Assembly (NCBI GenBank): GCA_021234155.1
Contig: JAJEKV010000020.1
Span: 21,250,018 to 21,314,017 of the forward strand
Length of the DNA: 64,000 bases
Direction of reading: 5' to 3'
Source: Isoetes taiwanensis
Lineage: Eukaryota; Streptophyta; Lycopodiopsida; Isoetales; Isoetaceae
Part shown: one piece after another, positions 1 to 64,000 of the stretch
How the letters are laid out: each line of letters opens with the position of its first letter
How positions within the stretch are numbered: the first letter of the stretch is position 1
Program-made: the position numbers and the translations under genes
The notes under the pieces: generated by a model
The model's input: only the letters and a program-made list of their open reading frames with translations
Told to the model about the DNA's origin: nothing
Databases searched by the model: none

Positions 1-97
1 TTCTAATCCATCATTTGCTTTGAGGATTGATCACCCTAAGTGATCTGGAGGTTCTAAACCACTGAGGTTGAAGGTTTTGCCAGGAACACCTTCAACA
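1..97 (+). repeat. 3' end of the left (5') LTR
   Basis: Identical or nearly identical to 4824-4920. The two copies diverge immediately after ...TTCAACA, which marks the inner edge of the left LTR. The sequence just inside begins TTTTGGAGG; a TGG start for a primer-binding site is possible, but I could not match it to a known tRNA 3' end. Confidence 0.75.
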
Positions 98-223
98 TTT
101 TGGAGGTTCTACGAGAGATCCTTTCCTGGTACACATTCTCGTGGCTATTGAGCAATTAAGCATGCATGTTTCTAATGTTCAGAGTATTCTTGATGGTCTT
201 TGAGTGCCTAAAGTTTTGATAAT

Positions 224-2053
224 GTGATGGAGCAAGCTTCTCAAGGAGAAAAGGTTGCAGCAGTTCCAATTCCCATACAAGTTGATGTGATCTTTCCAAT
301 TCCAGCACCTCTTTATCATGGTCTTGAAGAACCTGAGCTTTATCTTTGTAGATTTGAAGACTATTTTGATGATTATGGTAAGAGAAGAGGAGAAAAGATT
401 GATGTATTTGGCAGGTGCATGAAAGAGGAAGCAAGCCATTGGTTTGAGTACCAAGGTACATGATTGGGATGAACTCAAAAGGAACTTCATCAAGAGATTT
501 GGGGTGCCAACCACACAAGAGGAGGTCATTCAAGAGCTGCCAACAATTGTTTTGAGGAAGAATGAAGGGGTGCCAAGTTTCGTGGAAAGATTTCATGCCT
601 ACATGCTCAAGTGCAAAAGGTACAAAGTGGAATGGCCTACTCTTCATTTGCTTGTTTACTTTGTGCAAGGTTTTAGATCACATTCCAATGTTTACAAGAA
701 AATGCTGAAATGCTTTCATAAAGGTATGTTCTATTCTATACAACAAGCCTTTGAAAAAGCTTTGGAAATAGATGATCTTTTGACATATCTTCAAGAGCAT
801 GTTGTTTATGAGCAGCCTCTTGATACTAAATCTCTCATATGTGAAAGAAAGATAAGCTCAGATCAAAGGGAAACCTTGGAGGAGAAAATGGAAGAAGATG
901 AGGTATGCTTGGATGCTAGTATGTCTCTCTCTTTTTGCGGCCATGGAAAATTACAGCAAGAATCAGTCATGGCAGTAAGTAATTCAGCATATTCATGTGA
1001 CAAAAAGGTACCTTATGATGTTCCCAAGGTGTTTTCTTTCTTGGATACCATTGCCAAATCTGATTTGCAGGAGTTAGAGCATGTTAGCACTCATATAAAT
1101 CCAAGATTTGCATGTATTAAAGGTTATTCACATAAGGCCAGCCATGACACCCTAAAGAATGCACATGGATCAGAGGTTTTGATTGCTAATGAGGTAAGTC
1201 TTATCACATCTCATATGGTTGAGGAGTTTGAGCATGTTCTCTTGTATGATGTTGTTGGGTTTGAGCATTGCCATGAAGAAAAGAGTGTTGAATGCATGAG
1301 CAGCCCTGAGTATGAGAATTTTTATACCATTCAAGCATTTGAGGATGATTATGAACCATGTTTGTGTGAATTAGAAGTGGGAAACATTGATCTCTCGCTA
1401 TTTCAATGCTCAAAAATAAGTTCCAGGGACTTGAATGCCATGACAGTCATAATAGCAGCTCACATTATGAAGTTTTTAGTTTTGAAACATGTATATCAGC
1501 TGAAAACTCAAGTGAGGATGATTTGCACATGCCTCAATTGGAGAATTATGCTTTCTTGGATGATTTGAAGCAAACTTTTGAGTTGAAAATGCAAGTTTTA
1601 GATGATGTGATAGCATATGAAGCTTGTGCAGATCTAATCAGTCCTAAATTTCAGCTTTGTGGCAGTCCAAAAAAGTCTGAAAATGATAAGGAATCAGTTC
1701 CATGTGTGGTTGAGCATGAAGAAGTTAATTTTTTGACTAGTTTTGAGCATGACTATGTAGTTGAACTTGAGAAATCAGACTTGAGCAATATCTTATCTAA
1801 ATGTGCAGCAGCAAAACATGAATATCCAAGGTCCTTTTCAGCACTTGAGAACAGCAAGTTGATTGGATCATGCCAACATAGCAGGTATTACTATGTTACA
1901 TCAGATTTGCCACTTTTATATGCTAGTACAATCATCTTTGAGCAGGCCATAGCATTGTGGCATGTTGTTTTGCCACTTATCTTGATGCAAACACAAGTTA
2001 TCTGCATCCTACTATTTGGAGAATGCATACTTGACAGAGTTGGAGTTGGCTGA
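224..2053 (+). pseudogene. Retrotransposon gag-like polyprotein, two frameshifts
   Basis: Three overlapping frames read as one protein: 224-463, then 444-1568, then 1406-2053. The first frame contains ASHWFEYQ and the second DWDELKRNFIKRFG followed by SFVERFHAYMLKC. This is the W...F..RF pattern of the retrotransposon Gag domain, whose product would assemble virus-like particles. The frame breaks near 455-463 and again between about 1406 and 1568. After the Gag core the product is acidic and Cys/His-containing but has no CCHC zinc knuckle and resembles nothing I recognise. No pol frame follows. The Gag call rests on motif pattern; the downstream half is simply 'gag-linked, unknown'. Confidence 0.65.
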
Positions 2054-4167
2054 AGCATGTACCAAGTCCAAAGCAAGACTTTACTTTGGTGCTACTGATA
2101 ATACATGTGCTCATCATCGAACATGTTTTGCACAATTGAACAGATCATACATAGCTGATTCTATCATATTGCTACCATCTCATCATGTTCACACCATGTG
2201 CACATCTCATTTGTCATGTTTCCATATCCTTTTCCATCTCCACATCTCATTTGCCATGTTTCCACATCCTTTTCCATTTGCACGTCTCATTTGCCATGTT
2301 TCCACATCCTTTTCCATCTGTACATCTTATTTGCCATGCATACGTATGTCCCATCATGTCCATATTATGTGCTCACAAGTGTATCCTTCTTCTTATCATA
2401 TCATTCATAAGTCACATCATGTCCACACCATGTACACATCATTCCCAACCATTCATCTCAAGTTACCATCATGCCTCCATATGTCACCTCTATTTTTGCT
2501 AACCATACATTCATTTGTCATGCAGGTCCACCACATTCATAGTTCCATGATCATTTGCATATCATTTGGCCTACCTACCATATTACCTTGCTTCTCTTTC
2601 TCATGAAAACCCATGTTGCCAACCATTTTTCCACATTGGCAACTATCAAGGGCTCTTGTGAATTCACATCTAGTTAAGAGGCTGGGGGACCAGCCTATCC
2701 TTCTTTGTTTGGCATGATGCTGCCACATTTTGGCAGCATAGAAGAGCCATTTGCATGAACTACACCTTTGGCTAACATTTGGTTTGACACATGTGTGCAT
2801 GAGCTAATCAGGGCATCATACAAGTATGGCAAGGAAGTTGAGATTCAAGCAAGAAGATTTGAGCCTAAATTGAAGATCCTTTGTTAGAGTTTGGAAGACC
2901 CCTCAAGATTCATTGGTATGTGGCTAAATCCAAGTCATTTTGGCATGAATTCCATTTTCCAAGGCTTCTTTCATGTTCCTACCATCTTGATCCCATTCAT
3001 GAAACACTCCTTTCCTTTCTCCATACTCCATTACCATTCCTTTTTTCTAGTCAAAGCACATCACATACCTATTATTCATCCACTTTCTTGATTCCTAAGG
3101 TCTAAGACCATTTGTGCACAAGTGCCAAATATTATGCCAAATCATCCACATCATCTTCATAATGCCAAATGTCATCCACATCATCACTCAAGTACATCCA
3201 CATCACCATACACATGTCATCCACCTCATCACCACATCACAAAAAGTTCTGACTAGAAAAAAGTTATTTTACCACCTTGCTTGCCACATCATCACCTCAT
3301 TGTGCCATGTCATCACCCATTTGCCACATCACTCCATAGCCTTGCCACCTCACCAAAATTAGCCTCATTTTTGAGCCAAAAATTAAGATGCTTTTTTTTG
3401 CTAAAAGATTCTCCCATCACGTAGAGCATCAAAAAGATTCCATGTGGAAAAAAGAATTTTTGAAAAAGACCTTGTTATGACCCTCATATTCCATTTCTTG
3501 GGAATCGTGCCAAATTTGAAAAAACAAAAAAAATTCCTATTTACTCCCTTTGGTTTACTCACTCATTTCCCCAATCACCTTCTGCCACATGGCAATCGAG
3601 TATGTGAGGTGGCAGCCACATGGAAATAGCATATGAATAAATTATAAAGTTCAGAGTTTTGTGCCTTATATACCCGAGCTTTCTTTTGTAAAAATGCCTG
3701 TGGGATATTTCTTATGAATTCTTGAAGAACCCTAAAAACTTGATCATGCCAAGAACCATTATTTCTGCTGATTCAACGGCCTAATCATGGTCTACGGGTC
3801 CCGAAATGCCTGGATCCAAGTCAAGAAACAGACCCATGGACTAAAAAACAAACAAAACCACGGATTTTACCAAGAATCAACCAAAAAAGGGGATTAGAAA
3901 AGGGGGCTTTGGCTATCAGAGAGAGGAGACGGCTTGGAGCATGAAGAACAGGTCGATTTGGCTCTGAAAGACGGATTGAGGTCTCTTACTTGAAGAATAG
4001 CTTCCATATTTCAGTTTTTTGACATGTCTTGAGCAAAAAAATCCAAATTCTTGATGTATTTTCATATTTCCTTTGAGATTCTGATATAATACTACCCTTG
4101 GCATTGTTATGAAGTTCAAATAGATGCTATTCAAGTTGTTTCATGCAAATTTTCTGATTTTTGAGCA
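2054..4167 (+). other. Non-coding internal region and probable start of the 3' LTR
   Basis: I see no convincing gene. The stretch is T/C-rich on the plus strand, with many CCACATCATC-like runs at 3110-3360. A TATA-like TTATATACC at about 3666-3674, followed by ordinary transcribed-looking sequence, could be the LTR core promoter, which would place the LTR start upstream of it. I cannot fix that start. Confidence 0.35.
2201..2340 (+). repeat. Short tandem repeat, about 40-bp unit, 3-4 copies
   Basis: The unit begins CACATCTCATTTGCCATG and runs into TTTCCACATCCTTTTCC. It repeats three times with small changes and a fourth partial time. It explains the repetitive Ser/His/Phe-rich open frames here, which are not genes. 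Confidence 0.8.
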
Positions 4168-4820
4168 AAATCCCTGATATGTGCACTGCAATTTCACTGT
4201 CCCAAGTCTGCAAGTTTAGCCATGCCCCATATGCAAACTGTATCTCCAAAAAATCTGAGCTTAATTTCCATGACTCTCTTGCTATTCATCTTTCATTCAA
4301 AACAGATTTCATGATTTTAGCGCTCATAAATCCATAGTTATGACTTTGCAAAGTTGGCTGTTCTAGAACTGTAAAAATTTCTGAGACAGTGATTGAAATT
4401 TCCTCTTCCAAGTTTGCCTTTTCAAAAATCCATAGATTTCCAACTGCTCATCCAAAAATTCTGAAACTTTGTCATGTGCATGCCTTCCTATCCATCTTAC
4501 CCCAGTCCAAGTTTCATGATTTTAGGACTTTTTCATCTCAAGTTACAGATCCCCAGAGTTGGCTGTTCCAAAAGTTTCAAAATTTCTGATACACTCATTG
4601 AAAATTGTCTGTTTCAAGTCTGCTTGTTCAAAAATCCATAGTAAGCAAAGGAAGCGTCCAAAAATCCTGAAATTAAATACCAAGCATCCTCTACTACGTT
4701 TCTCTCACTATTCCAAGTTTGAATAAGTTTCAGTGCACGGATCCCAAGATATGGATATGCAAACTTGACACTTCCAAAACTGTCAAAATTTCAGGGACAG
4801 TTGAACTTTTGCAATTTGCT
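4168..4820 (+). repeat. Three tandem units of about 205 bp inside the 3' LTR region
   Basis: The landmark CAAAATTTCTGA(G/T)ACA recurs at about 4374, 4579 and 4785, a spacing of about 205 bp. Each unit also holds a TCATGATTTTAG block and a GTTGGCTGTTC block, or diverged versions of them. The array ends just before the 97-bp terminal repeat, so it lies in or beside the LTR. Confidence 0.7.
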
Positions 4821-4823
4821 CCA

Positions 4824-4920
4824 TTCTAATCCATCATTTGCTTTGAGGATTGATCACCCTAAGTGATCTGGAGGTTCTAAACCACTGAGGTTGAAGGTTT
4901 TGCCAGGAACACCTTCAACA
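4824..4920 (+). repeat. 3' end of the right (3') LTR
   Basis: Copy of bases 1-97. It ends in ...TTCAACA and is followed at once by LINE coding sequence, so 4920/4921 is the element-to-target junction. Confidence 0.75.
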
Positions 4921-5250
4921 CACACCCAGCTACCCATGAAGAAGCGCAGACTTATAGCTTCCATTCGCACGGGGGCACATCGCCTCCGCATTGAAACAGG
5001 GCGTTGGGCTCGGGAAGCACGAGAGCAAAGGCTTTGCCAGTGTTGCCACCAGGGCGCGATTGAGGATGAATGTCATGCCCTCCAGATCTGCCCAGCATTT
5101 GCCCATATCCGAGAGCGATATGTTCGATTACTAGTGCCTGGCCAGCCGTTGCATCAGTTATTGAATACGGCGTCAGTGGGTTTGTTGGGGTCGTACCTCC
5201 AGGAGGTTATGGATGCACGGACTCGTTTATGTCCTACGGGACGGTATTGA
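4921..5250 (+). pseudogene. LINE ORF2 C-terminal zinc-binding region (partial)
   Basis: The frame reads about 110 residues to a stop at 5250. It contains RTGAHRLRIETGRW, then C-x2-C ... ECHALQICPAF. This is the Cys/His cluster typical of the extreme C-terminus of plant LINE reverse transcriptases (zf-RVT type). The RT catalytic region is absent because the copy is cut at 4920/4921 by the LTR retrotransposon. The open frame is intact as far as it goes. Confidence 0.75.
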
Positions 5251-5445
5251 ACTGTCCTATGCAATTGTACAGTGTGCCAGCATGCTTATTACTGCTAAGG
5301 TTTTTCCCTCGAAAACCCTTCGGGGCGGGGGTTTTTTAATCCTGTTAGTAATATGCTTGCTGCTCTATTTTTGTTTGGGTCCCATAGGCCAATTGGTCTC
5401 CGTGGACGCTAAAAACCTATTCTATTCTATTCTATTCTATTCTAT
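4921..5445 (+). mobile_element. LINE 3' part: ORF2 C-terminus, 3' UTR, microsatellite tail
   Basis: Coding sequence of the LINE reverse-transcriptase C-terminal region (4921-5250) is followed by a roughly 170-bp 3' UTR and a (TTCTA)n tail at about 5418-5443. The 3' UTR holds a GC-rich inverted repeat at about 5308-5336 (AAAACCC ... GGGTTTT around CTTCGG). It ends with TCTCCGTGGACGCTAAAA. That end recurs at 44.2 kb with a different microsatellite. The LINE's 5' part was displaced by the LTR element to its left. Confidence 0.75.
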
Positions 5446-7330
5446 TTGCCAATGTTCTTCCGACTCAATCATATCAGGTCAGAATGGGTATTTCCTCGTC
5501 TCCACTTGAGATATGAACTAGGATGAACCAATAAGAATTGCCCCCTTGGTGCCGGAGGCACATGTATTTTACAGATTCTGTCCACTTCCGAAGCTTATTT
5601 AAATTATTAAGCTATGAATCCGTCCAAGTTCTTCTTAGCCTGTTACTGGGGCTTTTGTCCCCTTATATCCACAGCGGCACTGGAATCAAAATCGTACCAG
5701 AAATAGCATTATTGAATTAAACATGTTTATCTCTTGTTCCTAAGAAATCCGCAATGCCATGGGCACAATCCAGATCAATATATTTGGATTTCTTTAGTAA
5801 GAAATAGCAAACCGCAATATAAGATTCTGGCAAGTTTGATCCAATGAACCTCGTTTCATCCTCATTTCCACAGCCCGCCATATACTGACTGCAAGCACTA
5901 GAAGGCTTTCTTTCATTTCCTATGTTTCAGATTAGCCTCCAGCTTAATCCAACCAATCTCCAGCTGGTGGGAAAGAACTTCATGTTGTTTGGGAGGTCAA
6001 CATCTAAATAGCCAGCCTCGTAATAAAGGCTCATTGGGGTCTGTTCATGTGATTGCAGACCCCAATGAAGAAGATAGAAAATATGATGCATGCCCTACAT
6101 CTGCACTTTATAAATAAAAAATTTTAAATTCCTTACGTATGTTTCTCATTTATAATTCATAAGGTGAAGGCCTACCTGCTTGAAGCTCCCTTTGCAAAAG
6201 AGCATTGGCAGTTGAATAGTTTATCATGCTTTCAATAAGCCCTATAGCTTTAGTTACTCTCCTTTAGGGCCCTGGCAAATGCAAGTTAAGCACATTTTAG
6301 CTGCATAATTTATCCACCACGGAATCACATAGAAAGGGTACATGTTGAAATCGTGTTTAGTTTGATGTTGTACTTCCATCTTCAAATGCAAGTACCTACC
6401 TGGCTTAGAAAATAACCCCTAGGTTCCATAGCACTTAAAGTTCGTATCTCATTGTGAAGTCAACTGGGCTTAACTTCATAAACCTGCAAAAAGAACAAGT
6501 AGTTGATGAACTGTATTAGATACACAACACTCAACACTCCTTTGAAGCATGTTGCACTCTCCAAGTAATGCATTCTATCCAGCAAAGCAGAGGAGAAATT
6601 TGTTGACAGTATTAAAAAAACGTACCACAGCTTCACATGCAAGCAGCTTGCCTTCACTTGCAGTATTCCAATTTTATCTGCAGTAGTCCAGCTTCATCTT
6701 CTACCACACAAACAAACCAAAACAATTCAAGAAATTCAAGAACATAATGTTTGACACCCTTCCGTTTGAATTCCTTCCATCCAAAACAAGTGCCATGCTG
6801 GACCATTCTGGACAAATAAAGGTGTTTGGACTCTGCACCATATGGGTTGTACAAGCCTTCCAATTCATGGATTCATTTGATATGACAAATCTTGATGCAT
6901 AAATCACCAACCCTGCTTTGCTCTGTCTGAGTACCTTCCTCTTGATGTCTGGCTCAAAAGCAGATAACATGTTTAAAATTACTCACCCCCTAAGGGACAA
7001 AAAAGAAATTGGAAGGACTTGAAACTACAGAAGAATCTGAACCGACAATAGGATCTTCTCTCATCCTAGATCTATACAATAAGCTGAATTTTCCTCTAGA
7101 TAGGAAGCATATTGCATATTGAAGCACCGTTCCTAAGTGAGAGTTCATGAAACATGAAAGCTTGAAAACAACTAAGTTTTTTTAAGTACACAGGATTTGA
7201 GAAGGTTGAAAATAATATGTTAGTTGGAGCCTATTCATAGACCCTATATGCATGATACGTGAAAGAATATGGCTGGATATCAACTGTCATGAAAGTCAAA
7301 ATAGATTGAATTCAACTGAGTAAAACTTAC
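5446..7330. other. No gene recognised
   Basis: AT-rich, intron-like sequence. On the minus strand there are open stretches with plausible splice sites: a last exon with acceptor TTTTTGCAG near 6486-6495, and frames at 6654-6863 and 6701-6970. I could not join them in a consistent phase or name a family. They may be downstream exons of the unidentified minus-strand gene. Confidence 0.3.
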
Positions 7331-7340
7331 TGTAAGCTTC

Positions 7341-7535
7341 TCATATTCTACATAATATTGTAGAAACCTGCTCCTCTTTATACACACAAAGGTCTGCCTC
7401 TGGATCACTGCCAATCTCGCTACCCATATAACCATGTAAACACGTCATGCTAGTTCTACCTGCCGAATTGAAGCAGGAGAAGGTGATTATGAAGGAAACT
7501 AATGTGAGAAATATTGGAGTACATTTTCTCATCAT
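7341..7535 (-). CDS. Possible first exon or small secreted protein, unidentified
   Basis: The 64-residue minus-strand frame begins MMRKCTPIFLTLVSFIITF, a textbook signal-peptide shape: short basic start, then a hydrophobic core. CFNSAG follows as a possible cleavage region, then a Cys-containing hydrophilic stretch. A GT donor-like site follows KEEQ, so this may be exon 1 of a longer gene rather than a stand-alone ORF. No family recognised. It could be chance, since the frame is short. Confidence 0.25.
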   Translation of the reverse strand: MMRKCTPIFLTLVSFIITFSCFNSAGRTSMTCLHGYMGSEIGSDPEADLCVYKEEQVSTILCRI

Positions 7536-7907
7536 TTTTTCCCTTGCTGCTTTGCTAATACAATCTTAAGGGTTAATGAGTGGATACCTGGAAGAGCTGG
7601 TAATTGTGCATTGGTATCAACAGGAGAGCTGGCATTGGTTCAGAAAGATGATGCGTGTCCCACATGAAATGGAAAATGGAGCAGGTTTATTGAAGCTACA
7701 ACACATGCATCACGTGTGTGCTCCTGAGTCAAGTCACGAGTGGACTAGAAAATATGTGCCCAACTCCTTGCCAAAAGAAAAAGCCATGGAAAAGGTCGCT
7801 GCAAGCTGGGCAGAAATTAAAATATGAGAACAAATCTTATTTTAATCCTTTAAAGGTAAGATCTACTTGCAAATGCCTCATAATAATGACGATATGCTAT
7901 TTCGTAC

Positions 7908-9538
7908 CTTAAGAGAAAGCACTTTGCTCTGCCAGCCTTGTTCATGACATGTTTCAAAGAGCTATCAGATAAAAGAAAGATCCCCACTAACCATTCTCTC
8001 AAATACGTTCGTTGCCTCCAGATTACTGTCAAAGTTCACAACAATATCTGCTGACATTTAGAAATCCAAACAAAGCATCCTGTTAAAAAAAAACTGGAAC
8101 AGAGGAGGGAATCGGGATGGTCGGAGAAGAGAAGTGATTTTCAAGGACTTTCTAATTTTCATGGCCGTCCGATGCGAAATTAAGAAATCTAATGGTTGAG
8201 ATTAAAAACAGCTGACGTGGCATGACACGTGGCATAGCTAGGAATGCAGGAAATCGGGCAGGGGGGTTTAGGCAACCCTGCTAACTAGCAGAACTGCAGG
8301 GTTGGGAAGAAGGCTAGGATTTCAATGTGCTGTTTTGGTATTCTTGAAAAAACACATTAAAGAGGTGAACAAAATCACATAAACAATGGTAATAATGATA
8401 AGGTTTATGAGTACTTTCTAGTTTTAACCGTGCAAAAAAGACAAGTCCCTTTTGCACTCTTGAATTCCACGTCTATCTGTTTCTACATATTTTTTTTTTC
8501 CATAATACTAAGACTGTGTGCAATGACAAGATCAAATCTACTTTATAGATAGACAACATAGCCAATATGTTCAATATTGCATTAATAATTTGTCTCAAAT
8601 TACAAAATTGGCAGACTTACAAATTCAAGGGCACATTAATCAATCTCTTTGAACAAGAGGTCAGACAGTAGGAACTAAAAGGTATTTTATTTGCCAATGC
8701 CTTCTCGTTTGCACGTTTAATCTGAGAAAGGAAAGAAACAACCTGCAAGACAAGGTTATTGAACAGAACTGCTAAATGTTGCCATGGACCTGATCAGATC
8801 AATGCAAACATAATTGATAGCATCTGGACTGTAAACTTGCACCTGCCAGAGTTGGAGATGGTTGGAATTGGATTTGCGTCGCATGCTGGATCACAGCAAA
8901 GAGAAGGAATTTTCCTCAGATCTTCTCAAAGACAAGGACAAAAAACATGGCCAAAATACAACCCTTCATGTACAAAACCATGTTCACTTATCAAGCGTCC
9001 AGAAGAGGCACTTATACAAATTTTGCAAGAGTGGAGGTCAGCAAAACAATATGGTATCAAAAACAAGTGAATATTTCTGGCAGTCCTATAATTCATCTGG
9101 ATACAGATCATTGTCAAATTTCTTTGAAGGATGCTTTCCACTTTGATATTGGTGGCTTCCATTGTTACTTGAAAAATAAAGAGCAGTAGTAATCTCACCG
9201 AATGTCTGCCTTGAGGTTCCTTTTCTCTTGATCATCATAAGCACCAGTTTTTGACGTTCTATTGCAGTTGATATTCTCAAGGAACCTGCATAAACCAAGC
9301 ACTAAGAATTGATCTATGTTGAAAACACATTATCAAAACGTGGGCTTGCATAATTTTTTTTTCTCACAGTTTTTCTTCTTGCTTTTCAGTTTAGCAAAGG
9401 CCGAAAAGGCCTTTGATGCTTGATTCTTGAGATCCCACCGAAATTTTTATGCAAAAAATATGAAAGACGCTAGAATTCTCACCTGCAGATGCCGACCTCG
9501 TCTTCCAAAACAGAAATAAACCTGCTTAACTGCTCCAT
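7908..9538 (-). CDS. Unidentified multi-exon gene candidate (minus strand)
   Basis: Four segments have clean AG/GT borders and open frames on the minus strand. 9538-9483 starts at ATG (MEQLSRFISVLEDEVGIC). 9285-9199 joins it in phase (FLENINCNRTSKTG...). 8047-7992 encodes IVVNFDSNLEATNVFERM. 7961-7908 encodes LFETCHEQGWQSKVLSLK and joins the previous one in phase 0. A further acceptor and open frame lies near 8742-8660 (VVSFLSQIKRANEKALANK), but its phase does not connect to the second exon, so at least one exon is missing or misplaced. The product is hydrophilic. I do not recognise the family. It is head-to-head with the KRTCAP2 gene, about 540 bp between start codons, so the two may share a promoter region. 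Confidence 0.35.
8135..8273. repeat. Short dispersed repeat, copy 1
   Basis: Matches 9743-9884 over about 140 bp with scattered differences. Shared blocks include TTTTCTAATTTT, GCTGA(C/T)GTG and GGGCAGGGGGG. It contains the G-box-like ACACGTGGCAT. The type is unclear; it may be a SINE or MITE relic. Confidence 0.55.
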
Positions 9539-9742
9539 CAACAAGAGATGAGACCGAGGCCGTAAGAATAGATCACCGATTCGACCTATCTTAATAGCCC
9601 ATGGATGAACGGAACGGAATGGGTCATGGATCCCTTTTCTCTCTCTGCTGTTTATCGCTTCTCGCCCACGACGCCCAGAAAAGCTCGAATTGAGAAGGCT
9701 GCTGGACGGCTTTTCTTATCTGGTTGCGCAAAGGAAGGCAAC

Positions 9743-9883
9743 CAGATTTTCAGGGTATTTTCTAATTTTACAGGCCGCCGATGCAAAATATTGGAGATCC
9801 AACGGCCTACAATAATTTTTGCTGATGTGTCACGACACATGGCATGGCTAGAAACGCAGGAAAGTGGGCAGGGGGGGTTAGGC

Positions 9884-9911
<28 letters not shown>
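9743..9911. repeat. Short dispersed repeat, copy 2, ending in an A-run
   Basis: Second copy of the repeat at 8135-8273. Here GGGTTAGGC is followed by about 26 A residues (9886-9911). A terminal poly-A would suit a retroposed sequence, but copy 1 lacks it. It lies between the start of the minus-strand gene candidate and KRTCAP2, so it is in their shared upstream region. Confidence 0.55.
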
Positions 9912-9918
<7 letters not shown>

Positions 9919-10074
9919 GGCAATACAATTATATAGGAAGGAAAGGACAATTGCAAATGTGCTTTTTCAGGATAATAACGGGGCCATATTTTCTGGTTGA
10001 TAGCGGAGCCGGGACGAAGTGGAATTTACCTAATATACAGTGGAACTCGGCGGAGCTCAGGTGGAGGTGCTTCC

Positions 10075-11490
10075 ATGGCTTGTGAGTATCTCTTCATGTT
10101 CAGAGCTCCTCGTGTATCGGAAACTGACAAAATTAGGGTTATGTACATATATCAGACCCAGCATAATTTCTAGTTTTGTTTTGCAAGCATGCGATCTAGA
10201 TCTTTGATATGAATGTTATTGTCGTGAGACATGGAGAATGGCAAACTCTTATGCTGCAGTATCTATACAGATGTCGTTTGAGCTTTGCAACTAAACAATA
10301 TAGATCTATGTAGTAATGTTATAATCGTGAGGCATGGAGAAAGTGGGCGGTGCAACAAGTATCTAGAAATCAGACCCTGCACGATATGTAGCTTGAGCTT
10401 TGCAACTAAACAATACAGATCTTTGGTAGTAATGTGGCTTGGAGAGTAGCAATCTTTAAGTGTTCCTTGCACTTTGATTTGCATGAGAATGTATTATGAA
10501 AAACTTAGCTTTGATTTTCACCTACTGATTATTTTGTAAACACAGCACGAACCCATCTCACAAGTACCGGAAATTCAATGCTATATTCGTTTCTTCTGTT
10601 CGTGGTCACGTTGTCCTTGCAGCAAATGTACAAGGATAAGTTAGGCTCATCAGAGTTGTACACTATTTTGGGTGGTTTTGTCAGCTCCCTTCTCTTTCTC
10701 TTAATTCTGACGGTAATGATATTCTTGTAAAATAATTAGATTACTTTTGTTTTGTTAAACTTCAGTATGCCTCACTTTCAGTATGTTACACCACCTCTGG
10801 TCTGCAGTTTATTGGTAACCTTCAGGAATCAGCAGGTAGCCGGACTGGTTGGGGATCTGGTATGTCAACAGAAAACATTCTAGAAGGGATCAGAATATGA
10901 TTCTGATTCCTGGGATCAGAATATCATATTCTGATTCCTGCTGCAGTTTTTTGCAGATGATGCACTTAACATTGATTTATGTGTGCAGTAATTTTGTCAG
11001 AACTGATCGCGATGGTTGCTGCTGGTGCAGTTCATAGAGTTTGTGTAACAACTTGGTAAATTTGTGATTAGGAAGGGTTCTGTCTTGATGATATTTTATA
11101 TAAGAATTCTGTCTGCATCTGCAATTCAAGAAAGCACCCTATATTTTTGCATTTTAAAGGTCATACTTAACATTTGCTATCTGAATTCAGCTCATAATAG
11201 TTTCCATATTCCTTTTTGAGTGTTTATATGATCCCTGCCCGTAGTTTTCACGTCCTTAATAAATTTATGACTAACTTTTGTGTTGGAAGCTCTTTGATCT
11301 AATAGTGAACTACCATTTGTATTTTGCATGAATTATGCAAAGTCTGACTATATTGAATGTTTTATATAATTCTGCTTACACAACATTTTTGTTCTGCAGT
11401 GCACTTTTCTCCATGGGGCTTCTCTATGAAGTGAATAAAGTTTCAGGTGTATTGCATCAACAAGCTGACTCTAAGAAGAAGGCATATTAA
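10075..11490 (+). CDS. KRTCAP2: KRTCAP2 (KCP2)-like membrane protein, oligosaccharyltransferase-associated family, five exons
   Basis: Five exons join in phase with GT/AG borders: 10075-10081, 10546-10712, 10808-10859, 10989-11055 and 11400-11490. They give 127 residues, close to the 136 of the human protein. The start ATG closes a 7-nt first exon before a perfect GTGAGT donor. The product has a first membrane segment (SMLYSFLLFVVTLSLQQMY), a second (YTILGGFVSSLLFLLILTF), the family-like FIGNLQES and TGWG block, and the hallmark AGAVHRVCVTTC followed by FSMGLLYEVNKVSG. It ends with a lysine-rich tail (DSKKKAY), which resembles an ER-retrieval signal. In animals KCP2 is an accessory subunit of the ER oligosaccharyltransferase that performs N-glycosylation; the plant role is inferred from the family. 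No frame is broken, so the gene looks functional. Confidence 0.85.
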
Positions 11491-12159
11491 ACAAGGGTTG
11501 CAAATGGCCTTTGTTCAAGGCTGTTTTACTTTTGTAATTTGTGAGTTCTTTTGTTTAAGAAACAAAGAAATTCAAGAAGAACGAAGCTAAAGTTTCTGTA
11601 ATTTTTCGAGTCGCAATATATTCAATATCTTGTCCTAAATGGATGCATTGTATAATGCCATCGCGATTCAGTTATTTGGCACATCAACCAATGGGTTTCT
11701 GGACATTTTCTTGGGTGGTTTTAGAGAGCTATCAATGATAGTAGACCATATCATAAACTTACATATCATAACAGCATAAAGTTACACATGCTGCTTATTT
11801 ATTGGCAAATTGCTTAAGATTCGTGTCTTGTTCTAAATGGAAGAAACGTAAAATATTCCATTAAAGATTTTTTGGTAAGTTGGAAAAATAGAGGGGAAAA
11901 AATGATTGAACCAAAGGAAAAATAAGGTGTTGTTGCACTGTGGGTTGCCTGACAAAGAAGAAATAAGTAAAGAGGAATGAAAGTAGATGACCTAAGTAAA
12001 GAGGAATGAAAGTAGATGACCATGACACATAGTAGGATGGGTAGGCACTAGATATTACATAAATAAGGAATTATTTAACATAAATCATGAATGGGATTAT
12101 AAAAGAAGAATTGGTAAAGTATAAATATAAGTGTATATTCTATTGAATCGTGGAGAGTT
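11491..12159 (+). other. KRTCAP2 3' flank, no further gene seen
   Basis: AT-rich. It includes the probable 3' UTR and polyadenylation region of KRTCAP2 and a short tandem duplication of AAGTAAAGAGGAATGAAAGT at about 11967-12017. No coding potential recognised. Confidence 0.5.
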
Positions 12160-12240
12160 CAGATGGATAGATAAATAGATAGGTAGATAGATAGACAAAT
12201 AGATACAATTTTTAATCTCCACGAGAAGTCGAAACTTATG
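12160..12240 (-). repeat. LINE-type 3' end with (TATC)n tail
   Basis: On the minus strand CTCGTGGAGATTAAAA precedes a TATC/TATT microsatellite. The layout matches the LINE 3' ends at 5.4, 44.2 and 50.8 kb, where a CGTGGAC-TAAAA-like end runs straight into a simple repeat. Confidence 0.45.
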
Positions 12241-12261
12241 GGGCACACACCCAAATGGGCA

Positions 12262-12450
12262 CCTATATGAGACATGCCCCCATCATTGTACATAGCTGAA
12301 GTCACTAATTTTACAATGATTATGGCCACTTTCACAATGAGATATTGAACCTGTGATCTCTGTACATGGCTGAAGTGGGTCCTTCTCCTCACTAACTTTA
12401 CAATGATCATGACCACTTTTATAACGAGACATTGAACCTGTGACCTTGGA
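12262..12450. repeat. Tandem duplication, about 87-bp unit
   Basis: Two imperfect copies, each with GTACAT(A/G)GCTGAAGT, CACTAA, TTTACAATGAT and a later ATTGAACCTGTGA. Probably part of a dispersed element; no coding function. Confidence 0.6.
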
Positions 12451-12565
12451 CATGCAGTTGTTAAGGATTTCAAAGTTTTGAAATTTTACTTTGCATTCCA
12501 ACCTGACAAGCTGGAACAATTGATTGATTTGCAGATTCTATAGCAGGAATTCTTACGAAGAACAT

Positions 12566-13358
12566 GTCTCAGGAGCCTTTTATGCTCGTGCAAGACCCCA
12601 CCCCCTACTTCACCACTGTGTCCCTTGTCTGGTGCTAAGCCAGACCATAGCGTCTATGACCCGGTGGGCTCTTGCGCATAGGCCGAAACTAGTAGGGTGT
12701 TAAAGGACTACTAGGAGCATTCTATACTCAAGCTCAGAGGCCTCTACCCCCCTGTTAATCCCTGTTTACGAGAAACTACTAAACTAACTCATAGAGACAT
12801 CGACCATTCCATACAGAGCATCATTCATAATTGAAAAGTATTCCTAATTACCAAAGAAGGGTTAATCTCACCCAAAACCAACCGTAAAAAGAATCTTGGA
12901 GTATTATTCTACAATTTGCAAGTTAACTACCACTAACCGAGTTTAATTTGGACCCGTTGTCAAGGGGGTGCTTCCATGGTCTTTATCTTGGGTAGTAGCG
13001 GTGTAGTAGGGTATATCTTGGCGATCCGGGGACGAACAACAATCGCTTCCTCGAAGGCCACCGCTCCTCGGCGCTTTCTTGGTCGAAATTGGGCTGATCT
13101 GAGGATGGCGCTTCCCTTTGGTGGCCTAGTTTAGCAATCCTCATGCTAGCCACCCGGTTCATGCCAAATGGCGCCTTCCTACTATGGATTGACTTAATCA
13201 CATGTCTTTAGATAATTATCCTTTATAATCTGGTTAACATAGCTAATTAAATCCATTGTGGCCAACCCCCTAGGTTATCATACCCCGGGTGGCGTACCTA
13301 TACCGAGTGACGGGTTCAATATTTATACGTACACCGTATAAATACTTGGAACGTCACA
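12566..13358 (-). repeat. Truncated 3' LTR of the chromovirus element
   Basis: Matches 24053-24843 almost base for base, including the end ...GGAACGTCACA at 13358. It starts abruptly at 12566, inside the LTR compared with the complete copy. Confidence 0.9.
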
Positions 13359-13373
13359 TTCTCCCCTCCTTAG
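13359..13373 (-). other. Polypurine tract
   Basis: Minus-strand CTAAGGAGGGGAGAA lies immediately before the LTR start TGTGACG. This is the expected plus-strand primer site for reverse transcription. Confidence 0.85.
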
Positions 13374-13378
13374 AATTT

Positions 13379-13394
13379 ATGCTGTCCTCAGCAT
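13379..13394. other. Small hairpin next to the polypurine tract
   Basis: ATGCTG-TCCT-CAGCAT is a perfect 6-bp stem. The same hairpin, one base pair longer, occupies the same place in the second LTR element at 29474-29491. Confidence 0.6.
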
Positions 13395-13963
13395 TGGGGT
13401 TAGTTCGAAATGTTCAAAGAAATACATTACGAAGGAAAGTAATCCGTTATAATTATTATTATTTTTTTTCCGAAAAGTAATGCATATCTTCAAACTTTAA
13501 GGTTTGCAAAACATTTCAAGCACCGTGGTGCATTCAACATGATTATCATAATCAAACAGTTTAAGGATCGAAATCCAATACCAACATCAGTGGAATGATA
13601 AACAAAACATGAAAGCAAAACAAAACTGAAGAGGTCGGTTCATCAGTAACGCTCTAGCATGGGCAGGGCACGCACTGCTTACTGGCCTGCACATGTCAGT
13701 ATATTAGTACATGTGATGAAATTGTGGTTAAAGGGACCACCCCCTTATAATAAAGAAATAAACTCTATCTACCAGGGGACCTATCATGTCTATGGTTTGC
13801 AGTTCATTGTAGCATAGGGAATGGTGAAGTTCCCATTGTAGCCGAGATGAACGCAGCGTATGACCTATATGCTGTCGTAGCAAGTCGTGGTCAGCCTATG
13901 ACCATGTCCTCGAGAACACCAAGGTGATCTCATCATCGGTAACAATTATTATTTGCGATGCAT
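13395..13963 (-). other. Non-coding region between integrase and polypurine tract
   Basis: No open frame or motif recognised. It corresponds to the untranslated region after the polyprotein. Confidence 0.6.
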
Positions 13964-15383
13964 CTACCCCTCTAGGGCGCTACTCTTGGGAAAAATGCTT
14001 CCAAGCTTACCGCCGGGTGAGGGGTTGATAGCATCGTTGATGGTGCGGCCTTGAGATTCGCGCATGAAATCCGGATAATGTTTGTCAAGGTCTATCTTCA
14101 TCACCCACGTAGCATCTTCAACTGGTAAGTGTTTCCACTTAACTAAATGTTGCAACATTTGAGTCCTTCTGGTTTGTTTGTAAGCTCGGTCAAGAAGAGC
14201 TTCAGGCACTATCTCGAGTTGCTCTTCTGTCATTTCTAGGAGGGTTGGGGTCTCCAAAACCTCCTCCGGATCAGGGGTGTGTTGCTTCAGAAGACTCACG
14301 TGAAAGACCTTGTGGATCTTCAAGCGGGGCGGCAATTCTAAGCGATATGCCTGTTCTCCAACGCGCTCAATAATCTTGAATGGTCCAGCCCATCTGGGGG
14401 CTAACTTTTTGCAGTTGCCAATCTTAAGCTTGGCTTGCTTCACCTTAATTTTAAGCCAAACTGATTCACCCACCTGAAAAACGCGTGGGGTTCTGTGCTT
14501 ATCGGCTATGCTCTTCTGACGACTGCGCGCAGCCAATAAGTAGCCCCGAACTTCTTCGACCAGAGCCTGCATCTCCAGGAGGAGTTTTTGAGAAACTTCG
14601 ACCTTAGAGACAGGATTATGCCACGTGTCTGGAGTAAGACATTGGTAACCATAGTTTATCATAAAGGGAGACATTCTGGAAGACTCCTGTTTCATGCTGT
14701 TATAGGCAAACTTGACCAGATAAATATAGTCGGCCCATTGTGATTGCTTACTCCACACATAACTTCTTAACATATCCTCTATAATACGATTGGTACGTTC
14801 TGTCTGACCATCCGTTTGAGGATGATATGCTGTACTCATAGCAAGCTTGGTCTGAATGGTGGCAAAGAAATCTTTCCAGAATGTACTCACAAATTTGGGA
14901 TCCCTATCTGATACAATTACCCGTGGCATTCCGTGCAATCTGAAGATCTCCTTGGCAAATAGGAGAGCAGTATCAAAGGCTGTATCCGTGGTACGACAGG
15001 GCAAGAAATGAGCCATCTTCGACAATTTGTCGACCACAACCATTAAGGCATCATACCCCCGGAGAGTTCGTGGAAGGCCGACAATGAAATCCATGGTTGG
15101 CGTTAGGCACATCCAAAGGTTGGAGCTCGCCTGGAATCCTTAACTGCTCAGCTTTGGTTTGCTGACACACTTGACACTGCTTAATGTACCTGGCAATATC
15201 CTTTTTCATGGAAGGCCAGAAATAGCTGGATCGGATCTTAAAGTAGGTCTTCATAAACCCGGCGTGTCCAGCTATAGGGCTATTGTGTGTGTCATGAAGA
15301 ATAAGCTTCCGTACTCCTGAAGTCTGCGGCACACACAACTTATCCTTGTGATATAACAAGTTGCCCTGCGTCGCGCTCTGCAT
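13964..15383 (-). pseudogene. Integrase with HHCC zinc finger, DDE core, GPF module and chromodomain-like end
   Basis: The frame 15383-15051 carries the N-terminal zinc-binding region (HDTHNSPIAGH ... CQVCQQTK). It shifts frame near 15080-15110 into 15112-13964. That second frame holds the catalytic triad context: TMDFIVGLP, then SDRDPKF, then DGQTERTNR. A GPF module follows (APRWAGPFKIIERVGEQAY) and then a chromodomain-like tail (LVKWKHLPVEDATWV). Integrase joins the cDNA copy to host DNA, and chromodomains bias that to heterochromatin in related elements. Domain order and spacing fit chromoviruses. The frameshift makes this copy defective. Confidence 0.88.
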
Positions 15384-15813
15384 CGGTGCGGGCTTCCTTA
15401 GCCAAACTATTCCAAATGTCAGAGAACTCCGGATCCGTGGCCAAGGTCTGCTCTATCTGTTTCCCAAACTCACTAGTGAGCGTAGAAATAGCATTACAAT
15501 GGGTTCGGGTTACTAAAGAATGGCGTGACAATGCATCCGCAACCACATTGTGCTTGCCCGGCCTATACATAATCTCGAAATCATACTCCTCCAAGAATTC
15601 CATCAATCTTCTTTGACGGAGATTGAGATTTGGCTGGGTGGATAAATAACGGAGACTTTGATGATCCGTATCCAATTGGAATCTTCTACCAAGAAGGTAG
15701 TGTCTCCATATCCGCAGAGCACGGACAACGGCTAACAATTCCTGATCATGCGTAGGATATCGCTGCTCTGTCTCATTCATCTTCTTTGAATCGTAGGCAA
15801 TTACCCTCCCCTC
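15340..15813 (-). pseudogene. Ty3-type RNase H
   Basis: EGRVIAYDSKKMNETEQRYP, HDQELLAVVRALRIWRHYLL and DTDHQSLRYL are the usual RNase H signatures of Ty3 polyproteins, followed by the tether RPGKHNVVADALSR. One in-frame stop separates GGVLM, the end of the RT frame, from EGRVIAY near 15811. It would remove the RNA strand of the hybrid during reverse transcription. Confidence 0.88.
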
Positions 15814-16740
15814 CTACATTAGGACCCCACCGGTGGCAATTTTACTGGCATCTGTCGCCACTAGCTTATCCTGTTCAGGATCGGGTAATGTAAGAACTGG
15901 TGCTGATGTTAGGGCATCCTTAAGCTGCTGGAAACTCTGCTGAACTTTCGTCTTCCAGTGGTCCATCCAATCTTTCACCTTCTCATGCTTTGTGAGATTT
16001 GTAAGAGGAGCTGCAATCTTCGCGAAATCCTTTACAAATTTTCGATAGTAGCCTGCTAATCCCAAGAAACTCCGGACTTCGGAAACATTCCCTGGAATAG
16101 GCCATTCCCTTACGCCCTCTATCTTTGCAGGGTCTGTAGCAATTCCCTCTGCGGAAATGATATGGCCTAAATAATCAACCTTCGGAGTGGCGAACTTGCA
16201 CTTAGAGAACTTGGCATAGAGTTGATGACGTCTCAGCTTTTGTAGGGCCAATCTAAGATGTTTCTCATGTTCCTCAAGGGTTTTACTGTAGATGAGAATG
16301 TCGTCGAAGAAGATAACAACAAAATCATCCAAGTATTGTCGGAAGACATCATTCATTAGTCGCATGAACGTTGCTGGGGCATTAGTTAATCCAAAGCGGC
16401 TGCTTGTAAATTCATAATGCCCATACCGAAAGCGTAAAAGCGGATTTATGGATGTCCTCCTCCTTGATCCTTATCTGATGGTATCCGGAGCGTAGATCAA
16501 TCTTTGAGAAATACTTAGCCCCTTGTAACTGATCCATTAGGTCATCTGCCCTAGGCAAAGCATAGCGATTCTTGATGGTATGCTTGTTAAGTTGCCGGTA
16601 ATCAATACACATCCTCAGCGAGCCGTCCTTTTTCTTAACGAAGAGAATAGGAGCGCCAAAAGGCGAAACACTAGGTCGGATGAAACCTAGGTTTAGTAGC
16701 TCTTGAAGTTGCTTCTTAAGTTACGCCAATCGGGGGAGGA
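15814..16740 (-). pseudogene. Ty3-type reverse transcriptase
   Basis: Frames 16612-16412 and 16365-15814 together give the polymerase: [36 protein letters not shown], then after a frameshift near 16415 the [10 protein letters not shown] block and the catalytic FFDDILIYS (usually YVDD or FVDD). [11 protein letters not shown] and [15 protein letters not shown] follow. Upstream frames to about 16740 hold [15 protein letters not shown] sequence with stops. The active-site aspartates are present; the frameshift is the lesion. Confidence 0.9.
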
Positions 16741-16976
16741 CTCATACAGTGCGGGGCCTTGCTAGTAGGCTTGGTACCCGGCTCTAAAGCCATTTCACAT
16801 TCCACCCCTCTAAAAGGAGGAAGCTTACGAATCTCATCCGGGAAAAGGTCACCAAATTCGGAGAGAAGGCGAAAGCAATCCCTTCGGCAAGGTATCGATT
16901 ACTTGCTTTGGTTTAGCACTGACTCTATGGACGCAAGGGAAATGATGCAGAGGAGCTTTTCCTTAGCGTGATAGCT

Positions 16977-17400
16977 TTATCCAACCTGCCTAATGGACAT
17001 AGACCGCATGATAGGGTTGAAGGGTTCACCTTTAATAGTCACGCTGGCTCCATTGGCTGCGTCGAAGGTAACTTCCCTCTTCTCGCAGTCTATGTTGGCT
17101 TTTGCGGATGCCAAGAATTCCATACCAACAATGAGGTCATATTTACCAATGTCCATCAACCTCGGCACCCAAAGCCATCGGTGCACCGGGCAACCGCATC
17201 TTAAGATTGATCGTCGGCCATGAATATGCCCGACCTTACCATCGGCTAGAGTGACGTGGGGCCTTGGTCGAGACCTTAATGTTTCAATTTGTAAGACCGA
17301 GCCATTCTAGGGGAAGCAAAATTATGGGTACTTCCCCGTATCCATAAGAATTACAAAAGGCTTCTTGTCTACTTGACCTATGGTGGAAATGACAATGGTG
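16977..17400 (-). pseudogene. Retroviral-type aspartic protease
   Basis: A VILMDTG motif near 17335-17350 is the catalytic D-T-G. After a frame break, YDLIVGMEFLASAKANIDC in frame 17186-16977 matches the second half of Ty3 proteases. This enzyme would cleave Gag-Pol. The frame is interrupted between the two parts. Confidence 0.75.
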
Positions 17401-18653
17401 ACTTTCGGCATTGCCGGGTTTCTATAGCTGCAAGAATATGAGACGCACCATGAATATACTCAGGAGCCTCGTCGTCGACGGGTAGGGTTGTCTCCAGCTC
17501 GTCCCAATCGAGGTCGGCCATGGCCAGCTGGGCAGTCTGCGTAACATAAGGACAGTTGTGCATAAAGTGCCCCGGTCGCATACATCTGTAACATGCCTTA
17601 TCCCGGCGGAGCTGTTCTCGGGCCTCCTTAGGAATAGACTGTAAGAGGTTTCGTACTTCCTTCGCCGACATTGCTTCTTTTTGTCACCGTGTCTTTGAAA
17701 GGAACTTTTTTTTTAGGCCCGGCTATACGAAGTTCTCATTGAGAAGGGCCCGGACTTGGCGAACGGGGTTTGTATGGTGTGGCTGGCCGGGGCTGCGAAT
17801 AAGGAGTAGGACGCGGATACTGATTTCTTGGTGTGTCCTCCTCGAGGCTCAATGCCTTAGCCTCGGCCTCCGCAACTGATTTTGGGTCTATGGCTTTAAC
17901 CATCCGTTTGATTGATGGGGCCAACCCTTCAATATAACCCTCTACGGCTCTCTTTTCATTCATTCCTGGAACATACAGCCTCAAACACATAAACTCATCA
18001 GTGTAAGCCTGTACCGACATACCCTTCTGCTCCAACCTATAGAAGGTCTAAATCTGCTGGCATTTGTGCGCACGAGGCACATAATGCGACTTGAACGCCT
18101 TGGCGAACTTCCTAAAGTTGCATCTGCTCCTGTCCAGATGCTTGGCCCTGGCATAGCCCTTCCACCAAATACGGGCAGCTCCTGTAAGGTTGGTGGTGGC
18201 AACCTTTCCTGTATCCTTCTCTGTCATTCCATAAGACTTCCCAAACTCCTTCATCTCATCCAACCAGGATTCGGCATTTAAGCCGCCTCTGGATTTTCCA
18301 TCGAACTGGGCCAATTTCCTATTCTTCCATATACTAGTTATAGCTGTATGAACCGTCTTACGGTACTCTTTGTCTCGACGCTTTGCATGGTCACCCGCTG
18401 ATACCGATGAACCCGAAGACACCGAAGTGGTTGATTGTGAGGAAGTGGCACTATCCTTAGAGGAACTTCGGTGACGCTTAGCATGAGGCCTCCTGCGTGT
18501 GCAGTCTGGGACTAGCTCGTGGGGAGATGGCTGTTGTGCAGGTGGACTCGGTGGTAGCGGAGGTAACTCCGGTCCATCTTCCTGGGTTTGTTGCGGTGGG
18601 TTGGCATGCAATACGTGGGCCTGCGCACCGCCTAGCTGCCTTTTCATTAACAT
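17378..18653 (-). pseudogene. Gag with CCHC zinc knuckle
   Basis: The frame starts at ATG 18653 (an upstream GTG frame is also open). It has a Pro- and Ser-rich N-terminus, then the capsid-like core (WLDEMKEFGKSYGMTEKD, ARIWWKGY). It is stopped by a TAG after CQQI at about 18050, but the same frame continues with GMSVQAYTDEFMCL, typical of Ty3 Gag. After a further break the frame 17671-17378 carries the knuckle CYRCMRPGHFMHNC. The product packages RNA. Confidence 0.85.
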
Positions 18654-19063
18654 CGGTTCGTCAGAGTCACCGCATTTGGCGTTGGAGGGTGTCACGCCAA
18701 GCGGCGTTCACGGGCACCGTCTAAATCGAAAGCATGAGAAAGGTATAAGCATATTTATAACAGCTAAATTCTTACAAATGGTAGCATGTTGAGCAAAAAG
18801 GGGTAGAGAGAGAACACAAAGGGAATTTATTATAAAAGGAAAAACTTTGCTATTACGGTTTCACACCAAGAGTCCAGACAAGAGTATTATACAAAGAAAC
18901 ATGATACAACCTGGAACATAGAGTGAGCTCACAAAAAAGCATGGAAACAAAAATGAAACTTCGAAAAGTCCGGCCTAGGGGTTCGCAAAGGGGTACAGAA
19001 TTGAATAGCGAACACTTTCACGCACATCCCTAACGAGCTTGTAGCGTGCCCAGGCTTGGACAA

Positions 19064-19440
19064 TCACTGGTTGGTATTCCCATGTTGGGCTAACAATGAG
19101 AAGATTGAAAAGCCTTCGCAAAGCATAGAAGAGTTGCCAATGGTGGTCATTGGCGTCCTCGAAAGCCCTCGTGGCTGCTCATACTCCAATAGTCCAGTGT
19201 ACGGCACGAGGGGTCGCCCCGGGTCCTCAAAAGCTCTGTCCCTAAGAATGTTAACTATCTCCAACCCTTTTTCAGCATCATAGGGTTCTCCTGGTGGCGG
19301 GGGTTCCATCTCATATCCTTCATCCCATTCGGGATATTCGCCATACCTCTGGCCATAGTCCTGCTCTGGCGGCCCGGGGTCATCCCTCCTTATCATGTCT
19401 GTAATCCTCTCCTCATATTCCCAGAGGGTTTCTTCTGCAA
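19064..19440 (-). CDS. Extra ORF in the element leader, acidic, Pro-rich (aORF c)
   Basis: Open from about 19440 (AEETLWEYEERITDMIRRDD...) to 19064, with an ATG at 19396. It is strongly acidic and proline/tyrosine-rich (PPPPGEPYDAEKG). A good splice acceptor (TGTCTTGCAG) lies just upstream on the minus strand, so it may be the second exon of the leader ORF to its right. No family recognised. It lies between gag and the larger leader ORF on the coding strand of the element. Confidence 0.4.
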
Positions 19441-19744
19441 GACAATTGAAATGAATATAGAGGGGTGGATAATTTTGTTATAGACCAACTCGAATAACCA
19501 GCAAAACACATGATAGAAGGAATAATTTTCAATTGTATTCATAAAGATAGTAATTACAATCGATGGAAAGAAAGATATATCATATTATAAAGTGGCTAAA
19601 GAATTTGCCAACCCAAAATTTCACAATCATACGCAATACAGAAATGCGTAGTACAATTAATTTAAGAGCTAGATCCTCCCTCTTCATCCGTAGGCCTAGG
19701 AGGTGGTGGAGGCAGTCGGTGTCGCAGCAGAGTCACCCCGGGGT

Positions 19745-21049
19745 CTACTGTGGCAGCCGCAAGAGATGCAACCTCTGGTGGATAGGCAACGGCCAATGGG
19801 GCTTCATGCTCATCCAGGGTGCAATATCCTGACCCAAGGCCGTCAGGCCAAGATCCCGTCGCACGAGTACATAAGTAAACGTACGATAGGGGAGCTTCTT
19901 GTGGCCGGCCAGTGTGGAGAGAGCACGGAGGGCCCACCACGAAGCTTCAGCCTCCGGCCCTAAATCCCGGGCTATAAAAAGGACTTGCCCCTGTCGAAAG
20001 GCTGACAAAAAGAAATGGGTAAGGTGGTTGCCCGATACCTTCCCTTGCGGGGTCTCTGATGTGGCCACCTCCTTATCCAAATCCATGGAAACCTCCTCTT
20101 CCTTAAGTTCTTGCTGCTCCTCCTTCACATGAGCAGGGTTATGATATAAATCCTCTCCCTCGTCATCTGAACCCGAGGGAACCTCAACCATATTAATATT
20201 TGGGACGTGAGGTCCCATAGCCGTGAAGGCACCTGGTGAGGGCTGAGAGGTTGGCTCCTGCATCACGAAGTCCTGAAGCCGTAGCAATGTCTCGGCGGGT
20301 TCGATAGTCTCCTGGCGGAACTGGAGCAGCTGTTGTACCTCCGGAGAAAGCTCAATAGAAGTGAAGTCAATGAAGTCGTCCATGCAATACTCCGCAAGCT
20401 CATAAAGCACATGGTCTTTGCGCTTGCGTCTAAATCCGGCCACCATGTGATAAGTCCAGACAATATCATCCAAGAGAAGATATTCTTGCCCTTGGTGATA
20501 AATAACTGGAAGGGCATCCAGCCCTGACAAGCCTACGGCTTGCTCACGGCACGGAGGCAGCTCTTCCGCTAATTGCTTCCAACGGGCGAAGTCGCCCATG
20601 CCGATGTGTTCGTCTTCCCCCTCCTCGGAAGACTCAGGCAGTTTGCCCTTCTCTACAGGCAAGGTTTCATCCTCGACATATTGGTCCATGAGGATGGCTA
20701 GGGCAAAGGCAACCTCAAGGTATTGCCGCCCCTGGTGCTGCACAACGGGAAGGTGTTTGCCCCATCGGAGCTTCCCCTTCAGCACATCGTATGCATGGGT
20801 GTCCCCTCCTAACATCTCCCGGACTACCTCCCGCTCCAGATATAGTTGGGGAGGATCCCCAAGAGGAATACACAGAGGGAGCATCTCCTCCCTGTAGAAA
20901 TCCAAGAATCCGGCGTAATCCGGGTGCCTCTGCATGTTGGCAAGGAGATCTAGGCGCTGGCATAGCAAAGGCCGCAGCAGGTCGAAAGGGACTTGCGGAT
21001 CCCATTGCTCTCCGTCATGGTACCAGGCGACAAGGTCAGCGGCGACCAT
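19745..21049 (-). CDS. Large extra ORF upstream of gag in the chromovirus leader (aORF b), 434 aa
   Basis: Uninterrupted 434-residue frame from ATG 21049 on the element's coding strand, between the 5' LTR and gag, where most Ty3 elements have only leader RNA. The composition is globular with an acidic middle (SGSDDEGEDLYHNPAHVKEE, KEEEVSMDLDKE). Two similar local motifs occur: LPVVQHQGRQYLEVAFA and LPVIYHQGQEYLLLDDIVW, suggesting an internal duplicated domain. Near 19800 a neighbouring frame looks more protein-like (DEHEAPLAVAYPPEVASLAA), so the true C-terminus may follow a frameshift to 19662. No known family recognised. Its survival in an otherwise broken element is notable. Confidence 0.6.
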   Translation of the reverse strand: MVAADLVAWYHDGEQWDPQVPFDLLRPLLCQRLDLLANMQRHPDYAGFLDFYREEMLPLCIPLGDPPQLYLEREVVREMLGGDTHAYDVLKGKLRWGKHLPVVQHQGRQYLEVAFALAILMDQYVEDETLPVEKGKLPESSEEGEDEHIGMGDFARWKQLAEELPPCREQAVGLSGLDALPVIYHQGQEYLLLDDIVWTYHMVAGFRRKRKDHVLYELAEYCMDDFIDFTSIELSPEVQQLLQFRQETIEPAETLLRLQDFVMQEPTSQPSPGAFTAMGPHVPNINMVEVPSGSDDEGEDLYHNPAHVKEEQQELKEEEVSMDLDKEVATSETPQGKVSGNHLTHFFLSAFRQGQVLFIARDLGPEAEASWWALRALSTLAGHKKLPYRTFTYVLVRRDLGLTALGQDIAPWMSMKPHWPLPIHQRLHLLRLPQ

Positions 21050-21922
21050 GGCGCTAGAAGGGAGGAGAGAGGAAGAGAAACAATTGAAATGAACTTTAAA
21101 AGTCCTTTTAACTCCTTTTTATTTAGGCTGATGTCAGCATTTTGTCATAATTAACACAAAATAAATAAGTTTTTAATACAAAATAAAAAGTTTTTTTTTT
21201 TTTTTATTAAATACCAAAAAAAAAAAATATTTACAATGCGGAACCCCGCGAAATATGCTAAGGATGCTCCCCCCGAATCCTGCGGGCGAGGGCTAAATCC
21301 TTAGGCATTATGGTTACCCTCTTTGCGTGGATCGCGCAAAGATTGGCGTCACCAAAAAGTGCCACCAAGTAGGCTTGTGACCTCTTGGAGTGCCAAAATT
21401 GCAAAGGTGCGGAAGCGGAGGTCGGTCTTGAGCTGCTGCGATCTCTCGTACCGGCCTCGGAAGGGTAGCTTCGTATCGAAGCCGTGTAGATTTACGGAAC
21501 TTTGCGGTTTTCCAGAAGGCCACCGCATCGAGTGCGGTACCGATGAGGTTTCCTTTGTGGAGTGGGTTTTGCAAAGCGGCCCCCCGGTCTTTGGCAATGC
21601 GTCTTAGCCCCAACAGCCGGTCGGGAGCTATCCACCCGCTGCTGTCTCCGACTGGAGCTGGTATTCTTGCCAAAAGCCCCGACAGTCTTTAGTTTCTCCT
21701 TGTATTGACTGCCGGTCTTTTGGGCTAAACCCTCTTAATGGTCACATGTTCTGTCGGGGTTGGGCCCGACCCACCCCCAGTTGCCCCTCCGTCCTGCGGG
21801 TTCAGATGGTCCTGCCGATCCCTCTCCTCCTGTTCAAGCTTCTCCCGTTCCTCCCGGACTCTCCTCAGATCTTCCTGAATCTGAGCAAAATGTTGGGCTG
21901 CGCTTCGGCGAAGAAGCTCAGC

Positions 21923-22489
21923 CTAGTACCGATGAGGCCGCAAACCCATATCGATCTGTATGGTCGTCAGATAATCTATGCTGATATCGGGGATCTCACC
22001 CCAAATAAAACTGTGGTTATCCTCGTCCCAACAGTATGGGGGAACCTCAATTGCCCTGCCATCGATGACGGCAAAGCCGTCCCCGAGGTACCTGTACTCT
22101 CTTCCCCTAGCCGCCGTATCTGCCCGCTCAATCTCCCGATGGTCGTCTTCCTTGGCCAAGCCTCTGATACGATCGGCTTCTACCCTGATGTCCTCCTCCT
22201 CGGTATGCCCTTCCTGTTCGGGAGGATAGAATTTAATGAGCATCGTGACCATGTCAGGTTGCTCGACAATGGTGTAGGAGAGCTGGCGAAGATTCAGCCG
22301 GATCAGGAATGGCTCTGCGAAATGATAGATAGGATAGGGGATCCTATCGTTATTCTCAAACCTGTTTACTAGCTCATCTAGGAGTATGTCAATGAAGGCC
22401 GGGTCTGTAGCCATGTACCGGGCGATCATGGCATAAATCTCCACTATGCTCAAAGTAGAAGGGTCCGGGGCGCTCTTGGTATTCGCCAT
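21923..22489 (-). CDS. Extra ORF nearest the 5' LTR (aORF a), 188 aa
   Basis: From ATG 22489 (MANTKSAPDPSTLSIVEIY) to the stop at 21923; the frame is open further upstream but lacks an earlier ATG that looks right. It contains DPAFIDILLDELVNRFENND and RLNLRQLSYTIVEQPDMVTM, then a charged stretch. It reads like a soluble, partly helical protein. No family recognised. Same strand as the element and first of three leader ORFs. Confidence 0.5.
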   Translation of the reverse strand: MANTKSAPDPSTLSIVEIYAMIARYMATDPAFIDILLDELVNRFENNDRIPYPIYHFAEPFLIRLNLRQLSYTIVEQPDMVTMLIKFYPPEQEGHTEEEDIRVEADRIRGLAKEDDHREIERADTAARGREYRYLGDGFAVIDGRAIEVPPYCWDEDNHSFIWGEIPDISIDYLTTIQIDMGLRPHRY

Positions 22490-23261
22490 AGCTGTGGCAA
22501 TAAGGTCTAGGAAGGCGGACAGTGAGGCGCTGGTGACGGAGAAGGCGGCAAGGGAGGCGCTAGGGTTCCCCAAGACACAAGGGCGACGAAGCAAGGTCAA
22601 GTCCGGTGGCGATGGCGGGCAGCGGCTCTGGCGGTCGAAGGTGCTGAAGGCAAGGCAGAACAAATAACAAGAAGAAATTTTAAACGGCCAGTTAACTTTT
22701 GAAATTTTAAAATTTTCCTATTAACTTTTTTTTTAATTTTATTATTAGAAAAATAATTATACGGCAGAAATACGCGAGGCATACGGTCGGGCGCCGGCTG
22801 CATTATACGTGCTCCCGCCTCGACTGGGGGTCGTCGAAAAGCAAGCGGCGCCGAAGTTGACTGGCGCCGCGTTGACTCCGTCGACCGGTCGGGCGCCGAT
22901 CGCATTTTCGGCTCTTCTACCGCGGATCGCAAGGCGAAAAAGCAAGCGGCGCCCGAGTTGGTTTTCGGGCCTGCCCTTGACCATTTTTCGCCTGGAGACG
23001 ACCGTTCTAGGGTAATTCGAGTATGTCCGATCCGATGGATGCAACTTCTCCGTCATTTGAGCTACCCACTGACATTTACAATTCTTCCAATTCTTGGGCC
23101 CTCCAGTCGCCCTATCCTTCTTAAAGCTACAATTTCCTAATTTAACCTAACACCGAACCAAACAACAAAGAGGACTAACAACACATTAACTTAGCCTCCT
23201 CCTAACTACCATGCTACGAGTTAGTGTTTGGCCAGTGCTATGATTTCGAGCAACCGAAATC
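22490..23261 (-). other. Element leader next to the primer-binding site
   Basis: GC-rich blocks around 22800-23000 (repeated GCAAGCGGCGCC) and an AT-rich stretch at 22670-22760. No gene recognised. Confidence 0.5.
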
Positions 23262-23276
23262 ACGGCTCTGATACCA
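23262..23276 (-). other. Primer-binding site, initiator-tRNA-Met type
   Basis: Minus-strand TGGTATCAGAGCC lies one base inside the 5' LTR end (CGTCACA). TGGTATCAGAGC is the usual plant tRNA-iMet complementary site. Confidence 0.9.
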
Positions 23277-23277
23277 C

Positions 23278-24843
23278 TGTGACGCTCCCAGAATATATAC
23301 GACCCCCGGCCGTATACATACGGGGACTTTCCCCTCCCATGGCGACCATCGCGCCACGAGCAGGGCCCTCCATCTAACCCCGTCTACGTAGAGACGTTCA
23401 GGTGAAGGACACGGAGGGGTCATTCGGCCCACGCCTTCGATGCGCGCCTACGTCGCGGAAGCATGAATACAAGGGTTAGGACGCAGCATAAATCATATAT
23501 AAGTGGCCACCACGAAGGGTGGCGCATCCATCCAAATACTATCAACACAGAATATGCATCTAACTAAGAAAACACCCAAAAGCCCAGGTTCTACCCCGGC
23601 TCAGACTCTAGTGGGGGGGCGGTTTTGGGTCTCGAGGAGATCATCAGACCGAATCTTGGCATGGCGTTGGCTGGCATAGAACATCGGCTAGGGTTGTCCA
23701 CTCCATCCGCCCCTCCTGTGCACACTTTGCAGATGGGTCGATTCACGCTATGGCTTTGCTATAGCCTTAGGAGACTTGAGACTCGTGGATCACCCTTGAG
23801 TCTACTCGAGGTTCATGACACTGGTCCGATGAGGCAGGTCGGGGAGGCGCCCCTTCCGGGATCACGGTGGTGTTGTGGGTGAGCTAGAGAATACGTGCGC
23901 ATCGGCGACCCGCATCCGTGCAGAGCTTACTCACCCTAATTCTACTCAAAGTGCATGGTGCCCCATACGGGTCACACCACTACACCCAGGGAGGGTCAGA
24001 CCCATACCCGGCCCTCCACGTGACCGGCTATCAGGCCTAGCCCACTGTAGGAGTCTCAGGAGCCTTTTATGCTCGTGCAAGACCCCACCCCCTACTTCAC
24101 CACTGTGTCCCTTGTCTGGTGCTAAGCCAGACCATAGCGTCTATGACCCGGTGGGCTCTTGCGCACAGGCCGAAACTAGTAGGGTGTTAAAGGACTACTA
24201 GGAGCATTCTATACTCAAGCTCAGAGGCCTCTACCCCCCTGTTAATCCCTGTTTACGAGAAGCTACTAAACTAACTCATAGAGACATCGACCATTCCATA
24301 CAGAGCATCATTCATAATTGAAAAGTATTCCTAATTACCAAAGAAGGGTTAATCTCACCCAAAACCAAACCGAAAAAGAATCTTGGAGTATTATTCTACA
24401 ATTTGCAAGTTAACTACCACTAACCGGAGTTTTAATTTGGACCCGTTGTCAAGGGGTGCTTCCATGGTCTTTATCTTGGGGTAGCAAAATGTGTAGAGGG
24501 TATCTTGGCGATCCGGGGACGAACAAAGAATCGCTTCTGGCCACCGCCCTCCGGCGCTTTCTTTGGGTCGAAATTGGGCTGATCCGAGGATGGCGCTTCC
24601 CTTTGGTGGCCTAGTTTAGCAATCCTCATGCTAGCCACCCGGTTCATGCCAAATGGCGCCTTCCTACTATGGATTGACTTAATCACATGTCTTTAGATAA
24701 TTATCCTTTATAATCTGGTTAACATAGCTAATTAAATCCATTGTGGCCAACCCCCTAGGTTATCATACCCCGGGTGGCGTACCTATACCGAGTGACGGTT
24801 TCAATATTTATACGTACACCGTATAAATACTTGGAACGTCACA
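23278..24843 (-). repeat. Complete 5' LTR of the chromovirus element, 1566 bp
   Basis: On the plus strand it runs TGTGACGCTCCC ... GGAACGTCACA, with TG/CA ends and 7-bp inverted termini. The inner end abuts the primer-binding site and the outer end abuts unrelated sequence (ATAACAG). Partial copies of the family occur at 12566-13358 and 54909-56455. Confidence 0.9.
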
Positions 24844-25820
24844 ATAACAGTGGCTAATAAGCATCTTATTCCCCACTCTACAAGTGAGCAATGCATGAAA
24901 CTATTTACTCGTAAGCATTTTAGGCAACGAGTTACACATATTTAAAAATATTCCATGGCAAAGATTGGTGTTAATTGGATAAGAAAGGGTAGTACTTAAT
25001 GAATGCCTTGAATGGGCACATGATGTAACCATCAAGAGGATTGCACCGCCTCATGTGGAAAAGAAAAAGTTAATCATTGCTTTGCTTTACTCATTCAAGA
25101 ACCAAATCCCAATTTCTTTCAAATTCGGTTGATATTTAGCTGGTAAATTGTGGTTTCAATTTATCACAGTTAACAATGTAGTACATCTACAACTCGTCTG
25201 CTTTGAACATAGGGCCTAAATCAAATACTGTATCCACATACAGACGATTACTTTGTAGCAGGAACATCAAATGTTCTTGAAATGTGTTGATAATATCAAC
25301 TAATGACATCTCTCACTTTCTAATTTTCCTATTTGTTTTGGGAGACATTGCTTTTTTAGTTTGGAAAAAAATAAAAATTCAATCATGAATAACATATCAA
25401 ACATTAAATATAGCACAAATTTCATAACACATCAAATAAAAAATTTTCAACTCTGGAAAGCCACCAATGCATACACTGGAAACTCAGTAAAATTAATTTA
25501 TGGCCAATTCAACGTAACCTGCCAGTGAACCATCAAAATTTACGTTCCAGAATCAAGCACAAGCTCAAGCTCAAGCACAGAGAAGCTCAAGCTTATTAGG
25601 ATCGAGCAAACCATTAAGTCCAAGAATTACATTACCCTTGCAACCGTCTGCTTGGGTCCGGCAGGCCGCCCAGCTCATCTGGGCATCCTCCGACATGAAA
25701 GCAACTGTCCAACAAAAACTCCCTAGCTGCCTTCGCATTTGTGGATTTCGAATTAATTAGGCCTTGAAAAGATAAACAAGAAGATGTTGTATCTTCTTGT
25801 TTTGTGCGGTCTTGTTACCG
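24844..25820. other. No gene recognised
   Basis: AT-rich flank of the chromovirus element. A short AGCTCAAGCTCAAGC run occurs at about 25560-25600. I see no exon or transposon signature. Confidence 0.5.
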
Positions 25821-26543
25821 GGTGTTGGCTATTCATGACACTCTGCCCCCTTTAGGCAAGTGGTCTCTGCAGACTTCCGGGTTCTCGATGGGCTTTCGGT
25901 TTGGGCGTGGACATGGAGCTCACTTCCCCACCGAAGGTTCGGGTGCTTCGTGGCGTGGTGGTGCATTTGTATCGGGGTGAATGTCCTTGTGAGTCGGGTT
26001 TAGGCGGTGTGAGCCCTCTTTGCCCTTGTTGTGGCCTTCATCGTGAGGCGTGGAGCATTATGCGGTTTTATGCCCTCACTTGCAGGTTGCCTGGGATTGG
26101 GTCAGGGCTCTGTTTCAGGTGAGATTGAATAGCCAACAATTGCTGCTTCATGTATATCCTGGTGCTTGGCCGCTCGTACGGCAGCAAGCCTTGCATCTGT
26201 GCGTGGCTTGGTTGGTGTGGTTGATTTGGAAGCGGCGGCGGTTGTGGATCTTTCAGGGGATTCAGCAGCCTGCAGCCTCTCTGATTCCTCGACTCAGGTA
26301 CAAGCTATTTCAAAGCTTTTTGGTGTTCCCGGGATTAGTAGAGCGGAAGTTTTCCATTTGGCGGGACTTCTTGGGTGTGGTAGATGGTGATGGCCAGTTT
26401 GTACAGCAGTAGAGTTGCAGTTGTTGTGGAGTGTCGAGGTATCACTGTCTCTTTGGGGCAGTTCTCCTTCCTCCTCACTTGCTTTGTAACATTACCATTC
26501 TTTTAATATATTGCTGACACAGTTCTTCAAAAAAAAAAAAAAA
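25821..26543 (+). mobile_element. LINE 3' part with poly-A tail
   Basis: Two overlapping plus-strand frames (25901-26122, 26050-26412) give LINE C-terminal sequence. First comes a Cys/His cluster (CPCCGLHREAW), then a tail with HLCVAWLVWLIWKRRR, typical of LINE reverse-transcriptase C-termini. A 3' UTR follows and ends in about 14 A at 26530-26543. It is 5'-truncated, frameshifted and lacks the RT core. Confidence 0.65.
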
Positions 26544-26586
26544 GTTACTTAAAAATTTTGTCACGTTTAAAAATAACAAGCCCCTT

Positions 26587-27914
26587 TTTTTTTTGAAGGT
26601 AGGAGTATATTATTATTGTAGATAGAAAATTTACAAAGAGCCCCCTCAATGGGGCAGATAGAAAAGTTGTGTGTTACTTGCCCATCAGACTAGATGTGAC
26701 TACTGAAATACTTGCTCTTCTTCCCTGCATGTGATTACTATAGGGAAATATCACCATCTTCTCTGCAGAGGCAGGTACTATAGGGTGGGCAAATCCAGTT
26801 TCCATACACCAAAGGGTTTCAGGGCGTATAAAATATTTAGTTACCAAGAGTATGGATCCAACTATCATATGTAGAGGCTAGATCTTCTTCATCCATCCAT
26901 TGACATCTGAAGTAGCTGTAGAATCCTTCCACTTTACCTACTCTATTCAACTGTTTATTGTACGCCACACCCATCTTTCTATGGTGGGACAAGGCCATTA
27001 GAGCCACTTCCATGTTAAAGAGGTTCTTTAGTTTTGCCACTAAAGTAGCCTGCCCCCCTAATGCCACATCGCATCTGTGCGTCCATACCACCCAAAGTGC
27101 CACATTGGTCAAGGAGGCAGTAATTATACATTTATCAGTTCTAATGAGCAGCTCGGGCCATACAAGATGGCCCAGCTCTATCCCTAAGTTCGAGGAAACC
27201 CAGCACCAGAACTCTTAAATCTTAGGATCGAAGAGGAGATGCATGATCGACTCACATGATTGGCAACCCAACGGGCACATATCATCAGCCACAATCCCTT
27301 TCCGAAGTAAAACCTGTTTAGTACTGAGACCTCCTTGAAGGGCAGTCCATCTAAAGAACTGAAGTTTCTTTGAGCAGATAGATTTCCATGAATTAGATAA
27401 GAGAAGGTTAGCAACCATAGTTGTTACCCCCATCCAGACCTCTGCTATTAGTGGAGTTTCATCACCACACAAAGTGCGATAGATACTCGCCACACGGTGC
27501 CTTTCACTCCGAACACATCACCAATAGTTCCTTAGGCCCCGGAATACCCGAGCAATCTTTGATATTACATAGAATCTCACGTATTGTACCTTGTACTTGA
27601 ATCTAGTCTAGGATATCCATCTGCCATTTCCCAGATATGCGGGGGATGGACCACGGCCAAAGGGAGACCCTTCCTGTTCCAAACTTGTGTATTCCAAAAG
27701 ATACTGATATTTCCAGCCTCATTAGGAATATCAGCTGGGGAGCATACTGATGGTACCTTCATCCAGGCCTGGAGTACCCTTCTCATCACCGGGGAGGTAC
27801 TAGTTTAGCATCATAGAAGAAGGCCCATAGTTCGTCTCTAGGAAGTGATGGCTTATGTTTGAGCTTGCATTGATCGAGCCAGTATTTAGAATATCATAGC
27901 TGGGGAGGAGTCAT
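26587..27914 (-). mobile_element. LINE 3' half (C-terminus and poly-A tail), separated from its RT by the LTR element
   Basis: Minus-strand LINE: fragments 27789-27577, 27493-27215 (with CPLGCQSCESIMHLLFDP, the C-terminal Cys/His cluster) and 27112-26837. A 3' UTR then ends in an A-run (plus-strand T-run at about 26587-26597). It continues the RT-coding part at 40318-41490, because the LTR element at 27915-40317 is flanked on both sides by GTCAT and by LINE. Frameshifts and stops are present. Its tail faces the tail of the plus-strand LINE 43 bp away. Confidence 0.75.
27910..27914. repeat. Target-site duplication, left copy (GTCAT)
   Basis: GTCAT directly before the left LTR. The same five bases follow the right LTR at 40318-40322. 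Five bases is the usual Ty3 duplication size. Confidence 0.9.
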
Positions 27915-29455
27915 TGTGACGGCCCCAGCTCATATACGATGGCCCGATCGTATACAAACTGGAGATCATCCCTCAAACCAGCATCTGCTCGCTGACATGA
28001 GGCCGTCCACCTAACATCGGGCCCTTGATGGTGGCCAAGAACCCGACGGGAAAGAATGGACGTGTCATTCATCCCGTCTCCCTCGGGATCGTCCTAGCTG
28101 CGGAAGCGTAAGCAAACATGAGCACATGACAACAACAATAACATACCCACCTCGAAGGGTGGTCCACCATATCACAGAGCTGCAACAACACATCAGTAAC
28201 ATCAACATAACATGGGGAGATCCTACCCGTGCTCGACTTCGGGGAAGGACGGCGGCTTGGGTCTCCGGATAACAATGCATGTAATTCATGGCAAATGGAT
28301 TTACTGGCATAGGAACATGGCCGTTGGGTAGTCCACTCCATCCGCCCCCCTCGTGTGCATACTTTTGCGGATAGGCTGAAAAGTATTGGAGCCCCACCGT
28401 AGCCCCTGCCGGTGAATAGCCGAGGGGCTACTACTACCGGGTTGCATCTCCCGGCCCGATGAGGCGGGGAGGAGATCACTCCCCTCCAGAAGGTTCATGC
28501 CAATCACAGGTGAGCCAGAGAGCCACTGCTCGTATACGACTTGAACCCCTAGAAGATGACGCATCACCCAAGAGGTGTCGAGCCTATACCCTGCCCTCAC
28601 GCAGTGCCAGGGTATTAGGCCTGGCTCACAACGTTCCCCGGCCGTCGCTACGCACCAGAGGGATCAACTGTGATTAGACAAGCCCTCCCTTGTCAGCCGG
28701 TCTAGCCCCGCCACCCACAGCCAGGCGGGCTCTTATGCACAGGCCGGGGCTAAAACTAGGATCATCCATCTACTTGGGCTCTGGGTCTCTACCCCCCTTC
28801 CCAATACACAAGAGTGGCGCATAGAATGTCAAAACATCAACACAACAGAACTGAAATAATAGAATACATCTATTCTAATCTACCTAATCATACATGGTTA
28901 GGTTCCTTTGTTAGTGTTTATCATTCTTAGGCTGTAGGGGTCGCCTATAGCTAAGAATGGATACTAATCCTATGGAATGAGGGCTGAAAACTCGGATCTA
29001 ACTATCGGATCAACCACTAACCCGCTTCTTGGCTGGCTCCCACTCCTCTGAAAGCATCCATGCCGCTGGATTTCGAGACTGCTGGTCTTGGATCGAGCTG
29101 CAACCTAGGAATTCCGATTCCTCTGCTACTCTTCAGGCGAAATGGCGTCCAATGCTGCTCCAATCCGACCTATAGGGGCTGGAAACCGAAAGGGTTTCCC
29201 TTTTAGGGTTTATGCCCCTTTATCCCCACGAATTTTAGGGCTGGGTTCTTTTGGTCAATGGGCTATTTGCCACATGGCAAAAGATATTATATTCACATGT
29301 GGCCTTAACATGTGCAATATAATGGTTCACAAGGTCGTACCCTAGGGTACTAACCTTTACGATCACCGTGTACATGTCGTCTGAGTCGACATGTACTAGT
29401 TGACGTGTCAGTATAATATACGTATTCATACCGTATGTTATGCTGGAACGTCACA
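27915..29455 (-). repeat. 3' LTR of the second element, about 1541 bp
   Basis: TGTGACGGCC ... GGAACGTCACA. It aligns along its whole length with 38771-40317, with small indels. Short open frames inside it (e.g. 28065-28600) are not genes. Confidence 0.92.
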
Positions 29456-29471
29456 TTCTCCCCACCTTAAA
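29456..29471 (-). other. Polypurine tract of the second element
   Basis: Minus-strand TTTTAAGGTGGGGAGAA-type tract directly before the LTR start TGTGACG. Confidence 0.85.
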
Positions 29472-29473
29472 AT

Positions 29474-29491
29474 GATGCTGTCCGCAGCATC
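29474..29491. other. Hairpin next to the polypurine tract
   Basis: GATGCTG-TCCG-CAGCATC is a perfect 7-bp stem with a 4-nt loop, in the same position as in the chromovirus (13379-13394). Confidence 0.65.
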
Positions 29492-32200
29492 GAGGTTCTC
29501 CCCACCTTGGGATCTTCCTGTCCTGCAACCAACTTGATGCATGCAATTATTATTATAGTTACATAATTATTAGAATTACTCTAAGGTAATGTTTAAGACA
29601 TTACTGTATTATTTCATTATCCAATTAACTTATCGCTTCATAACCTAATCAACGCAAGGTAATTACTAAGCTTACTTAATACAACATTTAAGTTTATCAA
29701 AGTTTATCAAGTTCATACAAAATTTACACTTCCAAGGTACTCTTCATCCCTTGCAACACGTTATAACAAAATTTGTGTTGCAAGTCTTTGCACCTTGAAA
29801 TCCTGCATTAATTTTACAATATCTATAATTACATACTTACTATCTCACACAAAATTTAAGCGATTAGTTTAAATGGTAGAAATCACAACTATTCTAGAAC
29901 TCTTGCTGCGAGAGGATATCTTCGTACTTCCTCCACCAACTGTTGTATGTCGGCTAGCATCCGTTAACGTCTCTAAGTAAACATGACAGTCTTGGATGCC
30001 TGCACGATCCTGCTGGACTTCCCTTAATGCATGCGATTAACATACTTACTCTAAGGTAATATTTATGAATTAACATTATCATAGTATCGGATACATTACT
30101 TTCGATCGTACAATTATATTTACTCTAGCTTTGCAATATTTAACAACTTTTAGGTCGCGATTATTTAAACAATAACCCTGATTTAGACTTATTGTTACAT
30201 AGACAAGGTTTTAATTATCATACACAAGAATTAGATGTGCTTCTTATTCTCTTCCTTGGGTCCTGCATTACCCTTGGAAGTATATCCCTAAGATGCACTT
30301 TAAGTATATCTGAATTCTATTTTCTATTTATATTTATAAGGACCCGAGGTTATATAGCTATCCTTGGAAGGAATTGCATCCTTGCGAAGGATTAATTAAC
30401 ATGCTACCTCACATTACCGTTGTTATTTAACTTATTTCCCTATGATACATATATGTACAACAAATTCTATGTGGTTATTAGGATCTATATTTAACTTGTC
30501 AATAAGACACATTAAAGCTTATTATACATGGGCAAACCTTTCCTAAGGCTAGGGCGCATCCGCCCATTGAGCCGGCGTGGAGTAATTTGGAGATGACTTG
30601 GTCGTTGCATTGCTCTCATATTTTTGCTCCACTTCCTTGGTGTAGTTAGCTATCACGTCCGTCCCGCACGTTGAAGGCCTCCTGAGCACTAAGGTAACTG
30701 TCTATCTTACGCTCTGTTCGCTTCGGCCATTGCCGGAGTGAACTCTATTCTACGGGTCGGTCAATTTGATGCAAGTACGTTCAATCATAAGATTGAGCCC
30801 TCCCACTTTCTTCGAAAAGAAAATGGTCCTGCACCCCTTCAATGATGTTGTACACAACGTCATATCTATTCTCTCCCCTTAAGAGGTTATATGCTTCTTA
30901 CTTAGCGCATTAATTTACTATCCATATATAACCATCTAAGATGGATGCACATATTATGTTATCATTTATTTCAATATAGTTACGGGTTACCTACTTAGTT
31001 AGAACGATTCTAAACCACAAGGTTTTGTCATCATGACAATTCCTTTTGTCTCAAAAGACTATTTGATTACTATAATTTTTATTTTAGATGTACTTTGCAT
31101 GTACTATTCTTTTATATTCTAGAGATTCCCCCTTTCTTAGTTATTTAAACTCTTGGAATATTCCTACCAATCGAATTGATGTCATCGTAACAAGTTGGCC
31201 GGACTTGTTAGATTACTTCTCTTCTTTCGGTTGGATTATTCTTTGGAGGTACTAAATTTATACATGGTCAACAATTATCCTAGTAATGATTCCTTCTTAG
31301 CGAGGTGATCAATCTCACCAAGTGGTTTCAATATGTTGGATGTCTGTTAACAATCTTGTATAATTTTAGTTACTCTTATGTGTTTCCTTCCCAATACTTG
31401 ACGCTTAGCTCAATATTGGGCAACCTTTTCGGCGAGAATATCTAAAAAAAAAAAGCCTTCTAATCCCAAGGATGTTACCATCTATACATTTAACCTATTA
31501 GGCCCCATGGCCTTGGATCCTTGAGCTTGCTAGAAGCTCATCCACTCGTTGCCTGCTTGAAGTAGCAAGGTAACGTTCTTTCGAGTTGCTCGATACCTCG
31601 GTCTCCTTGACAGTGGCTCCTCTTGATGTAGAGGTTGACTTTGTTCGTTAGAAGCCTCTCCTTGCTGGTCTTTGATGGTGTAGTTGGTCACTTGAAATCT
31701 TCCATGCCGCTTTTCAAAAGCCTGAAGGTGGCGCCGTTGAAAAAGATCTTTCGTCTTGAACTCTTTGTCTTGGCAGCTAAAGGATGACTCTATATCCGAT
31801 ATTGTTTCCTCGACTCCATCGACGTCTCATACATCGAGTCCTCTTGTCGTTATCGCGTTGCCCGAAGAGTGTTGAAGATGTTGATTGCTTCACCCCTGCA
31901 AATTGCCTGACATCTCTTCGTTTGATTTGTTACGCTATGGGAGGGAAGGAATAACAAGGGAACTATATATGCAAAGCATATAGCTTACATAATTACAATT
32001 ACTACTAGAGCTATTAGGTCCCCCTTGTGCCTCCCTTCGAGTTGCACACCTACTCCTTGTTAATGTCATCGGTGTTCCTCCCGGTGCCATGGTGTTGACG
32101 ATCTATATCCTCCTATTTGTACATCAGCTCGTACTCCGGGGTAACTTGTTGATATACTTGGGCCCTCCGATGTTTGTCGAATATGGCACAACACGCTTTG
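29492..32200. other. Non-coding interior of the second element
   Basis: AT-rich from 29.5 to 31.4 kb, then more mixed. No gene recognised. A repeated GCATGCGATTAACAT / TACTCTAAGGTAAT(A/G)TTTA theme occurs at about 29.55 and 30.03 kb. Confidence 0.5.
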
Positions 32201-32209
32201 CATCACATT

Positions 32210-34315
32210 CTAACTAAAGGTGTGCTGGTCGTTGATGCTTCGACATTTCGGTCTGCCTCCTGATTCTGTTCTCGGGCTGTAATTGTTCCCCCCTTCATGA
32301 TACTTGAAGCTATTTGGAGGCGTCTCTTGAGGTTGTGCGCGCTTCCTTTGGCTATACTCCTCTGGAGTTGTTCTCTTCTGCAGTTGTTCTTTGAATCGTC
32401 GATCCTTGGGTTCACCAAGTTGCATGCAAGTCTGCGTGCAAGTCATCGGCTCGCCTCGCCTTGCCTCACCTAGTTGGTTCTCCATCGAGCTTCCAATCTT
32501 CCTTGCTGATCCCCTCGATCACCTGGCTTGGACGTTGTCATGTTCCTCAGTGCTATGCCGTCTTCTTGTCTTGAGGTACCCTCCGGTGGTTTTGATTGTG
32601 CCCGTCAGTTTTGATCCTCCTGTTGCCTCTAGGAAGCTCTTGCAAGAAGTCGGTTGCTAACACTTCTCCAGCTTTCAGTTCCTGATCTTTGTCCCTCTAT
32701 GCATGTCGGTCTCTCTGTTTAAGTAAAGCTTCATGGCTCTCCTCCCTGCTGGCTATATTTTCGGGGTGATGGATCCTTATATTTGCGCAGCTTGACCCTT
32801 GAGTTGAAGAAGTACCTGCCTTAGATATACTCTTGTCGTTGAATAGCCTGGCTATTATCTTGAACTCTCTTTTTGCCGAAGGTGCTTCAGTTGCTATCCT
32901 TGTCGTTAAGGTGTCGCTACCTTGGGCGTTTGATGTCCCTCATGTTGGAGATACGATCGGCTTCTTTTTTTTCTAATTACTGGTAGGAGTACCTGACGAA
33001 GCCATCACCTAGTTGTTGAAGGCATATCTCCTCGTCGCAGTGCCTTTCGTAAGTGCCTCTCCATCTAATACACGTGTCATAGCGCATCACCCTATATTAC
33101 CACAAGGTGGAATTATGGTCGTCGAGATGTTGCCTTCTTAGTTGGCTCGTTAATGTCGGGTCGTTCCTCCTTCGATTGTTGAGGCCACTCGTGTCGTAAG
33201 TTCATCAAGTGTTGCCGCTGCCACAAGAGGTAGTGTTGCATCCTGACGATGTCCTGGTGCAGCGCTGATGATCTTGACATGACCGGTTTTGTCTCTTGTT
33301 CTGACATTGGGTGGACGAGAGGTCTTCTACTTGAGGGCACTTCCGGAAGTGTCTTGGCCTCTGGTCGTTTCTCCCTCGTACTTGCTCTTCCATTTTGATC
33401 TTGGGCTATAGTTGTGCTTCCTTGCTTCCTCATTTGGTAGTCGAAGTGAAGGAGCTTCCTGATCTACGCGTTAAATCCGTAAAACATGACTTTAAACTCA
33501 TGTTTCTCCACTATATCTGTGAGCATCCGCGATATACAATAGACATATACGCATTTACATTGGGATTTTAATTCATCCACTTTTTCAAAACAACTACGAA
33601 GATCTACTTAAATGTTTACACTCCTTTAGGGTTTCCCCTCCTCCTATCGCGTTTGATCCTTCGGTTTTGCTACATCTTCTTCGTTCTGGTTGACTCCGGG
33701 ATTCCTTGAGATGCTGCTACTATTGTTGAGCTTCATGTCTGATCCGAGCTCGTCACCCCAAGTTGCGAAGAGTGTTCGTCGATGTGATCCCTTGAAAAAG
33801 ATGCTCCTCCTTAATGTGTATGTCCGTCGTAAGGAATGCGGTGACCGCTCAACGTCCCTATATGCAGTGTGTCGTTGCAAGGTTGCCGATGTGCGATTGC
33901 AGTCGGGCGTTCTTGAATGTCTTCGAAGCTCTGAGATCGTGGTCGGTAGGCAGGCATTGTCATTCCTCCGTAGGTTGAATTTCTGAGTGCGCCCCTGTTG
34001 ATTGGGCTTTGCTTCATTCCGAGGTGCCTCTCCTGTGCTTGTAAGTGTGGTCATCTCCATTGCACCTACCCTAGCTCCTTCTGGTTGCCTTTGCGTGATT
34101 TGTACCTGCTGGCTAGGTCGTCTCCTCCGTCCTTTGGGTCCTATCCATTCGAGTCTCGCACTCCTTGGCTGACGTAGTAAAGTCGTCCTTCCTTTGGTTT
34201 CTAGGTGTTTCTGGGTCCCGAATTCTTGTTCGAGCAGAATATTCTCCTCCTTGATCTTGCCCCGGCCTTCAAGTTGGAGATGTTCGTTCCCTAATATGTG
34301 TCTCCTTCCCCTCAT
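32210..34315 (-). pseudogene. Degenerate hydrophilic coding relic of the second element
   Basis: Minus-strand open stretches at 34315-33644 (223 aa), 33433-33113 and 32485-32210 share an Arg/Gln/Glu/Lys-rich composition, for example KPNQQGRTQKFNLRRND. They may be remnants of a gag-like or leader ORF. No motif from PR, RT, RNase H or IN is visible. The assignment is inference from composition, strand and position only. Confidence 0.3.
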
Positions 34316-35935
34316 GGTCTCCTCTCCTTATCTGTCTGTACATCGGCTGGGACCTTGATGTCTTCAAGAAGTTGCGCCTCTATCTCTTCTGTGGCTCTGG
34401 CCCTGTACTTCGAAAGCAACGCTCGTATATTCTAGAGTCTAAGGGTCCACTTGAAGGGCTCTCCTACAACATTTTGGGCTCTATAAGCAAGCAAGCTGGC
34501 TCGAGCAGCATTACCGGAGACATATCTATAATCTCCAAGTCTATGGACATTAGGACGTGTGGTATGGCATGAAATGAGGATTGTTTTGCAAAACCTCCCT
34601 GATGTTTGAGGCATACTCTAAGGTCCTAGCAAAGTTGGTTTGGGGGAGTCCAATCTCTACACATGGAGTGACTTGGGCAGCTCTAGACTCTAGCTCCTTC
34701 CTAGGTATCCTGGCAATAGGGAGTGTCAACAGGGTTTCCCTTACGGGGCAAATATTTGCTAATATGCTATAATTAAGGTTTCTGAAAAATATAGATACGA
34801 ATCTTGAGTAGGTTTGGTTTAAAGAAAAAAATTTAATTTTCGCCCCGGTTTCGATGGGCTAGGCTCCCGCCCAGCTCGTGTTCGCCCTAAAGACGATGGG
34901 CAATTTCTAACTATTCGCCTGGTTCTCGATACGAGGTCTTCATATTCAAGATTGGTTCGCATCTTAGACCTCTAGTCGCCGCTGCTGTATAAGAGTTTTA
35001 AGAAGGTGACTTTGGCTTGTAAATCTGGACACAATAAAATAGTTTCCGGTAGAGGAAGTAGATTGAGCGGCGCCTAGGGCTAGCGTATTAGGATTCATGA
35101 GATTTTGGAACCTTTTTCTCTGTTTCTAGGAGAGCAGCTAATCCATAAGTGGAAGTTACCAATCCGGCATTGCTGATACATTGCAGAAGGATAGAGTTGA
35201 ATATAGCCAACATAGCAGTACATTACAGTGCCAACTTCATAAGCTACCAATCCAACAATGTTGATATATTGGATAGAGTTCATGTACAACAACTTCATAT
35301 AAGGTTTGAGTTATGCTTTTTGTTTTCTGAATGAAGAAATGCCCATTTCAACATTTTATTTTGTAACAAAGCATAGCCTAGCTTGGCTTGGGCAACTTTG
35401 AGGTCTGACAAAGAATTTGATGACAGGTAATCATGTCTGCATGTAAACCAATAGTCATTGAGTATGAGCTATTCTTCATAACCGAACATGGCAGTGGGGA
35501 ATCAATGTGCATATTTGGCAGAGAGTTATGTTGCTAGAAGTATTGCACATGTAAAAATACTAGATAATAGAGTTTAAATATCTTGTATTATGTCCTCCTT
35601 CATTTTCATATGTATTTGACAAGCAGCATCATTCTGATGTATTTCTGCTATTATGTTAAATATAATAGGTAGTACAACTAGTTCTACTAGATGGCAAATT
35701 CTGCGTTGTTTTTATAAAATTGTCAGATTGTCGCATATCTACAGCCATCATGTTACAATTTTTTATTGAATTGCAAAGGATTTAGAGTTCTTATTAGATA
35801 ACTGATCCTTATAATCTATTGCCATCTACAAAAACATGTGCATATTTTTCTTGTGGTGCTATATTATGATGCTTAAATGACCTTATAAGTTCATTCTATT
35901 TCTCAGTTGCAGGTTTTCTGTAACATTCTAAGCAG
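34316..35935. other. No gene recognised; upstream flank of the GGP fragment
   Basis: I looked for the missing nucleophile exon of the GGP-type gene and did not find it. The sequence from about 35.1 kb on is AT-rich and intron-like and probably came with the captured fragment. Confidence 0.4.
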
Positions 35936-36621
35936 GTTTTGAGCAGAGCATTAGGAGGGGAATCTGGAAGAGCTCCAGTAGGTTGGGAAATTGGTTTAAG
36001 ACAAGTTGACCTAAATGATGAAATTCTTAAAAAGCCATATGCAGCTCAAGTGCCTCCTCATTTGAAAGTCTTACAGAGCCATCAAGATCAGGTATTTATT
36101 ATTGGTGTTGAATATTAAATATGGAAGCTTATACCTTGGTAAATGCATAATTGTTAAGGTTTTGAATACTTCAACGTGTATTCAGGTTCTTGTATTACCT
36201 CCTGGAGGAGTTCTACTTGGCTCATCTCCGAGAACTCCCATTGAAATGTTTGCTATTGGGAATCATGTGCTTGGCATTCAAGGCCATCCTGAGTTCACCA
36301 GTGATGTCTTATTGGATATTATCAATGGTCGTCTAGCTGCTCGGGTGCTTACGGTAATGCTTGTTAGGTCTGCTCTAGATTACTGAAAGTTTTATTTATG
36401 GTTTGATTATCACTGAAAGGTGGATAATTATAGAGGGTTGATCCAGTCATCCCTCCAATATTAAGAGTTCCAGTTTCTTATCTGACTTTGTTTTATCCTT
36501 TTTAAGTGCCGTTTACTTCTCTCTAACAAGTGTCAAAACTGACCTGTAGGAGCAAGAGGCAAGTGAAGCTAGACAGACATTGGATTCTGCCTTTTGCAAC
36601 ACTTGTTTGGCATTGAGCTAA
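35936..36621 (+). pseudogene. GGP: Last three exons of a gamma-glutamyl peptidase-like class I glutamine amidotransferase, captured in an LTR element
   Basis: Exons 35936-36091 (VLSRALGGESGRAPVGWEIG ... LKVLQSHQDQ), 36186-36353 (VLVLPPGGVLLGSSPRTPIE ... IQGHPEFTSDVLLDII) and 36550-36621 (EQEASEARQTLDSAF... stop) have correct AG/GT borders, all phase 0, with no stops. HPE supplies the His and Glu of the Cys-His-Glu triad. The exon with the nucleophile (GxCFGHQ type) is not found upstream, so the copy is incomplete. Plant relatives hydrolyse gamma-glutamyl bonds of glutathione conjugates in the cytosol, for example in glucosinolate precursor processing. The last exon is shorter than I expect for the family. 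It lies antisense inside the LTR element, which explains why its introns survived. Confidence 0.8.
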
Positions 36622-37401
36622 TTCTAGCAGTTATAATTACCGGATTTTCACTCTCGGTAGACAGCCCATGTTTGTTATTGGTCTTAAATTTTGTAAGTGT
36701 GTCAACTATTAGACTAGTGGAGAAATTATTGTGTCAAAATACACAATCATTTATGATATGCAGCAAGTATTAGACTTGTGAAAATGAAAACACTTTCTTA
36801 CCTTTTTAACTCTATATAAAATTTTGAATCTTTGGAAAAAAATTCGCCTTGGGTGCTATATTGTAGGTTGCAGAAGGGAGAAAAAATTGCCAGTATAGCT
36901 AAGCACTGAACTACAAAATTCGCCACATGTTCTAAACTTACACACTTAAAAATATTCCTTAAGGGAAACCCTGAGTGTCAATGTGGCGGCTGTATAGGTC
37001 AAACTCTATTAGAAGGACACAATATTAGGTCAAGGTTTATGCCTTTGGCATGAGCAGAGGTGATGTACCAACAGTTGGACTTGGGTTGCTATGCTGAGGT
37101 CTAGATGACTATAACAAAGGGGTGTTCTTGGGCACTTCTATCTAGGAGTAAGGCATCAGCTTTGAGCCGAGAGCAATACTTGTGAGGTACTAATGGGGTA
37201 TGCTTCTATTTACTAACAAACCACAGTTTGGAAAAACAATTCAAGGGTTTGAGCAATTTTGGTCATTTTGAGCTGGGGTTTGACATTTCTAGTCTAATCT
37301 GAGGTCATAAATGGATTCTAGGCTGTCTAACGGTCCTATTGCAATAAATTTCAGGCGATTTGGAGCTCTGTAGCTCAAGTTATGGGGTTTGAAAAATCGG
37401 A
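36622..37401. other. GGP fragment 3' flank, then element leader
   Basis: AT-rich. No gene recognised. The point where captured sequence returns to element sequence is probably between about 36.7 and 37.4 kb. Confidence 0.4.
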
Positions 37402-38512
37402 CCCCTCTAAGAGTGCGCGAGGAGGGTGTTAGGTTGGGACCTAAGTGGCCTCTGGCGCACTCTTGGAGGTGTTGGTCTATCTATGCCTAATGGGTGCCAA
37501 GAACAAGTTCAAAGACGTGAATTCCTACTTATTTTCCTCTTAACTGCAAGTTTCTTTGCTTATTTACTTCATTTGGAGCAGGTAAGTGGCTGATCAAGGG
37601 CCCAGTTGGCTGGACCCCTCTAAGAGTGCGCGAGGAGGGTGTTAGATCTAGACCTAACTGTGCCCTGGCGCACCCTTAGAGGTGTTGGCCAAATTTTCAC
37701 ATTTGCTCCTTAACTACTATTATACTTATTCCAATGCACATTTAAACAACTACATATCCTTTTTATTCAAAATTTTCATACATTATATATAAGCCTGTTA
37801 GTTACAAAAAGCATCTTCTGTTCTATTTATCTGTCCTCTTGATGTACTTCGCCAGTCTCATGTCTTTCGGTGTCTTTTGTGTGGAGCGTGCACGCCAATG
37901 AGTCTTCAAAGTGTTGCACGACCTCCATCTCTACCTTGCTTAATTTCTTGGTTTGTTGATGAAATCCTCCATATCTCGAATCGAAGCTAGGTCTTTTTCA
38001 ACTATTTTCTCTCGAACCCCTCTAAGCATGCGCGAGGAGGGTGTTAGGTCCAGACCTAACTATGCCCTGGCGCACCCTTAGAGGTGTTGTCCCTTTCCGC
38101 TCTAAACTTATCCAATTTACACAATTTAACATGCGTTTCCCACTAATTTAATCATTCTAAACAAGATTCTATTATTACTTTTACAATTTGAGTAAAGTTT
38201 TAATCAAATTCCGAGGTCACTTTTAGGGGACCCCTCCAAGAGTGCGCGAGGAGGGTGTTAGGTCATGACCTAACTATGCCCTGGCGCACCCTTAGAGGTG
38301 TTGCTCCAAAATGACTTTTACTTAATGTTTTTCTGTGTTTTAACATACAAATTTAGCTAATTCGAGCTTTTTAAATGGGATTTCATCTTTTATTTTACCA
38401 TTTGGGGCTCCTAAGGCCAAGTTCTAGGGCTCATATGGGGTGACCCCTCTAAGTCTTGTGAGAGACCAATTAGGTATGGACCTAACATGCTCCTGGCGCA
38501 CCCTTGGAGGTG
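37402..38512. repeat. Five dispersed palindromic repeats of about 70 bp in the element leader
   Basis: Copies at about 37402-37471, 37615-37684, 38017-38086, 38231-38300 and 38444-38512. Each starts CCCCTCTAAGAGTGCGCGAG and ends TGGCGCACCCTTAGAGGTG, which are roughly reverse complements. A second inner palindrome sits between them (TTAGGTC ... GACCTAA). Each could fold into a two-part hairpin. They lie 240-1370 bp inside the 5' LTR, in the RNA leader of the minus-strand element. Confidence 0.75.
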
Positions 38513-38751
38513 TCGGCTAAAAAGTGACTAAAATTTATTAGGCTGTCCTAGGAAACTTTTCTCCTGTCTATTTCATCTTAATTATGTTCTCTAATTATCC
38601 TAATTCTAGATACTTACTAACTCTACCCTGGGAAAGAAAAAAATTTTCCACTACTCGAGGTTCGTGCTTGGGCTTTTATCTCCAAGACTGAATGTCTAGA
38701 TTAGTTAGTTCCTATAGGATTACGGTCAGTGCTCGATCCTGGTCTGCCAAG

Positions 38752-38769
38752 ATCAGAGCTCTGATACCA
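38752..38769 (-). other. Primer-binding site, initiator-tRNA-Met type
   Basis: Minus-strand TGGTATCAGAGC starts one base inside the 5' LTR (CGTCACA, then A). Confidence 0.9.
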
Positions 38770-38770
38770 T

Positions 38771-40317
38771 TGTGACGGCCCCGGCTCATATAACGATGGC
38801 CCGATCAGATACAAATTGGAGATCATCCTCAAACCAAAGATCGCTTTCGTGACATGAGGCCGTCCACCTAACATCGGGCCCTTGATGGTGGCCAAGAACC
38901 CGACGGGGAAGAATGGACGTGTCATTCATCCCGTCTCCCTCGGGATCGTCCTAGCTGCGGAAGCGTAAGCAAACATGAGCACATGACAACAACAATAACA
39001 TACCCACCTCGAAGGGTGGTCCACCATATCACAGAGCTGCAACAACACATCAGTAACATCAACATAACATGGGGAGATCCTACCGTGCTCGGACTTGGGG
39101 GGAAGGACCCGGCGGCTTGGGTCTCCGTGATAACAATGCGCATGTAATTCATGGCAAATGGATTTGGCTGGCATAGGAACATGGCCGTTGGGTAGTCCAC
39201 TCCATCCGCCCCTCCTGTGCATACTTTGCAGATAGGCTGAAAAGTATTGGAGCCTGACCGTAGCCTTCCGGGTGAATAGCCAGAGGGGCTACTACTCTTC
39301 GGGTTGCATCTCCCCAGCCCGATGAGACGGGGAGGAGATCACTCCCCTCCGGAAGGTTCATGCCAATCGGGTGAGCGAGAGCCACCGCTTTCGTAATCGA
39401 CTTGAACCCCTAGAAGATAACGATCACCCAAGAGGTGTCGAGCCCATACCCCGCCCTCACGCAAGGTTGGGGTATTAGGGCCCGGCTCACAACGTTCCCC
39501 GCCATCGCCACGCACTGGAGGGATCAACTGCGTGATTAGACAAGCCCTCCCTTGTCAGCCGGTCTAGCCCCGCCACCCACAGCCAGGCGGGCTCTTATGC
39601 ACAGGCCGGGGCTAAAACTAAGATCATCCATCTACTTGGGCTCTGGGTCTCTACCCCCCTTCCCAATACACAAGAGTGGCGCATAAAATGTCAAAACATC
39701 AACACAACAGAACTGAAATAATAGAATACATCTATTCTAATCTACCTAATCATACATGGTTAGGTTCCTTTGTTAGTGTTTATCATTCTTAGGTGTAGGG
39801 GTATAGCCTATAGCTAAGAATGGATACTAATCCTATGGAATGAGGGCTGAAAACTCGGATCTAACTATCGGATCAACCACTAACCCGCTTCTTGGCTGGC
39901 TCCCACTCCTCTGAAAGCGTCCATGCCGCTGGATTTCGAGACTGCTGGTCTTGGATCGAGCTGCAACCTAGGAATTCCGATTCCTCCGCTACTCTTCAGC
40001 TTAAATGGCGCCCAATCTTTGCTCCAATCCGACCTATAGGGGCTGGAAACCGAAAGGGTTTCCCTTTTAGGGTTTATGCCCCTTTATCCCCACGAATTTT
40101 AGGGCTGGGCCCTTTTGGTCAATGGGCTATTGCCACATGGCAAAAGATATTATATTCACATGTGGCCTTAACATGTGCAATATAATGGTTCACAAGGTCG
40201 TACCCTAGGGTACTACCCTTTACGATCGCCGTGTACATGTCGTCTGAGTCGACATGTACTAGTGACGTGTCAGTATAATATACGTATTCATACCGTATGT
40301 TATGCTGGAACGTCACA
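38771..40317 (-). repeat. 5' LTR of the second element, about 1547 bp
   Basis: TGTGACGGCC ... GGAACGTCACA, followed by the right copy of the target duplication, GTCAT. Confidence 0.92.
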
Positions 40318-40322
40318 GTCAT
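40318..40322. repeat. Target-site duplication, right copy (GTCAT)
   Basis: Matches 27910-27914 exactly. Confidence 0.9.
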
Positions 40323-41490
40323 TATATAGCGCATGCCAAACAAATTTGGTTGCAAGTGCATGTGCCTGTATAAAGGGGTCCTTACATCCAAGCCCGCCAT
40401 CTCTCTTATCCCAGCATAGCTCTTCCCGTGCCGCTTTTGCATTGCCTCCCCAAATAAACTTCCTAATGATGATATGTATCTGATTGTATATACTTTTTTG
40501 AGCTACTATCACTGATGAGAAGTAGATATGTGAGCCAGCAAAGACAACATTGGCCACCGTAACTCTACCAGAGACTGATAGTCCCTTGGTGGACCACATT
40601 CCCATTTTCTTTCTGAGTCTGTCTAAGATTGGGGACCATAGGCCCTTCATGCTATCCGAGAGAGATAGTGGAAGACCCAAGAGCTTAACAGTCTCTCCTG
40701 TTGCCATCACTAGGAAACCAAGTCCCTTAGCACGTGGATTAATATCCCCTTCAAGAGCCCATAGGGTAGAACATTTGTTGGCATTTCCAATGCCAGAGAT
40801 ATCCTTAAATGCAACTAGAATATCAGGGAAGGATTGGAAACAGTTGTCATCAAACCTAAGGAACATGAAAGTGTCATCTGCATACTGCATAATTGTAAGC
40901 TTCCCACCTTGACCTGGAAGAGACAATCCAGACATTGCACCTTCTTCTACTTTGAAGTTGACCATTTTTGTAAGAAGGCTAGCCATAATCACAAACAGAT
41001 AAGGAGGTAATGGATATCCTTGCCTTATTCCTTTCCGGAGATGAAAGAGACCTGAAGACTCACCATTTACGAGCATCAAGGCAGAGGCAAGCTCGCTCAT
41101 GCCCATAGAGAGAGCAATGAATTCAGTTTGGAATCCCATGTATTTCATGACCTCTTGCAAACTTTTCCATCTAAGGGAGTCATAAGCCTTCCAAAAATCC
41201 ATCTTTATAAGAACACATTTTTGCTTTGAAGTCCCTTGCTGCGATATAGTTGTCAAGAATGTACCTATCTGGAAGAAAACTTGACTGTTCTCTACCAATG
41301 ACCCTATTGATAATAGGCTTTACACGGTTGGCAATGCCTTTCATGATAACCTTGTACATAACATTGGTCAAGGCAATAGGCCTCCACTCACAAAGTGACA
41401 AAAAGATCTTGGTATTTTTGGAATGAGAGTTATGAACCCAGCAGCCAGGATAGAGTGTAATGTAGAAGAAGATAAATCAATAAAATAATA
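40318..41490 (-). pseudogene. LINE reverse transcriptase (5'-truncated, split by the LTR element)
   Basis: Minus-strand frames 41401-41180 and 41298-40318 give LINE RT: GFITLIPKI, WRPIALTNVMYKVIMKGIAN, REQSSFLPDRYILDN, then after a frameshift LIKMDFWKAYDS, GIRQGYPLPPYLF and the catalytic QYADDTFMF. The thumb and connection follow (IIRKFIWGG). The copy starts at about 41490 and so lacks the endonuclease domain, as is usual for 5'-truncated LINEs. Its C-terminus and poly-A tail are at 26587-27914 across the nested LTR element. It would have copied its RNA at the target site; the frameshifts make it dead. Confidence 0.88.
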
Positions 41491-42222
41491 TAAGCCCTTA
41501 AAATAATATAAGCTTCTTTATTTCCCTTTTTATTTTTAGCTACATCTTTTCCACTATATTTATATGAACTTGCAATGGTTCAGCACACACAAAAAACCCC
41601 TATTTTTGAATAAACCTTTTTTCCCCCAACAAAAGACTTGTAAAGACTATTTGCTAAATTTCAAGGCCATCAAAGCTCTATAATAATTTTATCTTACAAT
41701 TTTATAGTTTCAAATGAGGGTAGTGAAACATCCAATTACTGGCCATCATTGTCATCAACCTATGCTCCAGATTTATGGAAATGCTAGAGAAATATGCACA
41801 CAATATGCTATAACAAGAGTAGTACAAGAAAAGACAGTAATCAAGAAAACAAACTCAAGCAGGAACAATCATAAGATTTACAGTTGCAAAAGCTTCTAAC
41901 TACCAGGACAAATTTTGGATATGAGTATATGATAATTTTGATGACGGAATTGGAATATTTTAGAGTTCAAAAGGACTTTCAGATACCTCCATTCTTTTGA
42001 GGATGAAGCCAATGTTGGACAAAAGCTTTATGCATAAACTTGAACATGTGCTAATCTTATTCTATTCTATTCTATTCTATTCTATTCTATTCTATTCTAT
42101 TCTATTCTATTCTATTCTTGGGTGGTATGAAACAAACAATGTTTGCTTGCAATATAGAGTATCAGGTTAAAACCTTGTGAAGGTTCAAAATTTCATCTAT
42201 GAAACCAAAAACAAAAATTTAC
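41491..42222. other. No gene recognised; microsatellite inside
   Basis: AT-rich. On the minus strand FMHKAFVQHWLHPQKNG is framed by possible splice sites near 41990-42045, but I cannot connect it to anything. Confidence 0.35.
42057..42117. repeat. (TTCTA)n microsatellite, about 12 copies
   Basis: Uninterrupted TTCTA/TATTC pentamers. The same pentamer tails the LINE at 5.42 kb, but no LINE 3' end is visible directly in front of this one. Confidence 0.95.
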
Positions 42223-42460
42223 CTTTAATGCTGGCTTTATTGCCAAAATCTACCACAAATATACCTTCATAGGACCTGACATAAAACAAATTATAATCTA
42301 ATTCTGATGGCACATCAAGTATTAGAACAGCTTAACAATACCTTTAGTATAGGAGGTTCAATCTTGACAGAGGAATTGTTTCCAATCTTAGAAGGCGGAT
42401 CATAGGGTGCAGAGCATTTGCCGTCATAAATGGGGGACAAATTTCCCTCCATATGTTGGC
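42223..42460 (-). CDS. Two unassigned exon candidates (minus strand)
   Basis: 42275-42223 has AG and GT borders and reads SYEGIFVVDFGNKASIK. Upstream, about 42460-42342 reads EGNLSPIYDGKCSAPYDPPS and on to EPPILK before a GT donor. Both look like real protein, but the two do not join in the same phase, so an exon or a frameshift lies between. No family recognised. Sequence to the right of 42460 changes character, so the gene may be interrupted there. Confidence 0.25.
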
Positions 42461-44204
42461 TGGATGTGGCTGGAATGGGAATATTACTGTTTATCTCGAT
42501 ATGTGCTTTAGATGTATAGAAAGCACCTATAGTATATTTGTTGAAATGTTCGCACGTGGAAGAAAGGTACATGTTCAATCGTATAGAGTAGCTATCCGAA
42601 AAACATTATTATCTCGTCACTCTAGCAATGCTTTAAAACGTTTCGTTGTTGATTCACATTTTTGGATTACATATAAAAAGGAAATGGATGGACATGCAAA
42701 TGTGACATGGGAGCCTGATAAATTTGTTCTTGGATATAGAGCATCTAAACAACGTACATGTATTGCTAGTTTATGAAGATGGTAAATCACGATTTCATAT
42801 TGATATTGGTGATGTTCAAGATATCTTCTTAGAATGATATGATAGACTTTGAAAGATAGTCGAAAATAACTTTACCATATGTGGCTCAGGCCTTCGTGAC
42901 AACCCTAGTAGGTGATGGTTCATCCGACAATTGAAGATTCATGGTTGAAGATATGCTTATGTTGAGAATGCTGGTAAAAGAAAGGTTCATTTGCAATAAT
43001 AAATAGACAATATATAGACGAGTTAGATGTTTTAGGTGTTTGAAGAGAAACTATATCCTCCGCTGGTTCAATTGGAAGATGAACAAAATTAAGATTACTT
43101 ATATGCTTTTTAGATGGATCAATTGAACGAAGTCTTGCATGTTATTCTCCAGAAGATCATAAGTCAAAGTTGGCAGGTGCTTCATAAAGCACAATCTAGA
43201 TGTGTTGTGATTGGACATCTTAGTCACGTGCAGCTGGTTGGTGTCAATGGACCCTAGAATGCCAACAATAGACGTATAAGAAATACAATGTCACAAAAAC
43301 CTCTATATTGTGTGAAGCTCACTTACAAAGAGAGATGTAGTGTGCATTGGGTAATGGACTTGGATTCGTAAACCTTAGAGGCCTAGGCTTTGGTCATCAT
43401 AGCCAACGTTCGAAGTTGGATTTAGAAGGATGTGAACTGTGATTGTAGAAGCATATAAAGGGGAATTGCCGATGTACGAAGTTGGATCAATCACAGTATG
43501 CCAATACGTACTTTATATCCAAAACTCACTTGCACTATCCAAAGTTCACCTGAGATATTGCTTTATGCCTAAGGCACTTCTGCATGCAATTAATTCAAGG
43601 CAAGCAAAGAGAGTTAAATACGATGTAAACGATTACTTTAGCTTATGCTTTAAAATTGCACTTAATACCAGCTTGTGCAAGCACCAAGTGGTTGCTGTGA
43701 TCGGCCCTGAATTCCATTACTTCAATGATCATAATAGTGGTGTCTGGAAAAAAAAATCTAGAATAAATTTTCAGTTGATGAATGTGATGCACACATAACC
43801 TCTTTCAAAAACTACCTAATAGTGGCATTCTGGGAAGGGACTCGCAAGGAACACGGAAAAATCCCCGCCGAAGCCGATAATCTAGCAATTGAAAAGACAA
43901 CATATATAAATGGCTCGTTCCTCCCCGGAATCTCGATCCGATGGCTCGGATCAATTGCATTTGCCAAAAATAATTGGTCTTCTATTGCGTTGGTTCTATA
44001 TGGAAGTGCTAAAATGCTCGATTCACATTTATATTACCTTTTCTAAGCATTATATCAAAATGTGCAGCCTCTGTTGGACATGCTTGGTCTAGCTGCAAAA
44101 ATCTCATGTTTTAACAGGATTACAATTCAGATCCTTCAAAATTACACTTTTCCTCGAGCATACGAGTTTTGTTAGCAAATGAATTAGAGTTTCCTAAACT
44201 CTCC
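42461..44204. other. No gene assigned
   Basis: Plus-strand frames at 42453-42776 (107 aa), 43439-43798 (119 aa) and 43910-44092 (MARSSPESRSDGSDQLHLPK...) are open but match no family I recognise. On the minus strand near 43.2-43.3 kb a GILGSIDTNQLHV stretch is faintly like a PIF/Harbinger transposase; too weak to call. Confidence 0.3.
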
Positions 44205-44333
44205 CTACGGGCAGTAATCCGCTTATTGCGTTTTTGTATTGGGTCCCATAGACTGATTGGTCTCCGTGGACGATAAAAGTACCTTCCTTCCTTCCTTCCT
44301 TCCTTCCTTCCTTCCTTCCTTCCTTCCTTCCTA
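44205..44333 (+). repeat. LINE/SINE 3' end with (TTCC)n tail
   Basis: The last roughly 70 bp before the microsatellite match the LINE 3' end at 5.38 kb (GGGTCCCATAG, ATTGGTCTCCGTGGACG, TAAAA). The tail here is CCTT/TTCC repeated about 13 times instead of TTCTA. No coding part is attached, so it is a very short 5'-truncated copy or a SINE that shares the LINE tail. Confidence 0.75.
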
Positions 44334-46871
44334 TATAAATAAAAGGGTTCTATTATATTGTAAGACATATGCCATGTCTTTTGTACAAAAATGGCATTGA
44401 ATCAGTTTGGCATTTTTAGACTTCTAATGATTTGAGAAAACAACTATACATGTCATACTTCACAAACAACTATACATGTCTTACTTCACATTGACAAAGG
44501 TTGCTAACCATGTCAAACTCTTTAAATTGAGAAAGGAATGCACCCTGATCGACATACCACTATGGCTTCATGTATAGTTTTAAATAAGCATCCAAAGGCA
44601 CTGAATATAGTAGCTTCTAACAGGTACCAGGATCCGAATTCTCAAGATTCCATGACCTATCTGTTATGTAACTTTTCAAGATTTTGGTCAGAGCACAGAG
44701 TGCAATGACTTTGCTTATGCGGCTTAAATATCATAATGGGAAAAGAAATTTACGACCGTTTAGAAGCACGAAAAATCTAAATACGAGTACATTCATGATC
44801 AATGAGAATATCCAACTTTGCTCTTTAAGTTAACAAAGCAGAAGGCATACCAATAGACAAACTTTTCTGCTTCAAGGGTAATGTTAGAGACAAATCCGGA
44901 GGCATCTAACGACTGAACATGGCAACTTCTCCAAGTGTTTGAGGATAAAGCATGGCATTAGCCAACAACAATGCTCCAATATGTAAAATAGAGATATAGA
45001 ATCATTAAACACAAAAGGCAATGTGGATGCAATAAAAAAGAACATACCTCTTTGATTAAAGCTATAAAGGAAAATCTTTGCATCCCTAATTCTACTTCAT
45101 TCAATCATATCATGAATAGATCTAACGGCCTTCATTACATCAGCTTCTATATTAGGAAGCTTCTACCAAAGATTTAAAATTCAATAACTATATTCAGCAA
45201 TTATGGTGAAAAAAAGAAAAAAGGAAGTTATTTGAAACAGCATATATGGTGTAAAAGGTAATAAATATTCTGTCTTATCCATTAGAGGAAAAAATAAAAA
45301 GAATTGCAAACTCTATCATTCAAAGTGACCCGCTGAACAGGAAGATTGGAACTTTCTAGCAAAAATGGTTTCCAGAAGATTTGAAGAGGGTGTGAAAGAT
45401 GAGCCTTTGCAGGGCCTCTATCACCCATCCATGAAGCCAAATCAGGACAAACTTGTTCATAGCAAGAGCAACCTCCATTTTAAATTTTTGAAGGGGGCCA
45501 GTAATAAAAGCGTTTTTTATTAGGGCGTAGATAGGGTTTATGCAGAGCAATCGATGCTACTACTTTATTTAGCACAACAAAAGCAATGTGGTATTAGAGC
45601 AACAGACGAGAGCAAAAACAACAACATGGATGAAGAGAATTGAGCTTAAGAAAAACAAGGGGGCAAAAACAGTCCCTTCTTCCAAAGTTCTACTGCGTAG
45701 CTATTTCTCAAGGTCCTTCATGCATGCCTATGCCAAGAAGATGCCAACGGAGAAGCATGACGTCTGGTCAGATGGCCCCTGAAGCTGCCTCACGATAATT
45801 AACGACAAACTAGCCACCCACTCATGCCACATAAGGCAGTAGGAATTCTCATTCTGGAGCTGATACATCCACCAACATAAAACGACATATTCTATCAATC
45901 CAACTCCCAAGGGGTGATGACACGAGGGACATGCCTTAAGGTTGAATCCCCAATACACAAGGGGTTTATGGAGGACAATTCTCAATACGACATGCGCTAT
46001 AGTTCATAGCACAATTCCAAAATTGCACAAACCCTCCATCGCAGGAGTGAGTCATAAATGCACAGGGGTTTTGTGGAGGATAATCCTTGCGGCGACAATT
46101 CCAAAGTTGCACAAATCCTACCTCGCGGGACTGTGTCATAAAAGATAAATATTTGTGGTGGCCTTGGCCATCATAATAATTTCTTTGTAGATTGAAGACA
46201 TTAGTTGTTTGGGTTAGTTGTGGTCGACCACAAATGTAGACTATCTTAGATTTAATATTCTAGTTAATCCTACTTTGTAGGAGTGATAAAGATAAATGTT
46301 CCCTTGGCCATCGTTAATCAATTTTTTTGTAGATTGGACATTAGCTAAGTGAGGTCTACTACATATGTAGACTATCTTAGATTTGATATTCTAGTTAGGT
46401 ATAACTGCTATATGAACATTTTCCTTTATGATATAATAGGGTAGAAGAAATTTATAAGAACAAATGGCTTAGGACATTTAAAAGGGCATCTGATTTCAAG
46501 GACGCATAGGCAAGTGTTAAGTACCAAAGGCTGAGCTCATTATTATTATCACTACCTATATAAGGCAGTATGTTTTCTATTCACACGAAATCAGAAACTA
46601 ATATTTTTGGGCTGAGGACAGCCCTGGGACCGACACGTACATTTTTTAAATAATTTTCTTTTTCCCATTTCTGTCTCACACACGGTTGACATGTGTATCT
46701 TTTGATTTTTGCAAAGCAAGCAATCCTTCACAAGCTCTAATCCGGCAATCTCTGGATATGGCAGTTGCGGTGCAACAAGAGGATGGATATGGCGCACAAA
46801 TGGCTGGCTTTTGCATTTGTCTTCATTCCTCTTTTTTTTGGTTTATTGGTTTACAAGGAAAAGAAGAGAAC
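44334..46871. other. No gene assigned; local duplication at 46.15-46.4 kb
   Basis: AT-rich. Open frames at 45356-45550 and 45728-45985 (minus; KACPSCHHPLGVGLIEYVV) and 45588-45782 (plus) are unassigned. Two related blocks of about 125 bp at 46150-46280 and 46285-46400 share GGCCATC, TGTAGATTG, TAGACTATCTTAGATTT. A relative of the block occurs near 49400. Confidence 0.35.
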
Positions 46872-47000
46872 TAAATAGCAGCGGATGGAGCGGCCCTTCT
46901 GGCCTTTAAGGCCGAAATTACAGAGACCCAGAAGGGGCATTCGAAGCTGGGTTTCTGGCACAAATCCTTGCAAATGGATTCTCTTACAAACAGAGTGATT
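46872..47000 (+). pseudogene. Possible N-terminal relic of an LRR receptor-like protein
   Basis: The frame reads ADGAALLAFKAEIT, then WHKSLQMDSLT and a stop. 'D-x-ALLAFK-x-I' followed by a Trp-containing stretch is the usual start of the N-terminal cap of plant LRR receptor kinases. Just upstream, MAHKWLAFAFVFIPLFFGLL could be a signal peptide in another frame. No LRRs follow. Weak evidence. Confidence 0.3.
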
Positions 47001-47342
47001 GGTTAGAGTTATCCCCTTTTGGGCTGAAAGGGTATGTTTTTGCCCCATCTTGGTAAGGTTTTTATTCGCTGAATGCATTTCTCGAAATCAGGCTGTCCTA
47101 TTTAGCTTGAATTGTATCTAGACATAGTAGAGCTGTGAATCCATCTTTCTAGCCCACTTCCAAAATGAAGCTGATGACTTATTCCTTCTCATTTGCAGGC
47201 TTGCTTTTTAGCATCTGTAAATCAATGCTGATGGATCCTGTTTAGAGAACTATGCAGGCCAAGCACATGGTAAGTGGAAGGAACAGCTATGGGATTGCAG
47301 TGGTTAGTCAAATAAACCAGATGATATGAGATACAATTATTG

Positions 47343-47679
47343 AAGTTGGCAGAAAAAGTTGGATATGGATTTGTTGCTGCCACAGCCTGCCAGTTGGCGG
47401 CTCTTTTTCTACTCGCAGTGTTGCTAGATTTCTATTTATGAGCAAGTTTATTGAGAAACCTGTTCAAATAAGAGAGCATTTGCAATTTGTTAATACTGAG
47501 CCACGTCCCAGTGATGTAGTGCCACTTTTCCCTGCACATGTAATGCCAAGAGGCAGGATCGCTTAGACACTAAAAAGATCATTGGTAGTCGAAGCATAGC
47601 AGTACCTCATAGCTTTCATATGACAGTGAACCTGACCTTACCGGAGTCTAACCATAGCTTGAACCTTGGTATATTTCAG
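47343..47679 (+). pseudogene. Seipin-like exon, frameshifted
   Basis: Three reading frames together give a seipin-like core. EKVGYGFVAATACQLAALFL is a membrane segment. After a shift near 47415-47425 comes FIEKPVQIREHLQFVNTEPR and SDVV. After another shift near 47545-47565 comes VPHSFHMTVNLTLPESNHSL then NLGIFQ, followed by a GT donor at 47680. The 'EKPV-x-RE-L-F-x(2)T' and 'V-L-x-LPES-x(3)-LGIFQ' blocks are characteristic of seipin, the ER protein that shapes lipid-droplet formation. A possible next exon at about 47780-47820 is too degraded to trust. Two frameshifts argue for a pseudogene, unless they are assembly errors. Confidence 0.62.
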
Positions 47680-49586
47680 GTTGGTTCTAAAACTTTTTCT
47701 CTGCTAGATAAACTTTAGCATAGTTAGAGATTTGCGTAGTTTGAGTTGCCCCTATTAAGCATTTTTTAGCCTTTTCACAGTCAGCATTGGCAATGGTGGA
47801 AATCCTCATCTGCTACCCAGGGTATGCATTTAGGTCTTTGCAGTCAGCAATGTCATTTCCTTCTTTATTTTGGCCTGGCTAGGGCAGATCCTGTGTAATT
47901 TTCAACCCATAAGTACTTATATTTTGCAGGTTTCTTAATGCAGCTGTCATGTAACATTTCGCATCCTTGTTTTACAGATTTGTCCTGTATCATTTCATCG
48001 CTAAGTGCAATTGCCCATCATAGAAAGGCTTAGACATTGATCTGTCAAGCAAAGCTATGCCCGCCCTTTTACATTTTCCTGCAGAGCGGTATGGATGGCT
48101 ATCTGCAGCATCTACAATGTCTTCGCATGCATTTGAATGGTAATTTTTTTTGCTTCTGTTATCAGACTGGATTGAAACATGATTCATAAAGGAACTCCAT
48201 ACTTGGCAGAGATATGTGGATTATGGAGAACAATGCATAGCCATGGGACCAGAGAAAAATGAACTGGGACATGCCATCCTTAAAATGACAGGCAAGGGAC
48301 AAGGCAAATTGCCTAGTTTTTACTCAAAAAGGTAACGCACAGTCTGTTCATCTAAATAGCATGCCATTGCTAGATGTTCCTGCACCCTTAATTTCTCCTT
48401 TAGGGCAAGCATATCAATCAATGTGTTTTTCAAGCCGGGATAATGTGGGAATGGCGGGCAGTATATTGGATGCTTCTCTTCAGGGGCAACACGAAAATCA
48501 GTGGTTTGATCCTAGGGTCAGTAGCGGATTTAAAAACTGAGCAACTTCCTTGGCAAACAAAATTATTTTGTACAAAACTAGTCATCTTGGCATGCACGGA
48601 ACATGTCCTTGTTACGCTCCCATAATCTTATTAGAGGCAACCTCCTTTTGTTCCTATAATCTATGCCACTTGGAAGCATCCAAGACAAGATGTACATTGA
48701 TGTTTACAATCAATGTGTCACATATCTCAAATGCAACTCCTATTTCTTAATTGGCTATGCAAGTTAGACCATGTTCTAAAGGCAATTCATCTAGATGCAT
48801 GTACAATAACTTTTTTCCTTGGGATAGAGGGAAATATAAGAGATTAATTAAGGAGTTTTGCATAGCATTTTAAAAGTTTTAAAATTCTGTAAGCATTGGT
48901 TCAACAATCGAACTTCAAGTCTTATTTCACCCATTTGCAATTTTTGATAACTTAGGGGTTTGATGCATATAATAGTCCACTTCTACCATTGTAACGCCAT
49001 GGCCTTGCTTCTATGCTTGCAATAGAAAGTTATTGAAAGCATGGGGTTATGACCACAATGCCGATATTTGAGTGAAGCAGCATCCATATTGTGAAATAAT
49101 CAATTATTTTTTCTATAATACAATGCGACCAATTTTATTAGAAAACACACTAAATGAAACTTACTATTATGTTATTTCACCGATTGGAACATTTGGTGTA
49201 ACACTCTTATGGATGCTTGGACAATGTGATGAGCCAATCTGCCTAGAATTTTGCTCATGATGTGCATGTAAATGTTTGACGTGGAGGATATTCACATAGA
49301 GGTGCACTTGAGAAAACCTTGATGAGATAGCACAAGGCATTGTTCCAACATCGCACGCATTTTCTAACCAATAAGTGAGTCAACGAAGAGAAATGTTCGC
49401 GGTAGCCTTGGCCGCCACGATAAATTTTTTGTATATATTATTATGACAAGATAGTTCTAATAAGAAGGATACAAGTACATTTTGAGGAATTTTTGAAGGC
49501 TATGATATTGGTTGTTTTTTTAACACTTGTCAACACCATCCAATTGTAAGGAAACAAAATGGAGGCGTCAATTTATTAATGTTTGC
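47680..49586. other. No gene assigned; downstream of the seipin fragment
   Basis: AT-rich. It may contain further decayed seipin exons, but none could be identified. The frames at 48443-48625 and 49072-49260 are unassigned. Confidence 0.35.
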
Positions 49587-49830
49587 ATTTACAAGAACTC
49601 TTGAACAATTATATAACATCATTTGGTTGACTATTAACTCATTTTGGCATTCCTTTATTGACATAAATGGCAAAATACGGTGTATCAAATGTCATCTTAC
49701 CCGTTTCCATTTACAAGAACTCTTGAACAATAATATAACATCATTTGGTTGACTATTAACTCATTTTGGCATTCCTTTATTGACATAAATGGCAAAATAG
49801 GGCGTATCAAATGTCATCTTACCCGTCCTT
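49587..49830. repeat. Tandem duplication, about 122-bp unit
   Basis: Two nearly identical copies starting ATTTACAAGAACTCTTGAAC (49587 and 49709) and ending TGTCATCTTACCCG. Confidence 0.9.
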
Positions 49831-50786
49831 CAGCAGTTGAATATGGAACCCATGTGAAACAAACATGACAAACGTTGAAATAACAATCGCATATTAATTT
49901 AGCACATGCATCTCTATGACACTACATAACTTGGGCAATATTTATTTGCTCGACGAAGTAATGGAAGAAAGTAATTATTTCATTTGCATGTGCTTAATAC
50001 TATGGTTTTGACTAAATGGAGGAAAATTAAACTATGTCAACACGTGCTTTCCCAATACAACACGATTTGTAGTAGGTTGGTCGCATAATTTTGGATCATG
50101 TAAATGCAACACTACTTGAAGTAGGCATCTCGAAATAGATATGATTTCTAATGTAAGTTAAAGTCCTAATACTCTAATCAATAGCATTTTGTGTAGGTTC
50201 ATTACCATTCAACTTGAAACTCGACTTGAATTTGTAGTATTGTATGCTAGAATGGTATTTACATATTTTGATCAAGCAAGGAGGACCATGATCTACGCAA
50301 TTACCACACTTACAAAGAGGATCATTGCAATGGTAGTATTGGCAAATAGAGAACTTTTAAATGTCCGACAATTGTTTTGGTTGAATTTCTATGGGGATGC
50401 CCTACACATTGTTTTGTCACGAAGGTGAATAATTAAATAGGTGGACCATTTACACTTTGTAGCTTATCAGCCAAGACCTCACTTTTGTATACGAAGGTTT
50501 AATGTAGCCTTCCTATAGCCTGCATTCCTACCTATAGCCTAAGTAAAAGACATGGCAACAAAACAGAGAATGTCTAGGACAGTAAGTCAATGAATCATGA
50601 TGAGGTTGGTGGTGAGGGGTCAATTGAGAAATAACATAGGTGAATGAAAACAAGGAGAAGTGAAGCTGGTTGCGTGATGAATTATGGTTGACTCTACGAG
50701 GACGAGGAGATGTGAAAAGTGCACGTGCGAATAACCGAGTGGAAGAAGAGGATTTGAACGAGTGGGATGAATATGAGCCATGGATA
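49831..50786. other. No gene recognised
   Basis: AT-rich. A 79-residue open frame at 50189-50428 is unassigned. Confidence 0.4.
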
Positions 50787-50840
50787 GATAGATAGATAGA
50801 AAGATAGATACAGTATTAACGTCCACGGAAAATGGAGCAG
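50787..50840 (-). repeat. LINE-type 3' end with (TATC)n tail
   Basis: On the minus strand TTTTCCGTGGACGTTAATA runs into TATC repeats. Same layout as the tails at 5.4, 12.2 and 44.2 kb. A second GATA tract at about 50908-50930 is preceded (minus strand) by CGTAGAGTTAAT and may be a diverged copy. Confidence 0.5.
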
Positions 50841-51017
50841 GTGCAAGATGGAGGTAAGAAAGCATGTATGGGTGGAGGATTAAAGGAAAGCGAGGAAAAG
50901 AAATAAAGACGATAGATAGATAAATAGATTAACTCTACGAATTGATTGCGAAAAGATGAGGCGAAAAAAACGGGGGGAGGAAGAGGAGAGACAGGAAAGG
51001 TAACGTAGCGCCAGCGT

Positions 51018-51145
51018 CATGTTATAGCCACGGGCATATCCGTGGTATATTCGTGTCTTTAACATGTTATAGCCACGCCAAAAAAAATTACACGGCATTT
51101 TTGTGGACAGTGGATTTTTTGCCATTTAAGGCTGGCTATAACATG
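51018..51145. mobile_element. Short inverted-repeat element, MITE-like
   Basis: CATGTTATAGCCA at 51018-51030 is the exact reverse complement of 51133-51145. An extra direct copy of the terminus starts at 51063. Length 128 bp, no coding capacity. No clear target-site duplication, so the class is uncertain. Confidence 0.35.
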
Positions 51146-51606
51146 CCCAGATCCGACATTTACCGCCATGGAAAGGTAACGTGTATGGATGGTTGGCAAA
51201 GGTTCATTTAAGAACGAAGGAGGGGCGTCAACCCTAAAGACAGCACATATGGACCCGTTTGATTATGGCGAAAATGATGCAAGGGACAAGGCCCTGGAGA
51301 CTCATATTAATGCTCTTGAATGCCCCTTCAAGGCCAAAGACCTCAGATTGTAGCACATACAGCCCATTCCCTCTGGTTCTTGTCCTGTGGTCCCGTGCAA
51401 TTTATCTCGGTCGCTCAACTGCCCCCTTTTAGCTTGCTATATCTTGCTACCTGCTTCTGCATGCTGCAGCGGCAGCCCAGCAGCGCCTATTTCTTCAGCT
51501 TTTCCTCGTTGCCTTCTCCTAGTGTAGTCTAGTGTTTGGAGTTTGGTTCCATTTTAAGGTTTAGTGTTCAAAACACTCCGTTTTGTTCGCTCTGTTTCTC
51601 GCGGCC

Positions 51607-53187
51607 ATGGCCAAAGGAGGCCAGGGAGTCTCCCGTTCGGACGACCCCTCTGCAAATCTCTCATCCAGAGCTCCTCCCAAAATGAACTCCAATCGCCCAG
51701 TTCGAATCCTGCCCGATTTTCTCCAATCCGTGAAGCTGAAGTACGTCAAACTGGGCTACCATTATCTGGTGACCCATTTGCTCACGCTCCTCCTAATCCC
51801 GATGATGGTAGCGGTGATGCTGGAGGCCGGAAGGATGAGCCCGGCGGACATAAAGCAGATATGGATCCATCTGGAGTTCAATCTGGTGTCGATGCTGGGC
51901 TGTTCGACGCTGCTAGTGTTCGGGGTGACAGTGTACATGATGTCGAGGCCGAGGCCGGTGTATTTGATGGATTATGCGTGCTACAGGCCACCGGATCACG
52001 TAAGGGTACCGTTTTCGACGTTCATGGAGCATTCCAAATTGTCGGGCAGTTTTGATGAGAAGAGTTTGGAGTTTCAGAGGCGCATTTTGGAGAGGTCTGG
52101 ATTGGGCGAACAGACCTCTCTGCCTCCGGCTATGCATTACCTGCCTCCTCGGCCCTCCATGGCCGCTGCAAGGGCCGAGGCCGAGACCGTCATGTTCGGG
52201 TGCCTCGACGAGCTCTTCTCCACCACCGGAGTTAAGCCTAAGGATATCGGCATCCTCATCGTCAATTGCTCCCTCTTCAACCCCACCCCCTCCCTCTCCG
52301 CCATGATCATCAACAAATACAAAATGCGTGGTAACATCAGATCCTTTAACCTTGGCGGTATGGGTTGCTCCGCCGGTGTCATCTCCATTGACCTTGCTAA
52401 AGATATGCTTCAGATTCATGGTAATACCTATGCTATTGTTGTTAGCACTGAGAATATTACCCAGAATTGGTACTTTGGTAACCGGAGGTCTATGTTGATC
52501 CCCAATTGTCTGTTCCGAGTTGGGGGCGCTGCTATTCTTCTCACAAATAAACGCAGCTTGAAGCGGAAATGCAAATACCAGCTTGTTCATTCTGTTAGAA
52601 CCAACAAGGCTGCAGATGATAAGTCCTTTAGGTGCGTTTATCAGGAACAGGATGAAACCGGCCAAATGGGTGTTTCTCTGTCCAAGGATTTAATGGCCAT
52701 AGCGGGAGATGCACTGAAGACCAACATCACAACTCTGGGACCTCTGGTTCTGCCCCTGTCTGAGCAGCTCATTTTCCTGTGGTTTCTAATTGGGAAAAAA
52801 ATCTTCAACATGAAAGTAAAGGCATATATTCCAGATTTCAAATTAGCGTTCGAGCATTTCTGCATACATGCGGGAGGCAGGGCAGTGATAGACGAGCTGG
52901 AGAACAATCTACAGCTAACGAGGGAGCACTGCGAGGCCTCAAGGATGACACTGTACAGGTTCGGAAACGTGTCGTCGTCATCGATTTGGTATGAACTAGC
53001 TTACATCGAAGCAAAAGGCAGCATGAAAAGGGGCCAGAGAGTGTGGCAGATCGCGTTCGGCAGCGGGTTCAAGTGCAACAGCGCAGTCTGGCGGGCTCTG
53101 AAAACCATCAAGCCCCCTTCCAAAGGTCCCTGGGCCGATTGCATCCATAAATTCCCCGTGGAAATTCCTGAAGTCTATAACTTCTAA
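51607..53187 (+). CDS. KCS: 3-ketoacyl-CoA synthase (very-long-chain fatty acid elongase condensing enzyme)
   Basis: A single exon of 526 residues from ATG 51607 in a strong context (GCGGCCATGGCC); the frame also extends upstream without an ATG. KCS enzymes condense malonyl-CoA with long-chain acyl-CoA at the ER in the first step of very-long-chain fatty acid elongation for waxes, cutin/suberin and sphingolipids. Two N-terminal membrane segments lie at about residues 54-72 and 93-112. MSRPRPVYLMDYACYRP opens the FAE1/CUT1-type domain. The catalytic Cys254 sits in GGMGCSAGVISIDLAKD, His421 in CIHAGG and Asn454 in RFGNVSSSSIWYE, all present. The chalcone-synthase-like C-terminal domain follows. 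Length is normal for the family and no lesion is seen. It is the best-preserved gene here, surrounded by repeats. Confidence 0.97.
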   Translation: MAKGGQGVSRSDDPSANLSSRAPPKMNSNRPVRILPDFLQSVKLKYVKLGYHYLVTHLLTLLLIPMMVAVMLEAGRMSPADIKQIWIHLEFNLVSMLGCSTLLVFGVTVYMMSRPRPVYLMDYACYRPPDHVRVPFSTFMEHSKLSGSFDEKSLEFQRRILERSGLGEQTSLPPAMHYLPPRPSMAAARAEAETVMFGCLDELFSTTGVKPKDIGILIVNCSLFNPTPSLSAMIINKYKMRGNIRSFNLGGMGCSAGVISIDLAKDMLQIHGNTYAIVVSTENITQNWYFGNRRSMLIPNCLFRVGGAAILLTNKRSLKRKCKYQLVHSVRTNKAADDKSFRCVYQEQDETGQMGVSLSKDLMAIAGDALKTNITTLGPLVLPLSEQLIFLWFLIGKKIFNMKVKAYIPDFKLAFEHFCIHAGGRAVIDELENNLQLTREHCEASRMTLYRFGNVSSSSIWYELAYIEAKGSMKRGQRVWQIAFGSGFKCNSAVWRALKTIKPPSKGPWADCIHKFPVEIPEVYNF

Positions 53188-54908
53188 GTCCCCCCCTTGG
53201 GGTCCTCGTGTATTTTTCAATTCCTTTTCTTTTATTTCCTAGCTTCCAAAGTGTCATTAATACCTTTGGTAGCCTGGTTGTCCATGCTCCACATCTACTC
53301 CCCTTGTTCTTTTCTACTCTTTAGCTTTCTCCCTTGTTTTTGTCAATATCCATCCCCCCCTTATTATTGTTTGCCCCCATCTGATGGGAAACTTAATCTA
53401 TAAGGTCTTCACCAAACTCTAAAGTGTAATTAATTCCTTTGGTTGCTGGCCAATCTGTCCGTCCTACTGGCACTCCTATTCCTTTTTTCTTATTGTGTTC
53501 AAGTTTTCTCTTTGGACCTTTAGGGGATTGTATATGTTCCTATGGAATGCTGCCATGTAGAATGACATAAAAAAATACTATATATCTATCAGTCTTTTCT
53601 CTGCCTATCTTCTATAGTTTATGCCTCATACACAAAACATGATTTTTAAGGTTGGAACTCCATATACACTTTGTACTTGCTTTTTGAGGTTGGAACTCCA
53701 AATACACTTTGTACTCTAATGTGATTTTCAGTACGTGGTCTGATGTTATAAGACTTATGTTAACTGACTATCTAAAGAGTCAACGCAAGATTTGTTTAAA
53801 AGGATTAACTGCATTCTTACAACCCCTTTCCCCATTAATGATTTATAATGATTAGTGTGCACGTAATTTATATTGCCTATAAATGTGTTTGTGATTGGAT
53901 TGCGTATTGTTCCTTGAAAATTGCTTGTGGTTTTCTCTAATCATGATGATATATAGATTGCAATATATAGTTTGATGCCACATGGCCATTTACAATCAAT
54001 AGCAAAACCTTTACACAGGCCGTTTGATATCGAGGAGAATGCCACATGGCTTTTGGAAATATCTACAATCAATAGCAAAACCTTTGTAAAAGGTTGTTTG
54101 ATGTAAAAGGAGAAATGGTACTTTGTTTCATATGTGACGAAACAATGTAGATAGCCAAATGACTTCAAGCTAAATTTAGATCAATAACTGCTACTTACAA
54201 ATGGCACTTCAGTTGCATATAATCAAATCCACATAGCACACAAAACTTTGAAATGAACTACTTATTTAAAGAAAATGCAGATAACATGAGGTCTATACAC
54301 ATCATATTATAAAAAATTGAATATGCCTGAGACCCTTCCAGTATAGCCACGAAAAAGAATGAAATGACAATCACTATACTACTATAAGCTTGCTCATTTT
54401 GTGGATCGAAGAGACATTATAATGCTAGAGCTATCTAACCAAACCATCATTCATTTAAATAGAGATTGTCTCAATTCTAAGCATGATTTTATTAATTGGA
54501 GAGAATAATACAATTTTGAGAATTTTGAGCTAAGCCAAGGAGCTCAAGCTCAAGAATTTTTACCATCGTCGGTAGCTTCTCTGGCCAATAATTCTTGCAA
54601 CTGGATCCATGCACTGGTAGAGATAATCATTAGCAATAGTTTGTTCTCAACTGACCAATCACAGTCTATGGTTTTTTAGATGCTGATAATGTGGTTTGGC
54701 ATTAGGATTTGGTCTCCATTTTTTTACTAATCTCAATATTGTTAAGACATAAGTGATACCATTCCTAGCAACATGCTTCCACCAAGAGACAAGTACCACT
54801 TTAGAGTGAGGGAGAGTTGGATCCTGTCTAGGGTCCTGTTCAACGTAGGCTACCCATGTAGAACACACGTCGTGTCGTCTGACATGTAAGAACATACATT
54901 TCTTAACG
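53188..54908 (+). other. KCS 3' flank; two small tandem duplications
   Basis: T-rich 3' UTR-like sequence to about 53.6 kb. A duplication with a 43-bp unit at 53649-53716 (GGTTGGAACTCCA twice) and one of about 70 bp at 53972-54115 (ACAATCAATAGCAAAACCTT twice). The minus-strand frame ending at 54659 (VVLVSWWKHVARNGITYVLT) is unassigned. Confidence 0.5.
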
Positions 54909-56455
54909 TGTGACGCTCCCTGAATATATACGACACCCGGACGTATACATACGGGGACTTTCCCCTCCCATGGCGACCACCTCGCCATGAGCAGGGCCCT
55001 CCATCTATTCCGGCCACCCATATTATGGTGCCCGAAAGAAGGACACGAAGGGGTCATTCGGCCCACGCCTTCAATGGGACTCCTACGTCGCGGAAGCATG
55101 AATACAAGGGTTAGCACACAGCATAAATCACATATAAATAACCACCACGAAGGGTGGCGCATCCATCCAAATACCAACGGCAAAGAATATGCATCTAAAA
55201 CTAAGAAAACACCCAAACCTCAGGTTCTACCCCGGCTCAGACTCTAGTGAGGATCGACTGACGGTTGGGCCTCAAGAGATCAGCAGACCGAGTCTTGGCA
55301 TGGCGTTGGCTAGCATAGAACATCGGGCTAGGGTTGTCCACTCCATCCCCCCGGGCACACTTTGCGTGATGGGTCGATTCACGCCTATGGCTTTCGCTTA
55401 TAGCCTTCCTGAGACGCAGACTCAAGGTATCACCCTTTGAGCCTACTCGTGTTCATGACGCCGGGTCCGATGAGGCAGGTCCGGGAAGCGCCCCTCCGGT
55501 GATCACAATGGCTCCATGGGTGAGCTAGAGAATGCGTACGCATCGGCGACCCCGCGATCCGCACCCAACTTACTCACCCTAAATCTACTCAAAGTGCATG
55601 GTGCCCCATAACGGGTCACACCACTACACCAGTGGAGTGTCGACCCATACCCTCTCCTCTCCTGCGGACCGGCCATCAGGCCTAGCCCAATGTAGGAGTC
55701 TCAGAGCCTTTTATGTTCGGCAAGACCCCACCCCCACTTCACCACTGTGGTCCCTTATCCGGTGCTAAGGTTGGACCATAGCGCCTATGACCCGGTGGGC
55801 TCTTTGCACAATGTGCCGCAATTATTGGGAATTCTGTGGTTCTATCTAGGAACATACTATCGTGATATGAGTTCAGAGGTCTCTACCCCGCCCTTAGGTC
55901 CCCCATTTTCAGAGTGATACCATACAAAGAACTATCAATCCATCCTTTTTTAAGAACCAAACCAGAATCGAATATAAAGAGAACTTACCTTTACAATCAA
56001 GGGTTAGTTCCTACAATTAAAACAAAGAGAGAACAGACAAAAACAAAGACAACAAGTGCCCAACAGGGCGCTACCCTAGAATTCACAACTAAACTACCAC
56101 TAACCAGTGTTTCGGCTGGAACCGTTATCGTGGGGTGCTTCCATGGGTGTTGTAAATAAGGGTGGCAAGAATGCTGACTAGGGGTGTCGGCGATTCTGGG
56201 TCAAGAATAGTCCTTGGGCCAAAGAATGATCCTTTTGGCCCAGTTGCTCTCCTCTCCTCCATTTCCAGCTGCTCCTAATTCGAATTGGGGCACAAAAGCC
56301 CTAATTTGGGTGTCCAAAATGGAAACCATGCCTTGCCCAATCGATTTGGGCCAAGTGGCACCCCCTTGTTGGTGCTAATTAACTAATTTAGCTTAATTAG
56401 GGTAATTAGGCTATATACTTTATAATTATCCACTATGGATTTATTAACATCCTAT
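54909..56455 (-). repeat. Partial or solo LTR of the chromovirus family
   Basis: Begins TGTGACGCTCCC and follows the LTR at 23278-24843 for over 1 kb (shared TATACATACGGGGACTTTCC, ACCACGAAGGGTGGCGCATCC, CGAAACTAG-type blocks), with many differences. It lacks the CGTCACA end; at about 56455 it gives way to the SINE-like unit. No primer-binding site lies to its left, so this is the outer edge of an LTR. Confidence 0.8.
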
Positions 56456-56479
56456 ATCCTATCCTCCTATCTATCTATT

Positions 56480-56815
56480 ATATATTTTATATAATAAAGA
56501 AATAGTGTCCGTGAGTTAGTCGGTGAGTTAGTAACTCCACCCCCATCGACGGTAAAGGAGGCGCCACGTGGCGCGATCTGGGCCCTTGGTCGTCAGATCC
56601 TTAAAAGTTCTAGAAGCTTCTAGAGTCTTCTGAAATCTTCTAGGAAGTTCTATAACATTCTAGAAGCTCCTAGAATCGATCCTACAATCTTCTAGAAGCT
56701 CCTCAAAAGCTCCCAAGTTTGGTGGACAAAATTTTTTTGATTTACCACGGACTTGAACCCTGGACATTGCCCCCCAAACCCCCCACCCTTACCACTAGAC
56801 CAACCAGTCTCTTCT
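56480..56815 (-). mobile_element. tRNA-derived SINE-like unit, copy 1, with an HSE-rich insert
   Basis: On the minus strand TGGTCTAGTGG (56802-56792) matches the pol III A box, and GGTTCAAGTCC (56759-56749) the B box, with tRNA-like spacing. The body continues through TTTTGTCCACCAAACTTGGG, a CACGTG-containing block and a GTGAGT repeat to GGACACTATTTC. The 3' end falls in AT-rich sequence. Copy 1 has an extra roughly 100-bp stretch of TTCTAGAAG repeats. Confidence 0.7.
56608..56640. promoter_or_regulatory. Heat-shock-element-like run inside SINE copy 1
   Basis: Seven slots at exact 5-nt steps from 56608: TTC, GAA, TTC, GAg, TTC, aAA, TTC. Five are perfect, including a run of three (TTCtaGAAgcTTC). 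Confidence 0.55.
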
Positions 56816-56925
56816 TGAAAAAATAGGAAGCCCATGTTTAGTTAAGGCTGGGGCAAATGGAAATTCCTTTGGGTAATTAAAAGCCTTGGTGTTAAAAGTT
56901 CGTTCTAGAATGTTCTAAAATAAAG

Positions 56926-57576
56926 CTAGAGAGAGAAGAGGGAAAGACAGAGGGGGAGAGAAATGGAAGAGGAGAGAGGAGAGAGGAGAGAGGAGAGAGA
57001 GGGAGGAGAGAGGGGGGAAAGAAGAGAGAGGAGAGAGGAGAGAGAGAGGATAGATGAAAGGAAAAGAGGGAAAGAAGAGAGAGGAGAGAGAGGGGACAGC
57101 TGAAAGGAAAAGAGGGAAAAGAAGAGAGAGGAGAGAGAGCAGAGAAAGGAGATAGGAAAGAGAGGAGAGAGAGAGGAGGGGGAGAGAGAGGAGAGAGAAG
57201 AGAGATACAGGGAGAGGGGGGGGGGGGGGAGAGGAGAGAGATAGGAAAGAGAGAAAGAAAAGAGAAGAGAGAGAGAGAAAGAGGAGAGAGGGGAAAGGAG
57301 AGAGATAAGAGAGAGAGAAGGAAAAAAGGGGAGAGAGAGGAGATAGGAGAGAGAGCGGAGAGAGAGGAGAGAGGAGAGAGGAGAGAGGAGAGAGAAAGAA
57401 GATAGAGGAGAGAGAAGAGAGATACAGGGAGAGGGAGAGATAGGGAGAGGGGGGAGAAAGGGGGAGAGAGGAGAGAGATAGGAAAGAGAGAAGGAAAAGA
57501 GGGGAGAGAGAGAGAGAGAGAGAGAGAGGAAAGAGGGAAGAGAGGGAAGGAAAGGAGAGAGGAGAGAGAAAGGGGG

Positions 57577-57638
<62 letters not shown>

Positions 57639-58550
57639 GAGAGAAAGAAGATAGAGAGAAGAGAGGAGACAAAAGCTAGAGAGAGAAGAGGGATGCGAGA
57701 GAGAGAGAGAGGGTAGAGACATGGGAGAGAGAGGGGGGAAGAAGAGAGAGGAGAGATAAAAGAGAGAGGAGAGCTGAAAGAGAGAGAGGAGAAGAAGAGA
57801 GAAAGGAGAGAGGGAAGAGAGAGGAGAGAGAAGAGAGAAAGGAGATAGGGAAGAGAGAGGAGAGAGAGAGGAGGGGGAAGAGAAATAGAGAGAGAGGAGA
57901 GAGATAAGAGAGAGAGAAGGGGGGAGAGAGAGAGATAGGGAGAGGGGGGAGAAAGGGGAAGAGAGGAGAGAGATAGGAGAGAGAGAAGGAAAAGAGGGGA
58001 GAGAGAGAGGAGAGAGAGAGAAGAGAGGGAAGAAAAGAGAGGAGAGAGGAGAGGAGAGAGAGAGAAGAGAGAGGGAAGAGAGAGGAGAGAGAAGAGAGAA
58101 GAGGGACAAGAGAAAGAGAGAAAGAGGAATAGAAAAGAGAGAGAAAGATAGAGAGAGAGGAGAGAGATAGGAGAGAGAGAAGGAAAAAGGGGAGAGAGAG
58201 GAGAGAGAGAGGAGAGAAAGGTGAAGAGAGAGAGAGAGAGGAGAGAGGAGAGAGAAAGGAGAGAGGGGGAGAGAGGAGAGAGATAGGAAAGAGAGAAGGA
58301 AAAAAGGGGAGAGAGAGAGGAGAGAGAGGAGAGAGAGGAAAGAGGGAAGAGAAGAGAGGAGACAAAAGCTAGAGAGACAAGAGGGATGGGAAAGAGAGAG
58401 GGTAGAGACATGGGAGAGAGAGGGGGGGAAGAAGAGAGAGGAGAGAGAAGAGAGAGAGGAGAGCTGAAAGAGAGAGAGGGGAAGAAGAGAGAGGAGAGAG
58501 AAGAGAGAAAGGAGAGAGGGAAGAGAGAGGAGAGAGAAGAGAGAGGAGGG

Positions 58551-58581
<31 letters not shown>

Positions 58582-58582
58582 C
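56926..58582. repeat. GA-rich array 1, about 1.65 kb
   Basis: Almost pure purine on the plus strand: GA dinucleotides mixed with GAGAGG and GGAGAGA. Long Ser/Leu/Pro-rich frames on the minus strand (up to 607 codons) and Arg/Glu frames on the plus strand are by-products and not genes. GA arrays can bind plant BBR/BPC GAGA-binding proteins (family knowledge). Confidence 0.95.
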
Positions 58583-58603
58583 CTCAGTCAAAAGTGTTAA
58601 TAG

Positions 58604-58745
58604 GGTCCAAATCGAGGCGAGGCCAGCCGGAGGCCGGCCGAGCCGAGGAATACTACATAAAAAAGAAGGGCATAGGTGGGTCCAGATCGAGGCGAGGCGA
58701 GGCCGGCCGGAGGCCAGCCGAGCCGAGGAACGGTACAAAAGAAAA
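58604..58745. repeat. GC-rich module, two tandem units of about 70 bp
   Basis: Two copies of GTCCA(A/G)ATCGAGGCGAGG followed by GGCCGGCC/GGCCAGCC and AGCCGAGGAA. A diverged relative follows the second GA array at 63800-63880. Confidence 0.8.
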
Positions 58746-58769
58746 GGGCCCTAGTCTCTAATAATAATA

Positions 58770-58985
58770 TAATAAAAAAATAGCGTCCGTCTGTGAGTGA
58801 GTGAGTGAGTATTCCACGTCCATCCAACGGTGGAGGATGCGAGACACGGGCACGAGGGGAGGGTCTGCGGGCCTTGGAGAAAAAGCTCCCAAGTTTGGTG
58901 GACAAAATTTTTTTGGTTTACCATGGACTTGAACCCTGGACATTGCCCCCCAAACCCCCCACCCTTACCACTAGACCAACCAGTC
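58770..58985 (-). mobile_element. tRNA-derived SINE-like unit, copy 2
   Basis: A box TGGTCTAGTGG at 58978-58968, B box GGTTCAAGTCC at 58935-58925 on the minus strand. Body as in copy 1 but without the TTCTAGAAG insert; the CACGTG block is mutated. The flank on the A-box side (AGTCCATGCTTAGTTAAGGC) is also shared with copies 1 and 3, so the repeated segment is longer than the SINE itself. Confidence 0.7.
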
Positions 58986-59104
58986 TTTTCTTAAAAGAAT
59001 AGGAAGTCCATGCTTAGTTAAGGCTAGGACAATGGAAATTCCTTTGCTTAATTAAAAGCTTTGGTGTGAAATTTTTTCTAATATAATCTTATCTATCTAA
59101 TATC

Positions 59105-59347
59105 TATTATAATAAGAAAATAGCGTCCGTGAGTGAGTCTGTCTGTCTGTCTGTGAGTGAGTGAGTCTTCCACGACCATCCGACGGTGGAGGAGGCGCCA
59201 CGTGGCTCCGATCTCATGGCCGCCGGCCCGCGGGCCTTGGCCTCAAAAGCTCCCCAAGTTTGGTGGACAAAATTTTTTGGTTTACCACGGACTTGAACCC
59301 CGGACATTGCCCCCAAACCCCCACCCTTACCACTAGACCATCCAGTC
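59105..59347 (-). mobile_element. tRNA-derived SINE-like unit, copy 3
   Basis: A box at 59340-59330 and B box at 59299-59289, both identical to the other copies. CACGTG block intact; the CTCA/CTGT simple repeat is longest here. It lies directly before the HSE satellite. Confidence 0.7.
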
Positions 59348-59420
59348 TTTTCTTAAAATAATTGAAAGTCCATGCTTAGTTAAGGCTGGGGCCTAATTAA
59401 TTCAAGGATACTCTAGGATG

Positions 59421-59463
59421 TTCTAGAATGTTCTAGAATCTCTTGGAATGTCCTAGAATGTTC
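59421..59463. promoter_or_regulatory. Nine-slot heat-shock-element array
   Basis: At strict 5-nt steps from 59421 the triplets are TTC, GAA, TTC, GAA, TCT, GAA, TCC, GAA, TTC: seven of nine perfect, in alternating orientation. This is the canonical HSF-binding layout. Confidence 0.65.
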
Positions 59464-60568
59464 CAGATGCTCATGAGTAAGCACTTCGGGGCCTAAAAAA
59501 ATAGAAAGTTTCAGCCTAAAAAATAGAAGTTTTTTGAAACTTTGCAAATGCTTAAAATAGAATGTTGTGGGACGTTCCGTGTGCTTATGGGTAAGCACCT
59601 AAGTCTAAAAATAGAAAGTTTCAAACTAAAATAGAAGGTTTTTGAAACTTTGCAAATGTTCAAAATAGAATGTTCGAATGTTCCAAGTGGTCATGGATAA
59701 GCACCCTCAGCCTAAAAAAAATAGAAAGTTTCAGTCTAAAAATAGAAAGTTTTTTGAATTTTTTTTTGAAACTGTGCAAGTGCTCAAAATAGAATGTTAT
59801 GGATGCAGATGCTCATGGGTAAACACCTCAATCCAAAAATAGAAAGTTTTTTGAAACATTGTAAATACTCAAAATAGAATGTGCTAGAATGTTGCAGATG
59901 CTCTAGGGTAAGCACCTCAGTCTAAAAATAGAAAGTTTCAGTCTAAAAATAGAAAGTTTGATTAAACTTTGTAAAAACTCAGATAGAATGTCCTAGAATG
60001 TTTCAGATGCTCTAGGGTAAGCATCTCAGTCTAAAAATAGAAAGTATGGTAGTCTAAAAACAGAAAAGTTTGCTAAAACTTTGCATAAATCTAAAAACAG
60101 AAAAGTTTGCTAAAACTTTGCATAAACTCAAAATAGAATGTTCTAGAGTGTTCCATGTGCTATAGGGCAACCACCTATGCTCTAGAAGCACCTCAGTCTA
60201 AAAGTAGAAAGTTTCTTGAAACCTTGCAAATGCCCAAAATAGAATATTCTGGAGGTGATACTTTGGAATTGGAAGTAAGTGTGATGGGTATGATGGTGTG
60301 TGTAAGCTTCACACATGGGATAATTTTAGAATTGACATACTTTAGAATTGGTAGTAGAGGTAATAGATGTGGCCTCATAGGCATGTGTGAGTATGTTACT
60401 CATGAATGATACTTTGTTGGTAATGGAATAGAAGGTTGAGTAGTATGTGTGAATAAGACTGTGAAATACCATAGAGTGCAGTAGATGTGAGTAACACCTC
60501 AGTCTAAAAATAGAAAGTTTCAGACTAAAAATAGAAAGTTTTTTGAAACATTGCAAATGCTCAGAATA

Positions 60569-60586
60569 GAATGTTCTGGAATGTTC
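60569..60586. promoter_or_regulatory. Perfect four-unit HSE
   Basis: GAAtgTTCtgGAAtgTTC. Confidence 0.65.
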
Positions 60587-60782
60587 CAGATGCTCATGGG
60601 TAAACACCTCGGCCTAAAAAATAGAATGTTTCAGTCTAAAAAATAGAAAGTTTTTGAAACTTTGCAAATGCTCGAATGTGCTAGAATGTTGCAAATGCTC
60701 TAGGGTAAGCACCTGAGTCTAAAAATAGAAAGTTTCAGTCTAAAAATAGAAAGTTTGCTTAAAGTTTGTAAAAACTCAGATA

Positions 60783-60800
60783 GAATGTTCTAGAATGTTC
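60783..60800. promoter_or_regulatory. Perfect four-unit HSE
   Basis: GAAtgTTCtaGAAtgTTC. Confidence 0.65.
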
Positions 60801-61299
60801 CAGATGCTCTAGGGTAAGCACCTCAATCCAAAAATAGAAAGTTTTTTGAAACTTTGCAAATGCTCAAAATAGAATGTTCTGGAATGTTGCAGATGCTCAA
60901 GGGTAGTAAGTGTGATGGGTATGATGGGTGTGTGTAAGCTTCACATGGGTGATACTTTAGAATTGACATAAAGGTAGTAGATGTGGCCTCATGGGCATGT
61001 GTGAGTAGGTTACTCATGAATGATACTTTGTTGGTAATGCAATAGAAGGTTGAGCAGTATGTGTGCAGTAGATGTAAATGATACTTTGGAATTGGTAGTG
61101 TTCTTCTCATAGTAAGCACCTCAGTCTAAAAATAGAAAGTTTCAGTCTAAAAATAGAAGTTTTTTGAAACTTTGCAAATGCTCAAAATAGAATGTTGTGG
61201 AATGTTCCAGGTGCTCATGGATAAGCACCTCAGTCTAAAAATAGAAAGTTTCAGTCTAAAAATAGAAGGTTTTTTGAAACTTTGCAAATGTTCAAAATA

Positions 61300-61317
61300 G
61301 AATGTTCTGGAATGTTC
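61300..61317. promoter_or_regulatory. Perfect four-unit HSE
   Basis: GAAtgTTCtgGAAtgTTC. Confidence 0.65.
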
Positions 61318-62161
61318 CAGGTGGTCATGGATAAGCACCTCAGTCTAAAAATAGAAAGTTTCAGTCTAAAAATAGAAAGTTTTTTGAAATTTTTTTTGAA
61401 ACTGTGCAAGTGCTCAAAATAGAATGTTATGGATGCAGATGCTCATGGGTAAACACCTCAATCCAAAAATAGAAAGTTTTTTGAAACATTGCAAATACTC
61501 AAAATAGAATGTGCTAGAATGTTGCAGATGCTCTAGGGTAAGCACCTCAGCCTAAAAATAGAAAGTTTCAGTCTAAAAATAGAAAGTTTGCTTAAACTTT
61601 GTAAAAACTCAGATAGAATGTCCTAGAATATTTCAGATGCTCTAGGGTAAGCATCTCAGTCTAAAAATAGAAAGTATGGTAGTCTAAAAACAGAAAAGTT
61701 TGCTAAAACTTTGCAAAAACTCAAAATAGAATGTTCTAGAGTGTTCCATGTGCTATAGGGCAACCACCTATGCTCTAGAAGCACGTCAGTCTAAAAGTAG
61801 AAAGTTTCTTGAAACCTTGCAAATGCCCAAAATAGAATATTCTGGAGGTGATACTTTGGAATTGGAAGTAAGTGTGATGGGTATGATGGGTGTGTGTAAG
61901 CTTCACATGACTGATACTTTAGAATTGACATACTTTAGAATTGGTAGTAGAGGTAATAGATGTGGCCTCATGGGCATGTGTGAGTATGTTACTCATGAAT
62001 GATACTTTGTTGGTAATGGAATAGAAGGTTGAGTAGTATGTGTGAATAAGACTGTGAAATACCATAGAGTTCAGTAGATGTGAGAAATACCTCAGTCTAA
62101 AAATAGAAAGTTTCAGACTAAAAATAGAAAGTTTTTTGAAACTTTGCAAATGCTCAGAATA

Positions 62162-62179
62162 GAATGTTCTGGAATGTTC
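62162..62179. promoter_or_regulatory. Perfect four-unit HSE
   Basis: GAAtgTTCtgGAAtgTTC. Confidence 0.65.
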
Positions 62180-62552
62180 CAGGTGCTCATGGGTAAGCAT
62201 CTCAGTCTAAAAATAGAATGTTTCAGTCTAAAAATAGAAAGTTTTTTGAAACTTTGCAAATGCTCGAATGTGCTAGAATGTTGCAAATGCTCTAGGGTAA
62301 GCACCTGAGTCTAAAAATAGAAAGTTTCAGTCTAAAAATAGAAAGTTTGCTTAAACTTTGTAAAAACTCAGATAGAATGTCCTAGAATGTTCCAGATGCT
62401 CTAGGGTAAGCACCTCAATCCAAAAATAGAAAGTTTTTTGAAACTTTGCAAATGCTCAAAATAGAATGTTATGGAATGTTAAAGATACTCATGGGTAAAC
62501 ACCTCAATCCAAAAATAGAAACTTTTTTGAAACTTTGTAAATGCTAAAAATA

Positions 62553-62570
62553 GAATGTTCTGGAATGTTC
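62553..62570. promoter_or_regulatory. Perfect four-unit HSE
   Basis: GAAtgTTCtgGAAtgTTC. Confidence 0.65.
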
Positions 62571-62699
62571 TAGATGCTCAAGGGTAAACACCTCAGTCTA
62601 AAAATAGGAAGTTTCAGTCTAAAAATAGAAAGTTTTCTTAAACTTTGTAAAAACTCAAATAGAAGATCCTAGAATGTTTCAGATGCTCTAGGGTAAGCA

Positions 62700-63522
62700 T
62701 GAGGGAGAGAAGAGAGAGAGAGAGACAAACAGGGAGGAGAGAGAAAGAGAAGAGGGAGGAGAGAGAGAGGAGAGCAGAGAGAAGAGAGAAGAGAGAGAAG
62801 AGAGAGGGAAGAGAGAGAGAGGGGGAGAGAAGAGAAAGGGAGAGAGAAAGAGGAGGAGGGAGGAGAGAGAGAGGTGAGCAGAGAGGAGAGAGAAGAGAGA
62901 GAGAGAGAGACAAAGAGAGAGGAGAGAGAAAGAGAAGAGGAAGGAGAGAGAGAAAAGATCAGAGAGGAGAGAGAAGAGAGAGAAGAGAGAGGGAAGAGAG
63001 AGGGAAGAGAGAGAGAGGGAAAGAAGAGAAAGGAGAGAGAAAGAGAGGAGGGAGGAGAGAGAGAGCTGAGCAGAGAGGAGAGAGAAGAAAGAGAGAGAGA
63101 GAGGGATGAGAGAGGGGAGAAATAGAGAGAGAGGAGAGAGATAGGAGAGAGAGAAGGAAAAAAGAGGAGAGAAAAAGAGGAGAGAAAGGGGAGAGAGAGA
63201 ACAGAGAGGAGAGAGGAGAGAGAAGACAGAAAGGGGGAGACGGAGAGAGATAGAGAGAGAGAAGAGAGAGAGGAGAGAGGAGAGAGAGAGAGAGATAAGG
63301 GAAGAGAGAGGAGAGAGGAGAGAGGAGAGAAAAGGGAGAAGAGAGATAAGAGAGAGAAGAGGGAGAGAGAGAGGATTCAAAGAAGAGAGAAGAGAGGAGA
63401 GAGAAGAGAGAGAGGAAAGCTGAAAGAGAGAGGGGAAAGAAGAGAGAGGAGAGAGAAGAGAGAAATGAGAGAGGGAAGAGAGGAGAGAGAGAGTAGAGAG
63501 AAGAGAGAGAAGAGAGAGAGAT

Positions 63523-63556
<34 letters not shown>

Positions 63557-63790
63557 AGAGATATGGGGGAGAGAGAGAGGGAGAGGAGAGCTGAAATAGA
63601 GAGGGGAGAGGAGAGAGAGGAGAGAAAGGAAAGAGGAGAAAGAGAGGGGAAAGATAGGATATAGAATACAGGGAGAGGGGACAGAGAGAAGGGAGAGAGA
63701 GAGAAAGAGAGAGGAGAGAAGGAGAGAGGAGAGAGGGAAGAGATAGGAGAGAGAAGAGAGAGGAGAAACAGGGAGGAGAGAGGGAGATAG
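62700..63790. repeat. GA-rich array 2, about 1.1 kb
   Basis: Same composition as array 1. Begins directly where the HSE satellite stops (TAGGGTAAGCAT then GAGGGAGAG) and ends at the GC-rich module. The open frames in it are artefacts. Confidence 0.95.
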
Positions 63791-63799
63791 GGCACGTGG

Positions 63800-63889
63800 G
63801 TGGGCCCAAACCGAGCAGTAAGGAGGCCGGAGTTAAACGAGCCGAAAGGAGAAAAAGAAAAAGGCCGCCGCCGGGCCTTTTCTAGTCCT
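63800..63889. repeat. GC-rich module, diverged copy
   Basis: GGGCCCAAACCGAGCAG, AGGAGGCCGG and CGAGCCGAAAGG correspond in order to the module at 58604-58745, and the same CTAGTC-(TA-rich) linker follows. Confidence 0.55.
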
Positions 63890-64000
63890 ATATAATAAAA
63901 AAGAATAGCCCGGCCCCCAGGAGTGAGTGAGTAAATAAGTAAGTAAGTATTTCACACCCCATCTACGGTTGAGGATGCGCCACGTGGCTTGATCTGGGCC
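63890..64000 (-). mobile_element. SINE-like unit, copy 4, cut by window end
   Basis: Shows the 3' part only: AATAGC, the GAGTGAGTGAGT repeat and GCGCCACGTGGC. The A and B boxes would lie beyond the window. Confidence 0.6.

Follow-up and report, generated by a model that had tools for sequence, protein, structure and literature searches.

Why should a repeat array in the genome of Isoetes taiwanensis carry perfect heat-shock elements (HSEs), the consensus sites for heat-shock factors (HSFs)? The array lies towards the end of a stretch of 64,000 nucleotides (hereafter the window) of contig JAJEKV010000020.1, and an earlier note on the window had proposed that it is an HSF-bound, heat-transcribed or HSF-titrating satellite, analogous to human satellite III. 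We find that the array is part of a Helitron-type transposon with relatives dispersed in the genome, and that one of its HSEs, the first, is kept both in position and in sequence. As judged from sequence comparison, the HSEs probably form a heat-responsive control module of a lycophyte Helitron family, with putative HSF binding and heat induction.

Results

HSEs in the window

The four-slot HSE GAAnnTTCnnGAAnnTTC occurs exactly at 60569, 60783, 61300, 62162 and 62553, the five positions named in the earlier note, and the single exact four-slot HSE in the TTC phase, TTCnnGAAnnTTCnnGAA, is located at 59421. Dinucleotide shuffling of positions 59401–62700, a control that the note had suggested, produced a GAA-phase four-slot site in 3 of 2000 shuffles and a TTC-phase site in 1 of 2000, placing the exact HSEs far above chance. 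Each site contains three or more nGAAn units that alternate in exact phase, and the fit to the HSE consensus recognised in the note is borne out, far beyond chance. Also correct was its claim that the HSEs lie in register within a repeat unit, which we find in 23 copies, 5 of them with an exact site. Five of its six sites with one mismatch hold (60136, 60872, 61190, 61729 and 62375), while the remaining one, at 59986, has two; and its nine-slot array is sound except for the slots at 59441 and 59451. The window contains 15 three-slot HSEs, 2 in element A and 13 in element C, both of Helitron type (Table 1), and none were found in positions 1–56470, as compared to 0.63 expected (60 shuffles). 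The host had been taken for a plant, and rightly: the window's 3-ketoacyl-CoA synthase groups with Selaginella (27-row tree, support 97/88).

Table 1. Features of the Helitron-type elements in the window (window coordinates).
Feature	Positions	Strand	Basis
Element A, sister element: 5' end, 10-bp TTCTAGAAGC-type array (56608–56700), tRNA-like block, three-slot HSE (56903), GA-rich tract, 3' CTAG (58751–58754)	56470–58754	+	
Element B, incomplete: 5' end and tRNA-like block, without three-slot HSE	58755–59095	+	
Element C, contains the array	59103–63885	+	5' end near 59096–59103, 3' CTAG at 63882–63885; 5' end aligns with A, B, D and genome copies; order recurs in fetched loci
C: 5' terminal region, G-box-like CCACGTGG	59103–59240	+	5'-end alignment
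C: antisense tRNA-like block; A box 59340–59330, B box 59299–59289, TTTT 59272–59269	59269–59340	−	box match
C: conserved block with the first, fixed four-slot HSE (59421–59438)	59412–59438	+	tree-counted changes, 34 copies
C: 10-bp-periodic nine-slot HSE array	59421–59463	+	7/9 slots exact
C: unit array, ~89- and 109-bp units, HSE at one position; two higher-order copies, TG-rich spacers	59480–62700	+	repeat analysis, exact-site scan
C: GA-rich tract	62701–63787	+	sequence
C: 3' end, hairpin running into CTAG, element D directly after	63856–63885	+	sequence, folding
Element D, 5' end, cut by the window end	63886–64000	+	5'-end alignment

The array lies inside a Helitron-type element with dispersed relatives

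Four similar 5' ends, all on the forward strand, are present in the window (A near 56470, B at 58755, C near 59103 and D at 63886), and there are two head-to-tail joins: the CTAG of A abuts the start of B and that of C abuts the start of D. The elements have TC starts and CTAG ends, as do Helitrons with their 5' TC and 3' CTRR and no inverted terminal repeats, the exact 5' base being ambiguous in some copies. Among the open reading frames (ORFs) listed for the window, none in its own elements is a replication-protein gene.

Searching the genome, we detected at least 211 matches of the array unit at 61184–61340 (40 of 1503 candidate places scored), at least 40 of the element 5' end (40 of 238 scored) and at least 45 of the tRNA-like block with the first HSE (40 of 1239 scored). 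The order 5' end, tRNA-like block, units recurs in 19 of 20 fetched loci (9.4–9.5 kb each); the exception, L038, lacks a 5'-end match. In several loci (L035, L039, L040, L044, L045 and L048) a 5' end follows immediately upon a 3' end, and CTAG/T is found just upstream of 13 of 30 non-identical 5' ends. Helitrons insert between A and T and do not duplicate the target; the bases before unjoined 5' ends are mixed here. Helitron 3' hairpins usually lie some 10 bases ahead of CTRR; in the three 3' ends that we folded, with perfect 16-bp stems in L032 and L044 and a weaker one in element C, the stems run into the CTAG itself. CTAG with a perfect stem occurs at 12 places, followed by a clear 5' end at five (L025, L028, L032, L040 and L044), by similar sequence without the T in L031 and by other DNA starting with T in L046; five have no end after them, and at least some of these are HSE-type palindromes.

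Replication genes are located downstream of the HSEs in larger relatives. The Pfam domain Helitron_like_N has at least 150 scored matches in the genome (150 of 1813 candidates scored, listed rows over the cut-off) and none in 14 control genomes. It is encoded by ORFs on the array strand of L030 (1063 amino acids, running off the locus) and L037 (619 amino acids), and in this domain we recognise the Rep/helicase protein of autonomous Helitrons, with no helicase part seen in the stretches of the two loci that were read. In element orientation, L037 has its 5' end at 1511, the A box at 1708, HSEs at 1798 and 2043 and the ORF at 6929; the corresponding positions in L030 are 1530, 1738, 1829 and 2074, and 6213, with a second module (A box at 3721, HSE at 3807). 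The replication ORF starts 4.4–5.1 kb past the first HSE in both loci and 2.4 kb past the second module of L030. On contigs C224, C1025, C1107 and C908, by coordinates alone, Helitron_like_N lies ~4–6 kb downstream of an array, 5' end or block on the same strand. A single pair of ends presumably spans both the HSE module and the replication gene.

HSEs of the array diverge like their surroundings

The array is ~3.3 kb long and lies between transposon ends, and since it is inside a dispersed mobile element we rejected its classification as a classical satellite, that is, a long independent tandem array. Its higher-order copies are offset by ~1593–1634 bp and, as the array is largely made of two such copies, its HSEs are not independent of each other. 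Diversity among 22 of the 25 units (excluding the array head and two half units) amounts to 0.160 for HSE core columns, 0.158 for nn spacers and 0.241 for the other columns (0.204 in the inner part), with 21 of 87 windows of the unit more conserved than the HSE (permutation 0.11). The higher-order copies differ from each other at 4 of 132 core, 2 of 66 nn and 47 of 948 other unit sites. We detected no selection on the array HSEs as a group by either unit diversity or higher-order pairs; the array HSEs diverge at the rate of their neighbours and the array copies therefore look neutral.

The first HSE is conserved in position and sequence

The first HSE is located 80 bp upstream of the A box of the antisense tRNA-like block. 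To follow it through the genome we collected 51 places, which gave 47 non-identical sequences, 34 of which share the flank of element C; loci were fetched by unit or 5'-end similarity, apart from L001–L004, which were fetched by HSE and are not among the 34 copies. By tree count, the block containing the first HSE underwent 4 changes in its 27 columns, as compared to 107 in 88 flanking columns (39 in 41 upstream and 68 in 47 downstream). The earlier note had proposed comparing HSE divergence with that of neighbouring bases, and the outcome is divided: core and spacers of the array units diverge alike, but the first HSE is ~8-fold less changed than its flanks in the 34 genomic copies. After removal of near-identical copies (27 left), 18-bp windows on the block have 0–2 changes versus a median of 15. 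Both base classes are affected, with 1 change in the 9 C/G columns of the block versus 108 in 74, and 1 change in its 18 A/T columns versus 86 in 97.

The first HSE is intact in 32 of the 34 copies (31 by a stricter count), with 3 changes; the second is intact in 26, with 25 changes, and the third, which is already degenerate in the reference copy, in 7, with 32 changes. Invariance within the conserved block extends to the nn letters, which vary no more than GAA/TTC, and the constraint on the block is thus not assignable to HSF from this pattern. No other stretches of the 225 bp examined are as conserved as the A box and the HSE block, and the scarcity of changes in an HSE that neighbours a tRNA-like promoter points to heat as a possible switch for the elements.

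A tRNA-like block accompanies the HSE

The A and B boxes of the antisense block were assigned by the box consensus sequences. The block has the A box, B box and T-run of a tRNA-derived SINE or pol III unit, but is not recognised as a tRNA by covariance model or ARAGORN: Rfam and ARAGORN found no tRNA in the window, and a low-threshold scan of the block gave chance-level hits only. Over 11 columns each, the A box has undergone 1 change and the B box 15; 33 of 34 copies keep an exact A box and 28 of 34 a B box that fits the consensus. Such a variable B box argues against strict maintenance of a pol III unit. We examined 46 non-identical blocks, selected by A and B box from the fetched loci and the window, and in all 46 a TTTT lies no more than 60 nt from the B box. 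A three-slot HSE is present up to 160 nt upstream of the A box in 40 of them and a four-slot HSE in 36, figures that are no genome estimate given that most of the loci were fetched as element copies. Up to 160 nt downstream of the B box a three-slot HSE is found in 5 of the 46; for random 160-nt windows of the same loci the figure is 13%. A family with other ends, represented by the HSE-anchored loci L002–L004, has a tRNA-like block and HSE array in like order; the HSE-anchored locus L001 has no such block.

HSEs are in excess genome-wide

We counted patterns, overlapping sites included, in 1,658,258,908 bases of 1110 contigs. GAANNTTCNNGAANNTTC occurs 7617 times versus 428 for the reversed pattern and TTCNNGAANNTTCNNGAA 10039 times versus 436, while the composition-matched AGANNTCTNNAGANNTCT occurs 157 times and its reverse 338 times; these reversed and composition-matched counts rule out simple chance as the source of the excess. 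An A box followed by TTCNNGAANNTTC at 70–100 nt is found at 1604 places (reversed control 0), with 66 distinct A boxes among the 75 rows used from this listing, and a B box with like HSE spacing on its own side at 29 places. TAGTTAAGG with a four-slot HSE 30–60 nt further on occurs at 468 places (control 1). There are 2250 exact tRNA-like blocks (control 3), and among the first 100 listed a linked HSE is present in 49 and absent from 51. Among the matches listed for contigs C1–C11, a listed block or linked A box is found no more than 400 bp from 17 of 31 exact-HSE clusters, which comprise 65 of 92 sites, and 14 clusters have neither so close. The spacer of TTCnnGAA is TA, the form preferred by HSFs, at 41 of 50 listed sites; the GAA-nn-TTC spacer varies among the genome-wide sites, the GAA and TTC themselves being fixed by the pattern searched.

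Discussion

While we consider an HSF-responsive module the leading explanation, other origins of the motifs have to be weighed. The element family could have amplified a 10-bp palindromic minisatellite (TTCTAGAATG) by chance, yielding the HSEs as a by-product with no HSF role; the first copy would then owe its conservation to a mutational cold spot, to recent common descent or to another use. When a 10-bp tandem unit is drawn at random, a perfect GAA/TTC alternation results in ~1 of 315 cases, and a large genome would readily supply such an array. This account is in line with array units that lack HSE-specific constraint and with a first HSE whose spacers are conserved like its core. It does not sit well with an excess that, among the patterns counted, is specific to the HSE, with a first HSE far less changed than the flanks of the very same copies, or with the recurrence of its place upstream of the A box in a second, other-ended family and at 1604 places, and we regard it as rather unlikely. 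Alternatively, the conserved block could serve some purpose other than HSF binding, whether as an upstream part of the tRNA-like promoter or as the binding site of the Helitron replication protein or of another plant factor. Conservation of the nn letters, and the way in which the HSE block and the A box (1 change in 11 columns) stand out together from the 225 bp, would be expected of such a site; however, the HSE consensus form is matched in 31 or 32 of 34 copies, and the GAA-nn-TTC spacer varies genome-wide, which indicates that no single long site is common to all. We judge this account to be improbable.

The proposal of the earlier note, a satellite that binds HSF and titrates it or is transcribed as a long repeat RNA, finds agreement in the many HSEs clustered in the array and in the fetched loci. 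The clusters nevertheless lie inside dispersed transposons and the array HSEs diverge like the rest, on which grounds we rejected a satellite or titration as the main account and deem it very improbable; titration in particular gains no support. What survives of the proposal is the HSF-responsive repeat, which, unlike satellite III, is housed in a Helitron-type transposon family.

For the favoured reading, a heat-responsive Helitron module, we infer HSF binding, heat induction, the polymerase used and effects on mobility or neighbours, and the following mechanism can be proposed. The element is laid out as a Helitron-type 5' end, the antisense tRNA-like block and a fixed HSE ~320 bp in, with the replication-protein gene of larger relatives 4–5 kb further on. 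The array would be an HSE-bearing unit that was copied many times and is now decaying without evident constraint, its HSEs being extra, dispensable sites. HSF trimers activated by heat would occupy the fixed HSE and stimulate transcription from the 5' region of the element, the target being the replication gene, a tRNA-like RNA, or both; the tRNA-like RNA would start ~80 bp from the HSE and run towards the 5' end. Heat would thereby favour mobilisation, and nearby genes may become heat-responsive.

A more specific version, which we put forward only tentatively, is a mobile cassette whose HSF array acts from ~80–100 bp upstream to drive or license a promoter of tRNA-like, pol III type. Helitrons, and one or more families with different ends, would carry this cassette in antisense orientation at their head, at more than 1000 places, with the HSE and A box kept while the rest drifts. 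Heat might then elicit a burst of short antisense tRNA-like RNA from the 5' region of the transposon, coupling the heat-shock response to pol III and Helitron activity.

Known plant cases of HSE-bearing transposons include LTR elements such as ONSEN. Among the papers listed for the open-access literature we found no report of a plant Helitron or satellite with HSE arrays or of an HSE/tRNA-like pairing. ONSEN and other heat-responsive Copia elements of Brassicaceae are likewise plant transposons with HSF-bound HSEs (PMC8725346), but they are LTR retrotransposons with the HSEs in the LTR, without Helitron ends or an internal HSE array. Alu repeats and satellite III are bound by HSF1 in heat, and Alu has a pol III promoter; these are, however, a human retroposon and a human pericentric satellite, and the portions of the sources at hand describe no fixed HSE array upstream of the A box (PMC3334603, PMC9032817).

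The closest likeness is to the Helitrons of Caenorhabditis: in C. elegans they contain most of the HSEs, and they are heat-responsive (Garrigues et al. 2019, PMC6927752). As in Isoetes, HSEs are clustered in Helitrons and larger members encode a replication protein; the Caenorhabditis elements supply a large share of the HSEs of their genome, as those of Isoetes may do, and HSE-driven transcription toward the replication gene was proposed there (PMC6927752). Unlike Isoetes, the host is a nematode, and HSF-1 binding and heat induction have been demonstrated there; the accessible text mentions no tRNA-like block beside the HSE, and the likeness is one of features (PMC6927752). Its authors, who saw HSE enrichment limited to Caenorhabditis among the metazoan genomes scanned, thought the association perhaps restricted to the genus (PMC6927752). 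The Isoetes Helitrons are best read as convergent with those of Caenorhabditis, the new part being the pairing of the HSE with a tRNA-like block.

If this is true, the HSE-rich Helitrons of a plant would represent an independent origin of the Caenorhabditis trick and a natural experiment in how transposons come to exploit the heat-shock response. The pairing of HSE and tRNA-like promoter also raises the question of whether a pol III-type transposon promoter may be under HSF control.

Heat-shock elements at other loci of the genome

Among loci of the same genome picked by their heat-shock elements (HSEs; alternating GAA/TTC units), L002, L003 and L004 (~790-2270, locus coordinates) hold a second element family, which combines an HSE array with a tRNA-like block (an antisense A box/B box/TTTT stretch) and has different ends; in L002 a 52-bp direct repeat lies on either side of the element, at 834-885 and 2251-2301 (locus coordinates). 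The HSE cluster of L001 (~1501-1616, locus coordinates), where no tRNA-like block was detected, is a different source of HSEs. Finally, some copies of the Helitron-type element carry an extra HSE run beyond the tRNA-like block: at L041 (7965-8041) and L039 (7717-7798; both locus coordinates) an additional run of exact HSEs lies between the block and the 5' end, placed like the 10-bp array of element A, on the 5'-end side of the block.

Other features of the window

Long GA-rich tracts occupy an equivalent relative position, past the HSE part, in the Helitron-type elements A and C. When the 5' ends of the four Helitron-type elements were compared, the G-box-like CCACGTGG was found close to those of A, C and D, while element B is without it. 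The 3-ketoacyl-CoA synthase gene looks intact, its best named match being that of Selaginella moellendorffii (80% identity).

Features of the window with their positions
Feature	Position	Strand
Ty3/gypsy pieces (integrase, chromodomain, reverse transcriptase); second reverse transcriptase ORF	13964-16365 and 40303-41298	minus
(TATTC)12 simple array	42058-42118	
(CCTT)13 simple array	44282-44332	
122-bp unit, two copies	49581-49826	
3-ketoacyl-CoA synthase gene	51583-53187	
G-box-like motif, elements A, C, D	~56568, ~59204, ~63982	
GA-rich tract, element A	56928-58581	
GA-rich tract, element C	62701-63787
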